Made by a program: the position numbers and the translations under genes. 64,000 nucleotides of DNA. Origin: a virus. Every line of letters starts with the position of its first letter. Position 1 is the first letter of the stretch. Below, in pieces: positions 1-64,000 of the stretch. Location of the stretch: IMG/VR virus record IMGVR_UViG_3300029266_001112, positions 1 through 64,000 of that record, one strand, 5' to 3'. The notes beneath the pieces are model-generated. The model made no database searches, was not told the origin of the DNA, and saw only the letters and a list, made by a program, of their open reading frames with translations.

Positions 1-498
1 CCAGCAGGAGTTTCTGGTGCTGTTCGATCATCTTTACAAACAACCCCCAATCCTAATATGAGAGCAATATTTAAAGCAGTTAATTTACGAGAATTTTCTT
101 GGGCATTTAAACTTATTCCAAACTCACAAGAAGAATCAGATGAAATTAGACTCATAATTAATTGGTTTAGAAAAAATTTGTATCCAGAAGGAATAGTAAG
201 AGGCAATATTACTGTTGGTTACAAATTTCCACCTTTGTTTAGGATTCATTTGCTTTATGATTCAAAGGAGATGGATGTTAAAAACGAGGCATTTAAATTC
301 AAAGATATGCATATGAAATCGTTTAATGCTACATATAACTCCGCATCTGCTGGTTTTCATCCTGGTGGTGAATTTTCTGAAGTTGATATTAGCATATCAT
401 TTGTTGAAAGTGAAACATTCACCAGACAAGATATTGATGGTGATAATCAAAACGAGTTTTCTAACTTGTCCACACACTCTAACAGAGGGGCAAGATAA
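1..498 (+). CDS. 48: Baseplate tail-tube junction protein gp48-like, C-terminal part (5' truncated by window)
   Basis: The reading frame is open from base 1, so the start lies outside the window; an internal ATG at 58 is not the true start. The visible 165 residues carry the pattern NPNM-RAIFKAVNLREFSWAFKLIP followed by an E/D-rich helix and a YPEG segment, which is the conserved C-terminal region of T4-type gp48 (tail tube cap at the top of the baseplate). The end, with SEVDISISFVESETFTRQDI, matches the beta-strand that closes this family. In T4, gp48 with gp54 terminates the hub and nucleates tube polymerisation. The stop TAA overlaps the ATG of the next gene (TAATG), implying translational coupling. 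Family assignment is from recalled consensus, not a search. Confidence 0.75.
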   Translation, partial: PAGVSGAVRSSLQTTPNPNMRAIFKAVNLREFSWAFKLIPNSQEESDEIRLIINWFRKNLYPEGIVRGNITVGYKFPPLFRIHLLYDSKEMDVKNEAFKFKDMHMKSFNATYNSASAGFHPGGEFSEVDISISFVESETFTRQDIDGDNQNEFSNLSTHSNRGAR

Positions 499-1217
499 TG
501 CCATTTTTTAATAGATTTCCAGTAGAATTTTATAACTTTGGAAACGAAGTAGAGGCATCTGTGATTCAAAACATATCTTCATATGTTGATATTATTGATG
601 AGTTGAAAAACAATGTTTCTATATATGAAAAGTACGAAATTCTTGAGGGCGAAAGACCAGATATTCTATCTCAGAAATTATATGGATCGACAAAATACTA
701 TTGGACATTTTATCTAATGAATGATAAGATTCGTAAAAATGGATTTCCAATAAGATCAAATGATCTAGTAACATGGGTAAAGAAAATACATCCAAACACC
801 AACTTGGTTACAAGAGATTACTTTTTCACTAAAATGAAAATAGGTGATAGTATTACTGGAGTAACTTCTACCACTACCGCTGAAGTTATTGATAGAGATG
901 TGAATTTAGGTCACATTGTTGTAAAGGGCGATAAATCTTTTACTGACGGTGAAACTATCCAAAAGACTGGAGATTCTACCCAATCGATAACATTACATTC
1001 ACACTCGAAAGAACACCTCGCCGCACGATATTTTACTAATGCAGCAAGTGAGCAGGTGGACATTGATCCGACAGTTGGTGGTGGATCGAATATTGAAGTT
1101 ACGAATCTTAGTTATTATCAAAAACTCAATGATGGAAACAGAGTGATTAGGATTATAAAACCAAGTTCAATTTTACAAATATACGACAACTATAAATCAC
1201 AATTGGCGGCGGTCTAA
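498..1217 (+). CDS. 53: Baseplate wedge subunit gp53-like
   Basis: This 239-residue protein matches the T4 gp53 family, a wedge protein that joins wedges around the hub. The N-terminal half has the typical layout: a short FFNRFP start, a helix with IIDELKNN, then YEILEGERPDILSQKLYGSTKYYWTFYLMND, which parallels the gp53 segment in which a ligand-like loop is followed by a YWxxxxxND motif. The C-terminal half (about residues 110-170) is a small beta-rich insertion seen in marine phage versions. It starts inside the stop codon of gp48 and is followed after 3 bases by the hub gene, consistent with one late operon. Confidence 0.82.
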   Translation: MPFFNRFPVEFYNFGNEVEASVIQNISSYVDIIDELKNNVSIYEKYEILEGERPDILSQKLYGSTKYYWTFYLMNDKIRKNGFPIRSNDLVTWVKKIHPNTNLVTRDYFFTKMKIGDSITGVTSTTTAEVIDRDVNLGHIVVKGDKSFTDGETIQKTGDSTQSITLHSHSKEHLAARYFTNAASEQVDIDPTVGGGSNIEVTNLSYYQKLNDGNRVIRIIKPSSILQIYDNYKSQLAAV

Positions 1218-1220
1218 CTC

Positions 1221-2546
1221 ATGGTAATGGAAATCGACCTAGAAGATCAATCACCATATAATTATTTTTTGAAAAATCTGGAAGTATCTGGTGAAAGAAT
1301 TTCTGGTTCGATTAATTTGAGTGCAGTTTCTATTGAAATCAAAATATTTGAAAACTTAAATAATCCATTTTTATCTGGCGAAATTGCCATATTAGATAAT
1401 GATGATCTTAATAATAGAATAGGTTTCTCTGGCACAGAAAAATTATTAATAGAGATTGAAACTACATTTGCAAATATAAAAAAGAACTTTGTCATTACTG
1501 AGGTCATTAATACTTTAAGTACAAATGGTAAAGATAAGGTAATCGTATTAAAAATATTAGAGGATGTTTCGTTTCTATCTAAGTTGCTACGGGTTTCTAA
1601 ATCATACAGCGGTTCGCCAGAGATAATAATAAAAAATATTTTGAAAGACTATCTTAATAGAGATATGCTTAATATGTCATCCCAACAACACAATGACGGT
1701 GTGATGAAAGTTGTTATCCCAAATTTAACACCTTTAAATGCTTGTGGGTGGATACAAAGACGCGCTGTTACTAAAAATGGAATGCCGTTTTATCTTTTTT
1801 CGACACTTGCAGATGATAAGATAAGATATATTGATTTGGAATCTATTCTAACATCAACACCATTAAATGCAAGTGAATCTGCATATTTTTATAACCAAGG
1901 GATTGCTAATAACGATTTAGATGTGAATGCTCAATCATATGCGATTAGCGATGTTTCGCAAACTAATGCAGAAAATACCATAATGTTATGCCAACTTGGA
2001 TTTATGTCTAGTACATATACACATATTGATACAGTAAAGGGTGATATACTGGAGCAAAAGCATGTTTTGGCAGACGTTTTTAAAGATTTAAAAGACAATG
2101 TTCTTAGATCAGGACAAACAGAAGCAGTGATTGATACTTCAAATACATTTAATAATAAAACAATTCAAGAGTATGATACGAGGCAGATTACTAGAATTAC
2201 ACCCACAAATTCATATCAAAACGAATATAAAAACTATAGTGAATCGAAAGATATTTCTTCACATATGTTAAAAGCAAAAGCAATATCTTTGAAAGGCGTA
2301 TTAAGTAAATCTCCTATAGAAATCGCAGTTCCTGGAAGAAATTTTTGCCAAACTAATAAAAATGTCAGCATTGGGAATACTATTGATCTAGACTTTTCAA
2401 ATATGTTAGCAGCAGAAACATTATATGATCCAAAAAGGTCTGGTAGTTATATTATCCATGCTGTTCGTCATGTTTTCTCTGGTGCAAAATATAAAGCAAC
2501 TGTTGGATGTAGTCGTTTGTCTCAAAGAACACCCGAAAAAGGATAA
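1221..2546 (+). CDS. 27: Baseplate hub protein, gp27-like
   Basis: This 441-residue protein is placed directly before the gp5-like gene, as expected for the hub trimer that holds the spike. The N-terminal part has NLSAVSIEIKIFENLNNPFLSGEIAI followed by a beta-rich domain; the middle has a LTPLNACGWIQRRAVTKNGMPFYLF segment that corresponds to the tube-like domain of gp27, where a multi-residue loop before KNGxPYLF is conserved. T4 gp27 is 391 residues, so this one is somewhat longer. The C-terminus contains NVSIGNTIDLDF and YIIHAVRHVF, the beta-barrel pattern of hub proteins. An alternative start two codons later (ATG 1227) cannot be excluded. Function as hub is strong by position and moderate by sequence. 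Confidence 0.7.
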   Translation: MVMEIDLEDQSPYNYFLKNLEVSGERISGSINLSAVSIEIKIFENLNNPFLSGEIAILDNDDLNNRIGFSGTEKLLIEIETTFANIKKNFVITEVINTLSTNGKDKVIVLKILEDVSFLSKLLRVSKSYSGSPEIIIKNILKDYLNRDMLNMSSQQHNDGVMKVVIPNLTPLNACGWIQRRAVTKNGMPFYLFSTLADDKIRYIDLESILTSTPLNASESAYFYNQGIANNDLDVNAQSYAISDVSQTNAENTIMLCQLGFMSSTYTHIDTVKGDILEQKHVLADVFKDLKDNVLRSGQTEAVIDTSNTFNNKTIQEYDTRQITRITPTNSYQNEYKNYSESKDISSHMLKAKAISLKGVLSKSPIEIAVPGRNFCQTNKNVSIGNTIDLDFSNMLAAETLYDPKRSGSYIIHAVRHVFSGAKYKATVGCSRLSQRTPEKG

Positions 2547-2551
2547 TTATT

Positions 2552-3433
2552 ATGCAACCACAAGACTTTTATGGTGATACTATGCGATGGTTCGTTGGCA
2601 TAGTTGAAGATAATTTAGACCCATTGAAACTTGGCAGAGTCCGGGTAAGAATACAAGGTCTCCATAGTCAAAATTTGAAAGATATTCCTTTAAACGATCT
2701 ACCATGGGCGCAAGTTATGGTTCCAACAACAGAAGGTGGTATTTCTGGAATAGGAAAAATGCCAAGACTTCAACCAGGTGCCATGGTCGTAGGATTTTTT
2801 ACTGATGGTACTAATTCCCAAAATCCACTTATTATAGGATCAATTCCTACTATGGAATCTGCTTGGCCGATGGGTACTACACATGGTTATGATGATGGAC
2901 ACATAGACAATTATAAACCAAAAGACTATTATAATGGAGAAGTTAAAAAATTAAATTTGCCAGGTGGTAGTAATCCAGAAAGATCATATCACTATTTTTT
3001 AAGTCAAGGATTTACACCAGAGCAATCATCTGGAATAGTCGGTAATTTTATGGTCGAATCTACACCGCAAATGAGTACCAAAGCGAGAAATGCTGGTGAT
3101 GGTAGAGATGGTACTGATAGTATAGGTATTGCACAATGGAACTCTGGTAGAGCAAAGGCATTACATTCTTTTGCTGAGACTAACGGAATAGTTTGGGATG
3201 ACTTAGATACTCAATTACAATTTGTTATGGTAGAGTTGGGTGGAAGTCACAACCACGTTTATACTCAAATGAAAAATGCTAAAACTATAAAAGATGCTGC
3301 TTGGGTTTGGGAAAGAAAATATGAAATACCAAAACTGGGTACACATCCAGACAGATTTAAGTTTGCGAGAGAAGTTTATGCTACTTATGTTACCACAGTT
3401 GCTAGTAATGTACCGCAAGCAGGAGAACGATAA
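2552..3433 (+). CDS. 5: Baseplate hub gp5-like protein: OB-fold plus tail lysozyme domain
   Basis: Residues about 10-105 form the gp5/VgrG-type OB-fold (MRWFVGIVEDNLDPLKLGRVRVRI, then LPWAQVMVPT, PRLQPGAMVVGFF, NPLIIGSIP). Residues about 137-285 match the phage tail lysozyme domain (Phage_lysozyme2 type): YHYFLSQGFTPEQSSGIVGN with probable catalytic Glu169 in FMVES, then SIGIAQW, and a helical end. The combined protein is expected to sit at the tip of the tail and cleave peptidoglycan during injection. In T4 the single gp5 carries OB-fold, lysozyme and beta-helix; here the beta-helix spike is a separate gene (5375-7501) and the lysozyme domain is of a different family from T4 lysozyme. Confidence 0.88.
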   Translation: MQPQDFYGDTMRWFVGIVEDNLDPLKLGRVRVRIQGLHSQNLKDIPLNDLPWAQVMVPTTEGGISGIGKMPRLQPGAMVVGFFTDGTNSQNPLIIGSIPTMESAWPMGTTHGYDDGHIDNYKPKDYYNGEVKKLNLPGGSNPERSYHYFLSQGFTPEQSSGIVGNFMVESTPQMSTKARNAGDGRDGTDSIGIAQWNSGRAKALHSFAETNGIVWDDLDTQLQFVMVELGGSHNHVYTQMKNAKTIKDAAWVWERKYEIPKLGTHPDRFKFAREVYATYVTTVASNVPQAGER

Positions 3434-5371
3434 ATGGCATTAAAAAATAGTATAGATTTCTCTCAAGTTAATCAATCATTGAATAATTTAAGAAATGTTT
3501 CCGATATTTCATCGACTTCAAATAAAATTTTAGAATCCGCAAAGAATTTGACGAATGTGAAGTCTACTACGCTTGGTAGTAAATTGGGTGAAGTTGTCGG
3601 TGGGATTCAATCCTTAGTTCAAGAAGTAGATTACCTGACGGAAAATCCTTTACTTGAAAATAAAGGAGTCGTTAGTATTACTTCAGAGGTTGAAGGTTTT
3701 TCAGATTTGCAAAAGACCCCTACCACTCCAAATAAACTAGCAACTCTTACTGGACTAACTGCTTCTGCTGCTGGAACTTCAGTGCAACTAACTCAGATAA
3801 TAAGTTCACCATCACCAGCATCCATTTCTGCTAATTTAGAGACTGTAACAGGAAAAAAACCTACCGCAAGTGCATTGACTAATCTATCTGGAAATTCTGT
3901 AGACGCATTTTCATCAGTAAATAATATGCTGAGTAATCTAAATACGGTAGCGCAAGGAATTGTTGCTATTGAAAACACGTTTAATAATACCACATCATTC
4001 TTTGACAATCAAGTAGAAAATTCTTTAGCAAAAGTGAAGGGTGGTATAATCAATAGATTGTTAGAAAATACTGACCCTGTTATCCTTAATGAAATAACTT
4101 CACTCTCAAAAGGATTATTAACCAGTGCAGAAGAATTAAAAACTTTACAATATGTTTTAGATGGAAGAAATGACAAAGTATCAATTTTAATATCTGATAA
4201 AATTTCTAAGGCGTTTCCGCTTGACAATATATCTATTTTGCAAGATGCTATCGGTATCCTAGACCCATCTATTACAAACATGGTGAATAGTGGTAGTTTA
4301 TCAGTTCAACAAAAAACTCTAGGGCATAGAATAGCAACTAAGAATGAACAAGTGTGGAAAAATCCAGATGAAAAATACATATTTACTCGAATCCATTCTT
4401 ATGAAGAAGTTGTATCTGAATTTAGAGGTGCCACAAGAGAAATAAGCGAAGTTGTAGTTCACTGGAGCGCAACATATGTAAATCAGAATATTGGTGCTGA
4501 AGAAATTCACGAATGGCATCAAGAGAAAAATTATAGTGGAATTGGATACCACTATGTTATTCGCAGAGATGGTTCATTGCAAAGAGGTAGACCTCTAAAT
4601 GAACGTGGCGCTCATGCCAAAGAGGGTGGACATAATAATTACAGTGCTGGAATATGCCTTGTTGGTGGTTATTCATGTGCAAGTGGCACTAGAAATCCTG
4701 ACCAATTTGCCAATAGTTCATCAATAAATAATGCTCAGTGGTCTACTCTGAAACATTTTTTAGGCGCATTTTACGCAGTTCATCCGGGTGGTCAAGTTTG
4801 GGGTCATCAAGATACTGATCCAGAAAATAGGATTGATCCTGGAATTTCTATGGAAAATTTTGTCTTCAAAGAGTTTGGAAAGCGAAATTTGAGTATTGAA
4901 GGCAGAAAAAAATCTATAAGTCCATCAGTAGTTGCAACTGGAAAAAGGGATACTTCAACATCAAAAGCAGTCGCCCCAGAAACTGAAGAAATTATAGAAC
5001 CAACAGCAAATGCTAGAAAAGGTCCATTTGTGGGTGATCAATTCATTGCAAAAGAATATGGATTTCCACAACATGCGAAATATCCTGAGTTTGATACTTT
5101 CTATATGGGTGAACTTTGGAAAGACCCAGCACAATACCCAGTTGGCACCAAGTTTACAGTATACGATAGTCACCATTTATATGAAAAAGGATTTGAAAAG
5201 AATATCCATCAAATCTGGGATCATGTTATCATTGATGAATTTTCACCAACTGGTAGATCATCACATGGATATAGTCCAGTTCTAGTGAATACCAGTGATC
5301 CTGAAGCAGTGAAAAGATATGCTGATTTGGAAAAATCACAAGCACCTCACGCATATTTCAATAGAGGATAG
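3434..5371 (+). CDS. Hub-associated N-acetylmuramoyl-L-alanine amidase (Amidase_2/PGRP type)
   Basis: A 645-residue protein with a long serine/asparagine-rich N-terminal region (about 1-300, probably a virion-attachment domain) and an Amidase_2 domain at about 335-475. Zinc ligands fit the family: His343 in VVHWSAT, His458 in WGHQD and Asp468 in RIDPG; GYHYVI and RGAHA are the other typical motifs. The enzyme should cut the amide bond between N-acetylmuramic acid and L-alanine. The C-terminal region (about 510-645) is not recognised. Its ATG follows the gp5 stop codon without spacing and it precedes the spike gene, so it is very likely part of the tail tip and gives the particle a second peptidoglycan hydrolase besides the lysozyme domain. 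Confidence 0.85.
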   Translation: MALKNSIDFSQVNQSLNNLRNVSDISSTSNKILESAKNLTNVKSTTLGSKLGEVVGGIQSLVQEVDYLTENPLLENKGVVSITSEVEGFSDLQKTPTTPNKLATLTGLTASAAGTSVQLTQIISSPSPASISANLETVTGKKPTASALTNLSGNSVDAFSSVNNMLSNLNTVAQGIVAIENTFNNTTSFFDNQVENSLAKVKGGIINRLLENTDPVILNEITSLSKGLLTSAEELKTLQYVLDGRNDKVSILISDKISKAFPLDNISILQDAIGILDPSITNMVNSGSLSVQQKTLGHRIATKNEQVWKNPDEKYIFTRIHSYEEVVSEFRGATREISEVVVHWSATYVNQNIGAEEIHEWHQEKNYSGIGYHYVIRRDGSLQRGRPLNERGAHAKEGGHNNYSAGICLVGGYSCASGTRNPDQFANSSSINNAQWSTLKHFLGAFYAVHPGGQVWGHQDTDPENRIDPGISMENFVFKEFGKRNLSIEGRKKSISPSVVATGKRDTSTSKAVAPETEEIIEPTANARKGPFVGDQFIAKEYGFPQHAKYPEFDTFYMGELWKDPAQYPVGTKFTVYDSHHLYEKGFEKNIHQIWDHVIIDEFSPTGRSSHGYSPVLVNTSDPEAVKRYADLEKSQAPHAYFNRG

Positions 5372-5374
5372 AAA

Positions 5375-7501
5375 ATGACAACAGAGATAGATGATATAAT
5401 TAATAGAGAAAAAAACTTTCCATTTGCAAATGCGGAGCAAGGTCTCACTAAAGGTTTTGTTGATCCCTCGAACCAGTATCCAAAAGCAAATTATAGTGGA
5501 AGAAGTTCTATAAATGAATCTGCCAGAGGTGAAAATACAAACAATTTAAGTATCAAAAATGGTATTCCAGGAAAAGGTCTGGGATATCAACCAGTACACA
5601 ATTATGATTATGGTAAAGTTCAAGTTGATGAGTCTTTATGTGGTCATGTGTACGAAGTAAATGATACGCCAGGTGGAGAGAGAATCCTCCTAAGACATAC
5701 TTGCGGTGCTGGGGTTGATATTCAACCAGATGGAACCATTGTTATTAATGCTACTGGAAACAGAGTTGATGTTGTTAATGGTGAACATACAATGACTATT
5801 GAAGGTGATGGTACAGTTTGGTATAGTGGTAATTTAAATATGACTGTAACTGGAGACTACAATTTAAACGTAAAGGGTGATTACAATATAAATGTCGGCG
5901 GCAAGAAAGTTTTAGATATAGTTGGTTCCTTTACAAAATCTGTTGGTGGTGTTATGAGGGAATATATCAAGAAATCGAAAGCATCCACAGTCCTTAAAGA
6001 ATCTACTAATATTCTGTTGGGAAATGTAACAAATGCTATCAAGGGCAGTCTATCTAATATCGTTGATGGCACTGCTGACTATTCTCATAAAGGTTCTACC
6101 ACATTTAGTTCGGAAATAGATTTAGCAGTAAGTTCTCCAAATGTTAATATGACTGCTGATGATATGACTTGTATTGGTGACACTGGGACTTTTGGTGGCG
6201 AAAATGTAATAACCTATAGTAAAAATATTTTTGTTAATGAGACTACTATTACTAAAAATTTACATATAACAAACAACGCCAAAGCAGATGGTAAATTTAT
6301 TGGTCACTTAGCAGGTAATGCCACTGGCGCTCGTAACGCAGTGACTGCTGGCACTGCTGCACTTGCTACCACTTCAGCGCAAAGCGCAGTGCCAAGTGGC
6401 ACATTTAAAACTGAAACTAGGTTTTCGGTAAATATAGATGAAACTCTACTTCCAACTGCAACAGAAATACAAAAAATACTATCAGAAAGTCGCTTCGGTG
6501 TCAGAAAATGTAGTGTTGATGCAGACGGTGGTATCACTAATTCGATAGATTTGTCCATACCAACTGGTGGCGTCACTAATAAAGACTTAACAATATCGGG
6601 TGTAAGGTCAAAACTTAAAAATTCTAATAATTTGGCAAATAGTAAGTTTGTTTTGAGGCAAGTAAGTAAGGGTGTGTTATCACCAACATATACTGACCCA
6701 GCACCTACTAGTTTGGGAAGAATGGTAAATAAGAACGAAAATACTACATCAGGATCAAGAGACATTGGACCACATGGTAGAGAGTCACGTATCACACGCA
6801 GTTTACATTCGGAAGCATCAGAAAAAGATAAACATCATCAGTTTATACCAGACCCATTATTCAATCCATCGAACCTAAAGGTAATCGATTCAAATACAAA
6901 ATTATCGAATAATACTTCAATATCAAAATTTGCATCTGCTGCGGGTGATCCAAGTACTATTGCACATATAATTAAATTAGAAGATAGACGGGCACTGGCA
7001 AGAAATCTTTTACCACATAGTAGGGTTATTGATTTTTTCCAAGGTCTTGATCAATTTAATGGATATTCTTTACATGTTGCTGAAGGGATTTACCAACCAG
7101 GTCCCTCTGAAACGATAGAAAGTGGCAGCATTACTGACTTGAAACAAACTGGTAGAGCAATAGTTTATGAATTAATTTCTGTCACAAGGGGTGAAGTTGC
7201 ACTAAGCAAAACTTATGATTTGGCAGTATATCTAAAAGATAACATTCAGTATGATAAGATGTCGTTATATTATGATAAACTAGATCCCGCTGGTTTGGCG
7301 CATCATGCTCAGATTGCAATAAGTGTTCCAGCAATTCCTTCAAATTATAAGGCGTTCTTTAAGATGGATTTAGAAACATTATGGAATAACAATGTTTTGA
7401 GTTCAACTGATCTAGTGGAAGTACCCCAAGACGAAAATCAAAAAATGGCAGATTCAATGAATATTGTTGACGCCTATGGTGAGGATTATACATCAAGTTA
7501 A
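5375..7501 (+). CDS. Central spike protein with gp5/VgrG-type beta-helix
   Basis: The 708-residue protein begins with a region leading to DTPGGERILLRH (about 98-108) and IQPDGTIVI, the pattern of the gp5/VgrG C-terminal beta-helix, followed by short strand repeats (NLNMTVTGDYNLNVKGDYNINVGG, about 153-176) typical of the triple-stranded spike. Residues about 300-350 are alanine-rich (GNATGARNAVTAGTAAL) and resemble tail-fibre chaperone-adjacent linkers. The last 180 residues form another domain with QTGRAIVYELIS and AVYLKDNIQYDKM, faintly like an M15-type peptidase fold but without visible metal ligands. It is probably the membrane-piercing needle split off from gp5. It ends just before a late promoter. 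Confidence 0.78.
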   Translation: MTTEIDDIINREKNFPFANAEQGLTKGFVDPSNQYPKANYSGRSSINESARGENTNNLSIKNGIPGKGLGYQPVHNYDYGKVQVDESLCGHVYEVNDTPGGERILLRHTCGAGVDIQPDGTIVINATGNRVDVVNGEHTMTIEGDGTVWYSGNLNMTVTGDYNLNVKGDYNINVGGKKVLDIVGSFTKSVGGVMREYIKKSKASTVLKESTNILLGNVTNAIKGSLSNIVDGTADYSHKGSTTFSSEIDLAVSSPNVNMTADDMTCIGDTGTFGGENVITYSKNIFVNETTITKNLHITNNAKADGKFIGHLAGNATGARNAVTAGTAALATTSAQSAVPSGTFKTETRFSVNIDETLLPTATEIQKILSESRFGVRKCSVDADGGITNSIDLSIPTGGVTNKDLTISGVRSKLKNSNNLANSKFVLRQVSKGVLSPTYTDPAPTSLGRMVNKNENTTSGSRDIGPHGRESRITRSLHSEASEKDKHHQFIPDPLFNPSNLKVIDSNTKLSNNTSISKFASAAGDPSTIAHIIKLEDRRALARNLLPHSRVIDFFQGLDQFNGYSLHVAEGIYQPGPSETIESGSITDLKQTGRAIVYELISVTRGEVALSKTYDLAVYLKDNIQYDKMSLYYDKLDPAGLAHHAQIAISVPAIPSNYKAFFKMDLETLWNNNVLSSTDLVEVPQDENQKMADSMNIVDAYGEDYTSS

Positions 7502-7511
7502 GTGAAAACCT

Positions 7512-7519
7512 TATAAATA
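7512..7519 (+). promoter_or_regulatory. T4-type late promoter TATAAATA before gp25
   Basis: The octamer TATAAATA followed by CTATAG matches the T4 late promoter (recognised by RNA polymerase carrying gp55 sigma). It lies in the only intergenic gap of this part of the baseplate cluster, 33 bases before the gp25 ATG, where transcription would begin roughly 12 bases downstream of the motif. Confidence 0.85.
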
Positions 7520-7544
7520 CTATAGAAAAACAAAGAGAAAATAA

Positions 7545-7988
7545 ATGGCAAAAAATTTATCACTTGAAGACAAAAATTTAGGAATATTATCTCAAATGAC
7601 AGTATTGAGTAATTCCTCCTATAGTGATATTGATTTATCATTCACCAAAAGAAAAAACGGTGATATTTTCAAAAAAAATGATGCAGCAGCAGTAAAACAA
7701 GCAGTAAAAAACCTTGTGCTGACAAATCACTACGAAAAACCATTTAATATGTTTTATGGTGGCAACGTAACGAGACTTTTATTTGATCTAGCAGATGACG
7801 TACATTCAGGTGAGGTAGAAACCCAAATAAAAGAAACTATTGAAAATTATGAACCAAGGGTGATAGTATTAAACATATCTGCTAAAATAAAAGGTCAATA
7901 TAATAGTTGCTCAGTAACTATTACTTTTCAAGTTATTAGTACTAAAGAAACGATTATATTAGAAACAGATATTGCAAGGTTAAGATAA
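7545..7988 (+). CDS. 25: Baseplate wedge subunit gp25
   Basis: The 147-residue length and the EPR motif (Glu103-Pro104-Arg105 in NYEPRV) identify the gp25 family, which is conserved across contractile systems (TssE in type VI secretion). gp25 links the wedge to the first sheath ring. The start ATG is preceded by AAAGAGAAAATAA after the late promoter. It is followed immediately by the gp6 gene, as in T4-like phages. Confidence 0.93.
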   Translation: MAKNLSLEDKNLGILSQMTVLSNSSYSDIDLSFTKRKNGDIFKKNDAAAVKQAVKNLVLTNHYEKPFNMFYGGNVTRLLFDLADDVHSGEVETQIKETIENYEPRVIVLNISAKIKGQYNSCSVTITFQVISTKETIILETDIARLR

Positions 7989-9806
7989 ATGGCAACAAAT
8001 ATTACATCGACTCAACTAGACTTCGATCAAATCAAATCGTCTTTAAAAACCTACTTTGCAAATAGTACTGAGTTTAGCGATTATGATTTTGAAACATCAG
8101 GGTTATCCAATATACTAGATGTTCTCGCATACAACACTCACTTCAATGGTTTGATAGCAAATCTTGCCACTAACGAATCTTTTTTAAACACCGCGCAACT
8201 GAGATCATCTGTGGTATCACATGCTGAAGGACTTGGTTATAGACCAAAATCGAGAAGTGCGTCCAAATCAACAATAACTGGTTCTATAGATTTATCTGGA
8301 GTTGCTGGTAGACCATCAACAACAACATTACCTATAGGTACATCATTTTCAGCATCGAATGATACATCAAATCACACATTCATTAGTAGAGAAGCAGTAA
8401 CCGCAAATGACGTAAGTGGTCTCTATACATTTGCAGATATATTGGTTCATGAAGGTACACAAAAAACAAAGACCTTTTTAGTGGATAGTTTATCATCAAA
8501 TCAAACATATATTATTCCAGATGAGAATATAGACACAAGTACGCTTGATGTTAAAGTATTCAATAATCCAACAACAAACGCCTACTCTACTTACACGTTT
8601 CTAGATGATGCAATTACAGTATCAGCAATAACCGAATACTATGATGTGAAAGAAGCACCAAACGGTCATTATGAAATTAATTTTGGCGATGGAGTGTCCT
8701 TCGGCAAATCTCCACCTGTTGGTGGAAAAATATTGGTTACATACAATATAGTTTCTGGTCCAGATGCAAATGGTTCTACAACCTTTTCTGCTGTGAGTAC
8801 TTTGGCGGTAAATGGCGTCACTTATAATATTAGTGTTGGAAAACAAATAGCGTCACATTCTGGAACAAATAGACAATCAATTGATCAAATTAAAAAACTG
8901 GCACCAATTCAATTTTCTTCTCAGCAGAGATTGGTAACACCATTAGATTATAAAGGTATGATACTATCAAAGTTTCCTAACGCAACGGACGCAGCAGTTT
9001 GGGGCGGTGAGCAAAATGTTCCAAAAGATTATGGAAAAGTGTATATGTCACTAAAGTTCCCAGAAGGAACAACGGATGCAGTAAAAACATCTACTTATGA
9101 TCAAATAAAAACTTCATTTACTGATAATTTATCTATCATGTCTATAGACAACGTATTTGTAGAACCACAGATAACATATATCGAAACGACCACAGAATTT
9201 TATTATAATGATGGGTTAACTTCATCCACATTATCAACCTTAGAAACTTTAGTTGATAGTTATATTTCTACATACTTTTCAACTAATTTGGGCAAATTTG
9301 AAAGTAAATTTAGAAGGTCTCCACTGCTAACAGGTATTGACATTGTTGACCGTTCTATATTATCATCTAAGATGGATATCAAAATCCAGCAAAGATTTTC
9401 ACCAACTTTAGGAACTAGTAAATCATATAGCATAAATTTCCCAGTTGCTATTGCTGCTTTCAACGGCACTTCACATACCATAACATCTTCGGGATTTACA
9501 TATAGAGGCAGTTCTTGTATTTTTAGAAATAAATTATCATCAAATGCGATAGAAATTTTTGTTCCTTCTACTGGAACTGTACTTGAAACTGGAATAGGTT
9601 CGTATGATAATATTAACGGAATACTCATACTTAATACCTTTGCGCCAACTACTATTGTTGGTGGTTTGGCAGAAATAAAGGTCTCAGCAGTTCCACAAAA
9701 CCAAGCAGTCGTTTCTCCTTTAAGAAATTATATACTTACATTAGATGGTGGCGCATCACGATCTTATGGTAATATAGAACATACAGATCAAAAGATAGTA
9801 TTGTAA
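7989..9806 (+). CDS. 6: Baseplate wedge subunit gp6
   Basis: A 605-residue protein with the strongly conserved N-terminus of gp6 (DFDQIKSSLKTYF, then SGLSNILDVLAYNTHFNGL and NESFLNTAQLRSSVVSHAEGLGY). gp6 forms the continuous ring of the inner baseplate and belongs to the baseplate J family. The middle contains RLVTPLDYKGMILSKFPNA, the baseplate J core, and DAAVWGGE. The ATG follows the gp25 stop codon directly. Confidence 0.93.
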   Translation: MATNITSTQLDFDQIKSSLKTYFANSTEFSDYDFETSGLSNILDVLAYNTHFNGLIANLATNESFLNTAQLRSSVVSHAEGLGYRPKSRSASKSTITGSIDLSGVAGRPSTTTLPIGTSFSASNDTSNHTFISREAVTANDVSGLYTFADILVHEGTQKTKTFLVDSLSSNQTYIIPDENIDTSTLDVKVFNNPTTNAYSTYTFLDDAITVSAITEYYDVKEAPNGHYEINFGDGVSFGKSPPVGGKILVTYNIVSGPDANGSTTFSAVSTLAVNGVTYNISVGKQIASHSGTNRQSIDQIKKLAPIQFSSQQRLVTPLDYKGMILSKFPNATDAAVWGGEQNVPKDYGKVYMSLKFPEGTTDAVKTSTYDQIKTSFTDNLSIMSIDNVFVEPQITYIETTTEFYYNDGLTSSTLSTLETLVDSYISTYFSTNLGKFESKFRRSPLLTGIDIVDRSILSSKMDIKIQQRFSPTLGTSKSYSINFPVAIAAFNGTSHTITSSGFTYRGSSCIFRNKLSSNAIEIFVPSTGTVLETGIGSYDNINGILILNTFAPTTIVGGLAEIKVSAVPQNQAVVSPLRNYILTLDGGASRSYGNIEHTDQKIVL

Positions 9807-9807
9807 A

Positions 9808-11013
9808 ATGAAAGAAAATCGAATAGATCAAACTGTAAATTCTACTCTGGTATCGGATATTCTGCCAGAACATTTTGCTGCGGATTACCCAAATCTTATA
9901 ACATTTATAGAGACCTATTATAATTACATGGACTCCGATGGTCAATTCAATGATGTTATTAAGGATTTGTATGATATTAGGGACATAGGAACTACTAAAC
10001 TTTCATATATCGATAATATGTTTGAAGAATTTGCCTTGGGTATGGGTCAAGAATTTTTTAATGAACCAAGGGAAGTACTAAGAAATTTTGCTAAATTCTT
10101 CAGAGTCAAAGGTTCTTTGTATTCGGCAAAAGGATTTTTCAGATCATTTTATAATGATACCACCTCTGAGATAATCTACCCTAAAAAAGATTTATTCATG
10201 GTTGGAGATAGTGCTTCAGAAATTGGACCACAATCTACAAAAGTAATTCAAGATGGTGGTGTTTATCAAGTCTTGTCGGTTCTTATTAAATCTAAAACTT
10301 CTCTTGGTGAGTATGAAGACTTCTATAGAAAATTTGTACACCCAGCAGGATTTCATCTTGCAGCAGAAATGCAGATAGATACCAATAATTCGGTCACCAT
10401 AAAGTCTGAAACACCAACACCATTAGTTGATCCTGACCTAGCAATAGAAAATTCTCATCATTTTTCTATGGAACACATTCCTCTAGATTGCACTACATTA
10501 GTTCCATCTGGAAATGTCGTAATCATAGAAGCAAGTCCTTCTGGCGTTTTCAACAATTCTGCTGTTCTGGAACTTGATGATTCATCTGGGCAACTGGAAT
10601 GGGGTTTATCATATGACGCATCTATTGGTAACATGTATGGTCCAACAGGATTGGATGCAAGTCTTATCACTATCGAAAGAGTAAATAGTACCCCTTTGTC
10701 AGAAATAAAATCTTCTATAGATTCTGATTACTATGGTGCTTCGCGGCATATTAGAAATTATAATCAAGATAGTTGTGATCTCAATGCATTAACTGTCAGT
10801 AATTTCTGTTTTCAATTTAATGCAGCACTTGCCCCATACGATAGTGTTGGAAATTCTATTAATTTTCCAGCACACAGATATAGAACAATTAAAGAGTTTT
10901 GTGACTGTAAACCTAATTCTAACTATATAAATACCAAGTACAGTATAGGTTCATCTCTTATAAGCGATATTAAGGGAAAGACGATACAAGAAACTAAGGA
11001 CGCTTTAATCTAA
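9808..11013 (+). CDS. 7: Baseplate wedge protein equivalent to the C-terminal part of gp7
   Basis: The 401-residue protein has a pattern shared with the C-terminal third of T4 gp7: a helix YPNLITFIETYYNYMD, a YDIRDIGTT segment, NFAKFFRVKGSLYSAKGFFRSFY with E-I-I-Y following, and FVHPAGFHLA (T4: FVHPVGFGF). T4 gp7 is over 1000 residues, so here the N-terminal domains that form the outer arm are absent. The position between gp6 and gp8 agrees with the assignment. gp7, gp10 and gp8 build the T4 wedge, and the missing part implies a simpler outer baseplate. Confidence 0.78.
   Translation: MKENRIDQTVNSTLVSDILPEHFAADYPNLITFIETYYNYMDSDGQFNDVIKDLYDIRDIGTTKLSYIDNMFEEFALGMGQEFFNEPREVLRNFAKFFRVKGSLYSAKGFFRSFYNDTTSEIIYPKKDLFMVGDSASEIGPQSTKVIQDGGVYQVLSVLIKSKTSLGEYEDFYRKFVHPAGFHLAAEMQIDTNNSVTIKSETPTPLVDPDLAIENSHHFSMEHIPLDCTTLVPSGNVVIIEASPSGVFNNSAVLELDDSSGQLEWGLSYDASIGNMYGPTGLDASLITIERVNSTPLSEIKSSIDSDYYGASRHIRNYNQDSCDLNALTVSNFCFQFNAALAPYDSVGNSINFPAHRYRTIKEFCDCKPNSNYINTKYSIGSSLISDIKGKTIQETKDALI
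10926..10933 (+). promoter_or_regulatory. Possible internal late promoter TATAAATA upstream of gp8
   Basis: An exact TATAAATA lies inside the 3' end of the gp7-like gene, 101 bases before the gp8 start. Intragenic copies could be chance in AT-rich DNA, so this is weaker than the intergenic ones. Confidence 0.4.
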
Positions 11014-11026
11014 AGTAGGGAATAAC

Positions 11027-12403
11027 ATGGCATCAATTGTAACTGAAGCACTCAAGCAAGAACTAATTCAACCAGTGTTGAAAAATATTACTACTGGTGT
11101 TAGTCCATCTTTTTATCTGGGACTATCCAAATCACAATCATGGGAGAATGGTTCTGATTCTGCCCCAGCACCAAGAACTGATGTTGATGAGGAAAATGAT
11201 TTTCGTCGAGGATTACAAAGCGTAATCAAAATAAATTCTGCCTCTCTTGTTGTTAAGAAACAAAATTGGGTCAGTGGTGTAACGTATGCTCAGTATGATG
11301 ACCGTAGGACCATGAGTCAATATGATTCCGATGGTATCCCATATTATATTATGACTGATGCTCAAGATGTTTATATGTGTTTAGTAACTGGTAGAAATGC
11401 TGCTGGTGCAACCGTCCCATCTATTGTAAAACCATCTGGACAGAATACCCATATTTTTGGAACATCTGATGGTTATAGATGGAAATTTTTATACAGTGTG
11501 TCTCCTTTAGAAGCAAACTATCATATGACTCAAGATTGGATGCCTGTACGATACATTGAAAGTGTCGATTCAAATTCAACTGGAGCGGAAAATAAACAAA
11601 ATTCTGTTCAATTAAGCGCACGGCGTAGTGAAATCACATCATTTATTGTGGATAGCGGTGGTCTAGGATTTACAGACTCTTGTAAGATAAAAGTTAATGG
11701 TGTGATTGATGCCACCATTTTAGTTACAACTGCTGCTGGGGTAATAAAGAATGTATTGTTTGCATCTGATTCTAGCACATTCCATACAAGATCGGACCTT
11801 GACGGTGCATTGATAACTACTGTACATGCTGGAGGAACGACAGCATCTATCAGACCAGTGCTTTCAAACTCAATGGGTATCGGTGGAAATGCTGCTGTAG
11901 ACTTACGTGCCAAATCTATAATGATAAATTCTAAAATTACTGGAGGTCAATCAGACTTTATAACAGGACAAGACTTTAGGCAAGTTGGAATTATTAAAAA
12001 TATGAAAGATTCCCATGGATCAACTGGTAAATTTTTCACAGATAATTCTGGAAATGCGTTACATCAAATGAAAGTAACACCAAGTGTTGCATTTACAAAA
12101 GATACCTATATAGTAGGTGCCACAAGTGGCGCAAGAGCGTTTCTTGATAATGCTGTTGATAGTAATTTATTTTATCATCAGTTTGATTCAACTGGATATG
12201 TGGCGTTTGTTGCTGGAGAAACTGTTAGTGAAGATGGCGCATCTGGCACTGGAGTTATCTCTGCTAGTTCTGCTAAAATTAAACCAGAAGTTCACCCAAG
12301 GTCTGGTAATATTCTATACATAGATAATAGGGCAGCAGTGCAAAGAGTTGCCAATCAAACTGAAGATATTAAAATAGTTATTAAACTAGACAATTGTACT
12401 TGA
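11027..12403 (+). CDS. 8: Baseplate wedge subunit gp8
   Basis: A 458-residue protein carrying gp8 hallmarks: NITTGVSPSFYLGLSKSQSW at the N-terminus (T4: a segment ending in FGRSEPW), an NWVSGVTYAQYDD segment, DGYRWKFLYSVSP, and the C-terminal SGNILYIDNRAAVQR with NQTEDIKIVIKL, which matches the closing strand of T4 gp8. A glycine-rich insertion at about 215-400 makes it longer than the 334 residues of T4 gp8. gp8 bridges wedge proteins in the baseplate. AGTAGGGAATAAC before the ATG gives a usable ribosome binding site. Confidence 0.9.
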   Translation: MASIVTEALKQELIQPVLKNITTGVSPSFYLGLSKSQSWENGSDSAPAPRTDVDEENDFRRGLQSVIKINSASLVVKKQNWVSGVTYAQYDDRRTMSQYDSDGIPYYIMTDAQDVYMCLVTGRNAAGATVPSIVKPSGQNTHIFGTSDGYRWKFLYSVSPLEANYHMTQDWMPVRYIESVDSNSTGAENKQNSVQLSARRSEITSFIVDSGGLGFTDSCKIKVNGVIDATILVTTAAGVIKNVLFASDSSTFHTRSDLDGALITTVHAGGTTASIRPVLSNSMGIGGNAAVDLRAKSIMINSKITGGQSDFITGQDFRQVGIIKNMKDSHGSTGKFFTDNSGNALHQMKVTPSVAFTKDTYIVGATSGARAFLDNAVDSNLFYHQFDSTGYVAFVAGETVSEDGASGTGVISASSAKIKPEVHPRSGNILYIDNRAAVQRVANQTEDIKIVIKLDNCT

Positions 12404-12418
12404 TAGAAAGAAACTATA

Positions 12419-13372
12419 ATGGTTAAGACATTCACCACAAATACTTTTGCAAATGTTTATAGGGATGACTACGATGAAGATAAAAGTTTTCAACGTATCC
12501 TCTTTAACAATAAAAAAGCATTACAAGCAAGAGAACTGACCCAACTCCAAACGATTATCCAAGAAGGGGTCAATCGCTTCGGTAAAAACATCTTCAAAGA
12601 AGGTGCGGCGGTATCTGCTGGTGGTGTTGCTATCAATAATAGATATAGATTTATCAAATTAAATACGTCTGTAAACACATTACCAGCATCTCCAGATAAT
12701 TTAGTTGGAAAATCTTTTGTAGGACAAACTTCTGGGGTCACTGTACAAATATTGCAAGTTGTTATAGCAGTATCACCAGACCCTGCAACATTATATGTTC
12801 AATATACAAATACTCTTAGTGCAACATCTTCGACTGAAACGATAAATGTTACTCCTGGTGAAGAACTTGTGGAGAATAATGGATCGACTCGTCTTATTGT
12901 TCAAACTACTAATACTACTCTTAATCCTTCATTCGGATATGGTACAAAATTCTCAGCGGGCAATCAAGACTTCTTTACACAAGGATTTTTTGTTCATGCC
13001 GCACAGCAAGAAATAATAATTTCAAAATACACCAACAATATTACAAAAGTGGTTGGATTTCAAGTAGTCCAAGATATCGTCACAGTAGACGATGATAACA
13101 CTTTATATGATAATCAAGGAAGTTTGCCAAATCAGACTGCACCTGGTGCTGATCGTTTTAGAATTAGACTAGTCCTTACAACTCAAGACCTCATCACATC
13201 TGGTCAGACGTTTGTGTATGTTGCAAATATCGTAGATTCAAAGATAGCGGAAAGAGTTACTGGATTGGATCAATATAATTTAGTAAATGATTTAATGGCA
13301 GTCAGGACAAATGATGAGTCGGGAGATTATACAGTTACACCATTTTTCATCAGATTCGAGGATAGCGCATAA
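12419..13372 (+). CDS. DUF4815-type virion structural protein, N-terminal part (separate gene)
   Basis: The 317-residue product starts with the strong N-terminal signature of a large structural protein family common in T4-like marine phages: RDDYDEDKSFQRILFNNKKALQARELTQLQTIIQEGVNRFGKNIFKEG. In homologues I recall, this continues without a break into the part now found in the next gene. Here it ends at TAA at 13370-13372 in the overlap TAATG. The stop in the second frame just upstream of that ATG shows that the two genes are in different frames. It probably forms part of a tail or fibre-attachment complex; no enzymatic motif is visible. Confidence 0.75.
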   Translation: MVKTFTTNTFANVYRDDYDEDKSFQRILFNNKKALQARELTQLQTIIQEGVNRFGKNIFKEGAAVSAGGVAINNRYRFIKLNTSVNTLPASPDNLVGKSFVGQTSGVTVQILQVVIAVSPDPATLYVQYTNTLSATSSTETINVTPGEELVENNGSTRLIVQTTNTTLNPSFGYGTKFSAGNQDFFTQGFFVHAAQQEIIISKYTNNITKVVGFQVVQDIVTVDDDNTLYDNQGSLPNQTAPGADRFRIRLVLTTQDLITSGQTFVYVANIVDSKIAERVTGLDQYNLVNDLMAVRTNDESGDYTVTPFFIRFEDSA

Positions 13373-16300
13373 TGGCGAATATTAAATTAAGGGTTTCCCC
13401 TGGTAAAGCATATGTTAATGGTTATAAGATACAAAAAAATCTTCCAACATTTTTATCTGTAAGCAAATCAACTACATCAGAAACTATTACAAACGATACG
13501 ATTGGCGCTGCATACGGGCATTATATTTTGGTATCAGTTGGTGGTCTTCAGAGTATTCCAAACATAACCAATCTTGGTGTTGTTAATATCAAAAACGGTG
13601 TCGGACAGTCTGGCGTTCAAGTTGGTACTTGCAGAATTAGGGCAGTTGAGAAATATAGCGCATTGGTAGATGCTGCTGGCGATGCCGTTGTTGCATATAA
13701 ACTTTATATTTTTGATATTGTAATGAGTTCTGGTAAGTTTTTCTCTACTGATGCAAAAAGTATTGGTTTGACAACAACAGATTTTGCTAACATATATCAA
13801 GAAAATTCTAGATCAATAATTCATGGCGCACATAACAAAGGTCTCATTTTCTCCACTGCCAATCCAAGGGCAAAGAATGTAACAAATCTTTCACTATATC
13901 AACAAAAAAGATTTTCGGCAACTCTTTCAGCAGGAGCGACATCATTAACATTTTCTTGTTCTGCTGGTGAAGTTTTTGTTCATCTTGATGATTGGATTGT
14001 TGCAAATGGCAACGGTACTATTCAAACCAATGGTGTAACTGCTGGAAGTCTTAATACGACATCAGCAACTGTCAACAGTCTAGTTGCACAAGATGTAGCA
14101 TCAGACGAAACTTTTACAATTATTGCATACGTATATAAAGCAAGTGCAAATTTGGCATCAAAAACAAAACAAGTCGGTACAAGAAATTATACTGTTGCTT
14201 GGACACCAGGTGCTACTGACGTAGTTGTCGATTTAAATGAAGTTGATATTATATCTGTATCAGAAATTAGATATGCTGACGCCACTGGAGACATCATTAC
14301 TGATAAGTTTGTAGTCGATAATGGACAAAGAGATGCTTTCTATGAAACAGGAAAGTTGCGCTTAAAGAATGGCAACTCCTTAAATAATACCACCATTTGG
14401 GTAGTATTTACATATTTTGAGCATGGTCAAGGCGATTATTTTGCTCCGAATTCTTATGTTGGTGCTGGAGTTACTTATTCAAATGTTCCAACATATGTCA
14501 TGGAAAACGGTTTAGAAATTGATTTGAAAGATGCTGTCGATTTGAGACCATCTAAAGGTCAAACAGGTAATAACTTTTCACATTCATCTGCTAGAGTTCC
14601 ACCAATCGTTAAACCAACATCTATTATGACAGGAGATATTGAATATTACCTTCCAAGATATGATAAATTGATTATTCAACAATCTGGACAATTTAAGTAT
14701 GTTGAAGGAACACCATCATTCGACCCTAAGTTTCCAGACGTACCTACAAATTCTATGGAAATATATCGCGTAAGACTAAACCCATATACTTTGAGTAATA
14801 AAGATTTATCGTTTAGTATGATCGAAAATAAAAGATATACTATGAGAGATATTGGAAAAATTGATAAGAGGGTGGATGATTTAGAAGAACAAGTAACACT
14901 TTCACTACTTGAGGTCGATACCAAGAATATTCAAGTATTTGATGAAAATGGTAATCCAAGAACTAAAACTGGTTTTATCGCAGATAATTTTTCAGATCAA
15001 AGTCACATAGATGTAAACAATCAAGAATATAGGGCATCAATTGACCCGCAAGAACAATTTGCAAGACCCAAATACAGTGCTAATAATATTGGTTTGTTTT
15101 ATGATGATGCACTTTCAACTGGAACCACAATTGTAGGCGATAGTGTTTATTTAGATTATGTTGATTCAGATTATATGGAGCAAAGTCTAGCATCTGGCAC
15201 AGAAAATGTCAACCCATTTATGATCATGGGATTTAGGGGTCATATTAAAATGTCTCCCGCAAGTGATGATTGGAAAGAAATTGAATACCTTGCTGATAAT
15301 ATAATTGATAATGGGTCAAGACTTAATACTGATGCAGCAGTCCTTTGGAACGAATGGGAATGGAATTGGGGCGGTTCAGACTTAAATGGTCTTGAAATTG
15401 GCGCTGAAATATCCCAAGCAAGAGTTACAAGTGAAGACCCATTTACTGATGTAAGTCAATTCACTACTCGTAGTGGTGCATTTGGTACTAGTCGTAGACG
15501 TTGGAATAGAACCACCACAGGCGTTAATAGAACTACAAGCACTGTTGTAAATAGGATTGTTGGCAGTAGCACTATCAATGAAGTTGTTGGTGATAGACTT
15601 GTCCAATGGGCGTTCATCTCATTTATGAGATCAAAAATGGTTTTCTTCAAAGCATCTGGTGTTCAAGCGAATACTGAAATGTTTGCATTTTTCGATGGTG
15701 TTTCAATTGCGGATTGGGTTAAACAAGAAAGTTTCTTTTCTTATAACTCGCATAAACAAACTGAGTATGGAAACACTCAACTCAATGCCACGGCACATCC
15801 AAATACTAAATCTAAATTATATAGTGATGGAAATGGTCAACTTGAAGGATCGTTCTTTATCCCAAATACTGATGCCATCAGATTTAAAACTGGTACATTA
15901 GAATTTAAATTAACAGATATCACAAGTATAGACGATAGTAAAGCGATAACCACTGCTTCTAGCGTATTTACTTCTACTGGCGTATTGGACACCCGACAAG
16001 AAGATGTTGAAAGTACTAGAATATTAGAAGTTGTCGGCACAAGTCTTGAAACAGTTAATAGGGAAGTCACTTCGGTAAATACTACAAGAGTTGATCCTCT
16101 TGCCCAATCCTTTACAATTCACGAAGAAACTGGGGTATTTGTTACCAAATTAACATTGTATTTCAAACAGAAAAGCACCACTGATCCAGTTTGGGTTCAA
16201 ATAAGACCAATGGTAAATGGGTATCCATCTTCGGATGTCATTGTACCTAGTTCGCAAAAATTATTAGCATCTTCACAAGTCTCAGTAAGTGCAGATGCTA

Positions 16301-17709
16301 CTGTTGGTACAGTATTTACATTTGAAGAACCAATTTACCTAAAGGGTAATCAAACAGATTATTGTGTAGTTTGTCTAACAAATAATACTGATTATTTACT
16401 CTACACGGCAAAAGTTGGTGAGTTTGTTTTAGGAACCACAGAAGCAAAAATCAATAGACAACCATTCTTAGGTTCGTTGTTTAAATCTCAAAATAGTACA
16501 ACTTGGGAAGCAGCACAATGGGAAGATATGAAATTCAAGTTAGAAAGAGCATCCTTCTCCACAACTGGTGGTATTGCTACTCTTAAAAATGCTAATGTAC
16601 CTTTGAAACTTTTAAAGTCTAATCCTATTACGCTCTTTGCAAAAGGCGCACCCATAACTGCTGTTGATAAGACAACGGTTAAGGTAAATGCTCCTAATCA
16701 TGGATTGGTTGTTTCTGATAGTGTTATTATACAAGGTGTCGTAAACGGGTTATATGGTACTGCTATCAATAATTCTGGAACAGCACATACGGTTACAGAG
16801 GTTGATGCTAATAGTTTCGCTTTTGTATCTTCTGCTAGTGCAATAACAACAAAAGCAGCAACTGCATCAAATGCGGTTCCTTTAAGTCCAGTTATAACTG
16901 GTGGAGTTGGTGTAACAATAACACAGCAATATGCTTATAATCTAGCATGGCCAAATATTGAAACATTATCTCCAATTGGATCAGCAATCAACTTCACACA
17001 TTCTGGTATCAGTGGTAAATCTCTTGCTGGTGCAGAATCTCCATATGTACAATATTCAACACCAACGGCATTTATACCAAAAACTAATAACTATTATGCC
17101 TCACCAAGATCGATTGCAAACACAACCAGAGAGGGTTCTATGGGTCATTCATCACTTCTTGTGTATGGCAATATGAACACGACATCTAATTTTGTTTCCC
17201 CACAGATCGATATACAAAGGGCATCTGTTAATCTGATAGAAAACCTTATTGATAAACCCACACCCACAAGTGCTGGTGCTGCAAATCAAATCGTTCTTGA
17301 TATTGCAACATCTGGATATGAAACGTACAAACCAGAAACTGATCCACTTAATGGTTCAGCAGGATCGAAGCATATTACAAAATCTGTTCGGTTGTTATCA
17401 GCAGCAAATGGATTAAAAGTTTTTGCTGGTATCAATAGACCGTCTGTTTGTGGTGTTGATTTATACTACAAAGCAGAAATGGGTGATATTGAGTTTGATA
17501 GCGTTCCTTGGGTCTTGGCACCAGTAGATACTAAAATGCCAAGTGATGATGATGTTAGCACTTTCAGAGAATATATCTATACTATAGGTGGTGATACTGG
17601 AACAATGCCAGACTTCACTAAATTTAAACTAAAAATAGTTATGACCTCAACAAATAGTTCTAAAGTACCCGCGATAAGAGATTTACGTGCAATAAGTTTA
17701 GGTGATTAA
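13372..17709 (+). CDS. DUF4815-type virion structural protein, main part
   Basis: The 1445-residue product begins LRVSPGKAYVNGYKI, which in related proteins is an internal conserved block of the same DUF4815-like family. Later blocks also fit: TSIMTGDIEYYLPRYDKLII and RYTMRDIGKIDKRVDDLE (about 420-500), and VDPLAQSFTI with a domain of jelly-roll type at about 890-1060. The ATG overlaps the previous stop by one base, so translation is probably coupled. The protein is most likely a large baseplate-peripheral or fibre-attachment protein standing where T4 carries gp9-gp12. Exact placement in the virion cannot be read from sequence. Confidence 0.75.
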   Translation: MANIKLRVSPGKAYVNGYKIQKNLPTFLSVSKSTTSETITNDTIGAAYGHYILVSVGGLQSIPNITNLGVVNIKNGVGQSGVQVGTCRIRAVEKYSALVDAAGDAVVAYKLYIFDIVMSSGKFFSTDAKSIGLTTTDFANIYQENSRSIIHGAHNKGLIFSTANPRAKNVTNLSLYQQKRFSATLSAGATSLTFSCSAGEVFVHLDDWIVANGNGTIQTNGVTAGSLNTTSATVNSLVAQDVASDETFTIIAYVYKASANLASKTKQVGTRNYTVAWTPGATDVVVDLNEVDIISVSEIRYADATGDIITDKFVVDNGQRDAFYETGKLRLKNGNSLNNTTIWVVFTYFEHGQGDYFAPNSYVGAGVTYSNVPTYVMENGLEIDLKDAVDLRPSKGQTGNNFSHSSARVPPIVKPTSIMTGDIEYYLPRYDKLIIQQSGQFKYVEGTPSFDPKFPDVPTNSMEIYRVRLNPYTLSNKDLSFSMIENKRYTMRDIGKIDKRVDDLEEQVTLSLLEVDTKNIQVFDENGNPRTKTGFIADNFSDQSHIDVNNQEYRASIDPQEQFARPKYSANNIGLFYDDALSTGTTIVGDSVYLDYVDSDYMEQSLASGTENVNPFMIMGFRGHIKMSPASDDWKEIEYLADNIIDNGSRLNTDAAVLWNEWEWNWGGSDLNGLEIGAEISQARVTSEDPFTDVSQFTTRSGAFGTSRRRWNRTTTGVNRTTSTVVNRIVGSSTINEVVGDRLVQWAFISFMRSKMVFFKASGVQANTEMFAFFDGVSIADWVKQESFFSYNSHKQTEYGNTQLNATAHPNTKSKLYSDGNGQLEGSFFIPNTDAIRFKTGTLEFKLTDITSIDDSKAITTASSVFTSTGVLDTRQEDVESTRILEVVGTSLETVNREVTSVNTTRVDPLAQSFTIHEETGVFVTKLTLYFKQKSTTDPVWVQIRPMVNGYPSSDVIVPSSQKLLASSQVSVSADATVGTVFTFEEPIYLKGNQTDYCVVCLTNNTDYLLYTAKVGEFVLGTTEAKINRQPFLGSLFKSQNSTTWEAAQWEDMKFKLERASFSTTGGIATLKNANVPLKLLKSNPITLFAKGAPITAVDKTTVKVNAPNHGLVVSDSVIIQGVVNGLYGTAINNSGTAHTVTEVDANSFAFVSSASAITTKAATASNAVPLSPVITGGVGVTITQQYAYNLAWPNIETLSPIGSAINFTHSGISGKSLAGAESPYVQYSTPTAFIPKTNNYYASPRSIANTTREGSMGHSSLLVYGNMNTTSNFVSPQIDIQRASVNLIENLIDKPTPTSAGAANQIVLDIATSGYETYKPETDPLNGSAGSKHITKSVRLLSAANGLKVFAGINRPSVCGVDLYYKAEMGDIEFDSVPWVLAPVDTKMPSDDDVSTFREYIYTIGGDTGTMPDFTKFKLKIVMTSTNSSKVPAIRDLRAISLGD

Positions 17710-17710
17710 T

Positions 17711-17920
17711 ATGCTATTTTCTAAAATCCAAGGTGAACAAAATTATGTCAAAGACCTAGAATCTGGTGCCATAGTTAATAATGATATTACGGAAATTCAA
17801 AAGTCCAAGATGAGAAAACAAAAAATGCGAGAAGAAAAAGAAGAATTTCAAGTATTAAAATCAGAAGTAGCAGATATGAAAAGTTTGCTCGTAGAAATTT
17901 CCAGAAAGTTAGGTGACTAA
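17711..17920 (+). CDS. Small charged coiled-coil protein
   Basis: A 69-residue protein starting at the ATG preceded by TTAGGTGAT (a GTG nine bases upstream is less likely). It contains DLESGAIVNND and then a highly charged helix rich in K, R and E (QKSKMRKQKMREEKEEFQVLK region) that should form a coiled coil. Small proteins of this kind occur next to structural genes in marine T4-like phages, but I know no function. It overlaps the next gene by one base (TAATG) and so is probably co-translated with the fibre gene. Confidence 0.6.
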   Translation: MLFSKIQGEQNYVKDLESGAIVNNDITEIQKSKMRKQKMREEKEEFQVLKSEVADMKSLLVEISRKLGD

Positions 17921-19131
17921 TGGCAAGATTAGAAAATGTAGATTTAAGTAATTCAATAAATGCTTGGAGACAGAAAACAAATCTCACTGCAACATATATC
18001 GGTGATTTGGACAATTTAAATACTTCTGATAGTGGGACTATTGTAGGAGCAATCAATTCAATCCAAAGTAAATTTGCTGTTAATGGTGAAGTACAAGGAT
18101 TGGCAAAAACTGCTTTGGCGTTATCCACTGGTGGTTCTGGAGCGCATTCGTCTTTATCATACGCAGATTCAGCAGGGGTTGGTGGTGGTCTCTTTACTTT
18201 CACATGCAATACCCTTACTCATACAGATATTCCTAATTTGGACGGTGGCAAGATCACAACTGGAACTATTGATCCTGGTAGAATACCAGCAATAGATGCA
18301 CTGAATATAACAACTGGTACGTTAGCGACTGCTAGGTTACCTTATTTTTCTGCGAATCAAACGACAGCAGGGCAATTTGACAGTGACCGCATACCATCTT
18401 TATCAACAAGTAAAATAACTAAAGGCGTTTTTCTTATTGGAAGAATACCAGATATTCCCTCTAGTAAAGTAATAGCAGATGGAAGTACTGTCCCATTAAC
18501 TGCAATGGACCCATCACTCGTAAGAAACAATGTTTCTACAACATACTCAGGTACGAGAGTCTATAACGGCACCAGCACTTTTTATGATACTGTTACGGTT
18601 GGAACTAGTGCCAGTCCCGTAGTCACTACTTTTAATGGAAATATAACTCACACTGGTAATATTATTCCTGCTGGTGTAAGTAATTCATATACAATTGGTA
18701 CAGCAACAGAAAAGTATCTGTCGGTTCATGCTACAACATTTTCTGGAAATGCCACATCTGCTAATTTTGCTGACCTCGCGGAAAAATATACTACAGATGA
18801 GGATTATCCAGTAGGCACTGTTATGATGGTAAACTACGGACCTGCTAGAGATGGTGAAACCACCAAATGCTCACCCTCTGGTATTCCAGTTGGAGTTATT
18901 TCAGCGGAACCAGCATTTCTTATGAATGCAGAAGCAGAAGGTCAAGCACTTGCCCTTAAAGGTAGGGTTCCTGTTAGAGTGTGTGGACAAGTTAGAAAAG
19001 GTGAAGCAGTTTATACTTGGAAAGATGGTTGTGCCAGTACTGAGTTCAATGGTGCCGAAATAGTTGGAATTGCTCTTGAAAATAGTGATATTGAAGATGA
19101 AAAAATGATTGAGTGTGTTCTTAAAGTTTAA
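17920..19131 (+). CDS. Fibre or virion decoration protein, first copy of the paired N-terminal module
   Basis: 403 residues. The N-terminal 45 residues (NSINAWRQKTNLTATYIGDLDNL) are paralogous to those of the fibre gene at 29571, suggesting both bind the same site on the particle. The middle is low-complexity with ITTGTIDPGRIP and TGTLATARLP repeats typical of phage fibre shafts. The C-terminal 120 residues begin NFADLAEKYTTDEDYPVGTVMMV and run to GRVPVRVCGQVRKGEAVY, a compact domain that ends many marine phage fibre proteins and resembles the self-cleaving C-terminal chaperone/peptidase G2 type. The next genes form the accessory island. Confidence 0.72.
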   Translation: MARLENVDLSNSINAWRQKTNLTATYIGDLDNLNTSDSGTIVGAINSIQSKFAVNGEVQGLAKTALALSTGGSGAHSSLSYADSAGVGGGLFTFTCNTLTHTDIPNLDGGKITTGTIDPGRIPAIDALNITTGTLATARLPYFSANQTTAGQFDSDRIPSLSTSKITKGVFLIGRIPDIPSSKVIADGSTVPLTAMDPSLVRNNVSTTYSGTRVYNGTSTFYDTVTVGTSASPVVTTFNGNITHTGNIIPAGVSNSYTIGTATEKYLSVHATTFSGNATSANFADLAEKYTTDEDYPVGTVMMVNYGPARDGETTKCSPSGIPVGVISAEPAFLMNAEAEGQALALKGRVPVRVCGQVRKGEAVYTWKDGCASTEFNGAEIVGIALENSDIEDEKMIECVLKV

Positions 19132-19139
19132 GTTATCTA

Positions 19140-19168
19140 TTGACAATTTGAAGTGTGTATTATATAAT
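19140..19168 (+). promoter_or_regulatory. Exact consensus sigma-70 promoter of the accessory island
   Basis: TTGACA at 19140-19145 and TATAAT at 19163-19168 are separated by exactly 17 bases, the full bacterial housekeeping consensus. It occupies the 63-base gap between the fibre gene and the cupin gene. No TATAAATA late element is present in this gap. Transcription should start near 19175, leaving about a 20-base leader with a ribosome binding site (AGAGGA, 19183-19187 region). It implies that the host polymerase can transcribe the island without phage late factors. Confidence 0.85.
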
Positions 19169-19182
19169 GATGTTAGTCATCA
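19168..19182 (+). promoter_or_regulatory. Short inverted repeat at the predicted transcription start
   Basis: TGATG-TTAGT-CATCA is a perfect 5-base inverted repeat with a 5-base loop spanning the expected start site of the sigma-70 promoter. It could be an operator half-site pair or a small 5' hairpin, or chance. Confidence 0.3.
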
Positions 19183-19194
19183 GAGGATTTAACT

Positions 19195-19695
19195 ATGTTT
19201 ACCAAAAATCAGTTCTTGAAACTAATTTCAAGTGATCTTGCGTATGAACAAAATATGATCTATGCCATCGATAAGCATGGTAATGAACATCGTATGGAAA
19301 ATTTTGCAGATACCTTCGCAAACAAATCTGAAAACTCTATCAAAATTGAAAGAATGGAACATTTCAATAGCGAGATATTTTCATACTGCTTGGGTTTAGA
19401 AACTCAATATGACCATATTGGTCCTATAACATGTCATTCGTTTTATGCAGAAGCGGGCGCACATTCTTTCAAAATGCATTCTGATCCTGATAAGGTTATT
19501 ATATATTGTTGTGAAGGTGTTAAAACAATGGCAATGGAAGGTCATACTATGGGTGGCAATCCATTATTCACTTTGAAAAAAGGCGCAACTCTACATATTC
19601 CAGCAAATACCAGACATCAAGCATTTAATGAAAGTGAAGCACTCACGTTGAGTTTTGGGTTGGAAAAGTTTATAGAGGATAAAATACAAACCTAA
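19195..19695 (+). CDS. Cupin/JmjC-type putative Fe(II)/2-oxoglutarate oxygenase
   Basis: 166 residues. The second half is a cupin barrel with HSFYAEAGAHSFKMHSDPDKVIIYC, in which His95-x-Asp97 fits the HxD metal motif, then an EGVKTMAMEG segment like the GxKxW turn of Cupin_4/JmjC proteins, then GATLHIPANTRHQAF with distal His141 and a final SFGL strand (family: LYLPPGxWHxAExxxxxLSLSIGF). Known members such as RoxA/YcfD, MINA53 and NO66 hydroxylate Arg or His in ribosomal proteins. Protein hydroxylation is therefore plausible here but inferred. First gene of the island, 27 bases downstream of the sigma-70 promoter, overlapping the next gene by one base. Confidence 0.68.
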   Translation: MFTKNQFLKLISSDLAYEQNMIYAIDKHGNEHRMENFADTFANKSENSIKIERMEHFNSEIFSYCLGLETQYDHIGPITCHSFYAEAGAHSFKMHSDPDKVIIYCCEGVKTMAMEGHTMGGNPLFTLKKGATLHIPANTRHQAFNESEALTLSFGLEKFIEDKIQT

Positions 19696-20714
19696 TGTTT
19701 TGGTCAGTCTATCTTAAAACCACAGAAACTTGTCAATTAAACTGCAAGCACTGCTTCACATCTGGCAGTGCTGGTGCTAAAATTTATTGGAATACTACTA
19801 AAATAGTTGATTGGATACATAGATTTCGTGAAGAAAAACCAGCAAAAGGTGATGGAATACATTTAGAGTTTCATGGCGGCGAACCATTTTTAGTCCCAGT
19901 TGGTCAAATGCGAAAAGTTTACGATGCTTGTGATGGTCTTTGGGATAATATGAGTTGGGGCGCAACAACTAATTTAGTATACAAACTAAAAGATCAACAT
20001 AAAGAATTTATTAAGGGACCACTTCGAAATAGATTGGGTACTTCTTGGGATCGTAAAATAAGATTTGAAAATCAAAAACAATATAACCTCTGGCACAAAA
20101 ATGTTAAATCCCTCTTAGCGGATGGGGTAACCATACGTTTGTTTATTAGTCTTACGAAAGACACCCTAGCAAAAGACCCTATTGTATTACTGAGATGGTG
20201 TCGAAGATTGGGAGTTCAAGAGGTATCTTTAGAAAGATTGACTAACAACGGAAATGCAAGGCAAGCATCAGAAATATTTCCATCTAACAAAGAACTTGAT
20301 GCCTACTTTTTGAAAATGCACCAGCAAATCGTGGAGTATGGAGCAAGAGATTGGTTTGACAACGATTTTATGGAAAACGTCTACGCAAAGTTTGAAAAGA
20401 CCCACACCACTTGTGGAACTTTTTGTAGAGATTGTGAAACAAAATTATTCACAATAAATGGTGATGGTACTATCAGCGGATGCCCAAACTCAGCACCAGA
20501 ATTTCAATTCGGAACTTTAGATGATTCTATAAAAACTCTTATAAATAGTCCTAGAAGAATACGAACTATTATCGAAGAAAAAATGAGGAACCCTAATTGC
20601 CTTCAATGTCCTGTTGCAAAATTCTGTGGTGGTGATTGTCACCAATTGGGGTGGGAAGGCGATGTGTGTGGCGCACCTAAAAGTTTGATGATGGAATTAG
20701 CAAAGAATGTCTAG
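19695..20714 (+). CDS. Radical SAM/SPASM protein 1 (maturase-like)
   Basis: 339 residues. The radical SAM cluster motif CxxxCxxC is Cys13, Cys17, Cys20 (CQLNCKHC), followed by GGEP at 61-64, the SAM-contacting motif. The C-terminal third holds nine cysteines (240, 244, 247, 263, 302, 305, 311, 315, 325), including CPVAKFCGGDC, the SPASM signature for auxiliary [4Fe-4S] clusters. SPASM enzymes modify peptides and proteins: thioether or carbon-carbon crosslinks, or formylglycine in sulfatases. No sulfatase lies nearby; the next gene encodes a protein with a Cys/His-rich tail, so that protein is the most likely substrate. Confidence 0.9.
   Translation: MFWSVYLKTTETCQLNCKHCFTSGSAGAKIYWNTTKIVDWIHRFREEKPAKGDGIHLEFHGGEPFLVPVGQMRKVYDACDGLWDNMSWGATTNLVYKLKDQHKEFIKGPLRNRLGTSWDRKIRFENQKQYNLWHKNVKSLLADGVTIRLFISLTKDTLAKDPIVLLRWCRRLGVQEVSLERLTNNGNARQASEIFPSNKELDAYFLKMHQQIVEYGARDWFDNDFMENVYAKFEKTHTTCGTFCRDCETKLFTINGDGTISGCPNSAPEFQFGTLDDSIKTLINSPRRIRTIIEEKMRNPNCLQCPVAKFCGGDCHQLGWEGDVCGAPKSLMMELAKNV
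20540..20547 (+). promoter_or_regulatory. Possible internal late promoter TATAAATA upstream of the tailed protein
   Basis: An exact octamer inside the 3' part of radical SAM gene 1, 184 bases before the start of the 284-residue tailed protein. If used, it would allow late expression of that protein independently of the first enzymes. Confidence 0.4.
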
Positions 20715-20723
20715 GAGATAAAA

Positions 20724-21578
20724 ATGGCAATATCAGACCCTATTACAGAAAATCCTGTAATTACAAAATATAAACAGTTTGTAACTGATAAGATTAATAG
20801 TGCTATCGTATTTGGTGATGATAACTTACCTGACCAATCAACTGCAAGTTTTTTTTCTGGGACCACAACTGGAATAACAACCACCCCAGATTTGACTGAT
20901 GCTCCAATAACTGCTGCAAATATTTTTGCTGTGCTTTTGAAGGATGTTAATCAATACACCAGAGTTAGAAAGTTTACGGCAGCACGAACTGTACTAGATG
21001 CTTTTGGTAATCCACTGACAGCAGCAGTACCACTCAATAATGAACCCATATTAGCAACCAATGTTGCAGCATCCACCAATGCACAACAAGAAAATCTATT
21101 TGCGTGTGAATGGGCGACTGCTTTGAAAACCATTGTCGCAGCAGGTAACACCACTTTAGACCTTTCCACAACTACTGCATTTTTTACTAAATGGGGTACT
21201 TATGGTGTCGGTGGACAACCAGACACTCTTTCAGAAGCAACATTATCTGGAGTTTCTGCTGATGCCGCATGTGTTGCAGCAACTCAAAAGTATGGTATAG
21301 CATTGCGAGGTTCTGCTCAAATCGGAGTTCCTTTTACTGCGAATGGTGTTGGAATCCTAACTGCCAAACATAGTTTTACTATTGATTCTGCTGATGTTGA
21401 TCATTCGATGATTATCTCAGGAGATTTGATTAACGATGTAGATTTAGAATCGTTATTTAATAATCTTTATAACGCATGGAAAACTGTTGCCTTAGATGCT
21501 ACTGCAACTGGATATACTGAATCTGTATGTCACTCAAATTGCCATTCTAATTGTCATAATTCAAGGAATAGGAGATAG
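20724..21578 (+). CDS. 284-residue protein with Cys/His-repeat C-terminal tail; candidate modification substrate
   Basis: The body (1-265) is not recognised; it is rich in Thr, Ala and Ser, has only two cysteines (in LFACEW and DAACVA), and looks like a virion or exported protein rather than an enzyme. No signal peptide is visible. The last 16 residues are CHSNCHSNCHNSRNRR (269-284): three tetrad repeats CH[SN][NS] ending in an arginine-rich tip. Repeats are coded by different synonymous codons (TGT CAC TCA AAT, TGC CAT TCT AAT), so similarity is kept at protein level. It sits between a radical SAM/SPASM gene and further modification enzymes, with a good ribosome binding site (GGAGAT). By analogy with RiPP precursors, the tail would be the core. 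This is inference. Confidence 0.7.
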   Translation: MAISDPITENPVITKYKQFVTDKINSAIVFGDDNLPDQSTASFFSGTTTGITTTPDLTDAPITAANIFAVLLKDVNQYTRVRKFTAARTVLDAFGNPLTAAVPLNNEPILATNVAASTNAQQENLFACEWATALKTIVAAGNTTLDLSTTTAFFTKWGTYGVGGQPDTLSEATLSGVSADAACVAATQKYGIALRGSAQIGVPFTANGVGILTAKHSFTIDSADVDHSMIISGDLINDVDLESLFNNLYNAWKTVALDATATGYTESVCHSNCHSNCHNSRNRR

Positions 21579-21585
21579 TTTTATT

Positions 21586-22239
21586 ATGAGTAACTATGTT
21601 ACAGTGACAGCACCATTGGGAATTGACGATCTACAAAAATACTTTTCCGATAATGATATAAATTTTATCATTGATTATGAGAACAGCGAACTGCAAGGCG
21701 AAAAACTTCTAGTTTATTTGAGTAATTTGGAATTACCGTGCGATATTAAAATTAAAGGGAAAGACTTAGAAAGTCTAGCAGAAATCTATCTTCAGTTCCC
21801 TCAAATTGTAAGTATTAAAGTTTTAGAAGAGTTTATTATTGAGGTTCTACTGGCAAGAAAAAAATTATCTTTAGAATATTTAAATTCTTATCAGGATTTT
21901 ATTGACAATAATGAGGAAATGCTTGATACATGGATAAAAAAGTTAGACTCACTAACCCTTTACAATATGTATATTATTCAAGATGATTCCATAACAGATT
22001 GGGTGAAAGGTCATAAAGAAGACGATACAGATGACATTAAAGGAATTAATTTTGTATCAGTATTGAAGCATGAAGACTTTTATTATTACTACAACGGTTT
22101 AGATACAGAGAATTTGACTTATTATTCAAAATATTTCAACGAATATATGTTTAATGGAAAAGGTCTATTCGATTACTGGTCATATCAAAAAAATCCACTT
22201 TTCTTATTGACTTGGGGAGTTGGTGCAGGAGAAGTTTAA
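21586..22239 (+). CDS. Unrecognised island protein A (217 residues)
   Basis: The start ATG at 21586 follows AGGAATAGGAGATAG, a strong ribosome binding site, and lies just after the stop of the tailed protein; an upstream in-frame start would overlap that gene and is less likely. The protein is acidic and rich in Tyr, Asp and Leu: a beta-alpha N-terminal part with LVYLSNLELPCDIKI, a helical middle, and an aromatic C-terminus ending NPLFLLTWGVGAGEV. It has no metal-binding motif and no known family that I recognise. Its place directly after the candidate substrate and before a radical SAM gene would fit an adaptor, recognition or chaperone role for maturation. Function unknown. Confidence 0.65.
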   Translation: MSNYVTVTAPLGIDDLQKYFSDNDINFIIDYENSELQGEKLLVYLSNLELPCDIKIKGKDLESLAEIYLQFPQIVSIKVLEEFIIEVLLARKKLSLEYLNSYQDFIDNNEEMLDTWIKKLDSLTLYNMYIIQDDSITDWVKGHKEDDTDDIKGINFVSVLKHEDFYYYYNGLDTENLTYYSKYFNEYMFNGKGLFDYWSYQKNPLFLLTWGVGAGEV

Positions 22240-23280
22240 TTGGATTTAGTAGATTTCATTTTAAGAGATAAAAGAGATAAGCAGCAAGAATACACAATTC
22301 ATTTGTTTGAGTTTTGTAATCTATCTTGCCCGTTTTGCTGGCAAGACCACGACAACATTGTGGGTATTGATACTGTATTGGACAAGTTGGAATCAATAGA
22401 AAAGTTCTTTCAAAAAGAGATGAGAAAACATGTAGTTTTAAACATCATGGGTGGTGAAATTTTTGCTGATGAAATTTTTGATGAAAAACTAAAAAATGAT
22501 TATATTTCTCTTGCACAAGGCATAACAGACTTAGGGAAAAAATATAAGTTTGAAAGCATAGGGATTAATTGGGTCACTAACCTTGTGATTAGTAAAAGAG
22601 ACTACGTGCGCGACCTGTTGAAGGCGTGTAGGGATATGGGATGCAACTCAAAACTGGTAACTTCATATGATCCTAGAGGTAGATTCAATAAACCAAACTT
22701 GGAAATTTTCAAGGAAAATGTGTATAATTTCTGGGATGATCTCGAAGGAATTGGTGTTCTTTTAACCAAGTCTAATATTAAATATTGGTTGACTGATCCT
22801 AAAGATTTTATGCACGAATTATATCATAAGGGCGTAAAGGTTTATGCTGATTACTACATGCCTGATTGTCAAGCAGAAAGAAGTATGCCAACAGACAAAG
22901 AGCATTATGATATTTTCACACATTTTATAGATAACTATCCTAAGATTGATCCAATTCGTTCTTGGATAGAAAATGAGCGAAATGTTGTTTCGTGTAGATC
23001 ATCTAAACTAGTTCTTGAGGATGGTACGATGTGTTTATGCGGAAATCTTGTTCAAGAACCAAGAGATAAAGCAATGTATAAAACTGATATTCAGAAGGCG
23101 AACAATAAACCTATTGAAAAAGCATTTATTGAAAAGTATAATTGTTCCACTTGTGAATATTTTCATAGATGTACTCTTGGATGTTTCATGGCACATGATT
23201 ACAAATATGCGGAGGAAGTTTTTGATGAATGTGTTTATAAAATGACACATAGATATATTGAAAATAAAGGACTTCGATGA
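22240..23280 (+). CDS. Radical SAM/SPASM-like protein 2
   Basis: 346 residues from a TTG start at 22240, one base after the previous stop and 8 bases downstream of AGGAG. CxxxCxxC is Cys26, Cys30, Cys33 (CNLSCPFC), and GGE at 71-73 is the SAM-contacting motif. The C-terminus has CRSSK, then CLCGN and CSTCEYFHRCTLGC, with cysteines at 252, 265, 267, 302, 305, 311, 315 and 331, a SPASM-like auxiliary cluster domain. Probably another peptide- or protein-modifying enzyme. No in-frame ATG precedes the motif at a usable place. Confidence 0.87.
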   Translation: MDLVDFILRDKRDKQQEYTIHLFEFCNLSCPFCWQDHDNIVGIDTVLDKLESIEKFFQKEMRKHVVLNIMGGEIFADEIFDEKLKNDYISLAQGITDLGKKYKFESIGINWVTNLVISKRDYVRDLLKACRDMGCNSKLVTSYDPRGRFNKPNLEIFKENVYNFWDDLEGIGVLLTKSNIKYWLTDPKDFMHELYHKGVKVYADYYMPDCQAERSMPTDKEHYDIFTHFIDNYPKIDPIRSWIENERNVVSCRSSKLVLEDGTMCLCGNLVQEPRDKAMYKTDIQKANNKPIEKAFIEKYNCSTCEYFHRCTLGCFMAHDYKYAEEVFDECVYKMTHRYIENKGLR

Positions 23281-23281
23281 A

Positions 23282-23932
23282 ATGTTTTATTATGCCAACT
23301 GTGATAATTCTCCAATAAGTCAAACACTTTTAAATAGATTTACATCAAGAACTAAACTTCTAACCAATCCGATTAAAGATATTGACATTGAATATAATGT
23401 ATGTTATACTGTATTCGATTATTTGGTTGATAAGGAATTACCACCTTGCATTCATTTTTTAGATAATTTTTTGAGTAGTGAGGTGTACGTGTTTAGTACT
23501 TCTTTGTCAAGTAATTTATTATCTAAAGTAGATAGTAAATCTATGGTAGAAGATTATATTACTCAATTCACAGGATCACCTAAAACTGCAATTAATAATG
23601 ATTATGAACTAGGGTGGGTTGGGATAGAAAAATCTAAAGATTGTACGATAATGTCTAATATCCAAATCAATGGGATATATAGAAAAAGTCTGACCAGAAG
23701 ACAAGAGGTTGACTTTTATAGAACTATGGTAAATTTTTGTAGAAATGAAATAAAGATTAGACCTCTTTATGCTCCTACTGCCAAGACATTAAAATCACAA
23801 ATGAACAAAATGTCCAATCATCCAGATAGTGCCATAATGGAATCTCCTTATACTTCCAAAATTTTGAAAGGGTTTAAAAAGACTAAATTACAAATAGATG
23901 GCAGTGAATTGGAGTTTTATAAAAGTGATTAA
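23282..23932 (+). CDS. Unrecognised island protein B (216 residues)
   Basis: ATG at 23282 one base after the previous stop; AAAGGA about 10 bases upstream serves as ribosome binding site (a TTG at 23258 is a weaker alternative). The protein contains MFYYANCDNSPISQ, an ELGWVGIEKSKDCTIMSN segment and a basic C-terminus (KILKGFKKTKLQ). No motif identifies a family. It lies between a radical SAM/SPASM gene and the B12-type radical SAM gene and overlaps the latter by 8 bases. It may be a partner of these enzymes; this is inferred from position only. Confidence 0.62.
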   Translation: MFYYANCDNSPISQTLLNRFTSRTKLLTNPIKDIDIEYNVCYTVFDYLVDKELPPCIHFLDNFLSSEVYVFSTSLSSNLLSKVDSKSMVEDYITQFTGSPKTAINNDYELGWVGIEKSKDCTIMSNIQINGIYRKSLTRRQEVDFYRTMVNFCRNEIKIRPLYAPTAKTLKSQMNKMSNHPDSAIMESPYTSKILKGFKKTKLQIDGSELEFYKSD

Positions 23933-25556
23933 AATTGGATATATTAATCCTGCTGGAATTCCATCAAGGACAGAATTTAATTATCATTGGATGCTTTTTA
24001 AATGTTTCTATGAAGATTTTGGAAAATATCCAAACGACTTTGAGTGGGTTGAACCTATATTCAAATGGAATGAAGTGAGCATTCAAGACTGTCTTGATAA
24101 TTTAAAAGATTGTTCTATTGTTTTTTTCACTAACTATGTGTGGAATTATAAGATCAATGAAAAAATACGAGAAGGACTTGATCCAAAGACTATAGTTGTT
24201 CTAGGTGGACCACAACAAGACCCAGATATAATAAAAGACTATGATTACGTGGCAGACCCCCTTGCTCCTGGTGAGGTTTTTGTTCAGTATTTCCTTGATA
24301 TGTTCATGGAAAATAATATAGAAACTTCTAGAATTCCTTTTTATCTGGGAAGTTCTGTAAAAGCACCTTTACCTTTTGGTCATACGAATGTGTATAGGAG
24401 ATGTGAAAATTATTTCACTAAGCAGTATGAACACTTTATTAAAAATATAGACTTATATGAACGAATAACCTTAATATATGAAAGCACTAGAGGTTGTCCA
24501 TTTAAATGCTCTTACTGCGAATGGGGTGGTGGTACAGGCACAAAAGTTTTGAAAAAACCGATGGATGTGATCGAAGATGAGATGCTTTTTATTGGACAGT
24601 TCAAAGGTGTTCATATAGACTTGTGTGATGCCAATACTGGGATGTTCAAAGATCGTGATAGAGAAATGATGATGCATATGGTAAAAAATGGTGTGCAAAT
24701 AGGTGAAAATTTATCTGTACTAAAGACCTTAAAACTAGAACAGAAAAAGGAAATGCTTGACTTTATGATTGAGCATGATATTACTAGACAAGTTATAAGT
24801 ATCAGTCTGCAATCCATTTCAGAAGAAGCAAGAAGAATAGCAAATAGAAGAGACCTCACTGAAGAAGAAACTTACGAATTAGTAGACCATCTAACCAATA
24901 AGTGGAATAACTTTAAAGATAAAGAACTATGGTTAGATTTAGAATTAATCTTAGGTATGCCTGGTTCAACACTTGAAGACTTCTATGAAGAGTTTAGAGT
25001 ATACTATAGAATTGGATTGAACGTATGGGATGATAGTAGATATCCTTATATGGTTCTACCTGCAACTGAAGCAGCAAGCGTGGAATATAAAGAGAAGTAT
25101 AAAATAAAAACTTCTAAAGTATTAACTCAATTTGATGGTAATTATAGTGGAAAATGGGATGATGTTGAAGTAAATCAAATATATGGAAACGTGACATATG
25201 AGTATGATACCATAGTTGAATGTTTTTCATACACATTTGAAGAATACTTAGAGATGTTTATGATGAATCTGTTCACTCCACACATAGGTCTAAGTTTTAT
25301 AAATGAATACACTACCTATGAAAATGTGTCTGAGGTCTCAAAAGAATTATGGAATATACTCAACGATATACCTATATTTTTTGTCTATAAAGAATTGATA
25401 AGAAATATATTCTCTGATAATGTTCCACATAGTATGGATAAATTTGATGTAGGTAGTTTTTCTGGAAAGGGCATTATTGACGAAATGAAAGATTTATTAG
25501 ATACAAATGAAAAATTAATAAGGAGAAGACTAGATGAATTCTGTGGAAATTTATGA
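23925..25556 (+). CDS. B12-binding-type radical SAM protein
   Basis: 543 residues from a GTG start overlapping the previous gene (GGAG 10 bases upstream; an ATG at 23898 is possible but would add nine residues before the conserved KIGYINP start). Residues 1-130 have the layout of a cobalamin-binding domain (KIGYINP, then VFFTNYVWN, VVLGGPQQDPD, DYVADPLAPGE). The radical SAM motif is Cys191, Cys195, Cys198 in STRGCPFKCSYCEWGGGTG, and QVISISLQS with ELILGMPGST further match this class. Known relatives methylate unactivated carbons, rearrange carbon skeletons or make modified peptides. Cobalamin binding here is by domain layout, without the classical DxHxxG being visible, so base-off binding may differ. 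Confidence 0.85.
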   Translation: MIKIGYINPAGIPSRTEFNYHWMLFKCFYEDFGKYPNDFEWVEPIFKWNEVSIQDCLDNLKDCSIVFFTNYVWNYKINEKIREGLDPKTIVVLGGPQQDPDIIKDYDYVADPLAPGEVFVQYFLDMFMENNIETSRIPFYLGSSVKAPLPFGHTNVYRRCENYFTKQYEHFIKNIDLYERITLIYESTRGCPFKCSYCEWGGGTGTKVLKKPMDVIEDEMLFIGQFKGVHIDLCDANTGMFKDRDREMMMHMVKNGVQIGENLSVLKTLKLEQKKEMLDFMIEHDITRQVISISLQSISEEARRIANRRDLTEEETYELVDHLTNKWNNFKDKELWLDLELILGMPGSTLEDFYEEFRVYYRIGLNVWDDSRYPYMVLPATEAASVEYKEKYKIKTSKVLTQFDGNYSGKWDDVEVNQIYGNVTYEYDTIVECFSYTFEEYLEMFMMNLFTPHIGLSFINEYTTYENVSEVSKELWNILNDIPIFFVYKELIRNIFSDNVPHSMDKFDVGSFSGKGIIDEMKDLLDTNEKLIRRRLDEFCGNL

Positions 25557-26064
25557 CGATTTTTTAAATAAAGATGAATTAAACTATATAAAGAAAACTT
25601 TCTCTATGGATAATCCAGAGATTGATGCTCTACCAAGGTTTGATATGCAGAAAAACACGGCAACAAATATTAAAAATCTCATGAAGGGGTTTCCAAATTT
25701 AAACAAGGCAAAGACTATTGCACTATGTAAAGATTCGAGTATAAGCAAGGTTGCGATAGCACACTTAATTAATATTGTCAAGTATGAAGAAGATAATAGT
25801 GAGAATATGATTTGGGAACCGCATCACGATGGCACGGAGTCTAAAATCATCACTTTGTTCTTTATAGATATAGATAAGGATGGTTGGCAAGGTGGCGAGT
25901 TGGATATTTATAGTTCACTTGATATTTTTGAATATCCAAAAAACAAAACTAGAATAGAACCAAAACCAGGTAGATTGGTTGTTTTTAATAGTTCTATGAT
26001 CCATGGCATTAAACCATATTTCGGTAAAACGCCAAGGATGACTGTAAGTGTGGGGTGGGAATAA
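25534..26064 (+). CDS. 2-oxoglutarate/Fe(II) oxygenase 1 (prolyl 4-hydroxylase-like)
   Basis: 176 residues, starting at an ATG 23 bases inside the preceding gene after AAGGAG. The fold is a double-stranded beta-helix: EPHHDGTES with His97-His98-Asp99 (HxD), GGELDIYS, PGRLVVFNSSMIHGI with distal His157, and Arg168 in PRMTVSVGW positioned for the 2-oxoglutarate C5 carboxylate. This is the P4H/2OG-FeII_Oxy type, which hydroxylates amino acid side chains or small molecules. In this operon, hydroxylation of a peptide or protein side chain is the natural suggestion. Confidence 0.88.
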   Translation: MNSVEIYDDFLNKDELNYIKKTFSMDNPEIDALPRFDMQKNTATNIKNLMKGFPNLNKAKTIALCKDSSISKVAIAHLINIVKYEEDNSENMIWEPHHDGTESKIITLFFIDIDKDGWQGGELDIYSSLDIFEYPKNKTRIEPKPGRLVVFNSSMIHGIKPYFGKTPRMTVSVGWE

Positions 26065-26065
26065 A

Positions 26066-26620
26066 ATGAATATAGACAAAAATTCTGGAAGTTTCATCGA
26101 AAATAATCCTGATATGTTTATTCATATAAAGGACACTCTTCCAAAATTAAAATGGTTGCGCCTCAAGCGGAGTGATTCCAAAAAATCAGATAGATGGCAG
26201 AGTGTTGCTTGGAATTATTATTTTCACTCTATGAAAAAGAAAATGTTAGAGACCGCAGACTTACTTTGGGAAACTTATTTACCTTGGGAAACCGAAAAGA
26301 ATTTAGATTATTACACTATGTGGAATGGTACAGATACTGGTTCGTGCGAATGGCATCATGATACTGAGGGTGGTAATCTACAGTTTAATTTGTATTTTAC
26401 AGATTTAGACCCAAATGGTGGTGGTGAGATTATGTTTAGGAACATGGAACAAAATAAGAAAATTACTACCTTTCATTTACCTAAAAAGTATGATATAATT
26501 ATGAGTAGTGTTGGTAATGACCTAAAATTTCAACATAGAGTTGAGCATACCAAAAATCCAAAACAAGAAAGAATAACCATGCTGTTCAGATTTAAGGTGA
26601 AGGAATCTCCATGGAAATGA
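26066..26620 (+). CDS. 2-oxoglutarate/Fe(II) oxygenase 2
   Basis: 184 residues from the ATG right after the preceding stop. HxD is His97-His98-Asp99 in CEWHHDTEGG, followed by FNLYFTDLDPNGGGEIMFRN, FHLPKKYDIIMSS and distal His157 in KFQHRVE; Arg169 in ERITMLFRF is the probable 2-oxoglutarate binder. It is closely paralogous to the next protein and more distant from oxygenase 1. An upstream GTG at 26048 is possible but unneeded. Expected activity: Fe(II)- and 2-oxoglutarate-dependent hydroxylation of an unknown substrate. Confidence 0.87.
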   Translation: MNIDKNSGSFIENNPDMFIHIKDTLPKLKWLRLKRSDSKKSDRWQSVAWNYYFHSMKKKMLETADLLWETYLPWETEKNLDYYTMWNGTDTGSCEWHHDTEGGNLQFNLYFTDLDPNGGGEIMFRNMEQNKKITTFHLPKKYDIIMSSVGNDLKFQHRVEHTKNPKQERITMLFRFKVKESPWK

Positions 26621-27219
26621 GAGATAAAGGGTATCTCACTGAAAATAGACAAGATATGTTTATTCACATTGAAAATACCATTCCAAAACTAAAATGGTTA
26701 AATATGAATACGGATAGTAAAGATACTATTCCAAAAATGCCATGGGCAAAATCTAAAGACTGTAGGAATTATAGCATTCCTTGGAATTATCATTTGAAGG
26801 GTATGCGAAAAAAAATAAAAAAAACTGCTGACCTGCTCTACGATACATATTTGTCTAAGTATGAAGACCCCATGGATTACTTCGGAAATCAAAATGATAG
26901 ACGGTTAATATATTCATATATTTGGAATGGCACTTCTTCTGGTTCGGATGTCTGGCACAACGATTTAATTGAAGGTGCGAATGTTTTCTTTTTACTATAT
27001 TTTACAGATATGGAATTGGGGTCTGGTGGCGAAATTATGTTTAGGAACATGGAAGAAAATAAACGTGTAACTTGTTTCCATTTACCTAAAAAATACGATC
27101 TTATATTAGGTAGTCAAGACTTAAAATTTCAGCACAGAGTTGAAGATTTTCGAAAACCTTCTATGCAAAGAATTACTCTGAACTTCGGATTTAATATAAA
27201 GAACTCGCCGTGGACCTAA
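26611..27219 (+). CDS. 2-oxoglutarate/Fe(II) oxygenase 3, paralogue of oxygenase 2
   Basis: 202 residues, ATG overlapping the preceding gene by 10 bases with AAGGAA upstream. His116-Asn117-Asp118 (HxD) in VWHNDLIEG, GGEIMFRNMEENKRV, FHLPKKYDLILGS, distal His175 in KFQHRVED and Arg187 in MQRITLNFGF complete the catalytic set. Blocks such as GGEIMFRNME and FHLPKKYD are shared almost unchanged with oxygenase 2, so the two arose by tandem duplication. They differ in the N-terminal third, where a KSKDCRNYSIPWNYHLKGM segment replaces the shorter one, suggesting different substrates. Confidence 0.88.
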   Translation: MEMRDKGYLTENRQDMFIHIENTIPKLKWLNMNTDSKDTIPKMPWAKSKDCRNYSIPWNYHLKGMRKKIKKTADLLYDTYLSKYEDPMDYFGNQNDRRLIYSYIWNGTSSGSDVWHNDLIEGANVFFLLYFTDMELGSGGEIMFRNMEENKRVTCFHLPKKYDLILGSQDLKFQHRVEDFRKPSMQRITLNFGFNIKNSPWT

Positions 27220-28244
27220 TTATCAAACCAACAGAATTGTGCAACTTTAAGTGTTCTTTTTGCTCTTCATCTAAGATCACTCAAGATGACGATACTGCTG
27301 TGCTTGATTTGAATAAAATATTTAAATTTCTAAAAAGATTCCCAGACACAAATACTATCATAGTCAATGGTGGTGATCCTTTGATGATGAAACCTAATTA
27401 TTATTGGAGGTTGATAGAGTTTTTAGATAAACATAATATGCCAGCATCAATATCTCTGACAACCAATTTATATCCCTTTCTAATGAAACCAAAAAAATGG
27501 GTAGAACTCTTTAACCATCATAGAATTGGTGTTGGCACATCATTTCAATATGGTGGTGGTAGATTAAAGGGAGATTATAGCGAGTTCACTGAAGAAGATT
27601 TTTGGAAATGCTCAAATGCGATGTTAGAATATGTTGGATATAGACCCTCTTTCATTGCAGTTATTGTTGAAGAAAATGAAGACACTGTTATTAAGACGGT
27701 GGAACTAGCAAAGAAAATGGATGTGGTATGTAAAGTAAACTACGCAATGGCATCAGGATCACAATCTGCACCCTATAGACTTTCAAAGATATATGAAAGA
27801 TATATACAAATATGGAAAGCAGGTCTAAGTGATTGGGAACATAACACACAACAAATGCTGAATAGGTTAAGAAAAAAACCAACCATATGCCCTCAGTCGA
27901 GAAATTGCGATAGTGGTATTAGAAACATCCAACCAGAAGGTGATTACTATTCATGCGGTTCCTTTGGTGATGACTTTGATAAACCGATAGATTTTGAGTA
28001 TGAAATGAAAGGTGGGTTTTCGACACCACTCTCAGATGATTTCTATCTAAAGAGTCTTAAAAACTCATGTTACACATGCCCAATGTTTGAAATTTGTAAT
28101 GGATGTAAGAAAACTATAAAAGATTTAAAACAGCACAATATGGTAGAAGATCATTGCAAACATATGAAATCTATGGCAAGTGATATAATTTCATTAAATA
28201 GGATGGATACTAAAGTAACAGAATATGTGAGAGAGTATTCATGA
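27210..28244 (+). CDS. Radical SAM protein 3 (cysteine-rich C-terminus)
   Basis: 344 residues from a GTG start overlapping the preceding gene by 10 bases. The cluster motif is Cys11, Cys15, Cys18 (CNFKCSFC), and GGDP replaces the usual GGEP. The C-terminus has NCDSGIRNIQPEGDYYSCG, CYTCPMFEICNGC and a last HCKHM, which resembles a SPASM/Twitch auxiliary cluster region. Radical chemistry on an unidentified substrate. It is a relative of the next protein (same CNF[KR]C[SN]FC motif and spacing). Confidence 0.88.
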   Translation: MDLIIKPTELCNFKCSFCSSSKITQDDDTAVLDLNKIFKFLKRFPDTNTIIVNGGDPLMMKPNYYWRLIEFLDKHNMPASISLTTNLYPFLMKPKKWVELFNHHRIGVGTSFQYGGGRLKGDYSEFTEEDFWKCSNAMLEYVGYRPSFIAVIVEENEDTVIKTVELAKKMDVVCKVNYAMASGSQSAPYRLSKIYERYIQIWKAGLSDWEHNTQQMLNRLRKKPTICPQSRNCDSGIRNIQPEGDYYSCGSFGDDFDKPIDFEYEMKGGFSTPLSDDFYLKSLKNSCYTCPMFEICNGCKKTIKDLKQHNMVEDHCKHMKSMASDIISLNRMDTKVTEYVREYS

Positions 28245-29173
28245 TAGTCTCAATCAACCCAACATATTTTTGTAATTTTAGGTGTAATTTTTGTTATCTT
28301 ACACCAGAACAGTTGGGCGATCAAAAAAAGATTTCATTTGATAAACTAGATGAATTACTATCTCAAGTACCTAATGTTGAACATGTTGATTTGTATGGTG
28401 GAGAAATGGGGGCAGTGAAAAAGTCATATTTTTATGGTATCAAGGAAGTTATTCGAAAATACTATTCTGGTACAATTAATATCAATACCAACTATTCTAT
28501 GATGCACGATGGTTTCTTTGATGACGATGTTTATCTGTCTGTATCATATGACTTTAGTGCTAGAGAAAAATCTAACTTAGTATTTCAAAATATGATGATG
28601 AGTCCAGCACCGATTGCGGTTCTTATTCTAGCATCACCTGAAGTTTTGAAAATGAATGTTAAAGAAATGATTCAAATGTTGAATATGTGTGGTGCCGTGA
28701 AATCGGTAGAAATAAAACCATATTCTATCAACCAAGCAAACTCGTTTACTGTGACGCATTTGGATTTTGAAAAGTTTGTTATTCGTTGGATGGAACTGGA
28801 AGATCAAATGAACTTTCAGTTTGTAAATGGAGATAAGATAGAGGAGTCTTTTAATGGACTATACAATGCATTTTCGGATGATCATGTTTACATTACTCCT
28901 AACGGCAAGTTTGGAGTATTGGAGTTTGATATACACGATAGAGAATACTTTCACGAATTGGATTCTTTCCAATCTTATATAGAATGGACAGAAAAAGAAA
29001 AAAAAGATATGATAAGTCCTATTTGTACTTCATGCAAATATTTTGGTAATTGTTTAACAGAACATTATCGATATGTCAAGGACTTAGATAATGGGTGTAA
29101 CGGATATAAAGGACTATTGGATTGGTATGAAAAAATGGAGAACAGCATCACAAGTTTATCACCTACTTACTAG
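28241..29173 (+). CDS. Radical SAM protein 4 (shorter, cysteine-rich C-terminus)
   Basis: 310 residues, ATGA overlap with the preceding gene. Cys11, Cys15, Cys18 in CNFRCNFC, and LYGGEMG for SAM binding. The C-terminus has PICTSCKYFGNC and GCNGYKG, fewer cysteines than the other copies, suggesting one auxiliary cluster (Twitch-like). The N-terminal half aligns in layout with radical SAM protein 3. It is the last recognisable enzyme of the island. Confidence 0.86.
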   Translation: MIVSINPTYFCNFRCNFCYLTPEQLGDQKKISFDKLDELLSQVPNVEHVDLYGGEMGAVKKSYFYGIKEVIRKYYSGTININTNYSMMHDGFFDDDVYLSVSYDFSAREKSNLVFQNMMMSPAPIAVLILASPEVLKMNVKEMIQMLNMCGAVKSVEIKPYSINQANSFTVTHLDFEKFVIRWMELEDQMNFQFVNGDKIEESFNGLYNAFSDDHVYITPNGKFGVLEFDIHDREYFHELDSFQSYIEWTEKEKKDMISPICTSCKYFGNCLTEHYRYVKDLDNGCNGYKGLLDWYEKMENSITSLSPTY

Positions 29174-29540
29174 GGAATATTCAGATGATTTGAATAAAAT
29201 GGAAGTGACTTGGACTGAAGAAAATATCGTAAATGATGCAGTGCTACATTTCACTGAATATGTTGATGAGACTATTAGACCAGCAAAATCATATTTTGTT
29301 GCAATTTGCTATGCCTATTGGTTATCACAAGACTTTGATGAAAACTTTTTTGAATTACTAAATGACCAATATTTACTAGCAGAGAATGATCCACATTTTA
29401 TTCAGTACCTATTAGATATTAAGACCTATGATGAAATATTAAAAAAGGTGAAATTCCCATTAGAAATGACAGGAATGGTGCCAGATGTTAGAAAATATTA
29501 TGAAGATGAGTTTAAACTGGCATTGCAACCTTATAAATAA
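29127..29540 (+). CDS. Unrecognised island protein C (137 residues)
   Basis: Start ATG at 29127 lies 47 bases inside radical SAM gene 4 (MKKWRTASQVYHLL); ATG 29199 gives a shorter form of 113 residues. The protein is mainly helical and acidic, with DETIRPAKSYFVAICYAYWLSQDF, ENDPHFIQYLLDIKTYDEILKK and PDVRKYYEDEF. No family recognised. As the last gene of the island, co-translated with a radical SAM enzyme, it may serve as a partner. The stop codon overlaps the late promoter of the next operon. Confidence 0.6.
   Translation: MKKWRTASQVYHLLTREYSDDLNKMEVTWTEENIVNDAVLHFTEYVDETIRPAKSYFVAICYAYWLSQDFDENFFELLNDQYLLAENDPHFIQYLLDIKTYDEILKKVKFPLEMTGMVPDVRKYYEDEFKLALQPYK
29532..29539 (+). promoter_or_regulatory. 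T4-type late promoter TATAAATA after the island
   Basis: The octamer lies over the end of island protein C, 39 bases before the next fibre gene. It marks the return to late-promoter control downstream of the island. Confidence 0.8.
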
Positions 29541-29570
29541 ACATAAGCAACCTATAGCAAAGATGAGCAT

Positions 29571-30788
29571 ATGAGTAGAAAAATTACAGTAAACCTAACT
29601 GATAAAATAGAAACTTGGCGTAATGCAACAAACACTATGTCTGGGTATGTAGGTGAACCTGATAACCTCACCACAACCAATAAGACAGACTTGGTTCAAG
29701 CAATCAATGAGATTAAAGCAGTTTCTGGATCAACCTATGTCACAACGGCATTAAGTCTTGTGGCAGGTGGTAATGGCAGTCATACAACATTATCTTATGA
29801 TTCTAACAGTGGACTTTTTTCTTTCTCAAGTAATGCTATAGGACCATCTCATTTAACGGCATTACCCGCTAGTGTGATTACTAGTGGAACTTTTGCTGTA
29901 GGTAGAATCCCAAATTTATCAACAATAAAAATTACCAGTGGTACATTCAACAAATTGAGAATACCACAACTGCATGATTTGGACGGTCTCATAAAAGATT
30001 CTCAAGTTGGATTCACCACTTCAGATGTTCCAGAAGGTAGTCCAAATCTTTATTTTACAGATAGTAGGTCAAGGGGATCATTTACTACAGACAGTAACAT
30101 TACTCTAGATTCACATGGTAAACTTGGTCTTATATTATCTGCTGCGACGATTGCAGGACTTAACGCATTTACCCCATTGAGTGGCACTGGTATTACCGTT
30201 GGTAGTAATGATTCAATTAGTATCGGACAAGCAGTTGCGACAACTTCTAGTGTAACTTTCGCCGCTGTTGCAACTGGTTCTCTCACTTCAACTGGCGGTG
30301 TTATTGGCACAGGCGGAACATTTTCAGCGGCGGTGTCTGGTGCAACAATTGCTGGTGCTATGGTTGCTACTAATGCTCAAGCAGATGCTGGGACCGCAAG
30401 CAATTTAATTATGACTCCACTTCAAGTGAAAAGGCAAGTTACTGGAAAAAGAACAACAAAATACGAAAGTACATTTGTTGCAATGGCAAATTCAAGTTTA
30501 ATTCCTTTTGTGCATGGACTTGGTGTAGAACCAGATTTAATCTCTTATAGACTTAAATGTATTGCCGCAGAGGGGGGTTATTCTATAGGAGATGTCATTG
30601 ATATCCATCCTAGTGCTGATGGACATGGCATAAATGAAGGTTTTGGTGCCACTATCAGTACTACAAACGTGGATATCAGAATATCAGTAAATGGTCCTGG
30701 ACAGTATAATCAAAAAGGCAGTGGGAGTCATGTATTATTCACATCAGCAAGCTGGCAAATCCAAGTCAAAGCATTCGTAGTAGCATAG
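29571..30788 (+). CDS. Tail fibre protein, second copy of the paired N-terminal module
   Basis: 405 residues. The N-terminal 45 residues (TDKIETWRNATNTMSGYVGEPDNL) parallel the fibre at 17920, so both probably attach to the same site. The shaft has ITSGTFAVGRIP and similar repeats, LYFTDSRSR, and GTGITVGSNDSISIGQAVATTSSVTF, a module common in phage fibres. The C-terminal about 110 residues (YESTFVAMANSSLIPFVHGLGVEPDLISYRL onward) form a beta-rich tip domain that may bind the receptor. Confidence 0.75.
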   Translation: MSRKITVNLTDKIETWRNATNTMSGYVGEPDNLTTTNKTDLVQAINEIKAVSGSTYVTTALSLVAGGNGSHTTLSYDSNSGLFSFSSNAIGPSHLTALPASVITSGTFAVGRIPNLSTIKITSGTFNKLRIPQLHDLDGLIKDSQVGFTTSDVPEGSPNLYFTDSRSRGSFTTDSNITLDSHGKLGLILSAATIAGLNAFTPLSGTGITVGSNDSISIGQAVATTSSVTFAAVATGSLTSTGGVIGTGGTFSAAVSGATIAGAMVATNAQADAGTASNLIMTPLQVKRQVTGKRTTKYESTFVAMANSSLIPFVHGLGVEPDLISYRLKCIAAEGGYSIGDVIDIHPSADGHGINEGFGATISTTNVDIRISVNGPGQYNQKGSGSHVLFTSASWQIQVKAFVVA

Positions 30789-30799
30789 AAAGATAAACA

Positions 30800-32056
30800 A
30801 TGGTTAAAATAGTAGACTTACCGATTGCCTCTATATCAGATTTAGATTCATCTCAAAATTATATGGTGGTAACTGGAACCAATTTATCTGGCGGTTTTGC
30901 TACCGCAAGAGTATCATTGGCAACTGTTGGAAATTTTTATAATAATGTTGGTGCGTTGACATCTAGTGGTGTTCAAACACTTGTAGATTCAAACTATGTC
31001 TACAGTTTAATAAATAATTCTAGCGTAAATAATCTGACAAAACCAGTAACTTTGCCGTTTTCTTCAGTTAGTGCCAGACCAACTACATTAAGTGGATACG
31101 GTATTGTCAACGGTATCACTCAAAATACAATTAAGGATGAGGATAATTTAGGGTCAAATAGTGACTTGCACGTTCCCACCCAACAGTCGGTTAAAGCATA
31201 TGTTGACGCAAGTATTCTTACAAAAGATAATACTGATGAAATTACTGAAGGTTCGACAAATCTATATTATACGCAAGCAAGATTTAACACCGCAATTGGT
31301 GCGAAGTCTACCACAGATTTAAGTGAAGGTACAAATCTTTATTATACGGATGGTAGAGGCGATAGCAATATCACTGGTAAAGATTTAAGTATGGGCGCGA
31401 ATAATATTACTACCACTGGAAATATTATTAGTGGAAAATCTCTCTATTCAAATATGTATGCGACAGAGGCAGCATTACCAGCAGCAGGAACATACCACGG
31501 TATGTTTGCTCATGTTCACGCCACAGGTAAAGGGTACTTTTCCCATGGTGGTCTTTGGCATAAACTTGTTGACGAAACAAATTTAACAAGTCAAATTGAC
31601 TCCGATTATGTAACTGCGCGATCAGCACCTGGAGTAGATTCTTCTACGATTATTAATAGTATTACTGATCCTAGATACCTTAGAAATAATAAAGGTGTTG
31701 GTACTATTGATAGTATGAACAGTAGTTTGCAAGTCGATGGTAGCATTACCACTAATGGTGATATTACAGCATTTGCTTCTGCTTCAGAAAGATCACTGAA
31801 AGAAAATATTGAACGCATTGATAATGCACTTGATAAAGTTACATCACTTACAGGATACACTTTTACATATAAGGGGAACGAGGAAAAAGTTTCTGGTCTT
31901 ATGGCAGATGAAGTTCAAGCAGTTCTTCCAGAAGTCGTGTATAATTTTGATGGAGATTTAAGAGCAATTCGTTATGGTAATATGATGGGTCTCGTTATAG
32001 AAGCAATAAAAGAACTAAGAGCAGATGTTGAAAATCTTAAAGAAAAGATTAAATAA
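30800..32056 (+). CDS. Tail fibre with C-terminal S74 intramolecular chaperone
   Basis: 418 residues. Shaft motifs include STNLYYTQARFNTAI and GTNLYYTDGR repeats and a GTYHGMFAHVHATGKGYFSHGGLW module shared with the giant fibre. Residues about 329-418 match the Peptidase_S74 chaperone: Ser329 and Lys334 in SERSLKENI, then LTGYTFTYKG, SGLMADEVQAVLPEVV, AIRYGNMMGLVIEAIKEL and a final coiled coil. This domain trimerises the fibre and then cleaves itself off, normally just before the Ser of this motif. The mature fibre would end near residue 328. Confidence 0.88.
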   Translation: MVKIVDLPIASISDLDSSQNYMVVTGTNLSGGFATARVSLATVGNFYNNVGALTSSGVQTLVDSNYVYSLINNSSVNNLTKPVTLPFSSVSARPTTLSGYGIVNGITQNTIKDEDNLGSNSDLHVPTQQSVKAYVDASILTKDNTDEITEGSTNLYYTQARFNTAIGAKSTTDLSEGTNLYYTDGRGDSNITGKDLSMGANNITTTGNIISGKSLYSNMYATEAALPAAGTYHGMFAHVHATGKGYFSHGGLWHKLVDETNLTSQIDSDYVTARSAPGVDSSTIINSITDPRYLRNNKGVGTIDSMNSSLQVDGSITTNGDITAFASASERSLKENIERIDNALDKVTSLTGYTFTYKGNEEKVSGLMADEVQAVLPEVVYNFDGDLRAIRYGNMMGLVIEAIKELRADVENLKEKIK

Positions 32057-33361
32057 ATGCCCAGACGTTTTGTACCAAATACAAATTACCCGCATATAAC
32101 TGCTGATTCTGCAATAAGTTTTTCAAACCTTCAAAGTCAGTTTGGTGGCACTCACCCTATATCTCTAGGTGAATTTTACAAAGGTGGCACCCTAATAAAC
32201 GATTCTGATGGTTTATATCTTAAAGGAAGTTCTTATACTCCAGTTCCAGCATCTGGAAAAATATCTATGACAGATATAGCAATAAGACCTTTTCATGATG
32301 AAGTTTATGTTAATGATGGTTCTGTGGAACAGCAAGTACATACCTTCGTCGTACCAGAAGGTGCTGGTTATACCAACATGAGAGTTATGATTCAAGGTGC
32401 TGGTGCAAGTGGTATGTCAGGATTTAAAAGAACAAATGGTTGGGGTTATAACAATAATAGAACCTATTATAGTCCTGCTGCTGGAGGTAACGGTGGTAAC
32501 TTCGCCATAGCAAATGCAGTTGCAGTTACTGGTGGGGATGTGATCCAGATTGGTGTAGGTACTGCTGGTGTTGCACCAATTGGTTACATTACTAATGCTG
32601 GGAATGCTGGTGAAACTGGCGCACAAGGTGGCGGCGTTGGTAATGGTGATGATGCTGTAGGTTCGTATGTCCGAATTAATAATGTTTTTACACAATCAAT
32701 GGCAGGTGCCAAAAGTGGGCAAGAAGGACAAAGTGCCCAAAAATGGTATGATACCCGTGACAACACACTGAGTGCGATATCGCAACCGCCAGTACCAGAT
32801 ACAGTTTCAAATACAGGATTTGATGTCATATATTTAGGTGGCAGAGGTGGGTTATCACATCAACAACAAGCATATGCATTTTCACCATCACCCATTAGTC
32901 AATGGAGAACGCAGAATTTAGGTTTGACATCTAGCACTTTTGCGGCAGGAGGTGGCGCTGCTGCTGGGTACGGCACTCCCTCAGACCCCTATGAGTTAAA
33001 TGGTGAAGGATTTATAAACTCAACAAGTGCTGGAAATGCAGTTTATGCCACATGGATGACTAAACTTTATTCTGGTGTTGGTTATCATCCTGCAAATTGG
33101 GTTGGTGGATCAATGTCACAAGGTATTGGTGGTAGAGGTAATAATATTAGTCCAGATGGATCAAGAACTGGGTCCACAGCAATATATGGCGGTGGTGGTG
33201 GCGGTCTTGCAACTGGCGCTTCTGGTGGTGAGCAATCTGGCGGCGGTGCTTTTGTAAGATTAATGTTTTATGACGCTAGAGCAGGTAATGGGCATTTGGA
33301 CTCCGATGGGGTATCTCAAAGTGCAAAATACTTACTCACATCAACAACGCCTTGGGCATAA
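32057..33361 (+). CDS. Glycine-rich adhesin-like virion protein
   Basis: 434 residues. The N-terminus (ITADSAISFSNLQSQFGGTHPISLGEFYKGG) is a module I associate with phage tip proteins. The remainder has glycine-rich patches (AAGGNGGNFA, GAQGGGVGNGDDAVG, GGGAAAGYG, YGGGGGGLATG, SGGGAFVRL), which resemble the glycine loops of T4 gp38-type adhesins and polyglycine II tips. It follows an S74 fibre and may be its tip or a separate receptor-binding protein. The ATG directly follows the preceding stop codon. Confidence 0.65.
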   Translation: MPRRFVPNTNYPHITADSAISFSNLQSQFGGTHPISLGEFYKGGTLINDSDGLYLKGSSYTPVPASGKISMTDIAIRPFHDEVYVNDGSVEQQVHTFVVPEGAGYTNMRVMIQGAGASGMSGFKRTNGWGYNNNRTYYSPAAGGNGGNFAIANAVAVTGGDVIQIGVGTAGVAPIGYITNAGNAGETGAQGGGVGNGDDAVGSYVRINNVFTQSMAGAKSGQEGQSAQKWYDTRDNTLSAISQPPVPDTVSNTGFDVIYLGGRGGLSHQQQAYAFSPSPISQWRTQNLGLTSSTFAAGGGAAAGYGTPSDPYELNGEGFINSTSAGNAVYATWMTKLYSGVGYHPANWVGGSMSQGIGGRGNNISPDGSRTGSTAIYGGGGGGLATGASGGEQSGGGAFVRLMFYDARAGNGHLDSDGVSQSAKYLLTSTTPWA

Positions 33362-33379
33362 TAGAAATAAGGAAATAAC

Positions 33380-33766
33380 ATGGCACAATCTGAAGATATT
33401 ATGGTTGATCAAGGTAGTGATGTAACTATTAGACTTGAATGTTTTAATACTGATGGCACTCAAAAAATATTTAAAAGAATTAATCCAGAAACTGGTGGAA
33501 CAATTTCACCATTCACTGCTTCTGGGAAAATCAAGAAAAGTTTTTCTACAAGAGATTCAGACGCTATTCCTTTTGGAACTTCATTCTTAGACCTTCTGAA
33601 TCCGCATGTGCTGCAACTCACACTTGGGAACACAGTAACCGATACGATGAAAGCAGGAAGATATGTTTATGACGTTGAATTAAGCAGTATCGATTCCGCA
33701 ACATCGACCACCATTATAGAGAGAATATTGCAAGGGACTCTTACAGTAAACCCTGGTGTTAGTTAG
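33380..33766 (+). CDS. Small beta-sandwich virion protein
   Basis: 128 residues, typical of a small Ig-like protein that recurs near fibre genes in marine phages: DQGSDVTIRLECFNTDGTQKIF, GKIKKSFST, LQLTLGNTVTDTMKAGRYVYDVEL, RILQGTLTVNPGVS. Probably a structural or attachment protein; no enzymatic motif. Confidence 0.65.
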   Translation: MAQSEDIMVDQGSDVTIRLECFNTDGTQKIFKRINPETGGTISPFTASGKIKKSFSTRDSDAIPFGTSFLDLLNPHVLQLTLGNTVTDTMKAGRYVYDVELSSIDSATSTTIIERILQGTLTVNPGVS

Positions 33767-33774
33767 GAAATATA

Positions 33775-34011
33775 ATGTCTAATACAGTAAAAATTATAGC
33801 ATCAAATACTATAATAAAGAAAATAACCGTAGGTTCACCAGTTCCAACTGTAGCACAAATTGAAGTTGTTTCTGACATTGGAGAACTAAGAAACGTAACT
33901 GGAAATGCTACTATTCCTGGCGGTCTATTAATATTTAATTCAGGTTTGCAAAAATTTGAACCTAGTATTTTGTTAGATAAACAGACGATTGATGGTGGCG
34001 AGGGGTTTTGA
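33775..34011 (+). CDS. Small conserved structural protein
   Basis: 78 residues with VPTVAQIEVVSDIGELRNV and GGLLIFNSGLQKFEPSILLDKQTIDGGEGF. The final part resembles the short proteins or modules that join fibre shafts in marine T4-like phages. Preceded by TTAGGAAATATA as ribosome binding site. Function unknown. Confidence 0.55.
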   Translation: MSNTVKIIASNTIIKKITVGSPVPTVAQIEVVSDIGELRNVTGNATIPGGLLIFNSGLQKFEPSILLDKQTIDGGEGF

Positions 34012-34014
34012 TTG

Positions 34015-34022
34015 TATAAATA
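34015..34022 (+). promoter_or_regulatory. T4-type late promoter TATAAATA of the giant fibre gene
   Basis: Octamer followed by GTATAG, in the only gap upstream of the giant gene, 44 bases before its ATG. Confidence 0.85.
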
Positions 34023-34058
34023 GTATAGAATTATAAAGTTAAGTAAGGTCCAGTTTTT

Positions 34059-37000
34059 ATGCCAGCAACAATAAGAATAAAACGATCCTCCACCATCAAT
34101 GTACCAGAGAACCTAAAAGTCGGAGAACTAGCATATTCTTATGCTGGAACCTCTGATGCTCTTTTTATCGGCATTGGTCCTGAAGTAGATGCTCAAGGAA
34201 CAGCAACAAGAATTGCTAAAATTGGTGGTGAAGCAATAACTTCACTATTCCCAGACTCTGATGGGATTGCCCAAGGGGGTAGACTATTACAATTAGATAA
34301 TGATATTGGATTAAATTATTTAAAACTCAAAAGTCTTGCTGGAGACTCTGGTAGTTTTAACAATCTAAGTATTGATAGTGCTTATGTTCGCTTCTTCAAT
34401 GCTGATAGTGCTGTCATAAAAGGACTTATTACAGATTCAGCACATATTATATTTTTGGAAGCAGATAGTGCCTATATTAACAATCTTCGTGTCGATTCCG
34501 CTTATGTTGCTTATGCAAATATCGACAGCGCAGACATTAGATTTGCAACACTTACGGAGGTAGACAGTGCCTATATTCATGATGCTTCTATCGACAGTGC
34601 TTATATACAATTTGCCGACATTGACAGCGCCCATATTGATAACGTCAGTATTGATAGTGCTTATGTACGTTATCTTGATGTGGATAGCGCACACATTGAC
34701 GATGTTTCTATCGATTCTGCTTACATCCAATTTATGGATGTTGATAGTGGGCATATTGATAATGTAACAATAGATTCTGCCTATATTAAGTTTGCTGATA
34801 TCGACTCAGCACACATTGATGATGTAACAATAGATTCTGCTTACATCCAATTTATGGATGTTGACAGCGGTCACATTGACAATGTTTCTATCGATTCCGC
34901 TTACATTAAGTTTGCTGATATCGACTCAGCACACATTGATGATGTTTCTATCGATTCTGCTTATATACAATTTGCCGACATTGACAGCGGTCACATCGAC
35001 AACGTAACAATAGATTCTGCTTACATTAAGTTTGCGGATATCGACTCAGCACACATTGATAATTTAGATGTGGATAGTGCATACATTGATTATGCAAAAA
35101 TAGATAGTGCATATATTAGTCAACTGACTGTTGATAGTGCAACCATAACTAATGCAACAATTCCGACATCATATCAAAACCTGATTACTGGTCCAGCAGA
35201 AATAGTTATTGATCCTTCTGGCATTGGTGATAATACTGGTCGAGTACTTATCAAAGGCGATTTACAGGTTGATGGTGTTCAAACTATTATCAACTCAACT
35301 GTAGTTACGACAAACGATAAAAATATTCTTCTTGCCGATAGTGCTGTTGATAGTGCTGCTGCTGATGGCGCAGGCATTACAGTTTTCGGGAAAGAATTTA
35401 ATTCTTCTGTTCACGGTAGAGGAAGTATTTACTATCAAGCAAGCGCAGCAGGATTCCAAGGGCAAGTCAGTCCAGCGCCAGGATTATGGAAAACAACTCT
35501 ACCATTAGATATTTCTGGTGGATTAAACATTGCTGGAAAATTAACTGGTGTTACTAGTATTGACGCAGATAGTGCAAACTTAGTAAATCTTAGTGGCAAA
35601 TATGTTGCTTATGATTCTGGTAGAATTGGTCAATTTACTGCTGACAGTGGATCAGTTATAGAACTTACTGGTGTAAGATCAGTTTATAATCTTGGTTATT
35701 TTGATAAAACTTTTGTCGATAGTTACTACATGAATGGTGCTTTTGATGGTGGTATTATTAGTACCATAACAGCACAAGGCAGACTTAAAAATGATGCAGA
35801 TTTCGTAAGAAGTTCTGTAGCAAGTTGGACAAATGTAAACGGAACCCTAGATGGTATCCATCTTAATAAAGAAGTAATCAATGGTACACCTGCTGGTGCA
35901 GATTCTTCATACTATCATTTAAGTTTAACAAATGATGGTAAAATATTTGCGCGAGGTCTTAGAATTGGTGAGGATGTTGGTAGACCAACTGCACCTGTCG
36001 ATCCCGCACAACTCGTATATAATACTCAATTGGGTAGAGGTCTTACTCACCCACATGCATTCTATGGCATAGAACTAAATGATTCACAATTTATTTCCAC
36101 ACTACAAACAAATAAAATCAAATCAGATTTCAGTGCAGATAGTGCAAAAATTGGTGGTGCCAATAGTATTTTCGATAGTGTAGGTTATCCTGGAACTTCC
36201 ATTTTTTCGGTAGTAGGTGCTTTAGATAGTAACTTAGTTGAAATCATAAAAGATGGTTCTATTAATTTTCAAGGTGATCTTTATAACCAAGGGGTTAAGT
36301 ATGTTGGTGCTGGTATTTTCAGCAAGATTTTTGAACCAACAGATTTTGAAGATGTTCATTTTACTCCAGTAAGAAAAACAGCAGCACAAGGTGACGCATT
36401 CCAAGTCGGTGGAAGAATGGGTATTAACACATCTAGACCTGCTCACGCATTTGACTTTAGAACTAATGATGGTATATTTCAAGTATCTGGTTTATTCAAT
36501 TCTGGTGCGCCACATTACGCTTTACAATCCCCAGCAACAATTAATGCAATACCGTCAAGTTATCAAGTGTTTGGTGATACTGATAGTGACAAATCCAGAA
36601 TGCTCTGGGATCCTGCCAAAGCAAGATTTAGAGCAGGATATTTCAATAGAGGTGCTATACTATCTACTGAAATGGGTTTATATTCTACAGCATTTGGTAA
36701 AAATACCAAAGCAAAAGATTATGCTTTCGCTCAAGGTGATTCATCTGAGGCACTTTCGAGTTACAGTTTCGCATCTGGTTACAAATCTACGATTGACAAT
36801 AATTCTCAATATGGTATTGCAATGGGTGCTGAAAACACCCTTGCAAATGCACAAAGTGGTATTGCTATTGGTCAACTGAACCAAGTTCTTGCTACTAAAG
36901 GTATCGGTATTGGTAAAAGTAACACAGGTATCGCACAAAATGCAATCGCAATCGGTGATAATCAAATTGCTAGTGGTAATTTCAGTATTGCTATTGGGCA

Positions 37001-40000
37001 AGGAAATCAGGTAACTGGGACTAATTCTATAGCAATTGGTCCAAGCGGAAATGTTATTGGCGGTACTAACTCAGTTGGTATCGGTGTTAATCATAACATC
37101 AGCGGTTCTTACAACTTCGGTTTTGGTGATGGTACAATATTTAATAGTACCACAAATTTATCATTCGCTTTTGGTAAAAATGTAGAGGTCGGTGGTGACT
37201 ATTCGTTTGGTATCAATTTAGGTACTGGTGCGGGCGCAAGTGCGTTTATACCAATTCCAAACAATCACGACAACTTCATGTCAATCCAAAATGGTAACGT
37301 AACAATTGGTAGTGATTCTGATCTTACCAGAATGGCAACACCCGTATCAAGTGGAACTGGTAATCTTTATGTAACTGGTGACTTAATTTATAGCGGAACA
37401 AGTCTCAAACTGACTCCAGATGGAACATTAATACAATCTTCTCCTTGGGAAGATGATGGAACTCGAATTACATACACAAACGGTGGCAAACCTATTGGTA
37501 TGCACGTTTCACTTCCAAACACTCCAATTGAGGCAGCAGGCGACAGAGGTTTCATATTCAGAGGTCAATATAGTGGAGCATATAATACTGATATAAGTGA
37601 AGGCGCATCATTCTTTGACTCTGCTGGTGGGACTACCACAAGTTTCTCTAATTTTGCTGCTAATGTAAGTTTAATGGGTTACTATCCCAAGGGTGGTATA
37701 TTCAGAGTTGGTTTAATAAATGTTGCAGATCACCGCAACGACTCTATGGGTGCACATTCTATTGGGATGGGTTACCATAATAAAGTTAATGCTGATTATG
37801 GTGTAGCATTAGGAGGAAATACTACAAAAGTTATTGGTAGATATTCTATTGGTTTGGGTGGTAATCTGAACGAAGTAACTGGCGAATTTAGCACTGCTTT
37901 GAACGGTACTGGCACTAAAGTAAAAGGTAATTATAGTCTTGCTCTTGGTGGACAAGGTACTACAATTGTTGGCAATAATAGTGTATCTTTGTCTGGTGGT
38001 GGTACTGCAAACTATATCAAAGGTGCCAACACTTTCTTAATAGGTTTTGGAAACAAAGATTCTGCTGCCGACAATGGGACTGCCTCTGGAAGTCCATCAT
38101 CTGGGACACCATATAAAAACTTCTTTGTTGGATTTGACAATATTGTCGATTCAAATTCACATAACATCAGAGAGAATTTTGTTTTTGGTGAAGGCAATAA
38201 AATTGCTACTACAAACGGTAAAGGTAACTTTATCATTGGTAGGGATGTTGTTCTTACTGGAAGTCAATCTAATCAAATAATTCTCAGCAACCCTACAAAT
38301 GATTCTACTGGAGTTGATAATACTAAAGTTGCAATTGGTAAACATCACGCTGAATATGCACTGGATATTAGAGGAACTATTAGAGTTGGTGGTGACGGAG
38401 TTTATCGTGGCGACTCGTTTGATAGTCACGAATCATCAATTATTATCAACGATCAAGACATTAGAGATTATATTAAAGGTGTCGATCCAACAAACGCTGC
38501 TATCGTAATTGAGCAACCAAATATTGCATTGCCAACAGCAACTGTTGTAAACATTGAACAATCTAATCCAGCAGTTTTGGTAATACGCAATACGAATGGT
38601 ATTTTGACTGATGGTAAAACTGTCAAGTTTGATCTGCCAAGTTTAACTCAAATCGGTCAATTCTTAAATGACTCTATATTTGCTGTATCACCTGTTGTTG
38701 GTGGTCTTGGTGATAGTTTCTTATTATATGATGGTGCAACATATGCAGATGCAGCAACTCGTGTAGCAGTTAATACAATAAAAGGTACAACTCGTCAAAA
38801 GGGTGGTGGACTTGGTATTACTCTGGGTACTGCAAATCCATACGTATATGGTACAACTGGAACGCAATACGATTCAGCACAGTTTGATGCTGCTGGTGCA
38901 ACTCCAACGGCAGAAATAGAGTTCGGTCAATACCTAGCACTCAAAAATCTTCCTATAGTTAGTGGTGGTGGATCAGCGCCAGCACCTTCTCGTTTTAAAA
39001 CAACTGTTATCATGGATTCAGATTTAATTGTTGCAGGTACAGTAACACTTAATGATTCCGCATTTATTGGTAAAGATTTAGTTGTAGGTGGTAATCTTGA
39101 TCTTACCACTGGTTACATGAAAACTGGTGGATACTTAGACGTAAATACTTATGGTATATTTGGAGATTCTGTCACAATTGGCGGTAATCTATCTGGTGTC
39201 AAGGTATTCACTAGCACCGACAGTATGACTGTTGGTGGCAATTTAACTGTTGCAGGTTCAATTACTGGAGCAACAAATTACGTTGGTTCGGATAGCATGA
39301 CTATTGGTGGCGATCTTACGGTTGCTGGTGCAGTCTCTGGTGTGACAACCTATGTTGGTGCTGACAGTATGACTGTTGGTGGTGGTTTAGTTGTAACTAA
39401 AACTGTAGTTACTGGCACTCATATCACTGGTGGTGGCGATCTTACGGTTGCTGGTGCAGTTAGTGGTGTGACAACGCTTGTATCAAGTGACAGCGCCATT
39501 GTAGGTGGCAACTTAACGGTTGCTGGTGCAGTTAGTGGTGTGACAACGCTTGTATCAAGTGACAGCGCCATCATTGGTGGCAACTTAACTATCGGTGGTG
39601 GTTTGAGTGGAATAACTTCCTTGACTGCCTCTGGACCAATAACCTTTGCGGATAGTATTCGTATAGGTGGTTCGGTTAGATGGTTAGATAATTCGGATGA
39701 CGATAGTTTCTATATCGGTAATCTTAGTTTTGATAGTTACGTTCTACGTCCTGGAAGTCAAATTCTTGGGGCAGTTTTAGATTACTTCGATACTGACTAT
39801 GTTCAGCAGAGAGTTGACTCATTTAACAGTTGGCAGATTTATCCAGACGCTATTGTTTACAATCCAAGTGATAAACATAAAGTTGTTGCCATTGGGATAA
39901 CCAACAACCAAGCATGGACAGGTTGGAACCCATCTTTGAATGGTGGCGGCAATGCTGCATATTCACATCATTTATTGAAAACTGGTACTACCTTTTCTGA

Positions 40001-43000
40001 TGTAACTGACGATAGTGCAATTACACTTGCTTCTTATAACAGTAGACACACAAACTTTAGTAGTGGACTTGGCGATTCAGTAGGACTTGATATCCAAGGT
40101 AAAATCAATATCAGAACTGCGGATGTAAACGGTGATGATTATATTACTAATCCACCAATCACATTTAGTGGTAATGGAACTACGTCAACGGCATGGCCAA
40201 ACCCACCATGGTTGCGGCAAACTGGTTATATCGACCAACCATACGTCAGAGCGCAATTAGATGGTCAGTTCCTTCTTGACTTATTTCAACAAGACGCATC
40301 AACAGCAGCAAATTCTAAAGAGTTCTTTAGAGGTATGCTTGATTCCGCATATATCATTAGTATTTGGGATTCCGATTACTATTGGAAGCATGACAGTTTT
40401 AACGCAGTTTATATCGGTGCGCCAGGACAACTCTATGATGGAACTGCTGCTAATGGATTCTATTATGACGGTAATATAAAACTTGCTATCAACAAAAGAG
40501 GTGACTCATCAGAATATAATCTTGATCTTCGTGGAGATGCTAGATTTGAAAAGAACCTTGTAGTTGAAGATAGTATAACTATGATCGGTAACTTATCTGG
40601 TGTTGTCAACTTGGCAATGTCAGGCGCTATTGGAACTGCCACTACATTCAAATCTACAGATAGTATGACAATCGGCGGCGATCTTACTATAGTAGGATCA
40701 ATTACTGGAGCAACAAATTACGTTGGTTCAGATAGCATGATTATTGGTGGCGATCTTACGGTTGCTGGTGCAGTAACTGGAGTCACTAGATTTGTCACAT
40801 CAGATAGTGCAATTATTGGTGGTAGTCTCAAAGTAGAAAGTGACCTAACTATTGGTGGTGGTTTGACCAGTTCATCATTCTTCAATATTGACTCTTTTGT
40901 TAATATTGGTGGTGCTGTTAAACTTGGTTCATTCAATGGGCGCGATTCTCACCTTGGATTGGGTGTTTATGATGCTAGTCAAATAAAAGGAAAAAATGGT
41001 CTATATGTTGGCGATAGCACTCATTTAAGAGGCGGTCTAAAAGTTCTTGGACATGATAATGTTCTTCAAGAAGCATATACCTTTACTATTGATAGTGCTT
41101 ATTTGCAGACTAAGCAAACAGTTACTATGAATAATACTCAAATCCAAAACGCATTTGGACCTAATGATGCAGACTCTCATGTCACACTAGCATTTACAGA
41201 TTCTCCTGACTTCGATTTCCTAAAAATTAAAAGAACCACTGTTGGTGGTGTAACAACACTATTGCTAAAAGGTGTTGACTATGATTCAATCGGAAACAGA
41301 ACTCTCTTTGATTCCTCACAATATGGATATGGTTCACCGTCACATAACTTGGTGACGAATGCAAACAAACTTAAAAATGTTTATATCAAAGAACCATCAC
41401 TATTAGCAACAGACACTTCTATCGTTGGTGAAGAAATTGTTGCCATAGCAGATTCCAACGGCAAAAAATCAATTATCATTGGTAGTCAGATTATTAGTCT
41501 TGCTGGACATGCTGTCCCGAAAGATTCTAATAAGTTCTCAGATGCTGGTGATTCAATTCAAGTTAATGCTGGTCTGGCACTTTATGGTGTTACTGATCCA
41601 ATCGTTAAACTAAGAGCAGCAGATGGAACATTAAAAGGTCAACTGCTAAAAGATCGTGATTTTACGATTGTAGATTCTTATCAAATAAGAGTATTCACGG
41701 ATATCGCAATTACTCCTGGTTTATTCCCAACTAATTATGGCACTAACGATTCATCATTTTTGATCCTTGGTGATAAAATTGATATTCAAGATAGAACTCC
41801 AAAACTCACAAGTAAATCTGACTTTGTTGGTCCAACAAATTTATATGGTCATGTTACACTTGGCAATTACGATATGGCAAATGCTGCCTATCCAGGATAT
41901 CCACATACTGGTTCTAAATTAACGACCCATGATAGTTTCATTATTAAAGGTGGTATGCACTTTGAAAGCAGTGGCGATCCAGTAATAAGAAACAAAATAC
42001 AATTTGATGGTGATGTTCATGTAGACTCTGGAAAGACTTGGTTCTTCGGACCTAAGAAAACTCTTACTCACTCAATTCCTGCTGATCTTAATTACAGATT
42101 TGAGTCTGATGGTGTAGGTACTGCAACCGTTCCAGCAAGGATTGAATCTGATGGTGGTCCGAATATAGCGAATAGTTTTGCTCAAGGAACACCAATTGGA
42201 ACTGAGGCAGCAAAACATCATATCAATACCACAGATGGGTATGGACATTTTAGTAGCATTGTTGCAAAAACCACATTTGATTCTCATCTTGCAATTACAA
42301 TGGACTCGCACATTGTTGCCAATGTAAGAATAAATACTGATCCTCTCACATTAAATGCTGTAAGTATGACTGCTAATGATCTTATCATTAGACCTGGAAA
42401 AACTATGTTTTATGGCACTCAGCGCCAAAGAGCATTTAAATTCTTAAAGCACGATAGTGATGGTGTCGGAGGATTGTTAAATAAATTCGAATCTGATGGT
42501 ACTTTCAATGGTACTTTGAGGATGAATGGTGCAACACCATATGCTGATAGCGCATTAAACCCGCGTAGACATTATCATCAAGGTGATTCTGACTTTAGAC
42601 TTACTTTAGATTCCCACATAGTTGAGATTCTACAAAGTCCACCTTTGCCAGAAATGAATTTTACTGTTCCAGTTAATTTTAGTAAAAACGCAATATATGG
42701 TGGTACTGCCACATTTAACGATTCTGCTGTATTTAACGGAAACTTTACTTTAAATACTGGTAACTTTACTCTTGATTCAACTTCGGTAATGACCGTTGGA
42801 CCACCAGTATATTATTATAAGTATGAGTCTGATGGCACTGGCGCTGGCACGAAAACCACTCATGGTTTGGATGTTAAAAATGTTTACCCCGATGGTCAAC
42901 TTTATACTCGTTTTCAACATTTCTTTGATCGAAGTGCAACACATTTCCAAACATTCAACAGTACAAAATCTGATGCTCAAAATGTAGTTTACAAATATGA

Positions 43001-46000
43001 ATCAGACGGTTCACCAATATTTGGCGGCAAAGGACGAACAACACCAAATGGTGTTCTACATCATGCTCAAACGGATAGTTTTGGCACAGTTTCTAATACA
43101 GGACACCTAAGACATACAAGTCGAATCGCATTAGATTCCCATATTGTAAGAATTATTGATTCCGACTTTATTGGTGTTAGACTCCAAACTCCTTGGAAAA
43201 TTATTAATGCCACAGCAGGCGTTACTAAGAAAATCTTTTATGATGAGCAAGGTGCGGTCATTATTGGTCCACAAAACCTTCTTGCTGCGGATGACACTGA
43301 TACTAGACTTGTTCTTGATTCTGGTAACGTATTATTCTTGTCGAATAATTTCCAGACAGGCGTAACAATTGGTGATGCTGATATTGATCCTATTGAACGT
43401 GGTAATATTGTTAATAAGGGTGCTGAAGGCAGACTTATGTGGATACCACAAAGAGGTGCATTTAGAGTAGGTGCACTTGATCTTTCTGGTAGATCGAACG
43501 ATTGGAAAGATAGTAATGTAGGTTACCAATCTATTGCTATCGGTAATAACACTAAAGCAGCACATTATTCAACAGCAATTGGTTATAATGTAATAACTGG
43601 TAAAGTTAAAGAGCAGTCAGTCGGTGCTTCTAAGAATAATAATTATTCTGTTGGTATAGGTCAAGGTATAACTCAAGAGCAACGAAATAGTGTTGCTATA
43701 GGTCTTGGAATTCATTCAACACCAGTTTCTCTCAACCAAGTTTATAACAAAACAAACATCGTAAACATTGGTCATACTATTTACTCTGCTGGTAATAACA
43801 ACACTTCAATTGGTTATAGAATTGTAGCGGGTAAAACCACAATTACACCTCTACCCAATGATGGTAGTGCAAATGATCTTACCCAAATTGGTAGAGACCT
43901 TATTGCTGGAACAACATCTGATAGATCAGTAAGTATTGGTTACAAAAACAAAGTAGAGAGTCGAGATACTCTTGCAATCGGTGATGATGTAAATGTACAG
44001 ACCAGTTCAACAAATGGTGTTGGCATAGGTAAAACCGTCAAAGTAAAAGGTAGTGGCGTAGCATTAGGTAGAAATGTACAAGTAAAATCTGGTACTGGTG
44101 TTATTGTAGGTAAAGACGCCTCTGTAAGTGGCACTAATAGTGTATTTGTCGGTTCAAGTGGTGGTACTACTAACGGTGGTGTTGCTGTCGGTAAATCGGT
44201 ATATGCGTCAAACAATGCTGTTGCTATTGGTAAAAATTCAAAAGCAGTAAATTCAAATGCACTCGCATTTGGGCAGAATGTTCAATCAGGGTCTGGCGGC
44301 ATTGCGATTGGTTCTACTCTTGTTGGTAGAACTGGATCGGTACTCATAGGTAAAAGTGGTACTCAAACTGGTAACTATGCAGTATCTGTAGGTTCTGGTC
44401 TTACAAGTAGCACTGGTAGTGTCGCTTTGGGTGCTAATGTAAATAGTGGATCGTATAGTGTAGCGATGGGTAAGGGTAACACCTCTGGTAGTTATGCAGT
44501 TTCTATAGGTATGGGTGTTACTGCTGGTTCTTATGGCGTAGCAATTGGTCTCAACAACACAGCGTCAAACTATGGTGTTTCAATCGGTAAAGGTAACACC
44601 GCAGGAACTATGTCGATAGTTATTGGTAGGGACAACGTAGCAAATTCTGGAACATCAGCAGAACCTGGCGTTACTGTGGGTGTATCTAACACTAACAACA
44701 CTCGCGCAAATATATTTGGTGCATCTAATACTGGAAATAATGACGTATCAATATACGGTAGCACAAACAGCGGTAGTAACAGTTCAACCAATAATACACG
44801 ATATGCGCTCATATACGGACATGGGAACACAATATCATCATATAATGGTTTGGTGTATGGTAAAAATAATACCGTTTTACGAAATGGTATGGCATATGGT
44901 TCTGGTAATGATGCCAAAAATGAAGGTATTACATTTGGTTACGATAATGAAGCAAACATGTTGTCAGCAAATACTGCTTACCATTCATTTGCATTTGGTC
45001 GAGGAAATACTGTTGATAGAAATGCGCTGGCATTTGGTAGAGATAATGTTGCGGATAATCAAGGTATTGCGTTTGGTAGAAATGCAACTGCAACTGGAGT
45101 TGCCAGCGGTGATGGTGGAATTTCAATAGGTAGAAATGTTTCTTCCTTTGGTCCTAATGCAATGGCAATCGGAACTAATATTGTTGTTGGATCAGCAGCA
45201 GCAACCGCAACAAATAGTATTGGTATTGGACTTGGAACAACATCTAATACTGTAAGTACTAATAATACACTGTCTATTCAAGGTGGTCAAGTTGTAATTG
45301 AACAAGATCAAGTAAATATTGTTCCAGCAACTGCAAGTATAGTTAAAACTGAAGGTGCATATGGCGCTGGATTGAATGTAACTTGCACAAAATTAAATGA
45401 AAATGGTAGAGCAGGAACTAAGTACGGTCTTGAAGTAAACGGTCCAATTAATGTTAATGGTACTGATGCTTCTGGAAACCTGCACGATATCTATATTCAA
45501 GGTATGAGACTTTACAACTATATCAGATATTATGGTGCAGATAGTGCTTGGATTTTAAGCGCAGCAGATCATGATTATGTTAAAAGTATTGTAACAAAAG
45601 AATATATTAGAGCAACATCAACTAGTGACACATTTTTCCAAAAAAGCACTAGTGCTGGTTCTGCACATCTTGTGTATAATGGTGGTGCTGGGTCGTTTGT
45701 AGGTATCAATCTAAGTAATAGTGGAACAAGTAATACTCCTGGTTATCTAAGATATGGTCTCGACTCTGCTGGAATATATAAAACAAACGTCGATTATACT
45801 TTAGATGTTAATGGTAATCTCAATGTTGAGGGATTGACATATCAAGGTGATATTATACTTCCAACTGGAGGACTCGATAGTAGTGTCTATCTAAATCATT
45901 ATACAAATAATATTGTATATAATATTGCTGCCGACTCCGCACAAGTGTTCTTCGATTCCAATTATGTTCAAGCAAGAGGTGCATTTGGCGGTCAAACTGG

Positions 46001-49000
46001 AAACACTAATGATTCCGATTATGTTTTCAAGATGATCGATCAAGAATACATCGACAACACTATCACAAAAGTCTGGCCAGATTCTAATTATGTTCATGGC
46101 AGCATTGACAGTTCTGTTGGTAATAGTATTATTGCCTTTAGAGTTAAGCATATTCTTGCTAAACATGGTGACTTTGCACAATCAGAAAATGCAGCAGACG
46201 CAGCATCAGGTAGAGGTGAAGCACAATTTACCAACCCAACTTTCTGGGAACCATCGTTTGGAACTAAGGTCGGTATCGGCAAAATAACCCACAATCATTG
46301 GGATTCTAATCCTTCAAGAAGTGGTGTTCTAACAAATCTTAGATCAGTTGGTCAAACTACTGTGGTTGCTGGCGCTCCAGTTATTGATACATTAGGTACA
46401 ACTACTGCAAGTTTAACTCATGGCATAGGTCTTGCTGTTGGTGGTAAAGTTGTCATCCATGGCACACAAGAACCAGTTACTGGTGCACAAGAAAGACCTG
46501 CACTTGAAATCTTTAATGGTCACATAGAAGTAAATGGTGAAAAACTAGAACTCAAGAGTCCATGGATAGAAGGTCCATCATATGTAAATTACAAACCCAT
46601 AAGCAAGTTTATCGGTGTGGGTCAAGTTGCACCAAACTTCAACTTTGATGTTGCTGGTAAAATAAATGCAGATAGTGGTTTATTCGTCAATGGAATTGAT
46701 ATCAAAAATATTTACGATTCTGCATGGATATTGAGCGCAACTGATGAAACTTACATTAAAGGGATAGCAGATTCTGATTATATCCTAACAACATTGAATG
46801 CAACTAAGCATATTCTCCCAGAACTAGATATTAGTTATGATCTTGGTAGTCCTACTCAAAGATTTAGAGATTTGTATTTGAGCAGCAATTCGATCAAACT
46901 TGGTGATGTAACTATAAATTCGGGTCCAACTGGTCTCGCACTCTCTGATAGTGCTGGAAATCTTCTAAAGTTTGGCGGCATTGATTCTGATGCGATTGCT
47001 GGATTTGTTGATAGTGATTATGTCAAATCTAGGGCAGACTCTGCATATGTACAATCTATAATTACACCTGTCTTTATCAAAACTATTGCAGACTCTGCAT
47101 ATGTTAAGTTGCTGGCAGACTCTGATTATATCAAAACATCAGCAGATTCCGATTACATCAAGTTAGTAGCAGATTCTGATTATGTTAAAAGTGCTGCTGA
47201 CAGCGCACATATTTTGGGAATAGCAGATTCTGCTTGGATTACTTCTATTGCCGATAGCGCATATGTTTTAGGTATAGCAGATTCAGCGTATGTAACAACA
47301 GTCATTGATGCAAAACTTGCAGCAACTGGTCACATTATTCCTGCGTTAGATAGCGCATTTGATCTTGGTAGCGTAACTCATAAATTTAAAGACTTGTTCC
47401 TAAGTGGTAGTACGATCAATCTTGGTGGTACAAAATTAAAATCAACTAGTAACGGTGTAGAGATTTCTGATAGTGCTGGAAATAAATCAAAAGTATTGGG
47501 TGTTGACTCATCTGCAACTGGGTCATTTATTGACAGTGCTTATATTAGGAATAAAGCAGACAGTTCATATATCTTAGGAATAGCAGATTCTGCTTGGATT
47601 ACTTCTATTGCTGATAGTGCTTATATTAAAGGTATCGCAGATTCTGATTACATCAAGTTATTAGCAGATTCTGATTACATCAAGTTAGTAGCAGATTCTG
47701 ATTATATCAAAACTGCTGCTGATAGCGCATATATCCAAGGATTTATTTCCACACCATACATAAAAGGTATAATAGACTCAGCGCATATTAATCCAATCAC
47801 TGGTATTGGTACTAGAACTATAGACTTTGGTGCCAATAAGATTTATTATAATAACACTTTTGCACAAACTGCTCAATTACCAAGTGCTACAACATACAAA
47901 GGGATGTTTGTATGGGATAACCAAGCACAACTTCCAAAGATTGCCGTTGGTGGAAATTGGATGGAATTGGCAAGGGCAACTGATGTTAGAGCAATTGCAG
48001 ACAGTGCAGCAGCAGCATTAGTCAATTTGGCACCATCAACATTGAATACCCTGAATGAATTAGCAGCAGCAGTGGGTGATGACGCTAATTTCTCAACTAC
48101 TATAACAACTAGTATTGCTGAGAAATTACCCCTTGCTGGTGGTACGATGACAGGCGCTATTGACATGGGTGCCAATAATATTACCACAACTGGTAAAATG
48201 CTTTATTCAAATGTATATGCTACAGAAGGCGATCTTCCAAGTGCAGGATCTTATCATGGTATGTTTGCTCATGTGCATGGCACAACTCGCGCATATTATG
48301 CTCATGCTGGAAATTGGATAACATTGGCAAATCTGTCAGACGCTTCGACAGATAGCGCAACAATTACTAATCTTATTGACAGTGCTTATGTAGCAGCAAG
48401 AACTACTGCTGGTACTGATAGCGCATCCATTGTTAATATGATTGATAGTGCTTATGTAGCAGCAAGAAGTTCTGGTGGTGGTAGTTACACTTCAACTATT
48501 ACTCCTTATCATTATGTTTCAACTGCAAATCAAACAGTGTTTACTGGTGCTGACGCTACGGGCGATACACTATCATATAGTGCAAATTCTGTAAATGTTT
48601 ATGTGAATGGTATCAATCTTTTAAAAGCAATTGATTATACCACCAATGGTGCTGGAACCACAATTACTCTATTATCTGGCACAAATGTTGCAGATGATGT
48701 TGTCATAAATGCTCTAAGTCAAGTTGGTGCATCTGATGCAACAATAGCATCTGCTGTTAGTTTAACTATCGACAGTGCTTACATAGCAGCAAGAACTACT
48801 GCTGGTACTGATAGTGCATCAATTATTAACATGATTGACAGTGCTTACGTAGCAGCAAGAACTACTGCTGGCACCGACAGTGCATCCATTGTTAATATGA
48901 TTGATAGTGCTTATGTTGCGGCAAGAACTTCTGGTGGACTAACAATTTCTGATAATCCTCCAGCGGCACCAAGTTCTGGCGCATTGTGGTTTGATCCAGA

Positions 49001-49562
49001 AACACTTGAAACCTACGTTTATTACACTGATAGTGACAACACAGCACAATGGGTTAAATCTAATCCAACTGGATTATCCAACTCTAGTGTTGTGCATCTT
49101 ATTGATAGTGCTTATGTTGCGGCAAGAACTACTGCTGGAACTGACAGTGCATCAATTGTTAATATGATTGATAGTGCTTATGTTGCGGCAAGAACTACTG
49201 CTGGTACTGATAGTGCATCAATTATTAACATGATTGATAGTGCTTATGTTGCGGCAAGAGTAGATATTGCTTCTAATTGGACTGAGGTTACAACATCACC
49301 TATTACTGCGATTGCCAACCAAAGACTTCTCGTAAATACATCAACTGCTAAAACTATTCTTCTCCCAGGGGGTGCAGTTTTGGGTGATGAGATTAGATTT
49401 ATTGATGCAACAGGCGAGGCAAGCACCAATAATATTACTATAAATAGGAATGGACACAAGATAGAAGCAAGTGATTCAGACTTGACTATTGATGTTTCTA
49501 GAGCGGCATTTGGATTAGTATATTATAATGTTGCAAATGGTTGGTTATTTACGGAGAAATAA
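34059..49562 (+). CDS. Giant tail fibre protein, 5167 residues
   Basis: One uninterrupted 15.5-kb reading frame. The N-terminus TIRIKRSSTINVPENLKVGELAYSY with ALFIGIG is the phage fibre N-terminal module. Order after that: pentapeptide-like DSAYI repeats (about 105-365), a VLIKGDLQVDGVQTIINSTVV module (about 405-430), three blocks of YadA-head-type IAIG repeats (about 870-1050, 1230-1320, 3155-3735), GGNLTVAGAVSGVT repeats, KYESDG repeats, a second DSxYI block (about 4300-4570), and the exact 22-residue repeats (about 4770-5065). The C-terminus NQRLLVNTSTAKTILLP to YYNVANGWLFTEK is a known fibre end module. It should form a very long trimeric fibre. About four times the length of T4 gp34. Late promoter upstream; the last codon abuts the next ATG. 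Confidence 0.85.
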   Translation: MPATIRIKRSSTINVPENLKVGELAYSYAGTSDALFIGIGPEVDAQGTATRIAKIGGEAITSLFPDSDGIAQGGRLLQLDNDIGLNYLKLKSLAGDSGSFNNLSIDSAYVRFFNADSAVIKGLITDSAHIIFLEADSAYINNLRVDSAYVAYANIDSADIRFATLTEVDSAYIHDASIDSAYIQFADIDSAHIDNVSIDSAYVRYLDVDSAHIDDVSIDSAYIQFMDVDSGHIDNVTIDSAYIKFADIDSAHIDDVTIDSAYIQFMDVDSGHIDNVSIDSAYIKFADIDSAHIDDVSIDSAYIQFADIDSGHIDNVTIDSAYIKFADIDSAHIDNLDVDSAYIDYAKIDSAYISQLTVDSATITNATIPTSYQNLITGPAEIVIDPSGIGDNTGRVLIKGDLQVDGVQTIINSTVVTTNDKNILLADSAVDSAAADGAGITVFGKEFNSSVHGRGSIYYQASAAGFQGQVSPAPGLWKTTLPLDISGGLNIAGKLTGVTSIDADSANLVNLSGKYVAYDSGRIGQFTADSGSVIELTGVRSVYNLGYFDKTFVDSYYMNGAFDGGIISTITAQGRLKNDADFVRSSVASWTNVNGTLDGIHLNKEVINGTPAGADSSYYHLSLTNDGKIFARGLRIGEDVGRPTAPVDPAQLVYNTQLGRGLTHPHAFYGIELNDSQFISTLQTNKIKSDFSADSAKIGGANSIFDSVGYPGTSIFSVVGALDSNLVEIIKDGSINFQGDLYNQGVKYVGAGIFSKIFEPTDFEDVHFTPVRKTAAQGDAFQVGGRMGINTSRPAHAFDFRTNDGIFQVSGLFNSGAPHYALQSPATINAIPSSYQVFGDTDSDKSRMLWDPAKARFRAGYFNRGAILSTEMGLYSTAFGKNTKAKDYAFAQGDSSEALSSYSFASGYKSTIDNNSQYGIAMGAENTLANAQSGIAIGQLNQVLATKGIGIGKSNTGIAQNAIAIGDNQIASGNFSIAIGQGNQVTGTNSIAIGPSGNVIGGTNSVGIGVNHNISGSYNFGFGDGTIFNSTTNLSFAFGKNVEVGGDYSFGINLGTGAGASAFIPIPNNHDNFMSIQNGNVTIGSDSDLTRMATPVSSGTGNLYVTGDLIYSGTSLKLTPDGTLIQSSPWEDDGTRITYTNGGKPIGMHVSLPNTPIEAAGDRGFIFRGQYSGAYNTDISEGASFFDSAGGTTTSFSNFAANVSLMGYYPKGGIFRVGLINVADHRNDSMGAHSIGMGYHNKVNADYGVALGGNTTKVIGRYSIGLGGNLNEVTGEFSTALNGTGTKVKGNYSLALGGQGTTIVGNNSVSLSGGGTANYIKGANTFLIGFGNKDSAADNGTASGSPSSGTPYKNFFVGFDNIVDSNSHNIRENFVFGEGNKIATTNGKGNFIIGRDVVLTGSQSNQIILSNPTNDSTGVDNTKVAIGKHHAEYALDIRGTIRVGGDGVYRGDSFDSHESSIIINDQDIRDYIKGVDPTNAAIVIEQPNIALPTATVVNIEQSNPAVLVIRNTNGILTDGKTVKFDLPSLTQIGQFLNDSIFAVSPVVGGLGDSFLLYDGATYADAATRVAVNTIKGTTRQKGGGLGITLGTANPYVYGTTGTQYDSAQFDAAGATPTAEIEFGQYLALKNLPIVSGGGSAPAPSRFKTTVIMDSDLIVAGTVTLNDSAFIGKDLVVGGNLDLTTGYMKTGGYLDVNTYGIFGDSVTIGGNLSGVKVFTSTDSMTVGGNLTVAGSITGATNYVGSDSMTIGGDLTVAGAVSGVTTYVGADSMTVGGGLVVTKTVVTGTHITGGGDLTVAGAVSGVTTLVSSDSAIVGGNLTVAGAVSGVTTLVSSDSAIIGGNLTIGGGLSGITSLTASGPITFADSIRIGGSVRWLDNSDDDSFYIGNLSFDSYVLRPGSQILGAVLDYFDTDYVQQRVDSFNSWQIYPDAIVYNPSDKHKVVAIGITNNQAWTGWNPSLNGGGNAAYSHHLLKTGTTFSDVTDDSAITLASYNSRHTNFSSGLGDSVGLDIQGKINIRTADVNGDDYITNPPITFSGNGTTSTAWPNPPWLRQTGYIDQPYVRAQLDGQFLLDLFQQDASTAANSKEFFRGMLDSAYIISIWDSDYYWKHDSFNAVYIGAPGQLYDGTAANGFYYDGNIKLAINKRGDSSEYNLDLRGDARFEKNLVVEDSITMIGNLSGVVNLAMSGAIGTATTFKSTDSMTIGGDLTIVGSITGATNYVGSDSMIIGGDLTVAGAVTGVTRFVTSDSAIIGGSLKVESDLTIGGGLTSSSFFNIDSFVNIGGAVKLGSFNGRDSHLGLGVYDASQIKGKNGLYVGDSTHLRGGLKVLGHDNVLQEAYTFTIDSAYLQTKQTVTMNNTQIQNAFGPNDADSHVTLAFTDSPDFDFLKIKRTTVGGVTTLLLKGVDYDSIGNRTLFDSSQYGYGSPSHNLVTNANKLKNVYIKEPSLLATDTSIVGEEIVAIADSNGKKSIIIGSQIISLAGHAVPKDSNKFSDAGDSIQVNAGLALYGVTDPIVKLRAADGTLKGQLLKDRDFTIVDSYQIRVFTDIAITPGLFPTNYGTNDSSFLILGDKIDIQDRTPKLTSKSDFVGPTNLYGHVTLGNYDMANAAYPGYPHTGSKLTTHDSFIIKGGMHFESSGDPVIRNKIQFDGDVHVDSGKTWFFGPKKTLTHSIPADLNYRFESDGVGTATVPARIESDGGPNIANSFAQGTPIGTEAAKHHINTTDGYGHFSSIVAKTTFDSHLAITMDSHIVANVRINTDPLTLNAVSMTANDLIIRPGKTMFYGTQRQRAFKFLKHDSDGVGGLLNKFESDGTFNGTLRMNGATPYADSALNPRRHYHQGDSDFRLTLDSHIVEILQSPPLPEMNFTVPVNFSKNAIYGGTATFNDSAVFNGNFTLNTGNFTLDSTSVMTVGPPVYYYKYESDGTGAGTKTTHGLDVKNVYPDGQLYTRFQHFFDRSATHFQTFNSTKSDAQNVVYKYESDGSPIFGGKGRTTPNGVLHHAQTDSFGTVSNTGHLRHTSRIALDSHIVRIIDSDFIGVRLQTPWKIINATAGVTKKIFYDEQGAVIIGPQNLLAADDTDTRLVLDSGNVLFLSNNFQTGVTIGDADIDPIERGNIVNKGAEGRLMWIPQRGAFRVGALDLSGRSNDWKDSNVGYQSIAIGNNTKAAHYSTAIGYNVITGKVKEQSVGASKNNNYSVGIGQGITQEQRNSVAIGLGIHSTPVSLNQVYNKTNIVNIGHTIYSAGNNNTSIGYRIVAGKTTITPLPNDGSANDLTQIGRDLIAGTTSDRSVSIGYKNKVESRDTLAIGDDVNVQTSSTNGVGIGKTVKVKGSGVALGRNVQVKSGTGVIVGKDASVSGTNSVFVGSSGGTTNGGVAVGKSVYASNNAVAIGKNSKAVNSNALAFGQNVQSGSGGIAIGSTLVGRTGSVLIGKSGTQTGNYAVSVGSGLTSSTGSVALGANVNSGSYSVAMGKGNTSGSYAVSIGMGVTAGSYGVAIGLNNTASNYGVSIGKGNTAGTMSIVIGRDNVANSGTSAEPGVTVGVSNTNNTRANIFGASNTGNNDVSIYGSTNSGSNSSTNNTRYALIYGHGNTISSYNGLVYGKNNTVLRNGMAYGSGNDAKNEGITFGYDNEANMLSANTAYHSFAFGRGNTVDRNALAFGRDNVADNQGIAFGRNATATGVASGDGGISIGRNVSSFGPNAMAIGTNIVVGSAAATATNSIGIGLGTTSNTVSTNNTLSIQGGQVVIEQDQVNIVPATASIVKTEGAYGAGLNVTCTKLNENGRAGTKYGLEVNGPINVNGTDASGNLHDIYIQGMRLYNYIRYYGADSAWILSAADHDYVKSIVTKEYIRATSTSDTFFQKSTSAGSAHLVYNGGAGSFVGINLSNSGTSNTPGYLRYGLDSAGIYKTNVDYTLDVNGNLNVEGLTYQGDIILPTGGLDSSVYLNHYTNNIVYNIAADSAQVFFDSNYVQARGAFGGQTGNTNDSDYVFKMIDQEYIDNTITKVWPDSNYVHGSIDSSVGNSIIAFRVKHILAKHGDFAQSENAADAASGRGEAQFTNPTFWEPSFGTKVGIGKITHNHWDSNPSRSGVLTNLRSVGQTTVVAGAPVIDTLGTTTASLTHGIGLAVGGKVVIHGTQEPVTGAQERPALEIFNGHIEVNGEKLELKSPWIEGPSYVNYKPISKFIGVGQVAPNFNFDVAGKINADSGLFVNGIDIKNIYDSAWILSATDETYIKGIADSDYILTTLNATKHILPELDISYDLGSPTQRFRDLYLSSNSIKLGDVTINSGPTGLALSDSAGNLLKFGGIDSDAIAGFVDSDYVKSRADSAYVQSIITPVFIKTIADSAYVKLLADSDYIKTSADSDYIKLVADSDYVKSAADSAHILGIADSAWITSIADSAYVLGIADSAYVTTVIDAKLAATGHIIPALDSAFDLGSVTHKFKDLFLSGSTINLGGTKLKSTSNGVEISDSAGNKSKVLGVDSSATGSFIDSAYIRNKADSSYILGIADSAWITSIADSAYIKGIADSDYIKLLADSDYIKLVADSDYIKTAADSAYIQGFISTPYIKGIIDSAHINPITGIGTRTIDFGANKIYYNNTFAQTAQLPSATTYKGMFVWDNQAQLPKIAVGGNWMELARATDVRAIADSAAAALVNLAPSTLNTLNELAAAVGDDANFSTTITTSIAEKLPLAGGTMTGAIDMGANNITTTGKMLYSNVYATEGDLPSAGSYHGMFAHVHGTTRAYYAHAGNWITLANLSDASTDSATITNLIDSAYVAARTTAGTDSASIVNMIDSAYVAARSSGGGSYTSTITPYHYVSTANQTVFTGADATGDTLSYSANSVNVYVNGINLLKAIDYTTNGAGTTITLLSGTNVADDVVINALSQVGASDATIASAVSLTIDSAYIAARTTAGTDSASIINMIDSAYVAARTTAGTDSASIVNMIDSAYVAARTSGGLTISDNPPAAPSSGALWFDPETLETYVYYTDSDNTAQWVKSNPTGLSNSSVVHLIDSAYVAARTTAGTDSASIVNMIDSAYVAARTTAGTDSASIINMIDSAYVAARVDIASNWTEVTTSPITAIANQRLLVNTSTAKTILLPGGAVLGDEIRFIDATGEASTNNITINRNGHKIEASDSDLTIDVSRAAFGLVYYNVANGWLFTEK
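34371..35150 (+). repeat. Pentapeptide-like repeats at the start of the giant fibre
   Basis: About 50 consecutive pentads such as ADIDS AHIDN VSIDS AYIQF, with a 30-base (10-residue) period and an alternating 60-base superperiod. Hydrophobic Ile/Val every fifth residue and Ala two positions before it fit the A(D/N)LXX rule of pentapeptide-repeat beta-helices. DNA copies are close to identical in places. Confidence 0.8.
36671..37215 (+). repeat. YadA-head-type IAIG repeats, block 1
   Basis: Repeats of about 14 residues with the pattern sIAIGxxNxvxGxxS (for example SGIAIGQLNQVLA, FSIAIGQGNQVTG, NSIAIGPSGNVIG), the left-handed parallel beta-roll of trimeric autotransporter heads. Confidence 0.85.
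37751..38010 (+). repeat. YadA-head-type repeats, block 2
   Basis: SIGMGYHNKVNADYGVALGG, YSIGLGGNLNEVTG, YSLALGGQGTTIVG: the same head repeat as block 1, shorter block. Confidence 0.8.
39165..39620 (+). repeat. 72-base tandem repeats in the giant fibre
   Basis: Units coding for TVAGAVSGVTTLVSSDSA plus GGNL recur with a 72-base period (starts at 39444 and 39516) and nearly no base change; a further near-identical stretch of about 70 bases lies at 39258 and again at about 40700. Confidence 0.8.
43521..45265 (+). repeat. YadA-head-type repeats, block 3 (longest)
   Basis: About 580 residues of xAIGxxxxxxGxxs repeats (for example VAIGKNSKAVNSNALAFG, YSVAMGKGNTSGSYAVSIGMG), some degenerate in the middle. 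Longest of the three head-type blocks and possibly the broad fibre section. Confidence 0.85.
46975..47775 (+). repeat. Decapeptide [IV]ADS(A/D)YI repeats, second block
   Basis: 10-residue units such as IADSAYVLG, LADSDYIKT and VADSDYVKS in two groups (about 47030-47310 and 47520-47775), separated by an LDSAFDLGSVTHKFKDLFLSG module that also ends other fibre genes here. Confidence 0.8.
48375..49259 (+). repeat. 66-base near-exact repeats near the 3' end of the giant fibre
   Basis: Units IDSAYVAARTTAGTDSASIV plus NM of 22 residues at 48375, 48768, 48834, 49101 and 49167, with partial units at 48441, 48900 and 49233; several copies differ by only a few synonymous bases. Confidence 0.85.
49439..49446 (+). 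promoter_or_regulatory. Possible internal late promoter before the LamG/beta-helix gene
   Basis: Exact TATAAATA inside the end of the giant fibre gene, 124 bases before the next start; there is no gap between the two genes in which a promoter could otherwise lie. Confidence 0.45.
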
Positions 49563-52500
49563 ATGAGTCTTGTAGTTATTGATAAAATTGACAGTCTTCC
49601 TACACTTGGTGTGCAGGAAGACGATGAAGCAGTGGTTGTAGAAGATAAAGCGATATATAGGCGTTTTGATTTAAGCACGATAACATCTTACTCTTGGGAT
49701 TTTACTCCTAATGATACCTTGGATACAGGGTCAGCATTTAGTTCATTATCTGCTGGTTCTAATGATTCATTTTCTATAGAGTTTTTTAGTAACAGAAAAA
49801 CCACTAATGAAGTGACAATATTTTCTGCTGGTAATCCTAGAATAGATTCTGTAGTAGACCTTTCTTCGGAATCTAATTCGATACGACCATATGGTTTAAC
49901 AAGCGCAGTGAAATTCGGCGCATATACTTCATCACCAACATCAGTTTATCTTGAAAGTAGTCTCGATTTTATGTCAATAGATAGTTCTATTGATAGTTTG
50001 TCATTATTTGCGCCATTTACTATAGAATTTTGGTATAACAAATATAACACTTCACCAAGTACTGGCGGCACTAAAGATGTTATCTTTGGTGCGAATAATA
50101 AAAGTTTAGTGGATGTTTTAACCATAGATGAAGCAGGAATTATTGTTAATAACATCAGATATTCTGGAAATAATGCGTATACCCAGAATACTTGGGAACA
50201 CACCGCTCTGACATATGATGGTTTTAATTATGGACTTTTTAAAAATGGAGATTCTATTCCATTAGTTATGACACCAAACAATGACGTTGCATATGAAGGT
50301 CAAACTGGTGACGGTGGTATATCGTATTCTCACGATTCTGGTTTTATGACTATTTTCGAAATGGATAGGCGAAGATCATCATCGTGGCAAGTAAGAACAA
50401 CAATGTCACCTACAGATAAAACTCTTTTTTATATGGGAAGTGTTGCAAATAGAGTACAATTACAGACTATAAATTCTGGGGCGAATCTAAAATTATCAGC
50501 GGGTGATGTGAATGGACCAGAACTCATAGTCGCGGCACCAAGTGATGGTAAGGTCCATACAATTTCTTGGGATGTTCAAACTTTACCTGGCAGAGTGCGA
50601 TTGTGGATTGATAGTAATTATCAAGGATCGAATTCAATTGCAGCAGCATTACCAGCGAACCAATGGGCAATTACAGAAATCGCAAATGTGCCTGAGTTGA
50701 AATTCACAAGATCAAGTACTATGTTAGATTCTTCTACTAAATTAAGAACTGATGGTGCACAATATTATGATTCGGCAATGTTTCCATACTCAACATTTAA
50801 TGATGAAAGTGATGGAACTTATAATTATTATGTTGCCTATCCCTTGGTGCAGAAGGAGGAACAGAAAGCATACGGTTATGGTGCTGCTTGGAGGGCAGAT
50901 CGAGTCAAATCCTATACTAGATACCAAGAGTTTGCTGCAGGATACTGTGGCAAGGTAGATGGTGCAAATCAGTACCATAATGTAGATAAACGATTTGGCA
51001 ATTCGATACTGAATAATTACAACCACTTCAGTAGAGGGGGTGACGAGTGGATTGCTGCTGGAAAGAATATTCGCGCCATTAACGGAGGTCAATTAGGTGA
51101 TTGGCTTCATGTCCCTAGAATGTATCTCAGTTCTTTGGGAGAGCATAATTGGTATTATAGAACTGGTTGGACGAGGACAACCAGTGGAAGCAACTATGTA
51201 ACTGTAAATAATATATCCATAATCCCCGGTGGCGACCAAACCTATTATTTTGAAATGGATAAGTCAAAGAATCCATTGCGTCAAAGTCTTAATGGTTATG
51301 GTGTTCCCACCGAGAAAAGGTATGTTGATCCAGGTCGATGGTATGGAGATCAACAAAGAGCGTATCTCACTATGGTTGCAACATCCAAGTTGGCGCGGTC
51401 ATCTGCTATGGGCGATACACCTGAACTCTTTAAAGAAAACATAAATATTGCGATGGATAATTACTATCCTAGAAACGGTGCTGAGAGTACGCAAGTAAAT
51501 TTTGGTTACGGATATATCTCTGGCGATTTTATTCGCACAAGTCATACTATACCTGCCCGCGGGACAAGAGGGGCAGAACCACTTAATGCAACCACAGGTC
51601 ATACCGATGATGAGTTTTTTCTAGGTGGTTTTTTTCTTGTAAACAATAAGGACAATGCGGATGTCTCATATATCATATCTGAACCTGATAATAGAGTTTA
51701 CTATTTTGCAAACTCTGTATATTTAGGATACCTAAATTTTCCTTCAAGTGTTGAACCTTATACGGTAATAATACATAAAGGGCATAATATGTACTACTAT
51801 GGCAACGCCCATAACGAGGAATCGCCATCACTTCCCGTAAGAAATCTAGCAGGTTATTACCCTCCCTACGGTTCTTACCATCATAACAGATGGGGTAGGT
51901 ACTATGAACGGTCGTATTATTATAGTGGACCAGATTTTATTTGGAACAGGCACAATATCTTCAAAAAACTAAGAGTTGATCAAAATTCATGGGTATATGA
52001 TCCTGTTACACAAATGGGTTTAATTCCATCAACAGATAGGAACTCAACTGCCTCTGGTGATGGTGCGTTTGGAATGGATTCTTTGGGGGATTCTTGGGAA
52101 GGTTCTCTAAAGAGCAATCTCATGTACAATACGCAATTATATACTGAGTATAAAGATGCTAATGTGACCGTGGGTGAATCGATAAGGAATAACCTTGGTG
52201 AAACGACAGGACTAGAATATGCAACAGCGTATGTTGCCAAAACTGGTGGTACTGTAGTTACTTATTCTGGCGCAAATGGTTCTAATATCAGAGCAGCGAT
52301 AGATTTATTATCTGAGGGAGATGCTCTGGTCTTGCCAAGTGGAGCATATGACGTTAGTGGCGAATATGATGGTCGTTACTATGGTCTTCCAAGTCACGGA
52401 GAAGATAATCGGCAAGCAATATGGCGTCGAGATTATGTAGGATTTTTAGTTTGTGGGGAAACCAACAACCCCAATGATGTTCATCTTACTGCTAGGGGCG

Positions 52501-54254
52501 TTGATAGAATTTTTAATGGTAATGCTAGTGCAAATGCTCAGATAGCATTTTGCCATTTTATTCTTACTGGAAGTACATCCTATTGGTATGGTGATGTTAT
52601 AGCAGATAATGCTATAGGACGCGCATTTAGATGTATTTTCAATTTCAACAATGGATACCAAGGGTGGAGATTAGGTGGTCAAGAAAGTACATCTAAAATA
52701 ATATTTGAAAATTGTTTGTTTATCAACTACAGGTACTGGTATGCTGCTGGACGGAATAATCCAAATCCCGAAATCACTGGGCGAGTAGACCTTATCACAG
52801 TCAAAAATTGCATATTTCAAAGAGGTGTTGGTCCAGCATTTCGTCCTGATCTGCCTACAGTGTCGCCTAGTTTTGTGGATAATGTATTACAAAATCAAAA
52901 AACTTTAGATGCAAACTTAACTACTAGGACAAACCCAATGTCCGAATGGATTTTGTCAGATTATACGGCAGGTTCTAAAAAACGATTTTTGCAAGACTTT
53001 ATGATTCACGACATCAATAAATATCCTTTGGCATTCTCTATAGACTCAAGACCGTCTACAAACGATAGTAATACAAATTTCATATTAGGTGCTAGAGTTA
53101 CAGACGTAGCACTTTCTTATGGTACAGATGGTATAATTAAACATGGATTGCAACAAGATAGTATTCATAGTGTAGTAAGTACTCCAGGAGAGTGGATACA
53201 CACATCATTAAACTATAGTGGAGATTCTAATGTATTGAGAACTTATATTGAGGGTATAAAAGTTGATAGTAGTTTGATAAATATTAATATAGACGCTTTA
53301 AGTACAAGTACAATATCATTTAACAAAATTGACTCGTATAATCCTTCCACTAATAATTATGATGTGACAAGTGGGAGTTTCTATCTAAAAGAATTTCGTT
53401 TAGTTAAAGGTCAAAGAAGAAGCGGTGATGATTTTTCGGAAACTATTATTGCTCAAGTTGCTTCAGCAGCAGACCAAGTTCAAGCAGCAGATGATATATT
53501 CATGACAAAGCATGATGGTAGTAATCCATTAGATTTGATAATTAGTCCTTACACTGCTGATGTGAAATCTTGGAGAAAAGTGGCAATAATGCCCCGTGGT
53601 ATCGATTCTGCTTACATTGAAATTATTGATGGCAACAGCATGTTGGAATTACAAGAGGCAGATGATTATAGACCAGTTAGGCAAATTGGAATAAAATATG
53701 AATCTGATGGTAGTGGTAATTCTACAGCAATACAAGAGTCTGATGGTTCGTATAATGGAACTATTACTGGATATTACCATACTCAGACCATTCATCCTGA
53801 TTCATCTCTTGCTTTTGCGAGATCAAGTTTTGTGATAACGCTTAAAGATTCCGATGATAATGGTGACAGTATCCATTGGTCGTATTCCATAGAAAACTAC
53901 AATAATAATATTTTACAAATTGGTCGTGATAGTCATAATACAACATTTTATCTTAAAGCATATGACATAACAGAATCTAATATGAATCTTAGTTCATCGT
54001 TAAGATTTTTTGGAAAATCTACAGATTCGGTAAATAAGAGACCTATAATGGGAAGTTTAGATAGACCAATAGATTCATCTGCAACAGATATTCATATAAA
54101 TTTTGGATATGATGGAAATCTTGGACTAGATATAGCATATCTTGGAGATAAGCAATATATGAGGTTAATAACTATAGATAGCATATCTTCAACTTTTGAT
54201 TCAAGCGGTTTTGTTTTTGATGCATTACCTTCTATAACTGGGGGTATAATATAA
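49563..54254 (+). CDS. Giant virion protein with LamG-like and beta-helix domains, 1563 residues
   Basis: Residues about 130-250 and 260-400 have the concanavalin-like LamG pattern (FTIEFWYNK, NTWEHTALTYDGFNYGLFKNGD; then VHTISWDVQTLPGRVRLWIDSNY). Residues about 885-1100 look like a right-handed parallel beta-helix of pectate-lyase type (SNIRAAIDLLSEGDALVLPSGAYDV, IIFENCLFIN, ITVKNCIFQRG). Another LamG-like region lies at about 1126-1310 (PGEWIHTSLNYSGDSNVLRTYIEGIKVD). Such domains bind or degrade glycans; catalytic residues for lyase or hydrolase activity are not identifiable by eye. It probably binds host or capsule polysaccharide. The ATG follows the giant fibre stop codon directly. Confidence 0.72.
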   Translation: MSLVVIDKIDSLPTLGVQEDDEAVVVEDKAIYRRFDLSTITSYSWDFTPNDTLDTGSAFSSLSAGSNDSFSIEFFSNRKTTNEVTIFSAGNPRIDSVVDLSSESNSIRPYGLTSAVKFGAYTSSPTSVYLESSLDFMSIDSSIDSLSLFAPFTIEFWYNKYNTSPSTGGTKDVIFGANNKSLVDVLTIDEAGIIVNNIRYSGNNAYTQNTWEHTALTYDGFNYGLFKNGDSIPLVMTPNNDVAYEGQTGDGGISYSHDSGFMTIFEMDRRRSSSWQVRTTMSPTDKTLFYMGSVANRVQLQTINSGANLKLSAGDVNGPELIVAAPSDGKVHTISWDVQTLPGRVRLWIDSNYQGSNSIAAALPANQWAITEIANVPELKFTRSSTMLDSSTKLRTDGAQYYDSAMFPYSTFNDESDGTYNYYVAYPLVQKEEQKAYGYGAAWRADRVKSYTRYQEFAAGYCGKVDGANQYHNVDKRFGNSILNNYNHFSRGGDEWIAAGKNIRAINGGQLGDWLHVPRMYLSSLGEHNWYYRTGWTRTTSGSNYVTVNNISIIPGGDQTYYFEMDKSKNPLRQSLNGYGVPTEKRYVDPGRWYGDQQRAYLTMVATSKLARSSAMGDTPELFKENINIAMDNYYPRNGAESTQVNFGYGYISGDFIRTSHTIPARGTRGAEPLNATTGHTDDEFFLGGFFLVNNKDNADVSYIISEPDNRVYYFANSVYLGYLNFPSSVEPYTVIIHKGHNMYYYGNAHNEESPSLPVRNLAGYYPPYGSYHHNRWGRYYERSYYYSGPDFIWNRHNIFKKLRVDQNSWVYDPVTQMGLIPSTDRNSTASGDGAFGMDSLGDSWEGSLKSNLMYNTQLYTEYKDANVTVGESIRNNLGETTGLEYATAYVAKTGGTVVTYSGANGSNIRAAIDLLSEGDALVLPSGAYDVSGEYDGRYYGLPSHGEDNRQAIWRRDYVGFLVCGETNNPNDVHLTARGVDRIFNGNASANAQIAFCHFILTGSTSYWYGDVIADNAIGRAFRCIFNFNNGYQGWRLGGQESTSKIIFENCLFINYRYWYAAGRNNPNPEITGRVDLITVKNCIFQRGVGPAFRPDLPTVSPSFVDNVLQNQKTLDANLTTRTNPMSEWILSDYTAGSKKRFLQDFMIHDINKYPLAFSIDSRPSTNDSNTNFILGARVTDVALSYGTDGIIKHGLQQDSIHSVVSTPGEWIHTSLNYSGDSNVLRTYIEGIKVDSSLININIDALSTSTISFNKIDSYNPSTNNYDVTSGSFYLKEFRLVKGQRRSGDDFSETIIAQVASAADQVQAADDIFMTKHDGSNPLDLIISPYTADVKSWRKVAIMPRGIDSAYIEIIDGNSMLELQEADDYRPVRQIGIKYESDGSGNSTAIQESDGSYNGTITGYYHTQTIHPDSSLAFARSSFVITLKDSDDNGDSIHWSYSIENYNNNILQIGRDSHNTTFYLKAYDITESNMNLSSSLRFFGKSTDSVNKRPIMGSLDRPIDSSATDIHINFGYDGNLGLDIAYLGDKQYMRLITIDSISSTFDSSGFVFDALPSITGGII

Positions 54255-56953
54255 TGCCGATTGAAGATACTGTATATTACGATTCTGATGGCAAAAAGTT
54301 TCAGTTATATATTAACGGAAGTTACCAAACAATTGGTGCTGTTCATTTGGATGCTATCAATACAGAAAATAATAATGGAATATACACAATAAACTTCGAC
54401 TCAGCATACGACATCACACTTGATCCTTATCAACCAATGTTGAGTTTAACTCCACAAGATTCGGATGCTAATCCTATTACTTGGTCTGTCACAAAAGTGT
54501 TTGACTTGACCCCAACATCTATCAACCCAAATAGTTTAGGTTCTGTAGAAAGATCAATATCAAAAGTTAGTGGAGTGGGAACTTCTTGGACGATATCTCC
54601 GACTGCAACTTTTTCAGATTCTCACACAATTGCTTTAGAAAGAGAAGCAACCGATGTTTTTAAAGTTACAGGAAAAATATCTACAGCACATAATAAGAGT
54701 GGTTTGCCAAAATCTGGAAATTTGGATTCTATCGAATTTTGGGATAATGAGTTTAGATTCTTTATAGATTATAATTTAGAAATGGCGCATATTAGTGATA
54801 TTAATGCTCCAGAATATTTAAAATACGTTGGTTTGGGTTCTCCTGATGTTAAATATAAAGCAACATCTTTTCAAACAACCAAAAGAACATTAGGCACCGA
54901 TTGCCAAGGGATCGTATTCAATGATGTAGATTCTTCACTATCTGGTAAAAAATTATTTGCGGTTAACAACTCTTCAAGCGGAAGAACCATAGATCAATAC
55001 AATATTGCAGATTCTTATGATATTAGTTTGATTTTGTCGGCAACTACAGCAGATAGATCATTAAATATATACAATAATTTAGGGGTTTCCAATTCTATTA
55101 CAGAAGCAGTAAATTCTAGTAATTTGACTGGTTTAGATTTTAACGATTCTGGCAATAGGTTATTTTTAGCAGATGCTGGTCATAATAACATATATCAATA
55201 TAATCTTGTCAATCCATATGATTTGGATTCTTTTGCTCTCTATGAGACCGATTACTTTGAACATGTGAATGTTAATACGCCAGTAAACCCATCACAAAGT
55301 GCTGGGCATAATATACGTAATTACCAGTGGTATTGGTACTATTGGCAGTCCATTCCAATATGGTCTCCACCAGCGAATATATATGACATAACCTCTACCA
55401 CACATCTATCAGGCGATGGAAAACATTACTATATGATGGATGCTGATGGGATTCGACAATTCGATTTGCTTGCGGCAGATAATTTAAATACTGCAAGTTA
55501 TAAAGGTCAATTTAATATTCGAGAATTTTCCCACACGGTTTCTTACTCAAACCCTAACGGCAGATTTGAGTATGTTAGATATGGTCAACCAATCATTACA
55601 TTTACTAACACAACTTCCAGAATAACGCAATATTTTTCTGAACGGACCACTAAAACTGGTACGCGCTGGCGGTTTAATTTTGGTCAATTCCCCTCATACA
55701 GAAATGCTGGACATTTTAGTACGACACCGCTAGGATTTTCAGTTAGTGGGGTTTTCTACATAACTGGTTACAGATTTTTGTCAGAATTTGTGCATTCTGC
55801 TTATCCACAGTGTTTTACATTGTCGGATGATGGAACGAAAATGTATATTGTTTGGGGATGTTGCTACAATAGAGGAATATTGAATCAATACACGTTAAGT
55901 ACTCCCTATGATATAACGACTGCGACAAGCATTTATAGGGCATCACATGGTATTGGATCGAAGAGTCCAGATGTTGATAATGTGACAGAATCAAAATTAT
56001 ATGGTGCTTGGGGAATAGAAATCAAACCAGATGGCACATCTATGTTCGTATGGGATAATGATACAAATTATGTGTATGAATTTACAATGACAACACCATA
56101 TGATATCTCAACTATACCAACAGATGCTAACGTAATTCAACCTTGGAGTGAAGTTTATACGAGAAAATCACCGCAAGCAGTCATGTCTCCAAGAGCAAAA
56201 CATTTTAAAATGAATAGAAGTGGGACAAAATATTATCTTTCAAATGCTGTAGCAACAAGACAGTATTCTATGTCCACTGCATACGATATATCGACTGCTG
56301 TGTTTGAGGTTGAAAGATCAGCATTAGGAAGTACTAATGTCTCAAACAACAGTGGGTTTGAACTTAATAGTGTTGAGACAGCAATATATCTCGCTGATCC
56401 TACAAATGATAGAATTTCATCATTTCAACTTACTGCTAGTTCTTCAGCAAATAATGACAGTGCAGATTTAGGTTCAGCAGTAGAAATACATCATCAAAAA
56501 TTCTTGAATTTGGACTCTCATTTTACAGCAAATACTGTAAGTGATGTATTACTAACTTCTGATGGAAAGAAGATGTATGTATCTGAAAAATCTACTAATA
56601 AAGTCCATAGATATAATCTTGCAGATTCAAATGAAGTGTATAGTGCCGTATACGATTCTGCCTTTTCAACTGGGTATAGTGGACTTACTGGAATGGTACT
56701 AAATGATTCTGAAAACAAAATGATAGTCTCTCTTGGAACAAGTTCTAGGGGTTATCTCAGAGAATACACAATTGCAAACCCACTATCAAGTAGCACATTC
56801 AATACTAATGAATATTTGTTGACAGGTAACTACAACGGAAATATAACAGATGTTCATTTTAAAAATGATGGTAGTGAATTTATTACAATAGGTGATGGTG
56901 GTGGATTAGACATATATTCTACAAGAAATAATTTTGTGATTAAACCTATATAA
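54254..56953 (+). CDS. Beta-propeller virion protein, 899 residues
   Basis: The protein contains propeller blade repeats: GIVFNDVDSSLSGKKLFAVNN with IDQYNIADSYDIS, GLDFNDSGNRLFLADAGHNNIYQYNLVNPYDL, FTLSDDGTKMYIVWG with LNQYTLSTPYDIT, IEIKPDGTSMFVWDNDTNYVYEFTMTTPYDIS, MVLNDSENKMIVSL. The blade formula LSxDGxKMYV...VxQYxLsxPYDis is frequent in marine phage virion proteins. A 120-residue N-terminal region and a tail-like segment precede it. Likely a receptor-binding or glycan-binding part of the particle. TAATG overlap with the preceding gene. Confidence 0.78.
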   Translation: MPIEDTVYYDSDGKKFQLYINGSYQTIGAVHLDAINTENNNGIYTINFDSAYDITLDPYQPMLSLTPQDSDANPITWSVTKVFDLTPTSINPNSLGSVERSISKVSGVGTSWTISPTATFSDSHTIALEREATDVFKVTGKISTAHNKSGLPKSGNLDSIEFWDNEFRFFIDYNLEMAHISDINAPEYLKYVGLGSPDVKYKATSFQTTKRTLGTDCQGIVFNDVDSSLSGKKLFAVNNSSSGRTIDQYNIADSYDISLILSATTADRSLNIYNNLGVSNSITEAVNSSNLTGLDFNDSGNRLFLADAGHNNIYQYNLVNPYDLDSFALYETDYFEHVNVNTPVNPSQSAGHNIRNYQWYWYYWQSIPIWSPPANIYDITSTTHLSGDGKHYYMMDADGIRQFDLLAADNLNTASYKGQFNIREFSHTVSYSNPNGRFEYVRYGQPIITFTNTTSRITQYFSERTTKTGTRWRFNFGQFPSYRNAGHFSTTPLGFSVSGVFYITGYRFLSEFVHSAYPQCFTLSDDGTKMYIVWGCCYNRGILNQYTLSTPYDITTATSIYRASHGIGSKSPDVDNVTESKLYGAWGIEIKPDGTSMFVWDNDTNYVYEFTMTTPYDISTIPTDANVIQPWSEVYTRKSPQAVMSPRAKHFKMNRSGTKYYLSNAVATRQYSMSTAYDISTAVFEVERSALGSTNVSNNSGFELNSVETAIYLADPTNDRISSFQLTASSSANNDSADLGSAVEIHHQKFLNLDSHFTANTVSDVLLTSDGKKMYVSEKSTNKVHRYNLADSNEVYSAVYDSAFSTGYSGLTGMVLNDSENKMIVSLGTSSRGYLREYTIANPLSSSTFNTNEYLLTGNYNGNITDVHFKNDGSEFITIGDGGGLDIYSTRNNFVIKPI

Positions 56954-56964
56954 AACATAATTAT

Positions 56965-56972
56965 TATAAATA
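56965..56972 (+). promoter_or_regulatory. T4-type late promoter TATAAATA before the cupredoxin-containing gene
   Basis: Octamer in the 47-base gap after the propeller gene, 36 bases before the ATG. Confidence 0.85.
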
Positions 56973-57000
56973 GTAGTGAATAAATTAAGGATAAACGGTT

Positions 57001-58785
57001 ATGCCAACAAAAGGAAGATCATTAGCAAATGGTGAGTTCGTCGGGAATTTTATTCCTGATGCTGATAGTTCCAGAGATTTGGGATCAACTGTTAGAAAAT
57101 GGAAATCTTTACATCTAAGCGGTAACACTCTATTCTTAGGTGATAGTGGGTCTATTTCAGCAGGTGCTGGTGGCGCTATTGCAATGGCATCTATGAAAAT
57201 TGGTACTGGCGCAAATGCTGTTACGTTAGAAGCAAGTGCGAGTGGTAAACTAGAAACGAAATCAACAGTTGATGGTGTTGAGCAAGCATCAGTTCCCGCT
57301 GTTGAAAATATTGAACAACTTAGTAATGTAGATTTGACTATTCAAGAAGAAGTTTTAGCAATTCAAGTTGCAGACCCAACTGCTGGTCATGGAACTGCTT
57401 GGTTGTGGACATGGTTAACTAGTTCTTTGCCATACGCAAGATCACCAATTACAAATGTTATTCAAACAACTGTACCGCTCTATATGAAAGGTACATATCA
57501 AATCAACAACTTTGCGAATACTCAATATGGAAGTATGACGCAAACACATACGTTCAAATTGAAGTGGATTGATGGTGCTGGAGATCAAAATCTAGTGAGT
57601 TGGCCAACAACTACAACAGTAGATCATACTCACGCAAGTATCAATGGTGGCGCATCAACCTCAGTACAAAGATTAGCATTCAGTGTACCAGAATCAATTA
57701 CACCACCTACTTTAGTTGCCCCAACTATTGCTTATACAGTCGGGTATGTTTCTGGTGCATATACTTTTACTGGTACTCAATCTGGCAGCAACCCAGAATT
57801 AGGACCATTACGTAGAGGTGGAACATACACCTTCAACTTAACTGCAAGTGGACACCCATTTTATCTAACAACAGACAATGGCACAAACTATGTTGCTGGC
57901 AGTTATGTGGGAGAATATACATCAGGAGTAACAGGTTCAAGAAGTGAAACTGGGGCGGTAACATTTGTAGTTCCAGCAGACGCACCAAACACACTATATT
58001 ATCAATGTGGAGTCCACAGTGCTATGGGTGGAACTATGGTTATTAAAGATTTGGCAGTAGAAACAAACGATAATGGAAATTATATAATTTATGGGCAACA
58101 CTCGCAAGAAGGACACAAAAATGCAATAGAACTGCGTCCAATCCCATCACTAGTAAATCAAATGTGTTTAGTGTATGATGAAACAAACTCTAAGTTTGTT
58201 CCTCAAGATATGGCAACGTATGTTGAGAATACACCATCATTTAAAAATAAAATCAAAGAGGTTGCTGGAACTGCGACATTGGTTGCACCAGATGGCACAT
58301 CCTTAGTTGCCTCTGTAAAAATTTATAGTGATGCGTCATATCTTCCAGGAGTTGGAAACGTGAATGGAGACTTGGCATTTGCAGAAGATACTAATACAAT
58401 GCATATTTTTAAATCTGGCACTGGGTGGGTTACTGCTGTCGCTTCTGCTGCTGGAATTTCGGTAGAAAATTATGTCAATCTAAAACAAGCAGGTGCATTA
58501 ACACTTACTACAGGAACTAAAAGATGGTATGCTCCCAAAGGTATCACTATCAATAAAATTATTGCAAGAGTTATCACAGCGCCTGATGGTGCCGCAATAA
58601 ATATGACAGTAAAGAAAAATGGCGCATCTGGAGCAACTTTAGTAATTGCAGATGCTGGAACAAAGATTATAAATAGTTCGCCCGCTATTACAATGGTAGA
58701 AGACGATTATTTAACATTCGATATAACACAAATTGGTAGCACTACAGCAGGATCTGATCTTACTGTTACGTTTACATATTCATAA
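57001..58785 (+). CDS. Virion protein with cupredoxin-like domain, 594 residues
   Basis: The N-terminus DADSSRDLGSTVRKWKSLHLSGNTLFLGD is the fibre module also found in the giant fibre. Residues about 250-350 form a cupredoxin-like domain: GGTYTFNLTASGHPFYL with His285, then TFVVPADAPNTLYYQCGVHSAMGG with Cys336, His339 and Met342, the CxxHxxM spacing of amicyanin-type blue copper sites. Such domains occur in marine bacterial and phage proteins; copper binding in a virion is not established. The C-terminal part (residues about 440-594) has a beta-rich end with KRWYAPKGITINKIIARV resembling a phage-tip domain. Expressed from the late promoter upstream; ribosome binding site AAGGAT. Confidence 0.75.
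   Translation: MPTKGRSLANGEFVGNFIPDADSSRDLGSTVRKWKSLHLSGNTLFLGDSGSISAGAGGAIAMASMKIGTGANAVTLEASASGKLETKSTVDGVEQASVPAVENIEQLSNVDLTIQEEVLAIQVADPTAGHGTAWLWTWLTSSLPYARSPITNVIQTTVPLYMKGTYQINNFANTQYGSMTQTHTFKLKWIDGAGDQNLVSWPTTTTVDHTHASINGGASTSVQRLAFSVPESITPPTLVAPTIAYTVGYVSGAYTFTGTQSGSNPELGPLRRGGTYTFNLTASGHPFYLTTDNGTNYVAGSYVGEYTSGVTGSRSETGAVTFVVPADAPNTLYYQCGVHSAMGGTMVIKDLAVETNDNGNYIIYGQHSQEGHKNAIELRPIPSLVNQMCLVYDETNSKFVPQDMATYVENTPSFKNKIKEVAGTATLVAPDGTSLVASVKIYSDASYLPGVGNVNGDLAFAEDTNTMHIFKSGTGWVTAVASAAGISVENYVNLKQAGALTLTTGTKRWYAPKGITINKIIARVITAPDGAAINMTVKKNGASGATLVIADAGTKIINSSPAITMVEDDYLTFDITQIGSTTAGSDLTVTFTYS
58668..58675 (+). promoter_or_regulatory. Possible internal late promoter before the 92-residue gene
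   Basis: Exact TATAAATA inside the end of the cupredoxin-containing gene, 130 bases before the next start. Confidence 0.4.
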
Positions 58786-58797
58786 GAGGACAACAAA

Positions 58798-59076
58798 ATG
58801 GCATTAACTGATGCAGAAAAATTAGCAGTTAGACAAAGGCATGGTCTCGTTGAATCTGAAGATTCAATGAATTATATTGCTGACTTCAAAGTGTACAAGT
58901 ATAAAGCAGACACGACTTTGGACGAAGCGCATATGCATTGCGATTATATTGTTGAGAATATGGATGATAACCTACAAATGATAATGTCTTTACGTTCTCC
59001 ATTAGAAATTATTACTATTGGTGTAAGTTCGTTAAAAGACGATGATAATGTATGGACAGAATGGACGGGAGGATAA
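58798..59076 (+). CDS. Small acidic protein, 92 residues
   Basis: AAGAGGACAACAAA ahead of the ATG gives a ribosome binding site. The sequence (TDAEKLAVRQRHGLVESEDSMNYIADFKVYKYKADTT, then HMHCDYIVENMDDNLQMIMSLRSPLEI) is compact, acidic and without recognisable motif. Its stop lies just before the next start. Function unknown; by position a virion or assembly factor. Confidence 0.6.
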   Translation: MALTDAEKLAVRQRHGLVESEDSMNYIADFKVYKYKADTTLDEAHMHCDYIVENMDDNLQMIMSLRSPLEIITIGVSSLKDDDNVWTEWTGG

Positions 59077-59080
59077 TATA

Positions 59081-60250
59081 ATGGCATATGCAAAATTTAC
59101 ACCAAGGAACCCAACATCCGCAACATCATACGATGTACGCGATATGATGTTTAGTATACAAGACTTTGTATTAGGCCAGAATTGGAAAACTGACGCCAAA
59201 GCTAATGGTAATACTGGATTTAGTGGTCCAGCAGGAACTTCTGCTGGGACATTCCCACCATCAGGAAACTATTACAGCACATCAACTACAGGTGCAGGCG
59301 CAGATGGGTCATTTACTTTTTATAAAAAACATTATGCACATGCACAATTTCCTTCGGCACCTGCTTTAAAGTTTGTTTTAAGAGCAGACGGGAGTGACGG
59401 ATGGAGAATACACGCATATGATAAAAACGGTGCCAACATATCGCCAAATACCAATCCTGGCACTGGCATTGGTGGACATACAACTGTCAGTTATAACGGA
59501 GTTCCAGCACAATACGGGGGATACGGATCGTCCTTAGATTCAGTTCATATAATTTGTAACGACACTACTTTTGCAATTAAAATAGTAAGTGGCGGTGCTA
59601 ATGGCGAGAACACCCCAACTACTATTGATCATGGTTGGACTGTTATTACTGATCTTGAGTATTCACCAACAATAGACCTTTGGGCATACGGTGTAGACTC
59701 TACATATTGTCCTACTACGTTTGTTCACACTGCTTGGATGAATGTTATGAGTAATCCAACTCCTACTACCACTGGTGGTAATTATGCTCACTTTGGAGTT
59801 TGTCAACCTAGATATATAGATGCACTTGGTACTGTAAGAACTGGAACTACTTCTCCGCTTAATGGGATGAGTCATATGGGATCGTATTCATTAGTAAATG
59901 AACGGTGGTCTACATTTGATCCATCCCCTGCTTTCAGACAAGACAGTTTTGCCACTGCTGGAACCGACAGTCCAGCACACATGTTAGTACCATGTACTTT
60001 CATTGGTCAGCAAAGAATGTCTTATGCTAATGGAGCATCTACCGCAGATTTGCATAAGAATCCAAGGCGTGGTAGAATGATGAATTTCTATAGAACAACC
60101 GATGATTGTGCAAGTGATGGAGATGTAATAGTAGAAGGTTCTACTAGATATAGAATAATGAAACCACATATGACAGGAAATTATCAAGGATATATTGCTA
60201 ATGTTAAAGCATGTTATGCATTTCCTGAAGATAATGTTCCATACGCATAA
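59081..60250 (+). CDS. Putative virion tip protein, 389 residues
   Basis: ATG at 59081 preceded by GGGAGGATAATATA; an in-frame start at 59042 would overlap the previous gene and lacks such a site. The protein begins AYAKFTPRNPTSATSYDVRDMMFSIQDFVLG and has a glycine/serine-rich beta-type middle with AYDKNGANISPN, DHGWTVITDLEY and a C-terminal RYRIMKPHMTGNYQGYIANVKACYAF segment. Such proteins are found among virion genes of marine phages but I know no function. Confidence 0.6.
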   Translation: MAYAKFTPRNPTSATSYDVRDMMFSIQDFVLGQNWKTDAKANGNTGFSGPAGTSAGTFPPSGNYYSTSTTGAGADGSFTFYKKHYAHAQFPSAPALKFVLRADGSDGWRIHAYDKNGANISPNTNPGTGIGGHTTVSYNGVPAQYGGYGSSLDSVHIICNDTTFAIKIVSGGANGENTPTTIDHGWTVITDLEYSPTIDLWAYGVDSTYCPTTFVHTAWMNVMSNPTPTTTGGNYAHFGVCQPRYIDALGTVRTGTTSPLNGMSHMGSYSLVNERWSTFDPSPAFRQDSFATAGTDSPAHMLVPCTFIGQQRMSYANGASTADLHKNPRRGRMMNFYRTTDDCASDGDVIVEGSTRYRIMKPHMTGNYQGYIANVKACYAFPEDNVPYA

Positions 60251-60267
60251 AAGTAGGGTAAAATAAA

Positions 60268-60486
60268 ATGGCAGCAGTAATGGCGTATGTTAATAGTCTT
60301 GATAGTTCTTCGGAAGGCGTAGCATTTATACTCAATAGTAATGGTGTAATGCTTAATAGTCTTGATAGTGCTTCGGAAGGTGTGGCACTCAATAGTCTGA
60401 TTAATGCTGTCAAGGTTATAAATTTTGCTGGTGAATCAAGCGCAGCACCAACTGGTGCGGGCGCGCAGGCGTGGTCAGATGGATAA
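60268..60486 (+). CDS. Small protein with duplicated SLDSxSEGVA repeat
   Basis: 72 residues, ATG after AGTAGGGTAAAATAAA. Contains two copies of NSLDSxSEGVA coded by near-identical stretches starting at 60292 and 60355 (63-base spacing), then NSLINAVKVINFAGESSAAP. Repeat structure and reading frame support a real gene, but it could also be a remnant. It ends before the late promoter of the neck genes. Confidence 0.5.
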   Translation: MAAVMAYVNSLDSSSEGVAFILNSNGVMLNSLDSASEGVALNSLINAVKVINFAGESSAAPTGAGAQAWSDG

Positions 60487-60523
60487 TTCTTAAAATAGGA
60501 CAAATAGTTAAGATGAAAATCGC

Positions 60524-60531
60524 TATAAATA
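60524..60531 (+). promoter_or_regulatory. T4-type late promoter TATAAATA before gp13
   Basis: Octamer in the 77-base gap, 40 bases before the gp13 ATG, with AGTAGGAAAACC as the ribosome binding site. Confidence 0.85.
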
Positions 60532-60563
60532 GAAGTAAATGAACTATTTAAGTAGGAAAACCA

Positions 60564-61322
60564 ATGGCATCAAATAGACCTAATACCAGAGATGAATTGA
60601 TAGATTACTGTTTGCGGAGATTAGGTGCGCCAGTAATTGAAATCAATGTTGCGTTAGATCAAGTAGAAGATCGTGTTGATGATGCTTTTGATTTTTATCA
60701 AGAATTTCATTCTGATGCTACGCATAGAACATATCTAAAACATTTAGTAACGTCTACAGATGTTACTAATAAATATATCCCAATACCTTCAAGTGTAATT
60801 TATGTCACAAAACTATTTCCAGTGATCACTGCTGGTAACAGTTCAAACTTCTTTGATATCAAATACCAAATGATGCTGAATGATGTCGCTGATATGGGTA
60901 GTTTTATTGGCGATTTAATGTACTATGAGCAAATGCAACAACATCTAGCACTTATTGATACAAAACTAAATGGTGTGCCTCAAGTTGGATATTCGCGGCG
61001 AGAAAATAAACTTAATATTCATGGTGAGTGGCAAAATGGAGATATAAAAGCAGGTGATTATTTGGTCGTAGAAGCACTACAAATTGTCAATCCAGATACG
61101 AACACTTCCATTTATGATGATAGATTTCTAAAAGACTATACTACTGCTTTGATAAAAATCCAGTGGGGATCAAATTTAATCAAGTTTGAAGGTATGGTAT
61201 TACCTGGAGGTGCCACATTAAATGGTAGACAAATTTATGATGATGCTTTATTGGAGAGAGATAGACTTGAAGAGCGAATGCGTCTTGAACAAGAAATGCC
61301 GCCAGATTTTATGGTGGGTTAA
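60564..61322 (+). CDS. 13: Neck protein gp13
   Basis: 252 residues. The N-terminus NTRDELIDYCLRRLGAPVIEINVALDQVEDRVDDAFDFYQEFH and the middle NKYIPIPSSVIYVTKLFPV match the gp13 neck family, which with gp14 closes the filled head and forms the connector to the tail. DDRFLKDYTTALIKIQWGSNLIKFEGMVLPGGATLNG is a further conserved block. Confidence 0.93.
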   Translation: MASNRPNTRDELIDYCLRRLGAPVIEINVALDQVEDRVDDAFDFYQEFHSDATHRTYLKHLVTSTDVTNKYIPIPSSVIYVTKLFPVITAGNSSNFFDIKYQMMLNDVADMGSFIGDLMYYEQMQQHLALIDTKLNGVPQVGYSRRENKLNIHGEWQNGDIKAGDYLVVEALQIVNPDTNTSIYDDRFLKDYTTALIKIQWGSNLIKFEGMVLPGGATLNGRQIYDDALLERDRLEERMRLEQEMPPDFMVG

Positions 61323-61325
61323 AAT

Positions 61326-61928
61326 ATGACAACTAATCATTATATTTCCCAATCAGTAAAAAGTGAACAAAACCTCTATGAAGATATTATCATAGAGTCA
61401 CTAAAAACTTATGGACAAGATGTTTATTATTTGCCCAGAAGCATTGTAAATGAGAACAAGGTTTTTGGAGATGATATTCCATCAGCATTCAACTCTTCAT
61501 ATAAAATAGAAATGTATATTGAAAACAGTGAAGGATTCGATGGGGAAGGTGATTTGTTCACAAAGTTTGGCGTTGAAATACGTGATGCTGCAACATTTAT
61601 AGTTTCTCGCAGAAGATGGGGCGGTCTTGTTAATCAATCAAGTAATGATATAGATCAAATTGAACGTCCTGCTGAAGGCGATTTAATATATCTCCCACTA
61701 TCAAAGTCCATGTTTGAAATTATGCATGTCGAACATGAATCACCATTTTATCAATTGAGTAATCTACCAACATATAAAATGAGATGTGAATTATTTGTAT
61801 ATAATGATGAGACTTTCGACACATCACTTTCAAGTCTGAATGAAATTGAAATTTCTGGTGCATATGCATATGATCTTACTCTTAAAGTTCCAAAAGCAGC
61901 AACTGCAACTGCTAGTCTTACAGCATAG
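61326..61928 (+). CDS. 14: Neck protein gp14, core part
   Basis: 200 residues. Family features: LYEDIIIESLKTYGQDVYYLPRSIV, FGDDIPSAF, YKIEMYIENSEGFDGEGDLFTKFG, AEGDLIYLPLSKSMFEIMHVEHESPFYQLSNLPTYKMRCELFVY. T4 gp14 is 256 residues; this ORF ends early, before the C-terminal tail, which seems to reappear on the next gene's product. It works with gp13 at the head-tail neck. Confidence 0.9.
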   Translation: MTTNHYISQSVKSEQNLYEDIIIESLKTYGQDVYYLPRSIVNENKVFGDDIPSAFNSSYKIEMYIENSEGFDGEGDLFTKFGVEIRDAATFIVSRRRWGGLVNQSSNDIDQIERPAEGDLIYLPLSKSMFEIMHVEHESPFYQLSNLPTYKMRCELFVYNDETFDTSLSSLNEIEISGAYAYDLTLKVPKAATATASLTA

Positions 61929-61940
61929 GAGAGTATCATA

Positions 61941-63563
61941 ATGGCATCAATTGGATCAATATTAATGGACAGTGTAGGTTATGGGTACGACTCTTTTGCT
62001 GTTGTGAAAATCTCAAAACCTAATATGCCCATAATAAAACCAGTTTTAACCGCAAATGTATCTAATACATCTATTTCTAGTGTTGGGGTATCTAGAGCGG
62101 GTTCCTATTACATAGTTACACCTGTGCTTACTATTCCAGCACCATCAGACTCCAGCAACAAATTGGCGATAGTTGCACCTTCTATAACCAACCCAATCCA
62201 AGCATCTAATAAAGTAACTGGATTATCGGTAACAAATGCTGGAAAGTTTTATGATAGCAGTGGTGCTACGACAATTACTATTTCAGCACCCACAGGAGAT
62301 AGTGACAAATTAGCAATAATTGCACCTTCTATAACTGCTGGCAAGGTAAGCGCATTATCGATAACAAATGATGGTAAACTTTACGATAGTTCTACACCAC
62401 CAACAATTGTTATTTCAACACCTACAGGAGATAGTGATAAGCAAGCAACAATATCGTTGCAATATGATAGTGCTAATGGTAATGTATCTGGAATATCAGT
62501 ACTAAGTAATGGTAAACTTTACGATAGTAGTGGAATTGTGACAATTACTATTTCAGCACACGATTCTGCTGGGGGTACAACCGCGACAGCAGTTCCAGTA
62601 ATAGTTGATAATAGAATTTCTAGTATTACAATTACAGAATCTGGGAGTGGATATACAAGCACACCAACAGCAACTATTGCGGCACCAACACTGTCGTTAT
62701 CAAATTTTATAGCAACGGGAACATTAACAACAGCAAATAATAGAGTGAACTCTGTTGTAATTACAAACTCTGGAGACTTTTACACACATGCTCCAACTGT
62801 TACAGTTTCTGCACCAACCCTTTCTTTGAGTGATTTTAATGCTACTGCTAACGCAATTGTGGTAAACAATGTATTAGATTCCGCAAGAATTACAGACTCT
62901 GGAGACTTTTACACACATGCTCCAACTGTTACAGTTTCTGCCGCAACAAAAACTGCTACTGATTTTACAGCAACTGGTATAGTTTTAATGAATCAGGATG
63001 ATAGTGGAAATAGTCTAGCATCAGTGAATATGACAAATACTGGTAGATTTTACACAACTGTACCAATCGTCACAGTAGACAGCGCAACAGGCGACAGTGA
63101 TTACTTTAGAGCAGTAGGATTTGCAAATTACAATTTGTCTGCACGTACAATTTCTAGTATATCAATAACTAAGAAGGGGAAATATTATAATTCAGATGTG
63201 ACCCCTGTAGTAACTATTGCAGCACCTCCTTTAGCATCTTTTGCTGTTGGTGAAAAGGTAACACATAAGTTACCAAATACAACTTTGCACGGTGAAGTGA
63301 GCGCATATGATCCAGTTTTAGGTAAACTATCTCTTATTCATGTCGGTGCTGCTGATGGAGAATACCATACGTTTACACCATCGACAGACTCTGATATTGT
63401 GGGTGCTGGTGGGTCTAAAGGTGGAATTATTAGTGTTTTCGAAAATAATAAAATATCCTCGAATGAGCAGAACGAAGAATTTGCCGCGAATGTTTCTGGC
63501 ACTACACTAGGTTTCTTGGACTTCTCAGAAACAAATCCATTTGGTGATCCAGGAGACACATAA
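61941..63563 (+). CDS. Repeat-containing neck/tail protein ending in a gp14-like tail
   Basis: 540 residues. Residues about 40-400 are repeats of the type SVxNxGxFYxxAPTVTVSAPT (a beta-strand unit of phage fibres); two copies at 62761 and 62890 are nearly identical over about 52 bases. The C-terminal 30 residues (VSGTTLGFLDFSETNPFGDPGDT) fit the acidic end of gp14 in related phages as I recall it. So the protein may be a split-off and extended gp14 C-terminus, or a neck fibre (whisker-like). The TAA overlaps the ATG of gp15 (TAATG). Confidence 0.6.
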   Translation: MASIGSILMDSVGYGYDSFAVVKISKPNMPIIKPVLTANVSNTSISSVGVSRAGSYYIVTPVLTIPAPSDSSNKLAIVAPSITNPIQASNKVTGLSVTNAGKFYDSSGATTITISAPTGDSDKLAIIAPSITAGKVSALSITNDGKLYDSSTPPTIVISTPTGDSDKQATISLQYDSANGNVSGISVLSNGKLYDSSGIVTITISAHDSAGGTTATAVPVIVDNRISSITITESGSGYTSTPTATIAAPTLSLSNFIATGTLTTANNRVNSVVITNSGDFYTHAPTVTVSAPTLSLSDFNATANAIVVNNVLDSARITDSGDFYTHAPTVTVSAATKTATDFTATGIVLMNQDDSGNSLASVNMTNTGRFYTTVPIVTVDSATGDSDYFRAVGFANYNLSARTISSISITKKGKYYNSDVTPVVTIAAPPLASFAVGEKVTHKLPNTTLHGEVSAYDPVLGKLSLIHVGAADGEYHTFTPSTDSDIVGAGGSKGGIISVFENNKISSNEQNEEFAANVSGTTLGFLDFSETNPFGDPGDT

Positions 63564-64000
63564 TGTTAGAATATTTTTATCACGAAAGAATTAGAAAGTC
63601 GGTTGCAATTTTTGGAACCATGTTCAACAACATTTATGTACTGAGGAAAGATTCTGGAGGAAAAGTTATAAGTCAAGTCAAAGTTCCTTTATCATACGCA
63701 CCGAAAGCAAAATTCCTAGACAGAATTAGAGCAAATCCTGATCTTGAAAAGGATACACAAGTTGCGTTGAAACTTCCCAGAATGTCCTTTGAAATAACAT
63801 CCTTTACATATAATGCAGAACGAAAACTTCCTAAAATGAATGCATATGATAAGAATTTATCAACAGTATCTAATACAAAAAGAAATAAATTTTTTAGTCC
63901 AGCACCATATGATATTTCATTTCAACTGAATATCTATGCAAAAACTCAAGATGATGCCTTGCAAATGGTAGAACAAATTATTCCATACTTTAATCCACAC
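63563..64000 (+). CDS. 15: Tail sheath stabiliser gp15-like, 3' truncated by window
   Basis: The frame is open from the ATG to the window end (146 residues visible). MLEYFYHERIRKSVAIFGTMFNNIYVLR, VPLSYAPKAKFLDRI, LPRMSFEITSFTYNAERKL and DDALQMVEQIIPYFNPH match T4 gp15 (VGDLFSNIQIKR, ITYASKEHFM, LPRINLHLVDFSYN, DDMFQIVEQILPYFQPHF), the protein that completes the tail at its head end. Order gp13-gp14-gp15 is the T4 order. Confidence 0.92.
   Translation, partial: MLEYFYHERIRKSVAIFGTMFNNIYVLRKDSGGKVISQVKVPLSYAPKAKFLDRIRANPDLEKDTQVALKLPRMSFEITSFTYNAERKLPKMNAYDKNLSTVSNTKRNKFFSPAPYDISFQLNIYAKTQDDALQMVEQIIPYFNPH

What the first reader, a model, noticed from the sequence alone, without database searches (positions are those of the whole stretch)
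21528..21575. C-terminal CHSN tandem tail on a 284-residue protein as candidate modification core
The last 16 residues are three repeats of Cys-His-(Ser/Asn)-(Asn/Ser) followed by an arginine-rich end, while the rest of the protein has only two cysteines. Repeats are kept at protein level with different synonymous codons, suggesting selection. Cys, His, Asn and Arg are side chains that radical SAM/SPASM and JmjC-type enzymes are known to alter. The tail could bind metals instead, or be crosslinked. It would be a large structural protein carrying its own core peptide, unlike short classic precursors.
Basis: partly seen in the sequence, partly recalled or inferred. Interest (0 to 1): 0.9.

Follow-up and report, generated by a model that had tools for sequence, protein, structure and literature searches.

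The report
Phage tag linked to radical-SAM enzymes
Many very different phages, and a few bacteria, carry proteins that end in the same 16-residue Cys-His repeat and are encoded beside one to seven radical-SAM enzymes, which points to an undescribed chemical modification of the end of a probable virion protein that could be checked by mass spectrometry in phages already in culture.

Summary
The 284-residue protein at 20724-21578 ends in CHSNCHSNCHNSRNRR (21528-21575). The tail is not a local oddity. A pattern scan of viral contigs found dozens of unrelated-looking proteins that stop exactly after CHx[SN]CHx[SN]CHx[SNA]R[GSN]RR. A scan of bacterial genomes found a sister form (CHxACHGACHGSRGWR) on secreted-looking proteins of Pseudomonas, Thalassospira and others.

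The finding's own refutation test was run in reverse. Loci were fetched by the enzyme sequence alone. A tail protein was present in 74/80 (close rSAM1), 77/79 (distant rSAM1) and 41/45 (a second radical-SAM type) loci. All 12 misses are contig-edge truncations. Conversely 98/102 tagged loci hold radical-SAM genes; homologues of the window enzymes are in 86/102, against 0/58 chance-match control loci. In 56 aligned tagged proteins the only invariant columns are the tail's C,H,C,H,C,H,R,R,R.

Best explanation: the tail is the substrate of the neighbouring radical-SAM/SPASM (and often cupin/2OG) enzymes, on a carrier that is probably a virion protein. The chemistry is unproven; the register His-x-[Ser/Asn/Ala] fits three-residue cyclophanes. 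No Pfam, NCBIfam or functional PHROG entry, and no paper found, describes it. Six cultured phages carry it.

The parts
20724..21578 (+). Carrier (tagged) protein, 284 aa; folded helical/strand body (residues about 9-269) plus exposed C-terminal tail
   Evidence: AlphaFold model mean pLDDT 84.3, tail blocks 54-56; phrog_35144 (unknown function) matches residues 229-284
21528..21575 (+). C-terminal tag CHSNCHSNCHNSRNRR, the proposed modification core
19695..20714 (+). rSAM1: radical-SAM/SPASM enzyme, 339 aa; CQLNCKHC core plus SPASM cysteines (CRDC...C, CLQCPVAKFCGGDC, C325)
   Evidence: SPASM domain TIGR04085 34.8 bits, above its 27-bit cut-off; motifs; alignment; strict linkage to the tag
19195..19695 (+). 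Cupin/JmjC-type protein, 166 aa, HSD...H candidate iron triad; candidate His/Arg/Asn hydroxylase
   Evidence: Pfam Cupin_2 and JmjC_2 above curated cut-offs; homologues in 41-46 of 102 tagged loci
21586..22239 (+). Protein of unknown function, 217 aa (phrog_20767), usually the gene straight after the tagged gene; the ORF list gives an upstream ATG at 21496
   Evidence: homologues in 74 of 102 tagged loci; modelled, no PDB match
22240..23280 (+). rSAM2: radical-SAM protein with SPASM-like cysteines (CNLSCPFC; CSTCEYFHRCTLGC)
   Evidence: homologues in 48 tagged loci
23258..23932 (+). 224-aa protein without a match; no homologue in the other tagged loci
23898..25556 (+). B12-type radical-SAM protein, 552 aa (KedN5-like C-methyltransferase similarity, below cut-off)
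   Evidence: (NF033712 2.4e-26), Pfam Radical_SAM above cut-off; homologues in 7 tagged loci
25534..26064 (+). 2OG-Fe(II) oxygenase-like protein (HHD...H)
   Evidence: Pfam 2OG-FeII_Oxy_3 33.9 bits, cut-off 27
26048..26620 (+). 2OG-Fe(II) oxygenase-like protein, weak match (HHD...H)
26611..27219 (+). 2OG-Fe(II) oxygenase-like paralogue of the previous gene (HND...H)
   Evidence: homologues in 14 tagged loci
27210..28244 (+). rSAM3: radical-SAM/SPASM-like protein (CNFKCSFC)
   Evidence: (DynA family 2.9e-15, far below cut-off); homologues in 41 tagged loci
28241..29173 (+). rSAM4: radical-SAM protein (CNFRCNFC)
   Evidence: homologues in 31 tagged loci
17920..19131 (+). Tail-fibre-like protein at the upstream edge of the cassette
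   Evidence: phrog_19602 tail fiber protein 9.2e-10; homologue in 46 tagged loci

Best explanation
The last 16 residues are a portable C-terminal core peptide: two to five units of Cys-His-x-(Ser/Asn/Ala) and, in nearly all, an invariant Arg-x-Arg-Arg end. It sits on a folded carrier that is most likely a virion protein of the tail-fibre/baseplate region. The adjacent radical-SAM/SPASM enzymes, helped in many phages by a cupin and 2OG oxygenases, recognise the C-terminus and modify the repeat units before assembly. The tag is probably not released, since it ends at the stop codon of the carrier and no conserved cleavage site or linked protease was seen. The likeliest chemistry is radical cross-linking within each unit: His to the beta-carbon of the residue two further on (the triceptide register H-x-S/N/A), or a Cys thioether; in the cupin-containing phages, hydroxylation may follow. 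The mature tail would be a rigid, cationic, possibly metal-binding tip. Shown: tag identity, conservation, strict gene linkage, low-confidence (probably exposed) tail in the model. Inferred: that the tag is the substrate, its chemistry, its place in the virion, its role.
For: Forward: pattern hits give ORFs that stop exactly after the tag; positions the search did not fix are also conserved (Ser/Asn at -13 and -9, Ser at -5, Gly at -3, Val/Ile at -17). Linkage: 98/102 tagged loci have a radical-SAM gene (median gap 16 bp), the other 4 lie at contig edges; homologues of the window enzymes were found in 86/102 and in 0/58 control loci from the same scans. Reverse: loci fetched by enzyme alone carry the tag in 74/80, 77/79 and 41/45 cases, every miss cut by the contig end. 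In 56 aligned carriers only C,H,C,H,C,H,R,R,R are invariant, so no other conserved substrate site exists in the carrier. The tag recurs on several carrier types (11 single-linkage body groups), with 2, 3, 4 or 5 repeats. Each of 20 searched genomes or records has 1-3 matches, none in reversed-pattern controls. Six cultured phages have it. Published enzymes make His-Cbeta(Ala) and Phe-Cbeta(Ser) cross-links in the same i/i+2 register (PMC11002830), and rSAM plus Fe/2OG pairs on repeat precursors are known (TvgB/TvgC, same paper). Published virion-protein cluster of Atu_ph07 given as CDS 170-215; the tagged protein is gp170 (PMC6102473).
Against: No mass or biochemical datum. The enzymes are far below the cut-off of every named maturase family. 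The protein after the tagged gene does not resemble a known fold, so no RiPP recognition element was identified. Several enzymes of the cassette (B12 rSAM, 2OGs) are patchy and may act elsewhere. Virion location rests on cluster boundaries in one paper, not on the supplementary protein list.
Confidence: 0.8

Rival explanations
1. The tag is a metal site only (Zn, Fe, Cu or Fe-S ligands at the tip of a fibre or spike), and the radical-SAM enzymes act on other substrates of the same operon, such as the tail fibre.
For: Three Cys-His pairs with a period of four are good metal ligands, and metal-binding tips of phage spikes and fibres are known (general knowledge).
Against: Two different radical-SAM types are each tied to the tag, and the tag keeps radical-SAM neighbours on unrelated carriers including bacterial secreted-looking proteins. 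Metal binding does not explain the invariant R-x-R-R at the very C-terminus. Final metal binding after modification is not excluded.
Confidence: 0.1
2. The tag is a recognition or sorting signal: the enzymes dock on it but modify residues in the carrier body, or the tag targets the protein for assembly.
For: An exact C-terminal end and basic residues are typical of docking or sorting tags; the tag is invariant in position.
Against: The body has no invariant modifiable residue in 56 sequences, and repeat number varies 2-5 with the unit kept, as in a core rather than a docking site.
Confidence: 0.08
3. Specific chemistry within the best explanation: each His is joined to the beta-carbon of the Ser/Asn/Ala two residues on (three-residue cyclophane, triceptide-like), with Cys left as metal ligands or thioether partners.
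For: The X3 position is S/N/A at all three units (A dominates in the Pseudomonas form). Known 3-CyFEs accept His as donor and Ala, Ser, Asn or Arg as acceptor in various pairs (PMC11002830).
Against: The enzymes are not members of the 3-CyFE families by score. Cys is equally invariant, so sactionine- or ranthipeptide-type thioethers are about as plausible.
Confidence: 0.3
4. Chance or low-complexity repeat without function.
For: Short Cys-His repeats arise in GC-rich frames; about a third of the pattern hits are such artefacts.
Against: Exact C-terminal position, synonymous codon variation, unselected conserved columns and enzyme linkage.
Confidence: 0.01

Closest known systems
His-Xaa-Ser system (HxsA with HxsB/HxsC radical-SAM maturases)
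   Same: C-terminal His-x-Ser repeats on a longer protein beside radical-SAM genes (features of HxsA from memory and its NCBIfam names)
   Different: Here each His follows Cys, the period is 4, and the end is R-G-R-R. The tagged proteins match no relevant NCBIfam model, and the enzymes score at most 45 bits against cut-offs of 268 and 370.
CXXX-repeat target family (maturase TIGR04115)
   Same: A Cys every fourth residue in the target
   Different: rSAM1 scores 39 bits against a cut-off of 350 and only over the N-terminal core; the precursor matches no model
Triceptides / 3-CyFE maturases (XncB, OscB, MscB, HaaB, YhhB, ScaB)
   Same: i to i+2 motif with an aromatic or His donor and an Asn/Ser/Ala/Arg acceptor; SPASM radical-SAM enzymes (PMC11002830)
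   Different: Named triceptide precursors are short peptides in bacteria (general knowledge); here the carrier is 120-370 aa, mostly in phages, with an invariant Cys in each unit
TvgA/TvgB/TvgC (poly-cyclopropylglycine)
   Same: A repeat core treated by a radical-SAM enzyme and a Fe/2-oxoglutarate enzyme (PMC9062424, PMC11002830)
   Different: Thr-Val-Gly-type repeats in a bacterial cluster with transporters; no phage carrier
PHROG families 35144 (carrier), 20767, 36207, 1802, 31457
   Same: These hold the cassette's proteins as phage families
   Different: 35144, 20767, 36207 and 31457 are 'unknown function' and 1802 is only 'radical SAM domain-containing protein'; no system is described

Membership tests
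His-Xaa-Ser (Hxs) system | Precursor matches HxsA, maturases match HxsB/HxsC above cut-off | tested here: not met
   no relevant NCBIfam match for the tagged proteins; HxsB at most 45 bits (cut-off 370), HxsC at most 33 bits (cut-off 267.9)
His-Xaa-Ser (Hxs) system | C-terminal H-x-S repeats beside radical-SAM genes | tested here: met
   but with the Cys-led period-4 unit
CXXX-repeat target family | Maturase TIGR04115 above cut-off | tested here: not met
   39 bits against 350
Triceptides (3-CyFE) | Maturase in a named 3-CyFE family (XyeB, GrrM/OscB, FxsB, YhhB, AmcB) | tested here: not met
   all below cut-offs (best AmcB 74 bits against 425, Pseudomonas locus)
Triceptides (3-CyFE) | Omega1-x-X3 cyclophane in the product | not testable with these tools
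   motif register fits; needs MS and NMR
Radical-SAM/SPASM peptide or protein maturases in general | CxxxCxxC core plus SPASM auxiliary-cluster cysteines | tested here: met
   rSAM1: CQLNCKHC and CRDC-x15-C / CLQCPVAKFCGGDC / C325; TIGR04085 34.8 bits, cut-off 27
RiPP (precursor with core, dedicated enzymes) | Genetically linked precursor with a conserved core beside dedicated enzymes | tested here: met
   linkage in both directions; modification itself not tested
RiPP (precursor with core, dedicated enzymes) | Core released from a leader by a protease | tested here: inconclusive
   no conserved cleavage site or linked protease noticed among the neighbours; not searched systematically
RiPP (precursor with core, dedicated enzymes) | RiPP recognition element (PqqD-like) | tested here: inconclusive
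   phrog_20767 protein modelled (pLDDT 74), no PDB match; the other unknowns were not modelled

The most novel reading that the evidence does not exclude
A widespread, undescribed system in which phages modify the C-terminal tip of a virion protein with their own radical-SAM enzymes: a retained Cys-His core peptide, shared by nucleus-forming jumbo phages, T4-like phages and some bacteria that use it on secreted-looking proteins, giving the virion a cross-linked or otherwise non-standard tip for contact with the host.
Probability: 0.55. Interest if true: 0.95.

Novelty: new variant of a known kind. Interest (0 to 1): 0.87.

Why it matters
Phage radical-SAM genes are usually listed as auxiliary genes of unknown purpose. 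This gives one large group of them a concrete, near-universal partner and a 16-residue target. If the tail is modified, virions carry radical-SAM chemistry on a probable structural protein, which extends RiPP-type modification from small released peptides to retained tips of full-size phage proteins and yields a ready set of enzymes (1-7 per locus) acting on one compact repeat. Because cultured phages (Agrobacterium Atu_ph07, Sinorhizobium Phosso, Burkholderia FLC6/FLC8/SURPRISE13, Pseudomonas pPa_SNUABM_DT01) have it, the question can be settled by mass spectrometry of virions already in the laboratory.

Tried and rejected
tblastn of the whole protein and of short tail queries against the phage collection found nothing useful: the bodies are too diverged and the tail too short. 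About a third of viral pattern hits are low-complexity frames (CHWRCHWR...); they served as control loci. Fold searches gave no solved relative of the carrier or of the phrog_20767 protein; the viral library returned phage proteins, among them Atu_ph07's 296-aa protein, the length of gp170. Literature: the tag sequence is in no held paper; searches for phage radical-SAM modification of virion or tail proteins found none. A haem-binding reading was rejected: CxxxCH repeats resemble c-type motifs, but no cytochrome maturation gene was seen, the linked enzymes are radical-SAM, and the phage carriers looked at show no obvious signal peptide (inspection only). A C-terminal [NS]-[LI]-I-x-[VKG] motif on some radical-SAM proteins was checked as a docking tail and is too rare (9 of 261). 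The Pseudomonas form is rare: 1 of 299 genomes sampled from the family.

Full report
What is there. The window lies in a 70,971-base virus record. A T4-like baseplate operon (wedge, hub and lysozyme genes) runs into a tail-fibre-like gene (17920-19131) and then into a cassette: cupin/JmjC protein, rSAM1 (SPASM), the 284-aa carrier, a 217-aa unknown (phrog_20767), rSAM2, an unknown, a B12-type radical-SAM protein, three 2OG-oxygenase-like proteins, rSAM3 and rSAM4, followed by more tail-fibre-like genes. The triple repeat is absent from 100 shuffles of the window.

The tail is a widespread tag. The only direct homologue found by whole-protein search is 45% identical and ends CHSSCHTSCHGSRGRR in the same gene order. 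After low-complexity frames are set aside, the hits are ORFs of about 120-370 aa that stop exactly at the tag. Columns that the pattern did not fix are conserved too: Ser/Asn at -13 and -9, Ser at -5, Gly at -3, Val/Ile at -17 (in loci not chosen by the tail). Both Cys codons, both His codons and up to six Arg codons are used. Repeat number varies: two (L322), three (the rule), four (L045) and five without the Arg end (L107). Some phages have two tagged genes in tandem. Carrier bodies fall into 11 single-linkage groups at E 1e-4, two of them large. In 56 aligned carriers of the main kind the only invariant columns are C269 H270 C273 H274 C277 H278 R281 R283 R284.

It is tied to radical-SAM genes in both directions. 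With profiles of the window enzymes, 86 of 102 tagged loci have a radical-SAM homologue; none of 58 control loci (chance matches of the same scans) does. A second radical-SAM type (CxxxCxGCF, phrog_31457-like) explains nearly all the rest: 98 of 102 in total, median gap 16 bp, one to seven per locus, and the other four tags sit at contig ends. The reverse test does not use the tail at all. Loci fetched by rSAM1 or by the second type carry a tagged protein in 74/80, 77/79 and 41/45 cases. For rSAM1 the eight misses have at most 302 bases between the enzyme and the contig end, less than a carrier gene. For the second type the four misses start within 2.2 kb of the contig edge, while the tags usually lie about 3 kb upstream. 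The two rSAM1 sets share some contigs; over all sets there are 156 distinct tagged proteins.

Where it occurs. Cultured phages: Agrobacterium phage Atu_ph07 gp170, Sinorhizobium phage Phosso, Burkholderia phages FLC6 gp72, FLC8 gp72 and SURPRISE13 gp72, and Pseudomonas phage pPa_SNUABM_DT01 PA10_00065; all are annotated as hypothetical proteins next to radical-SAM genes or their unlabelled equivalents. The Burkholderia phages belong to the nucleus-forming Chimalliviridae (PMC11898562). Bacterial contigs: Bdellovibrio/Bacteriovorax-type MAGs, and a sister form on Pseudomonas, Thalassospira, Oceanospirillaceae and Methylococcales contigs (CHxACHGACHGSRGWR). In the Pseudomonas form the carrier has a signal-peptide-like N-terminus and lies among five radical-SAM genes; prepilin-like genes are adjacent in some. 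It is rare in bacteria: 1 of 299 genomes of the Pseudomonas family. Each of 20 genomes or records searched has one to three pattern matches.

How it probably works. The enzymes' only conserved common target in the carrier is the tail. SPASM radical-SAM enzymes cross-link or otherwise alter peptide side chains (general knowledge); cupin/JmjC and 2OG proteins are candidate hydroxylases. The unit C-H-x-[S/N/A] puts His at i and Ser/Asn/Ala at i+2, the register of three-residue cyclophanes, for which His donors with Ala acceptors (HaaB, ScaB), a Phe donor with Ser acceptor (MscB) and Asn acceptors are published (PMC11002830). Cys thioethers are the other main option. The AlphaFold model gives a folded body (pLDDT 84) with a low-confidence, probably exposed tail (54-56) and no PDB relative. 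Virion location is inferred from the baseplate/tail-fibre setting and from Atu_ph07, where virion proteins found by MS cluster at CDS 170-215 and the tagged protein is gp170 (PMC6102473). The supplementary list could not be opened, so this is not a direct reading.

Comparison. No Pfam or NCBIfam model describes the tagged proteins. PHROG 35144 collects some carriers as 'unknown function'. Hxs, CXXX-repeat and 3-CyFE families were tested by curated cut-offs and not met, so the system works like a radical-SAM RiPP without being a member of a named family. No held paper has the sequence or describes radical-SAM modification of a virion protein; subscription papers and preprints outside the library were not searchable.

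Limits. No chemistry has been shown. Linkage plus tail-only conservation make the tail the likely substrate (0.8); a particular bond type is a guess (0.3 for cyclophane). Metal binding by the modified or unmodified tail is not excluded.

Noticed in passing
L137, L139, L146, L147 (Pseudomonas, Oceanospirillaceae); L132, L126: Bacterial sister systems: a carrier with signal-peptide-like N-terminus ending CHxACHGACHGSRGWR, up to five radical-SAM genes, a 440-aa unknown protein and, in some, prepilin-like genes; seemingly undescribed.
   Followed up: partly
L063:7151-8221 and the ~370-aa gene after phrog_20767 in about 42 tagged loci; L050:6209-7309 (366 aa) in 13 loci: Two conserved unknown families (phrog_36207, and one with no match) sit in the cassette but do not match radical-SAM models; candidate recognition or scaffold partners.
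   Followed up: no
C-termini of some radical-SAM proteins (L163, L322, L103, L139, L147): Some enzymes end in a short N/S-[LI]-I-x-V/G type motif (TNLILKV, SNIIPVKQL, SSLIAVAG); rare (9 of 261).
   Followed up: partly
window 23898-25556: B12-type radical-SAM protein with best similarity to KedN5 C-methyltransferases; homologues in only 7 tagged loci.
   Followed up: no
window 34059-49562: A single 5167-aa open reading frame in the tail region of the phage.
   Followed up: no
L045, carrier on the - strand ending near 8107: Four-repeat tag CHSNCHSNCHSNCHTNRSRR in a 231-kb virus with seven radical-SAM genes beside it.
   Followed up: partly
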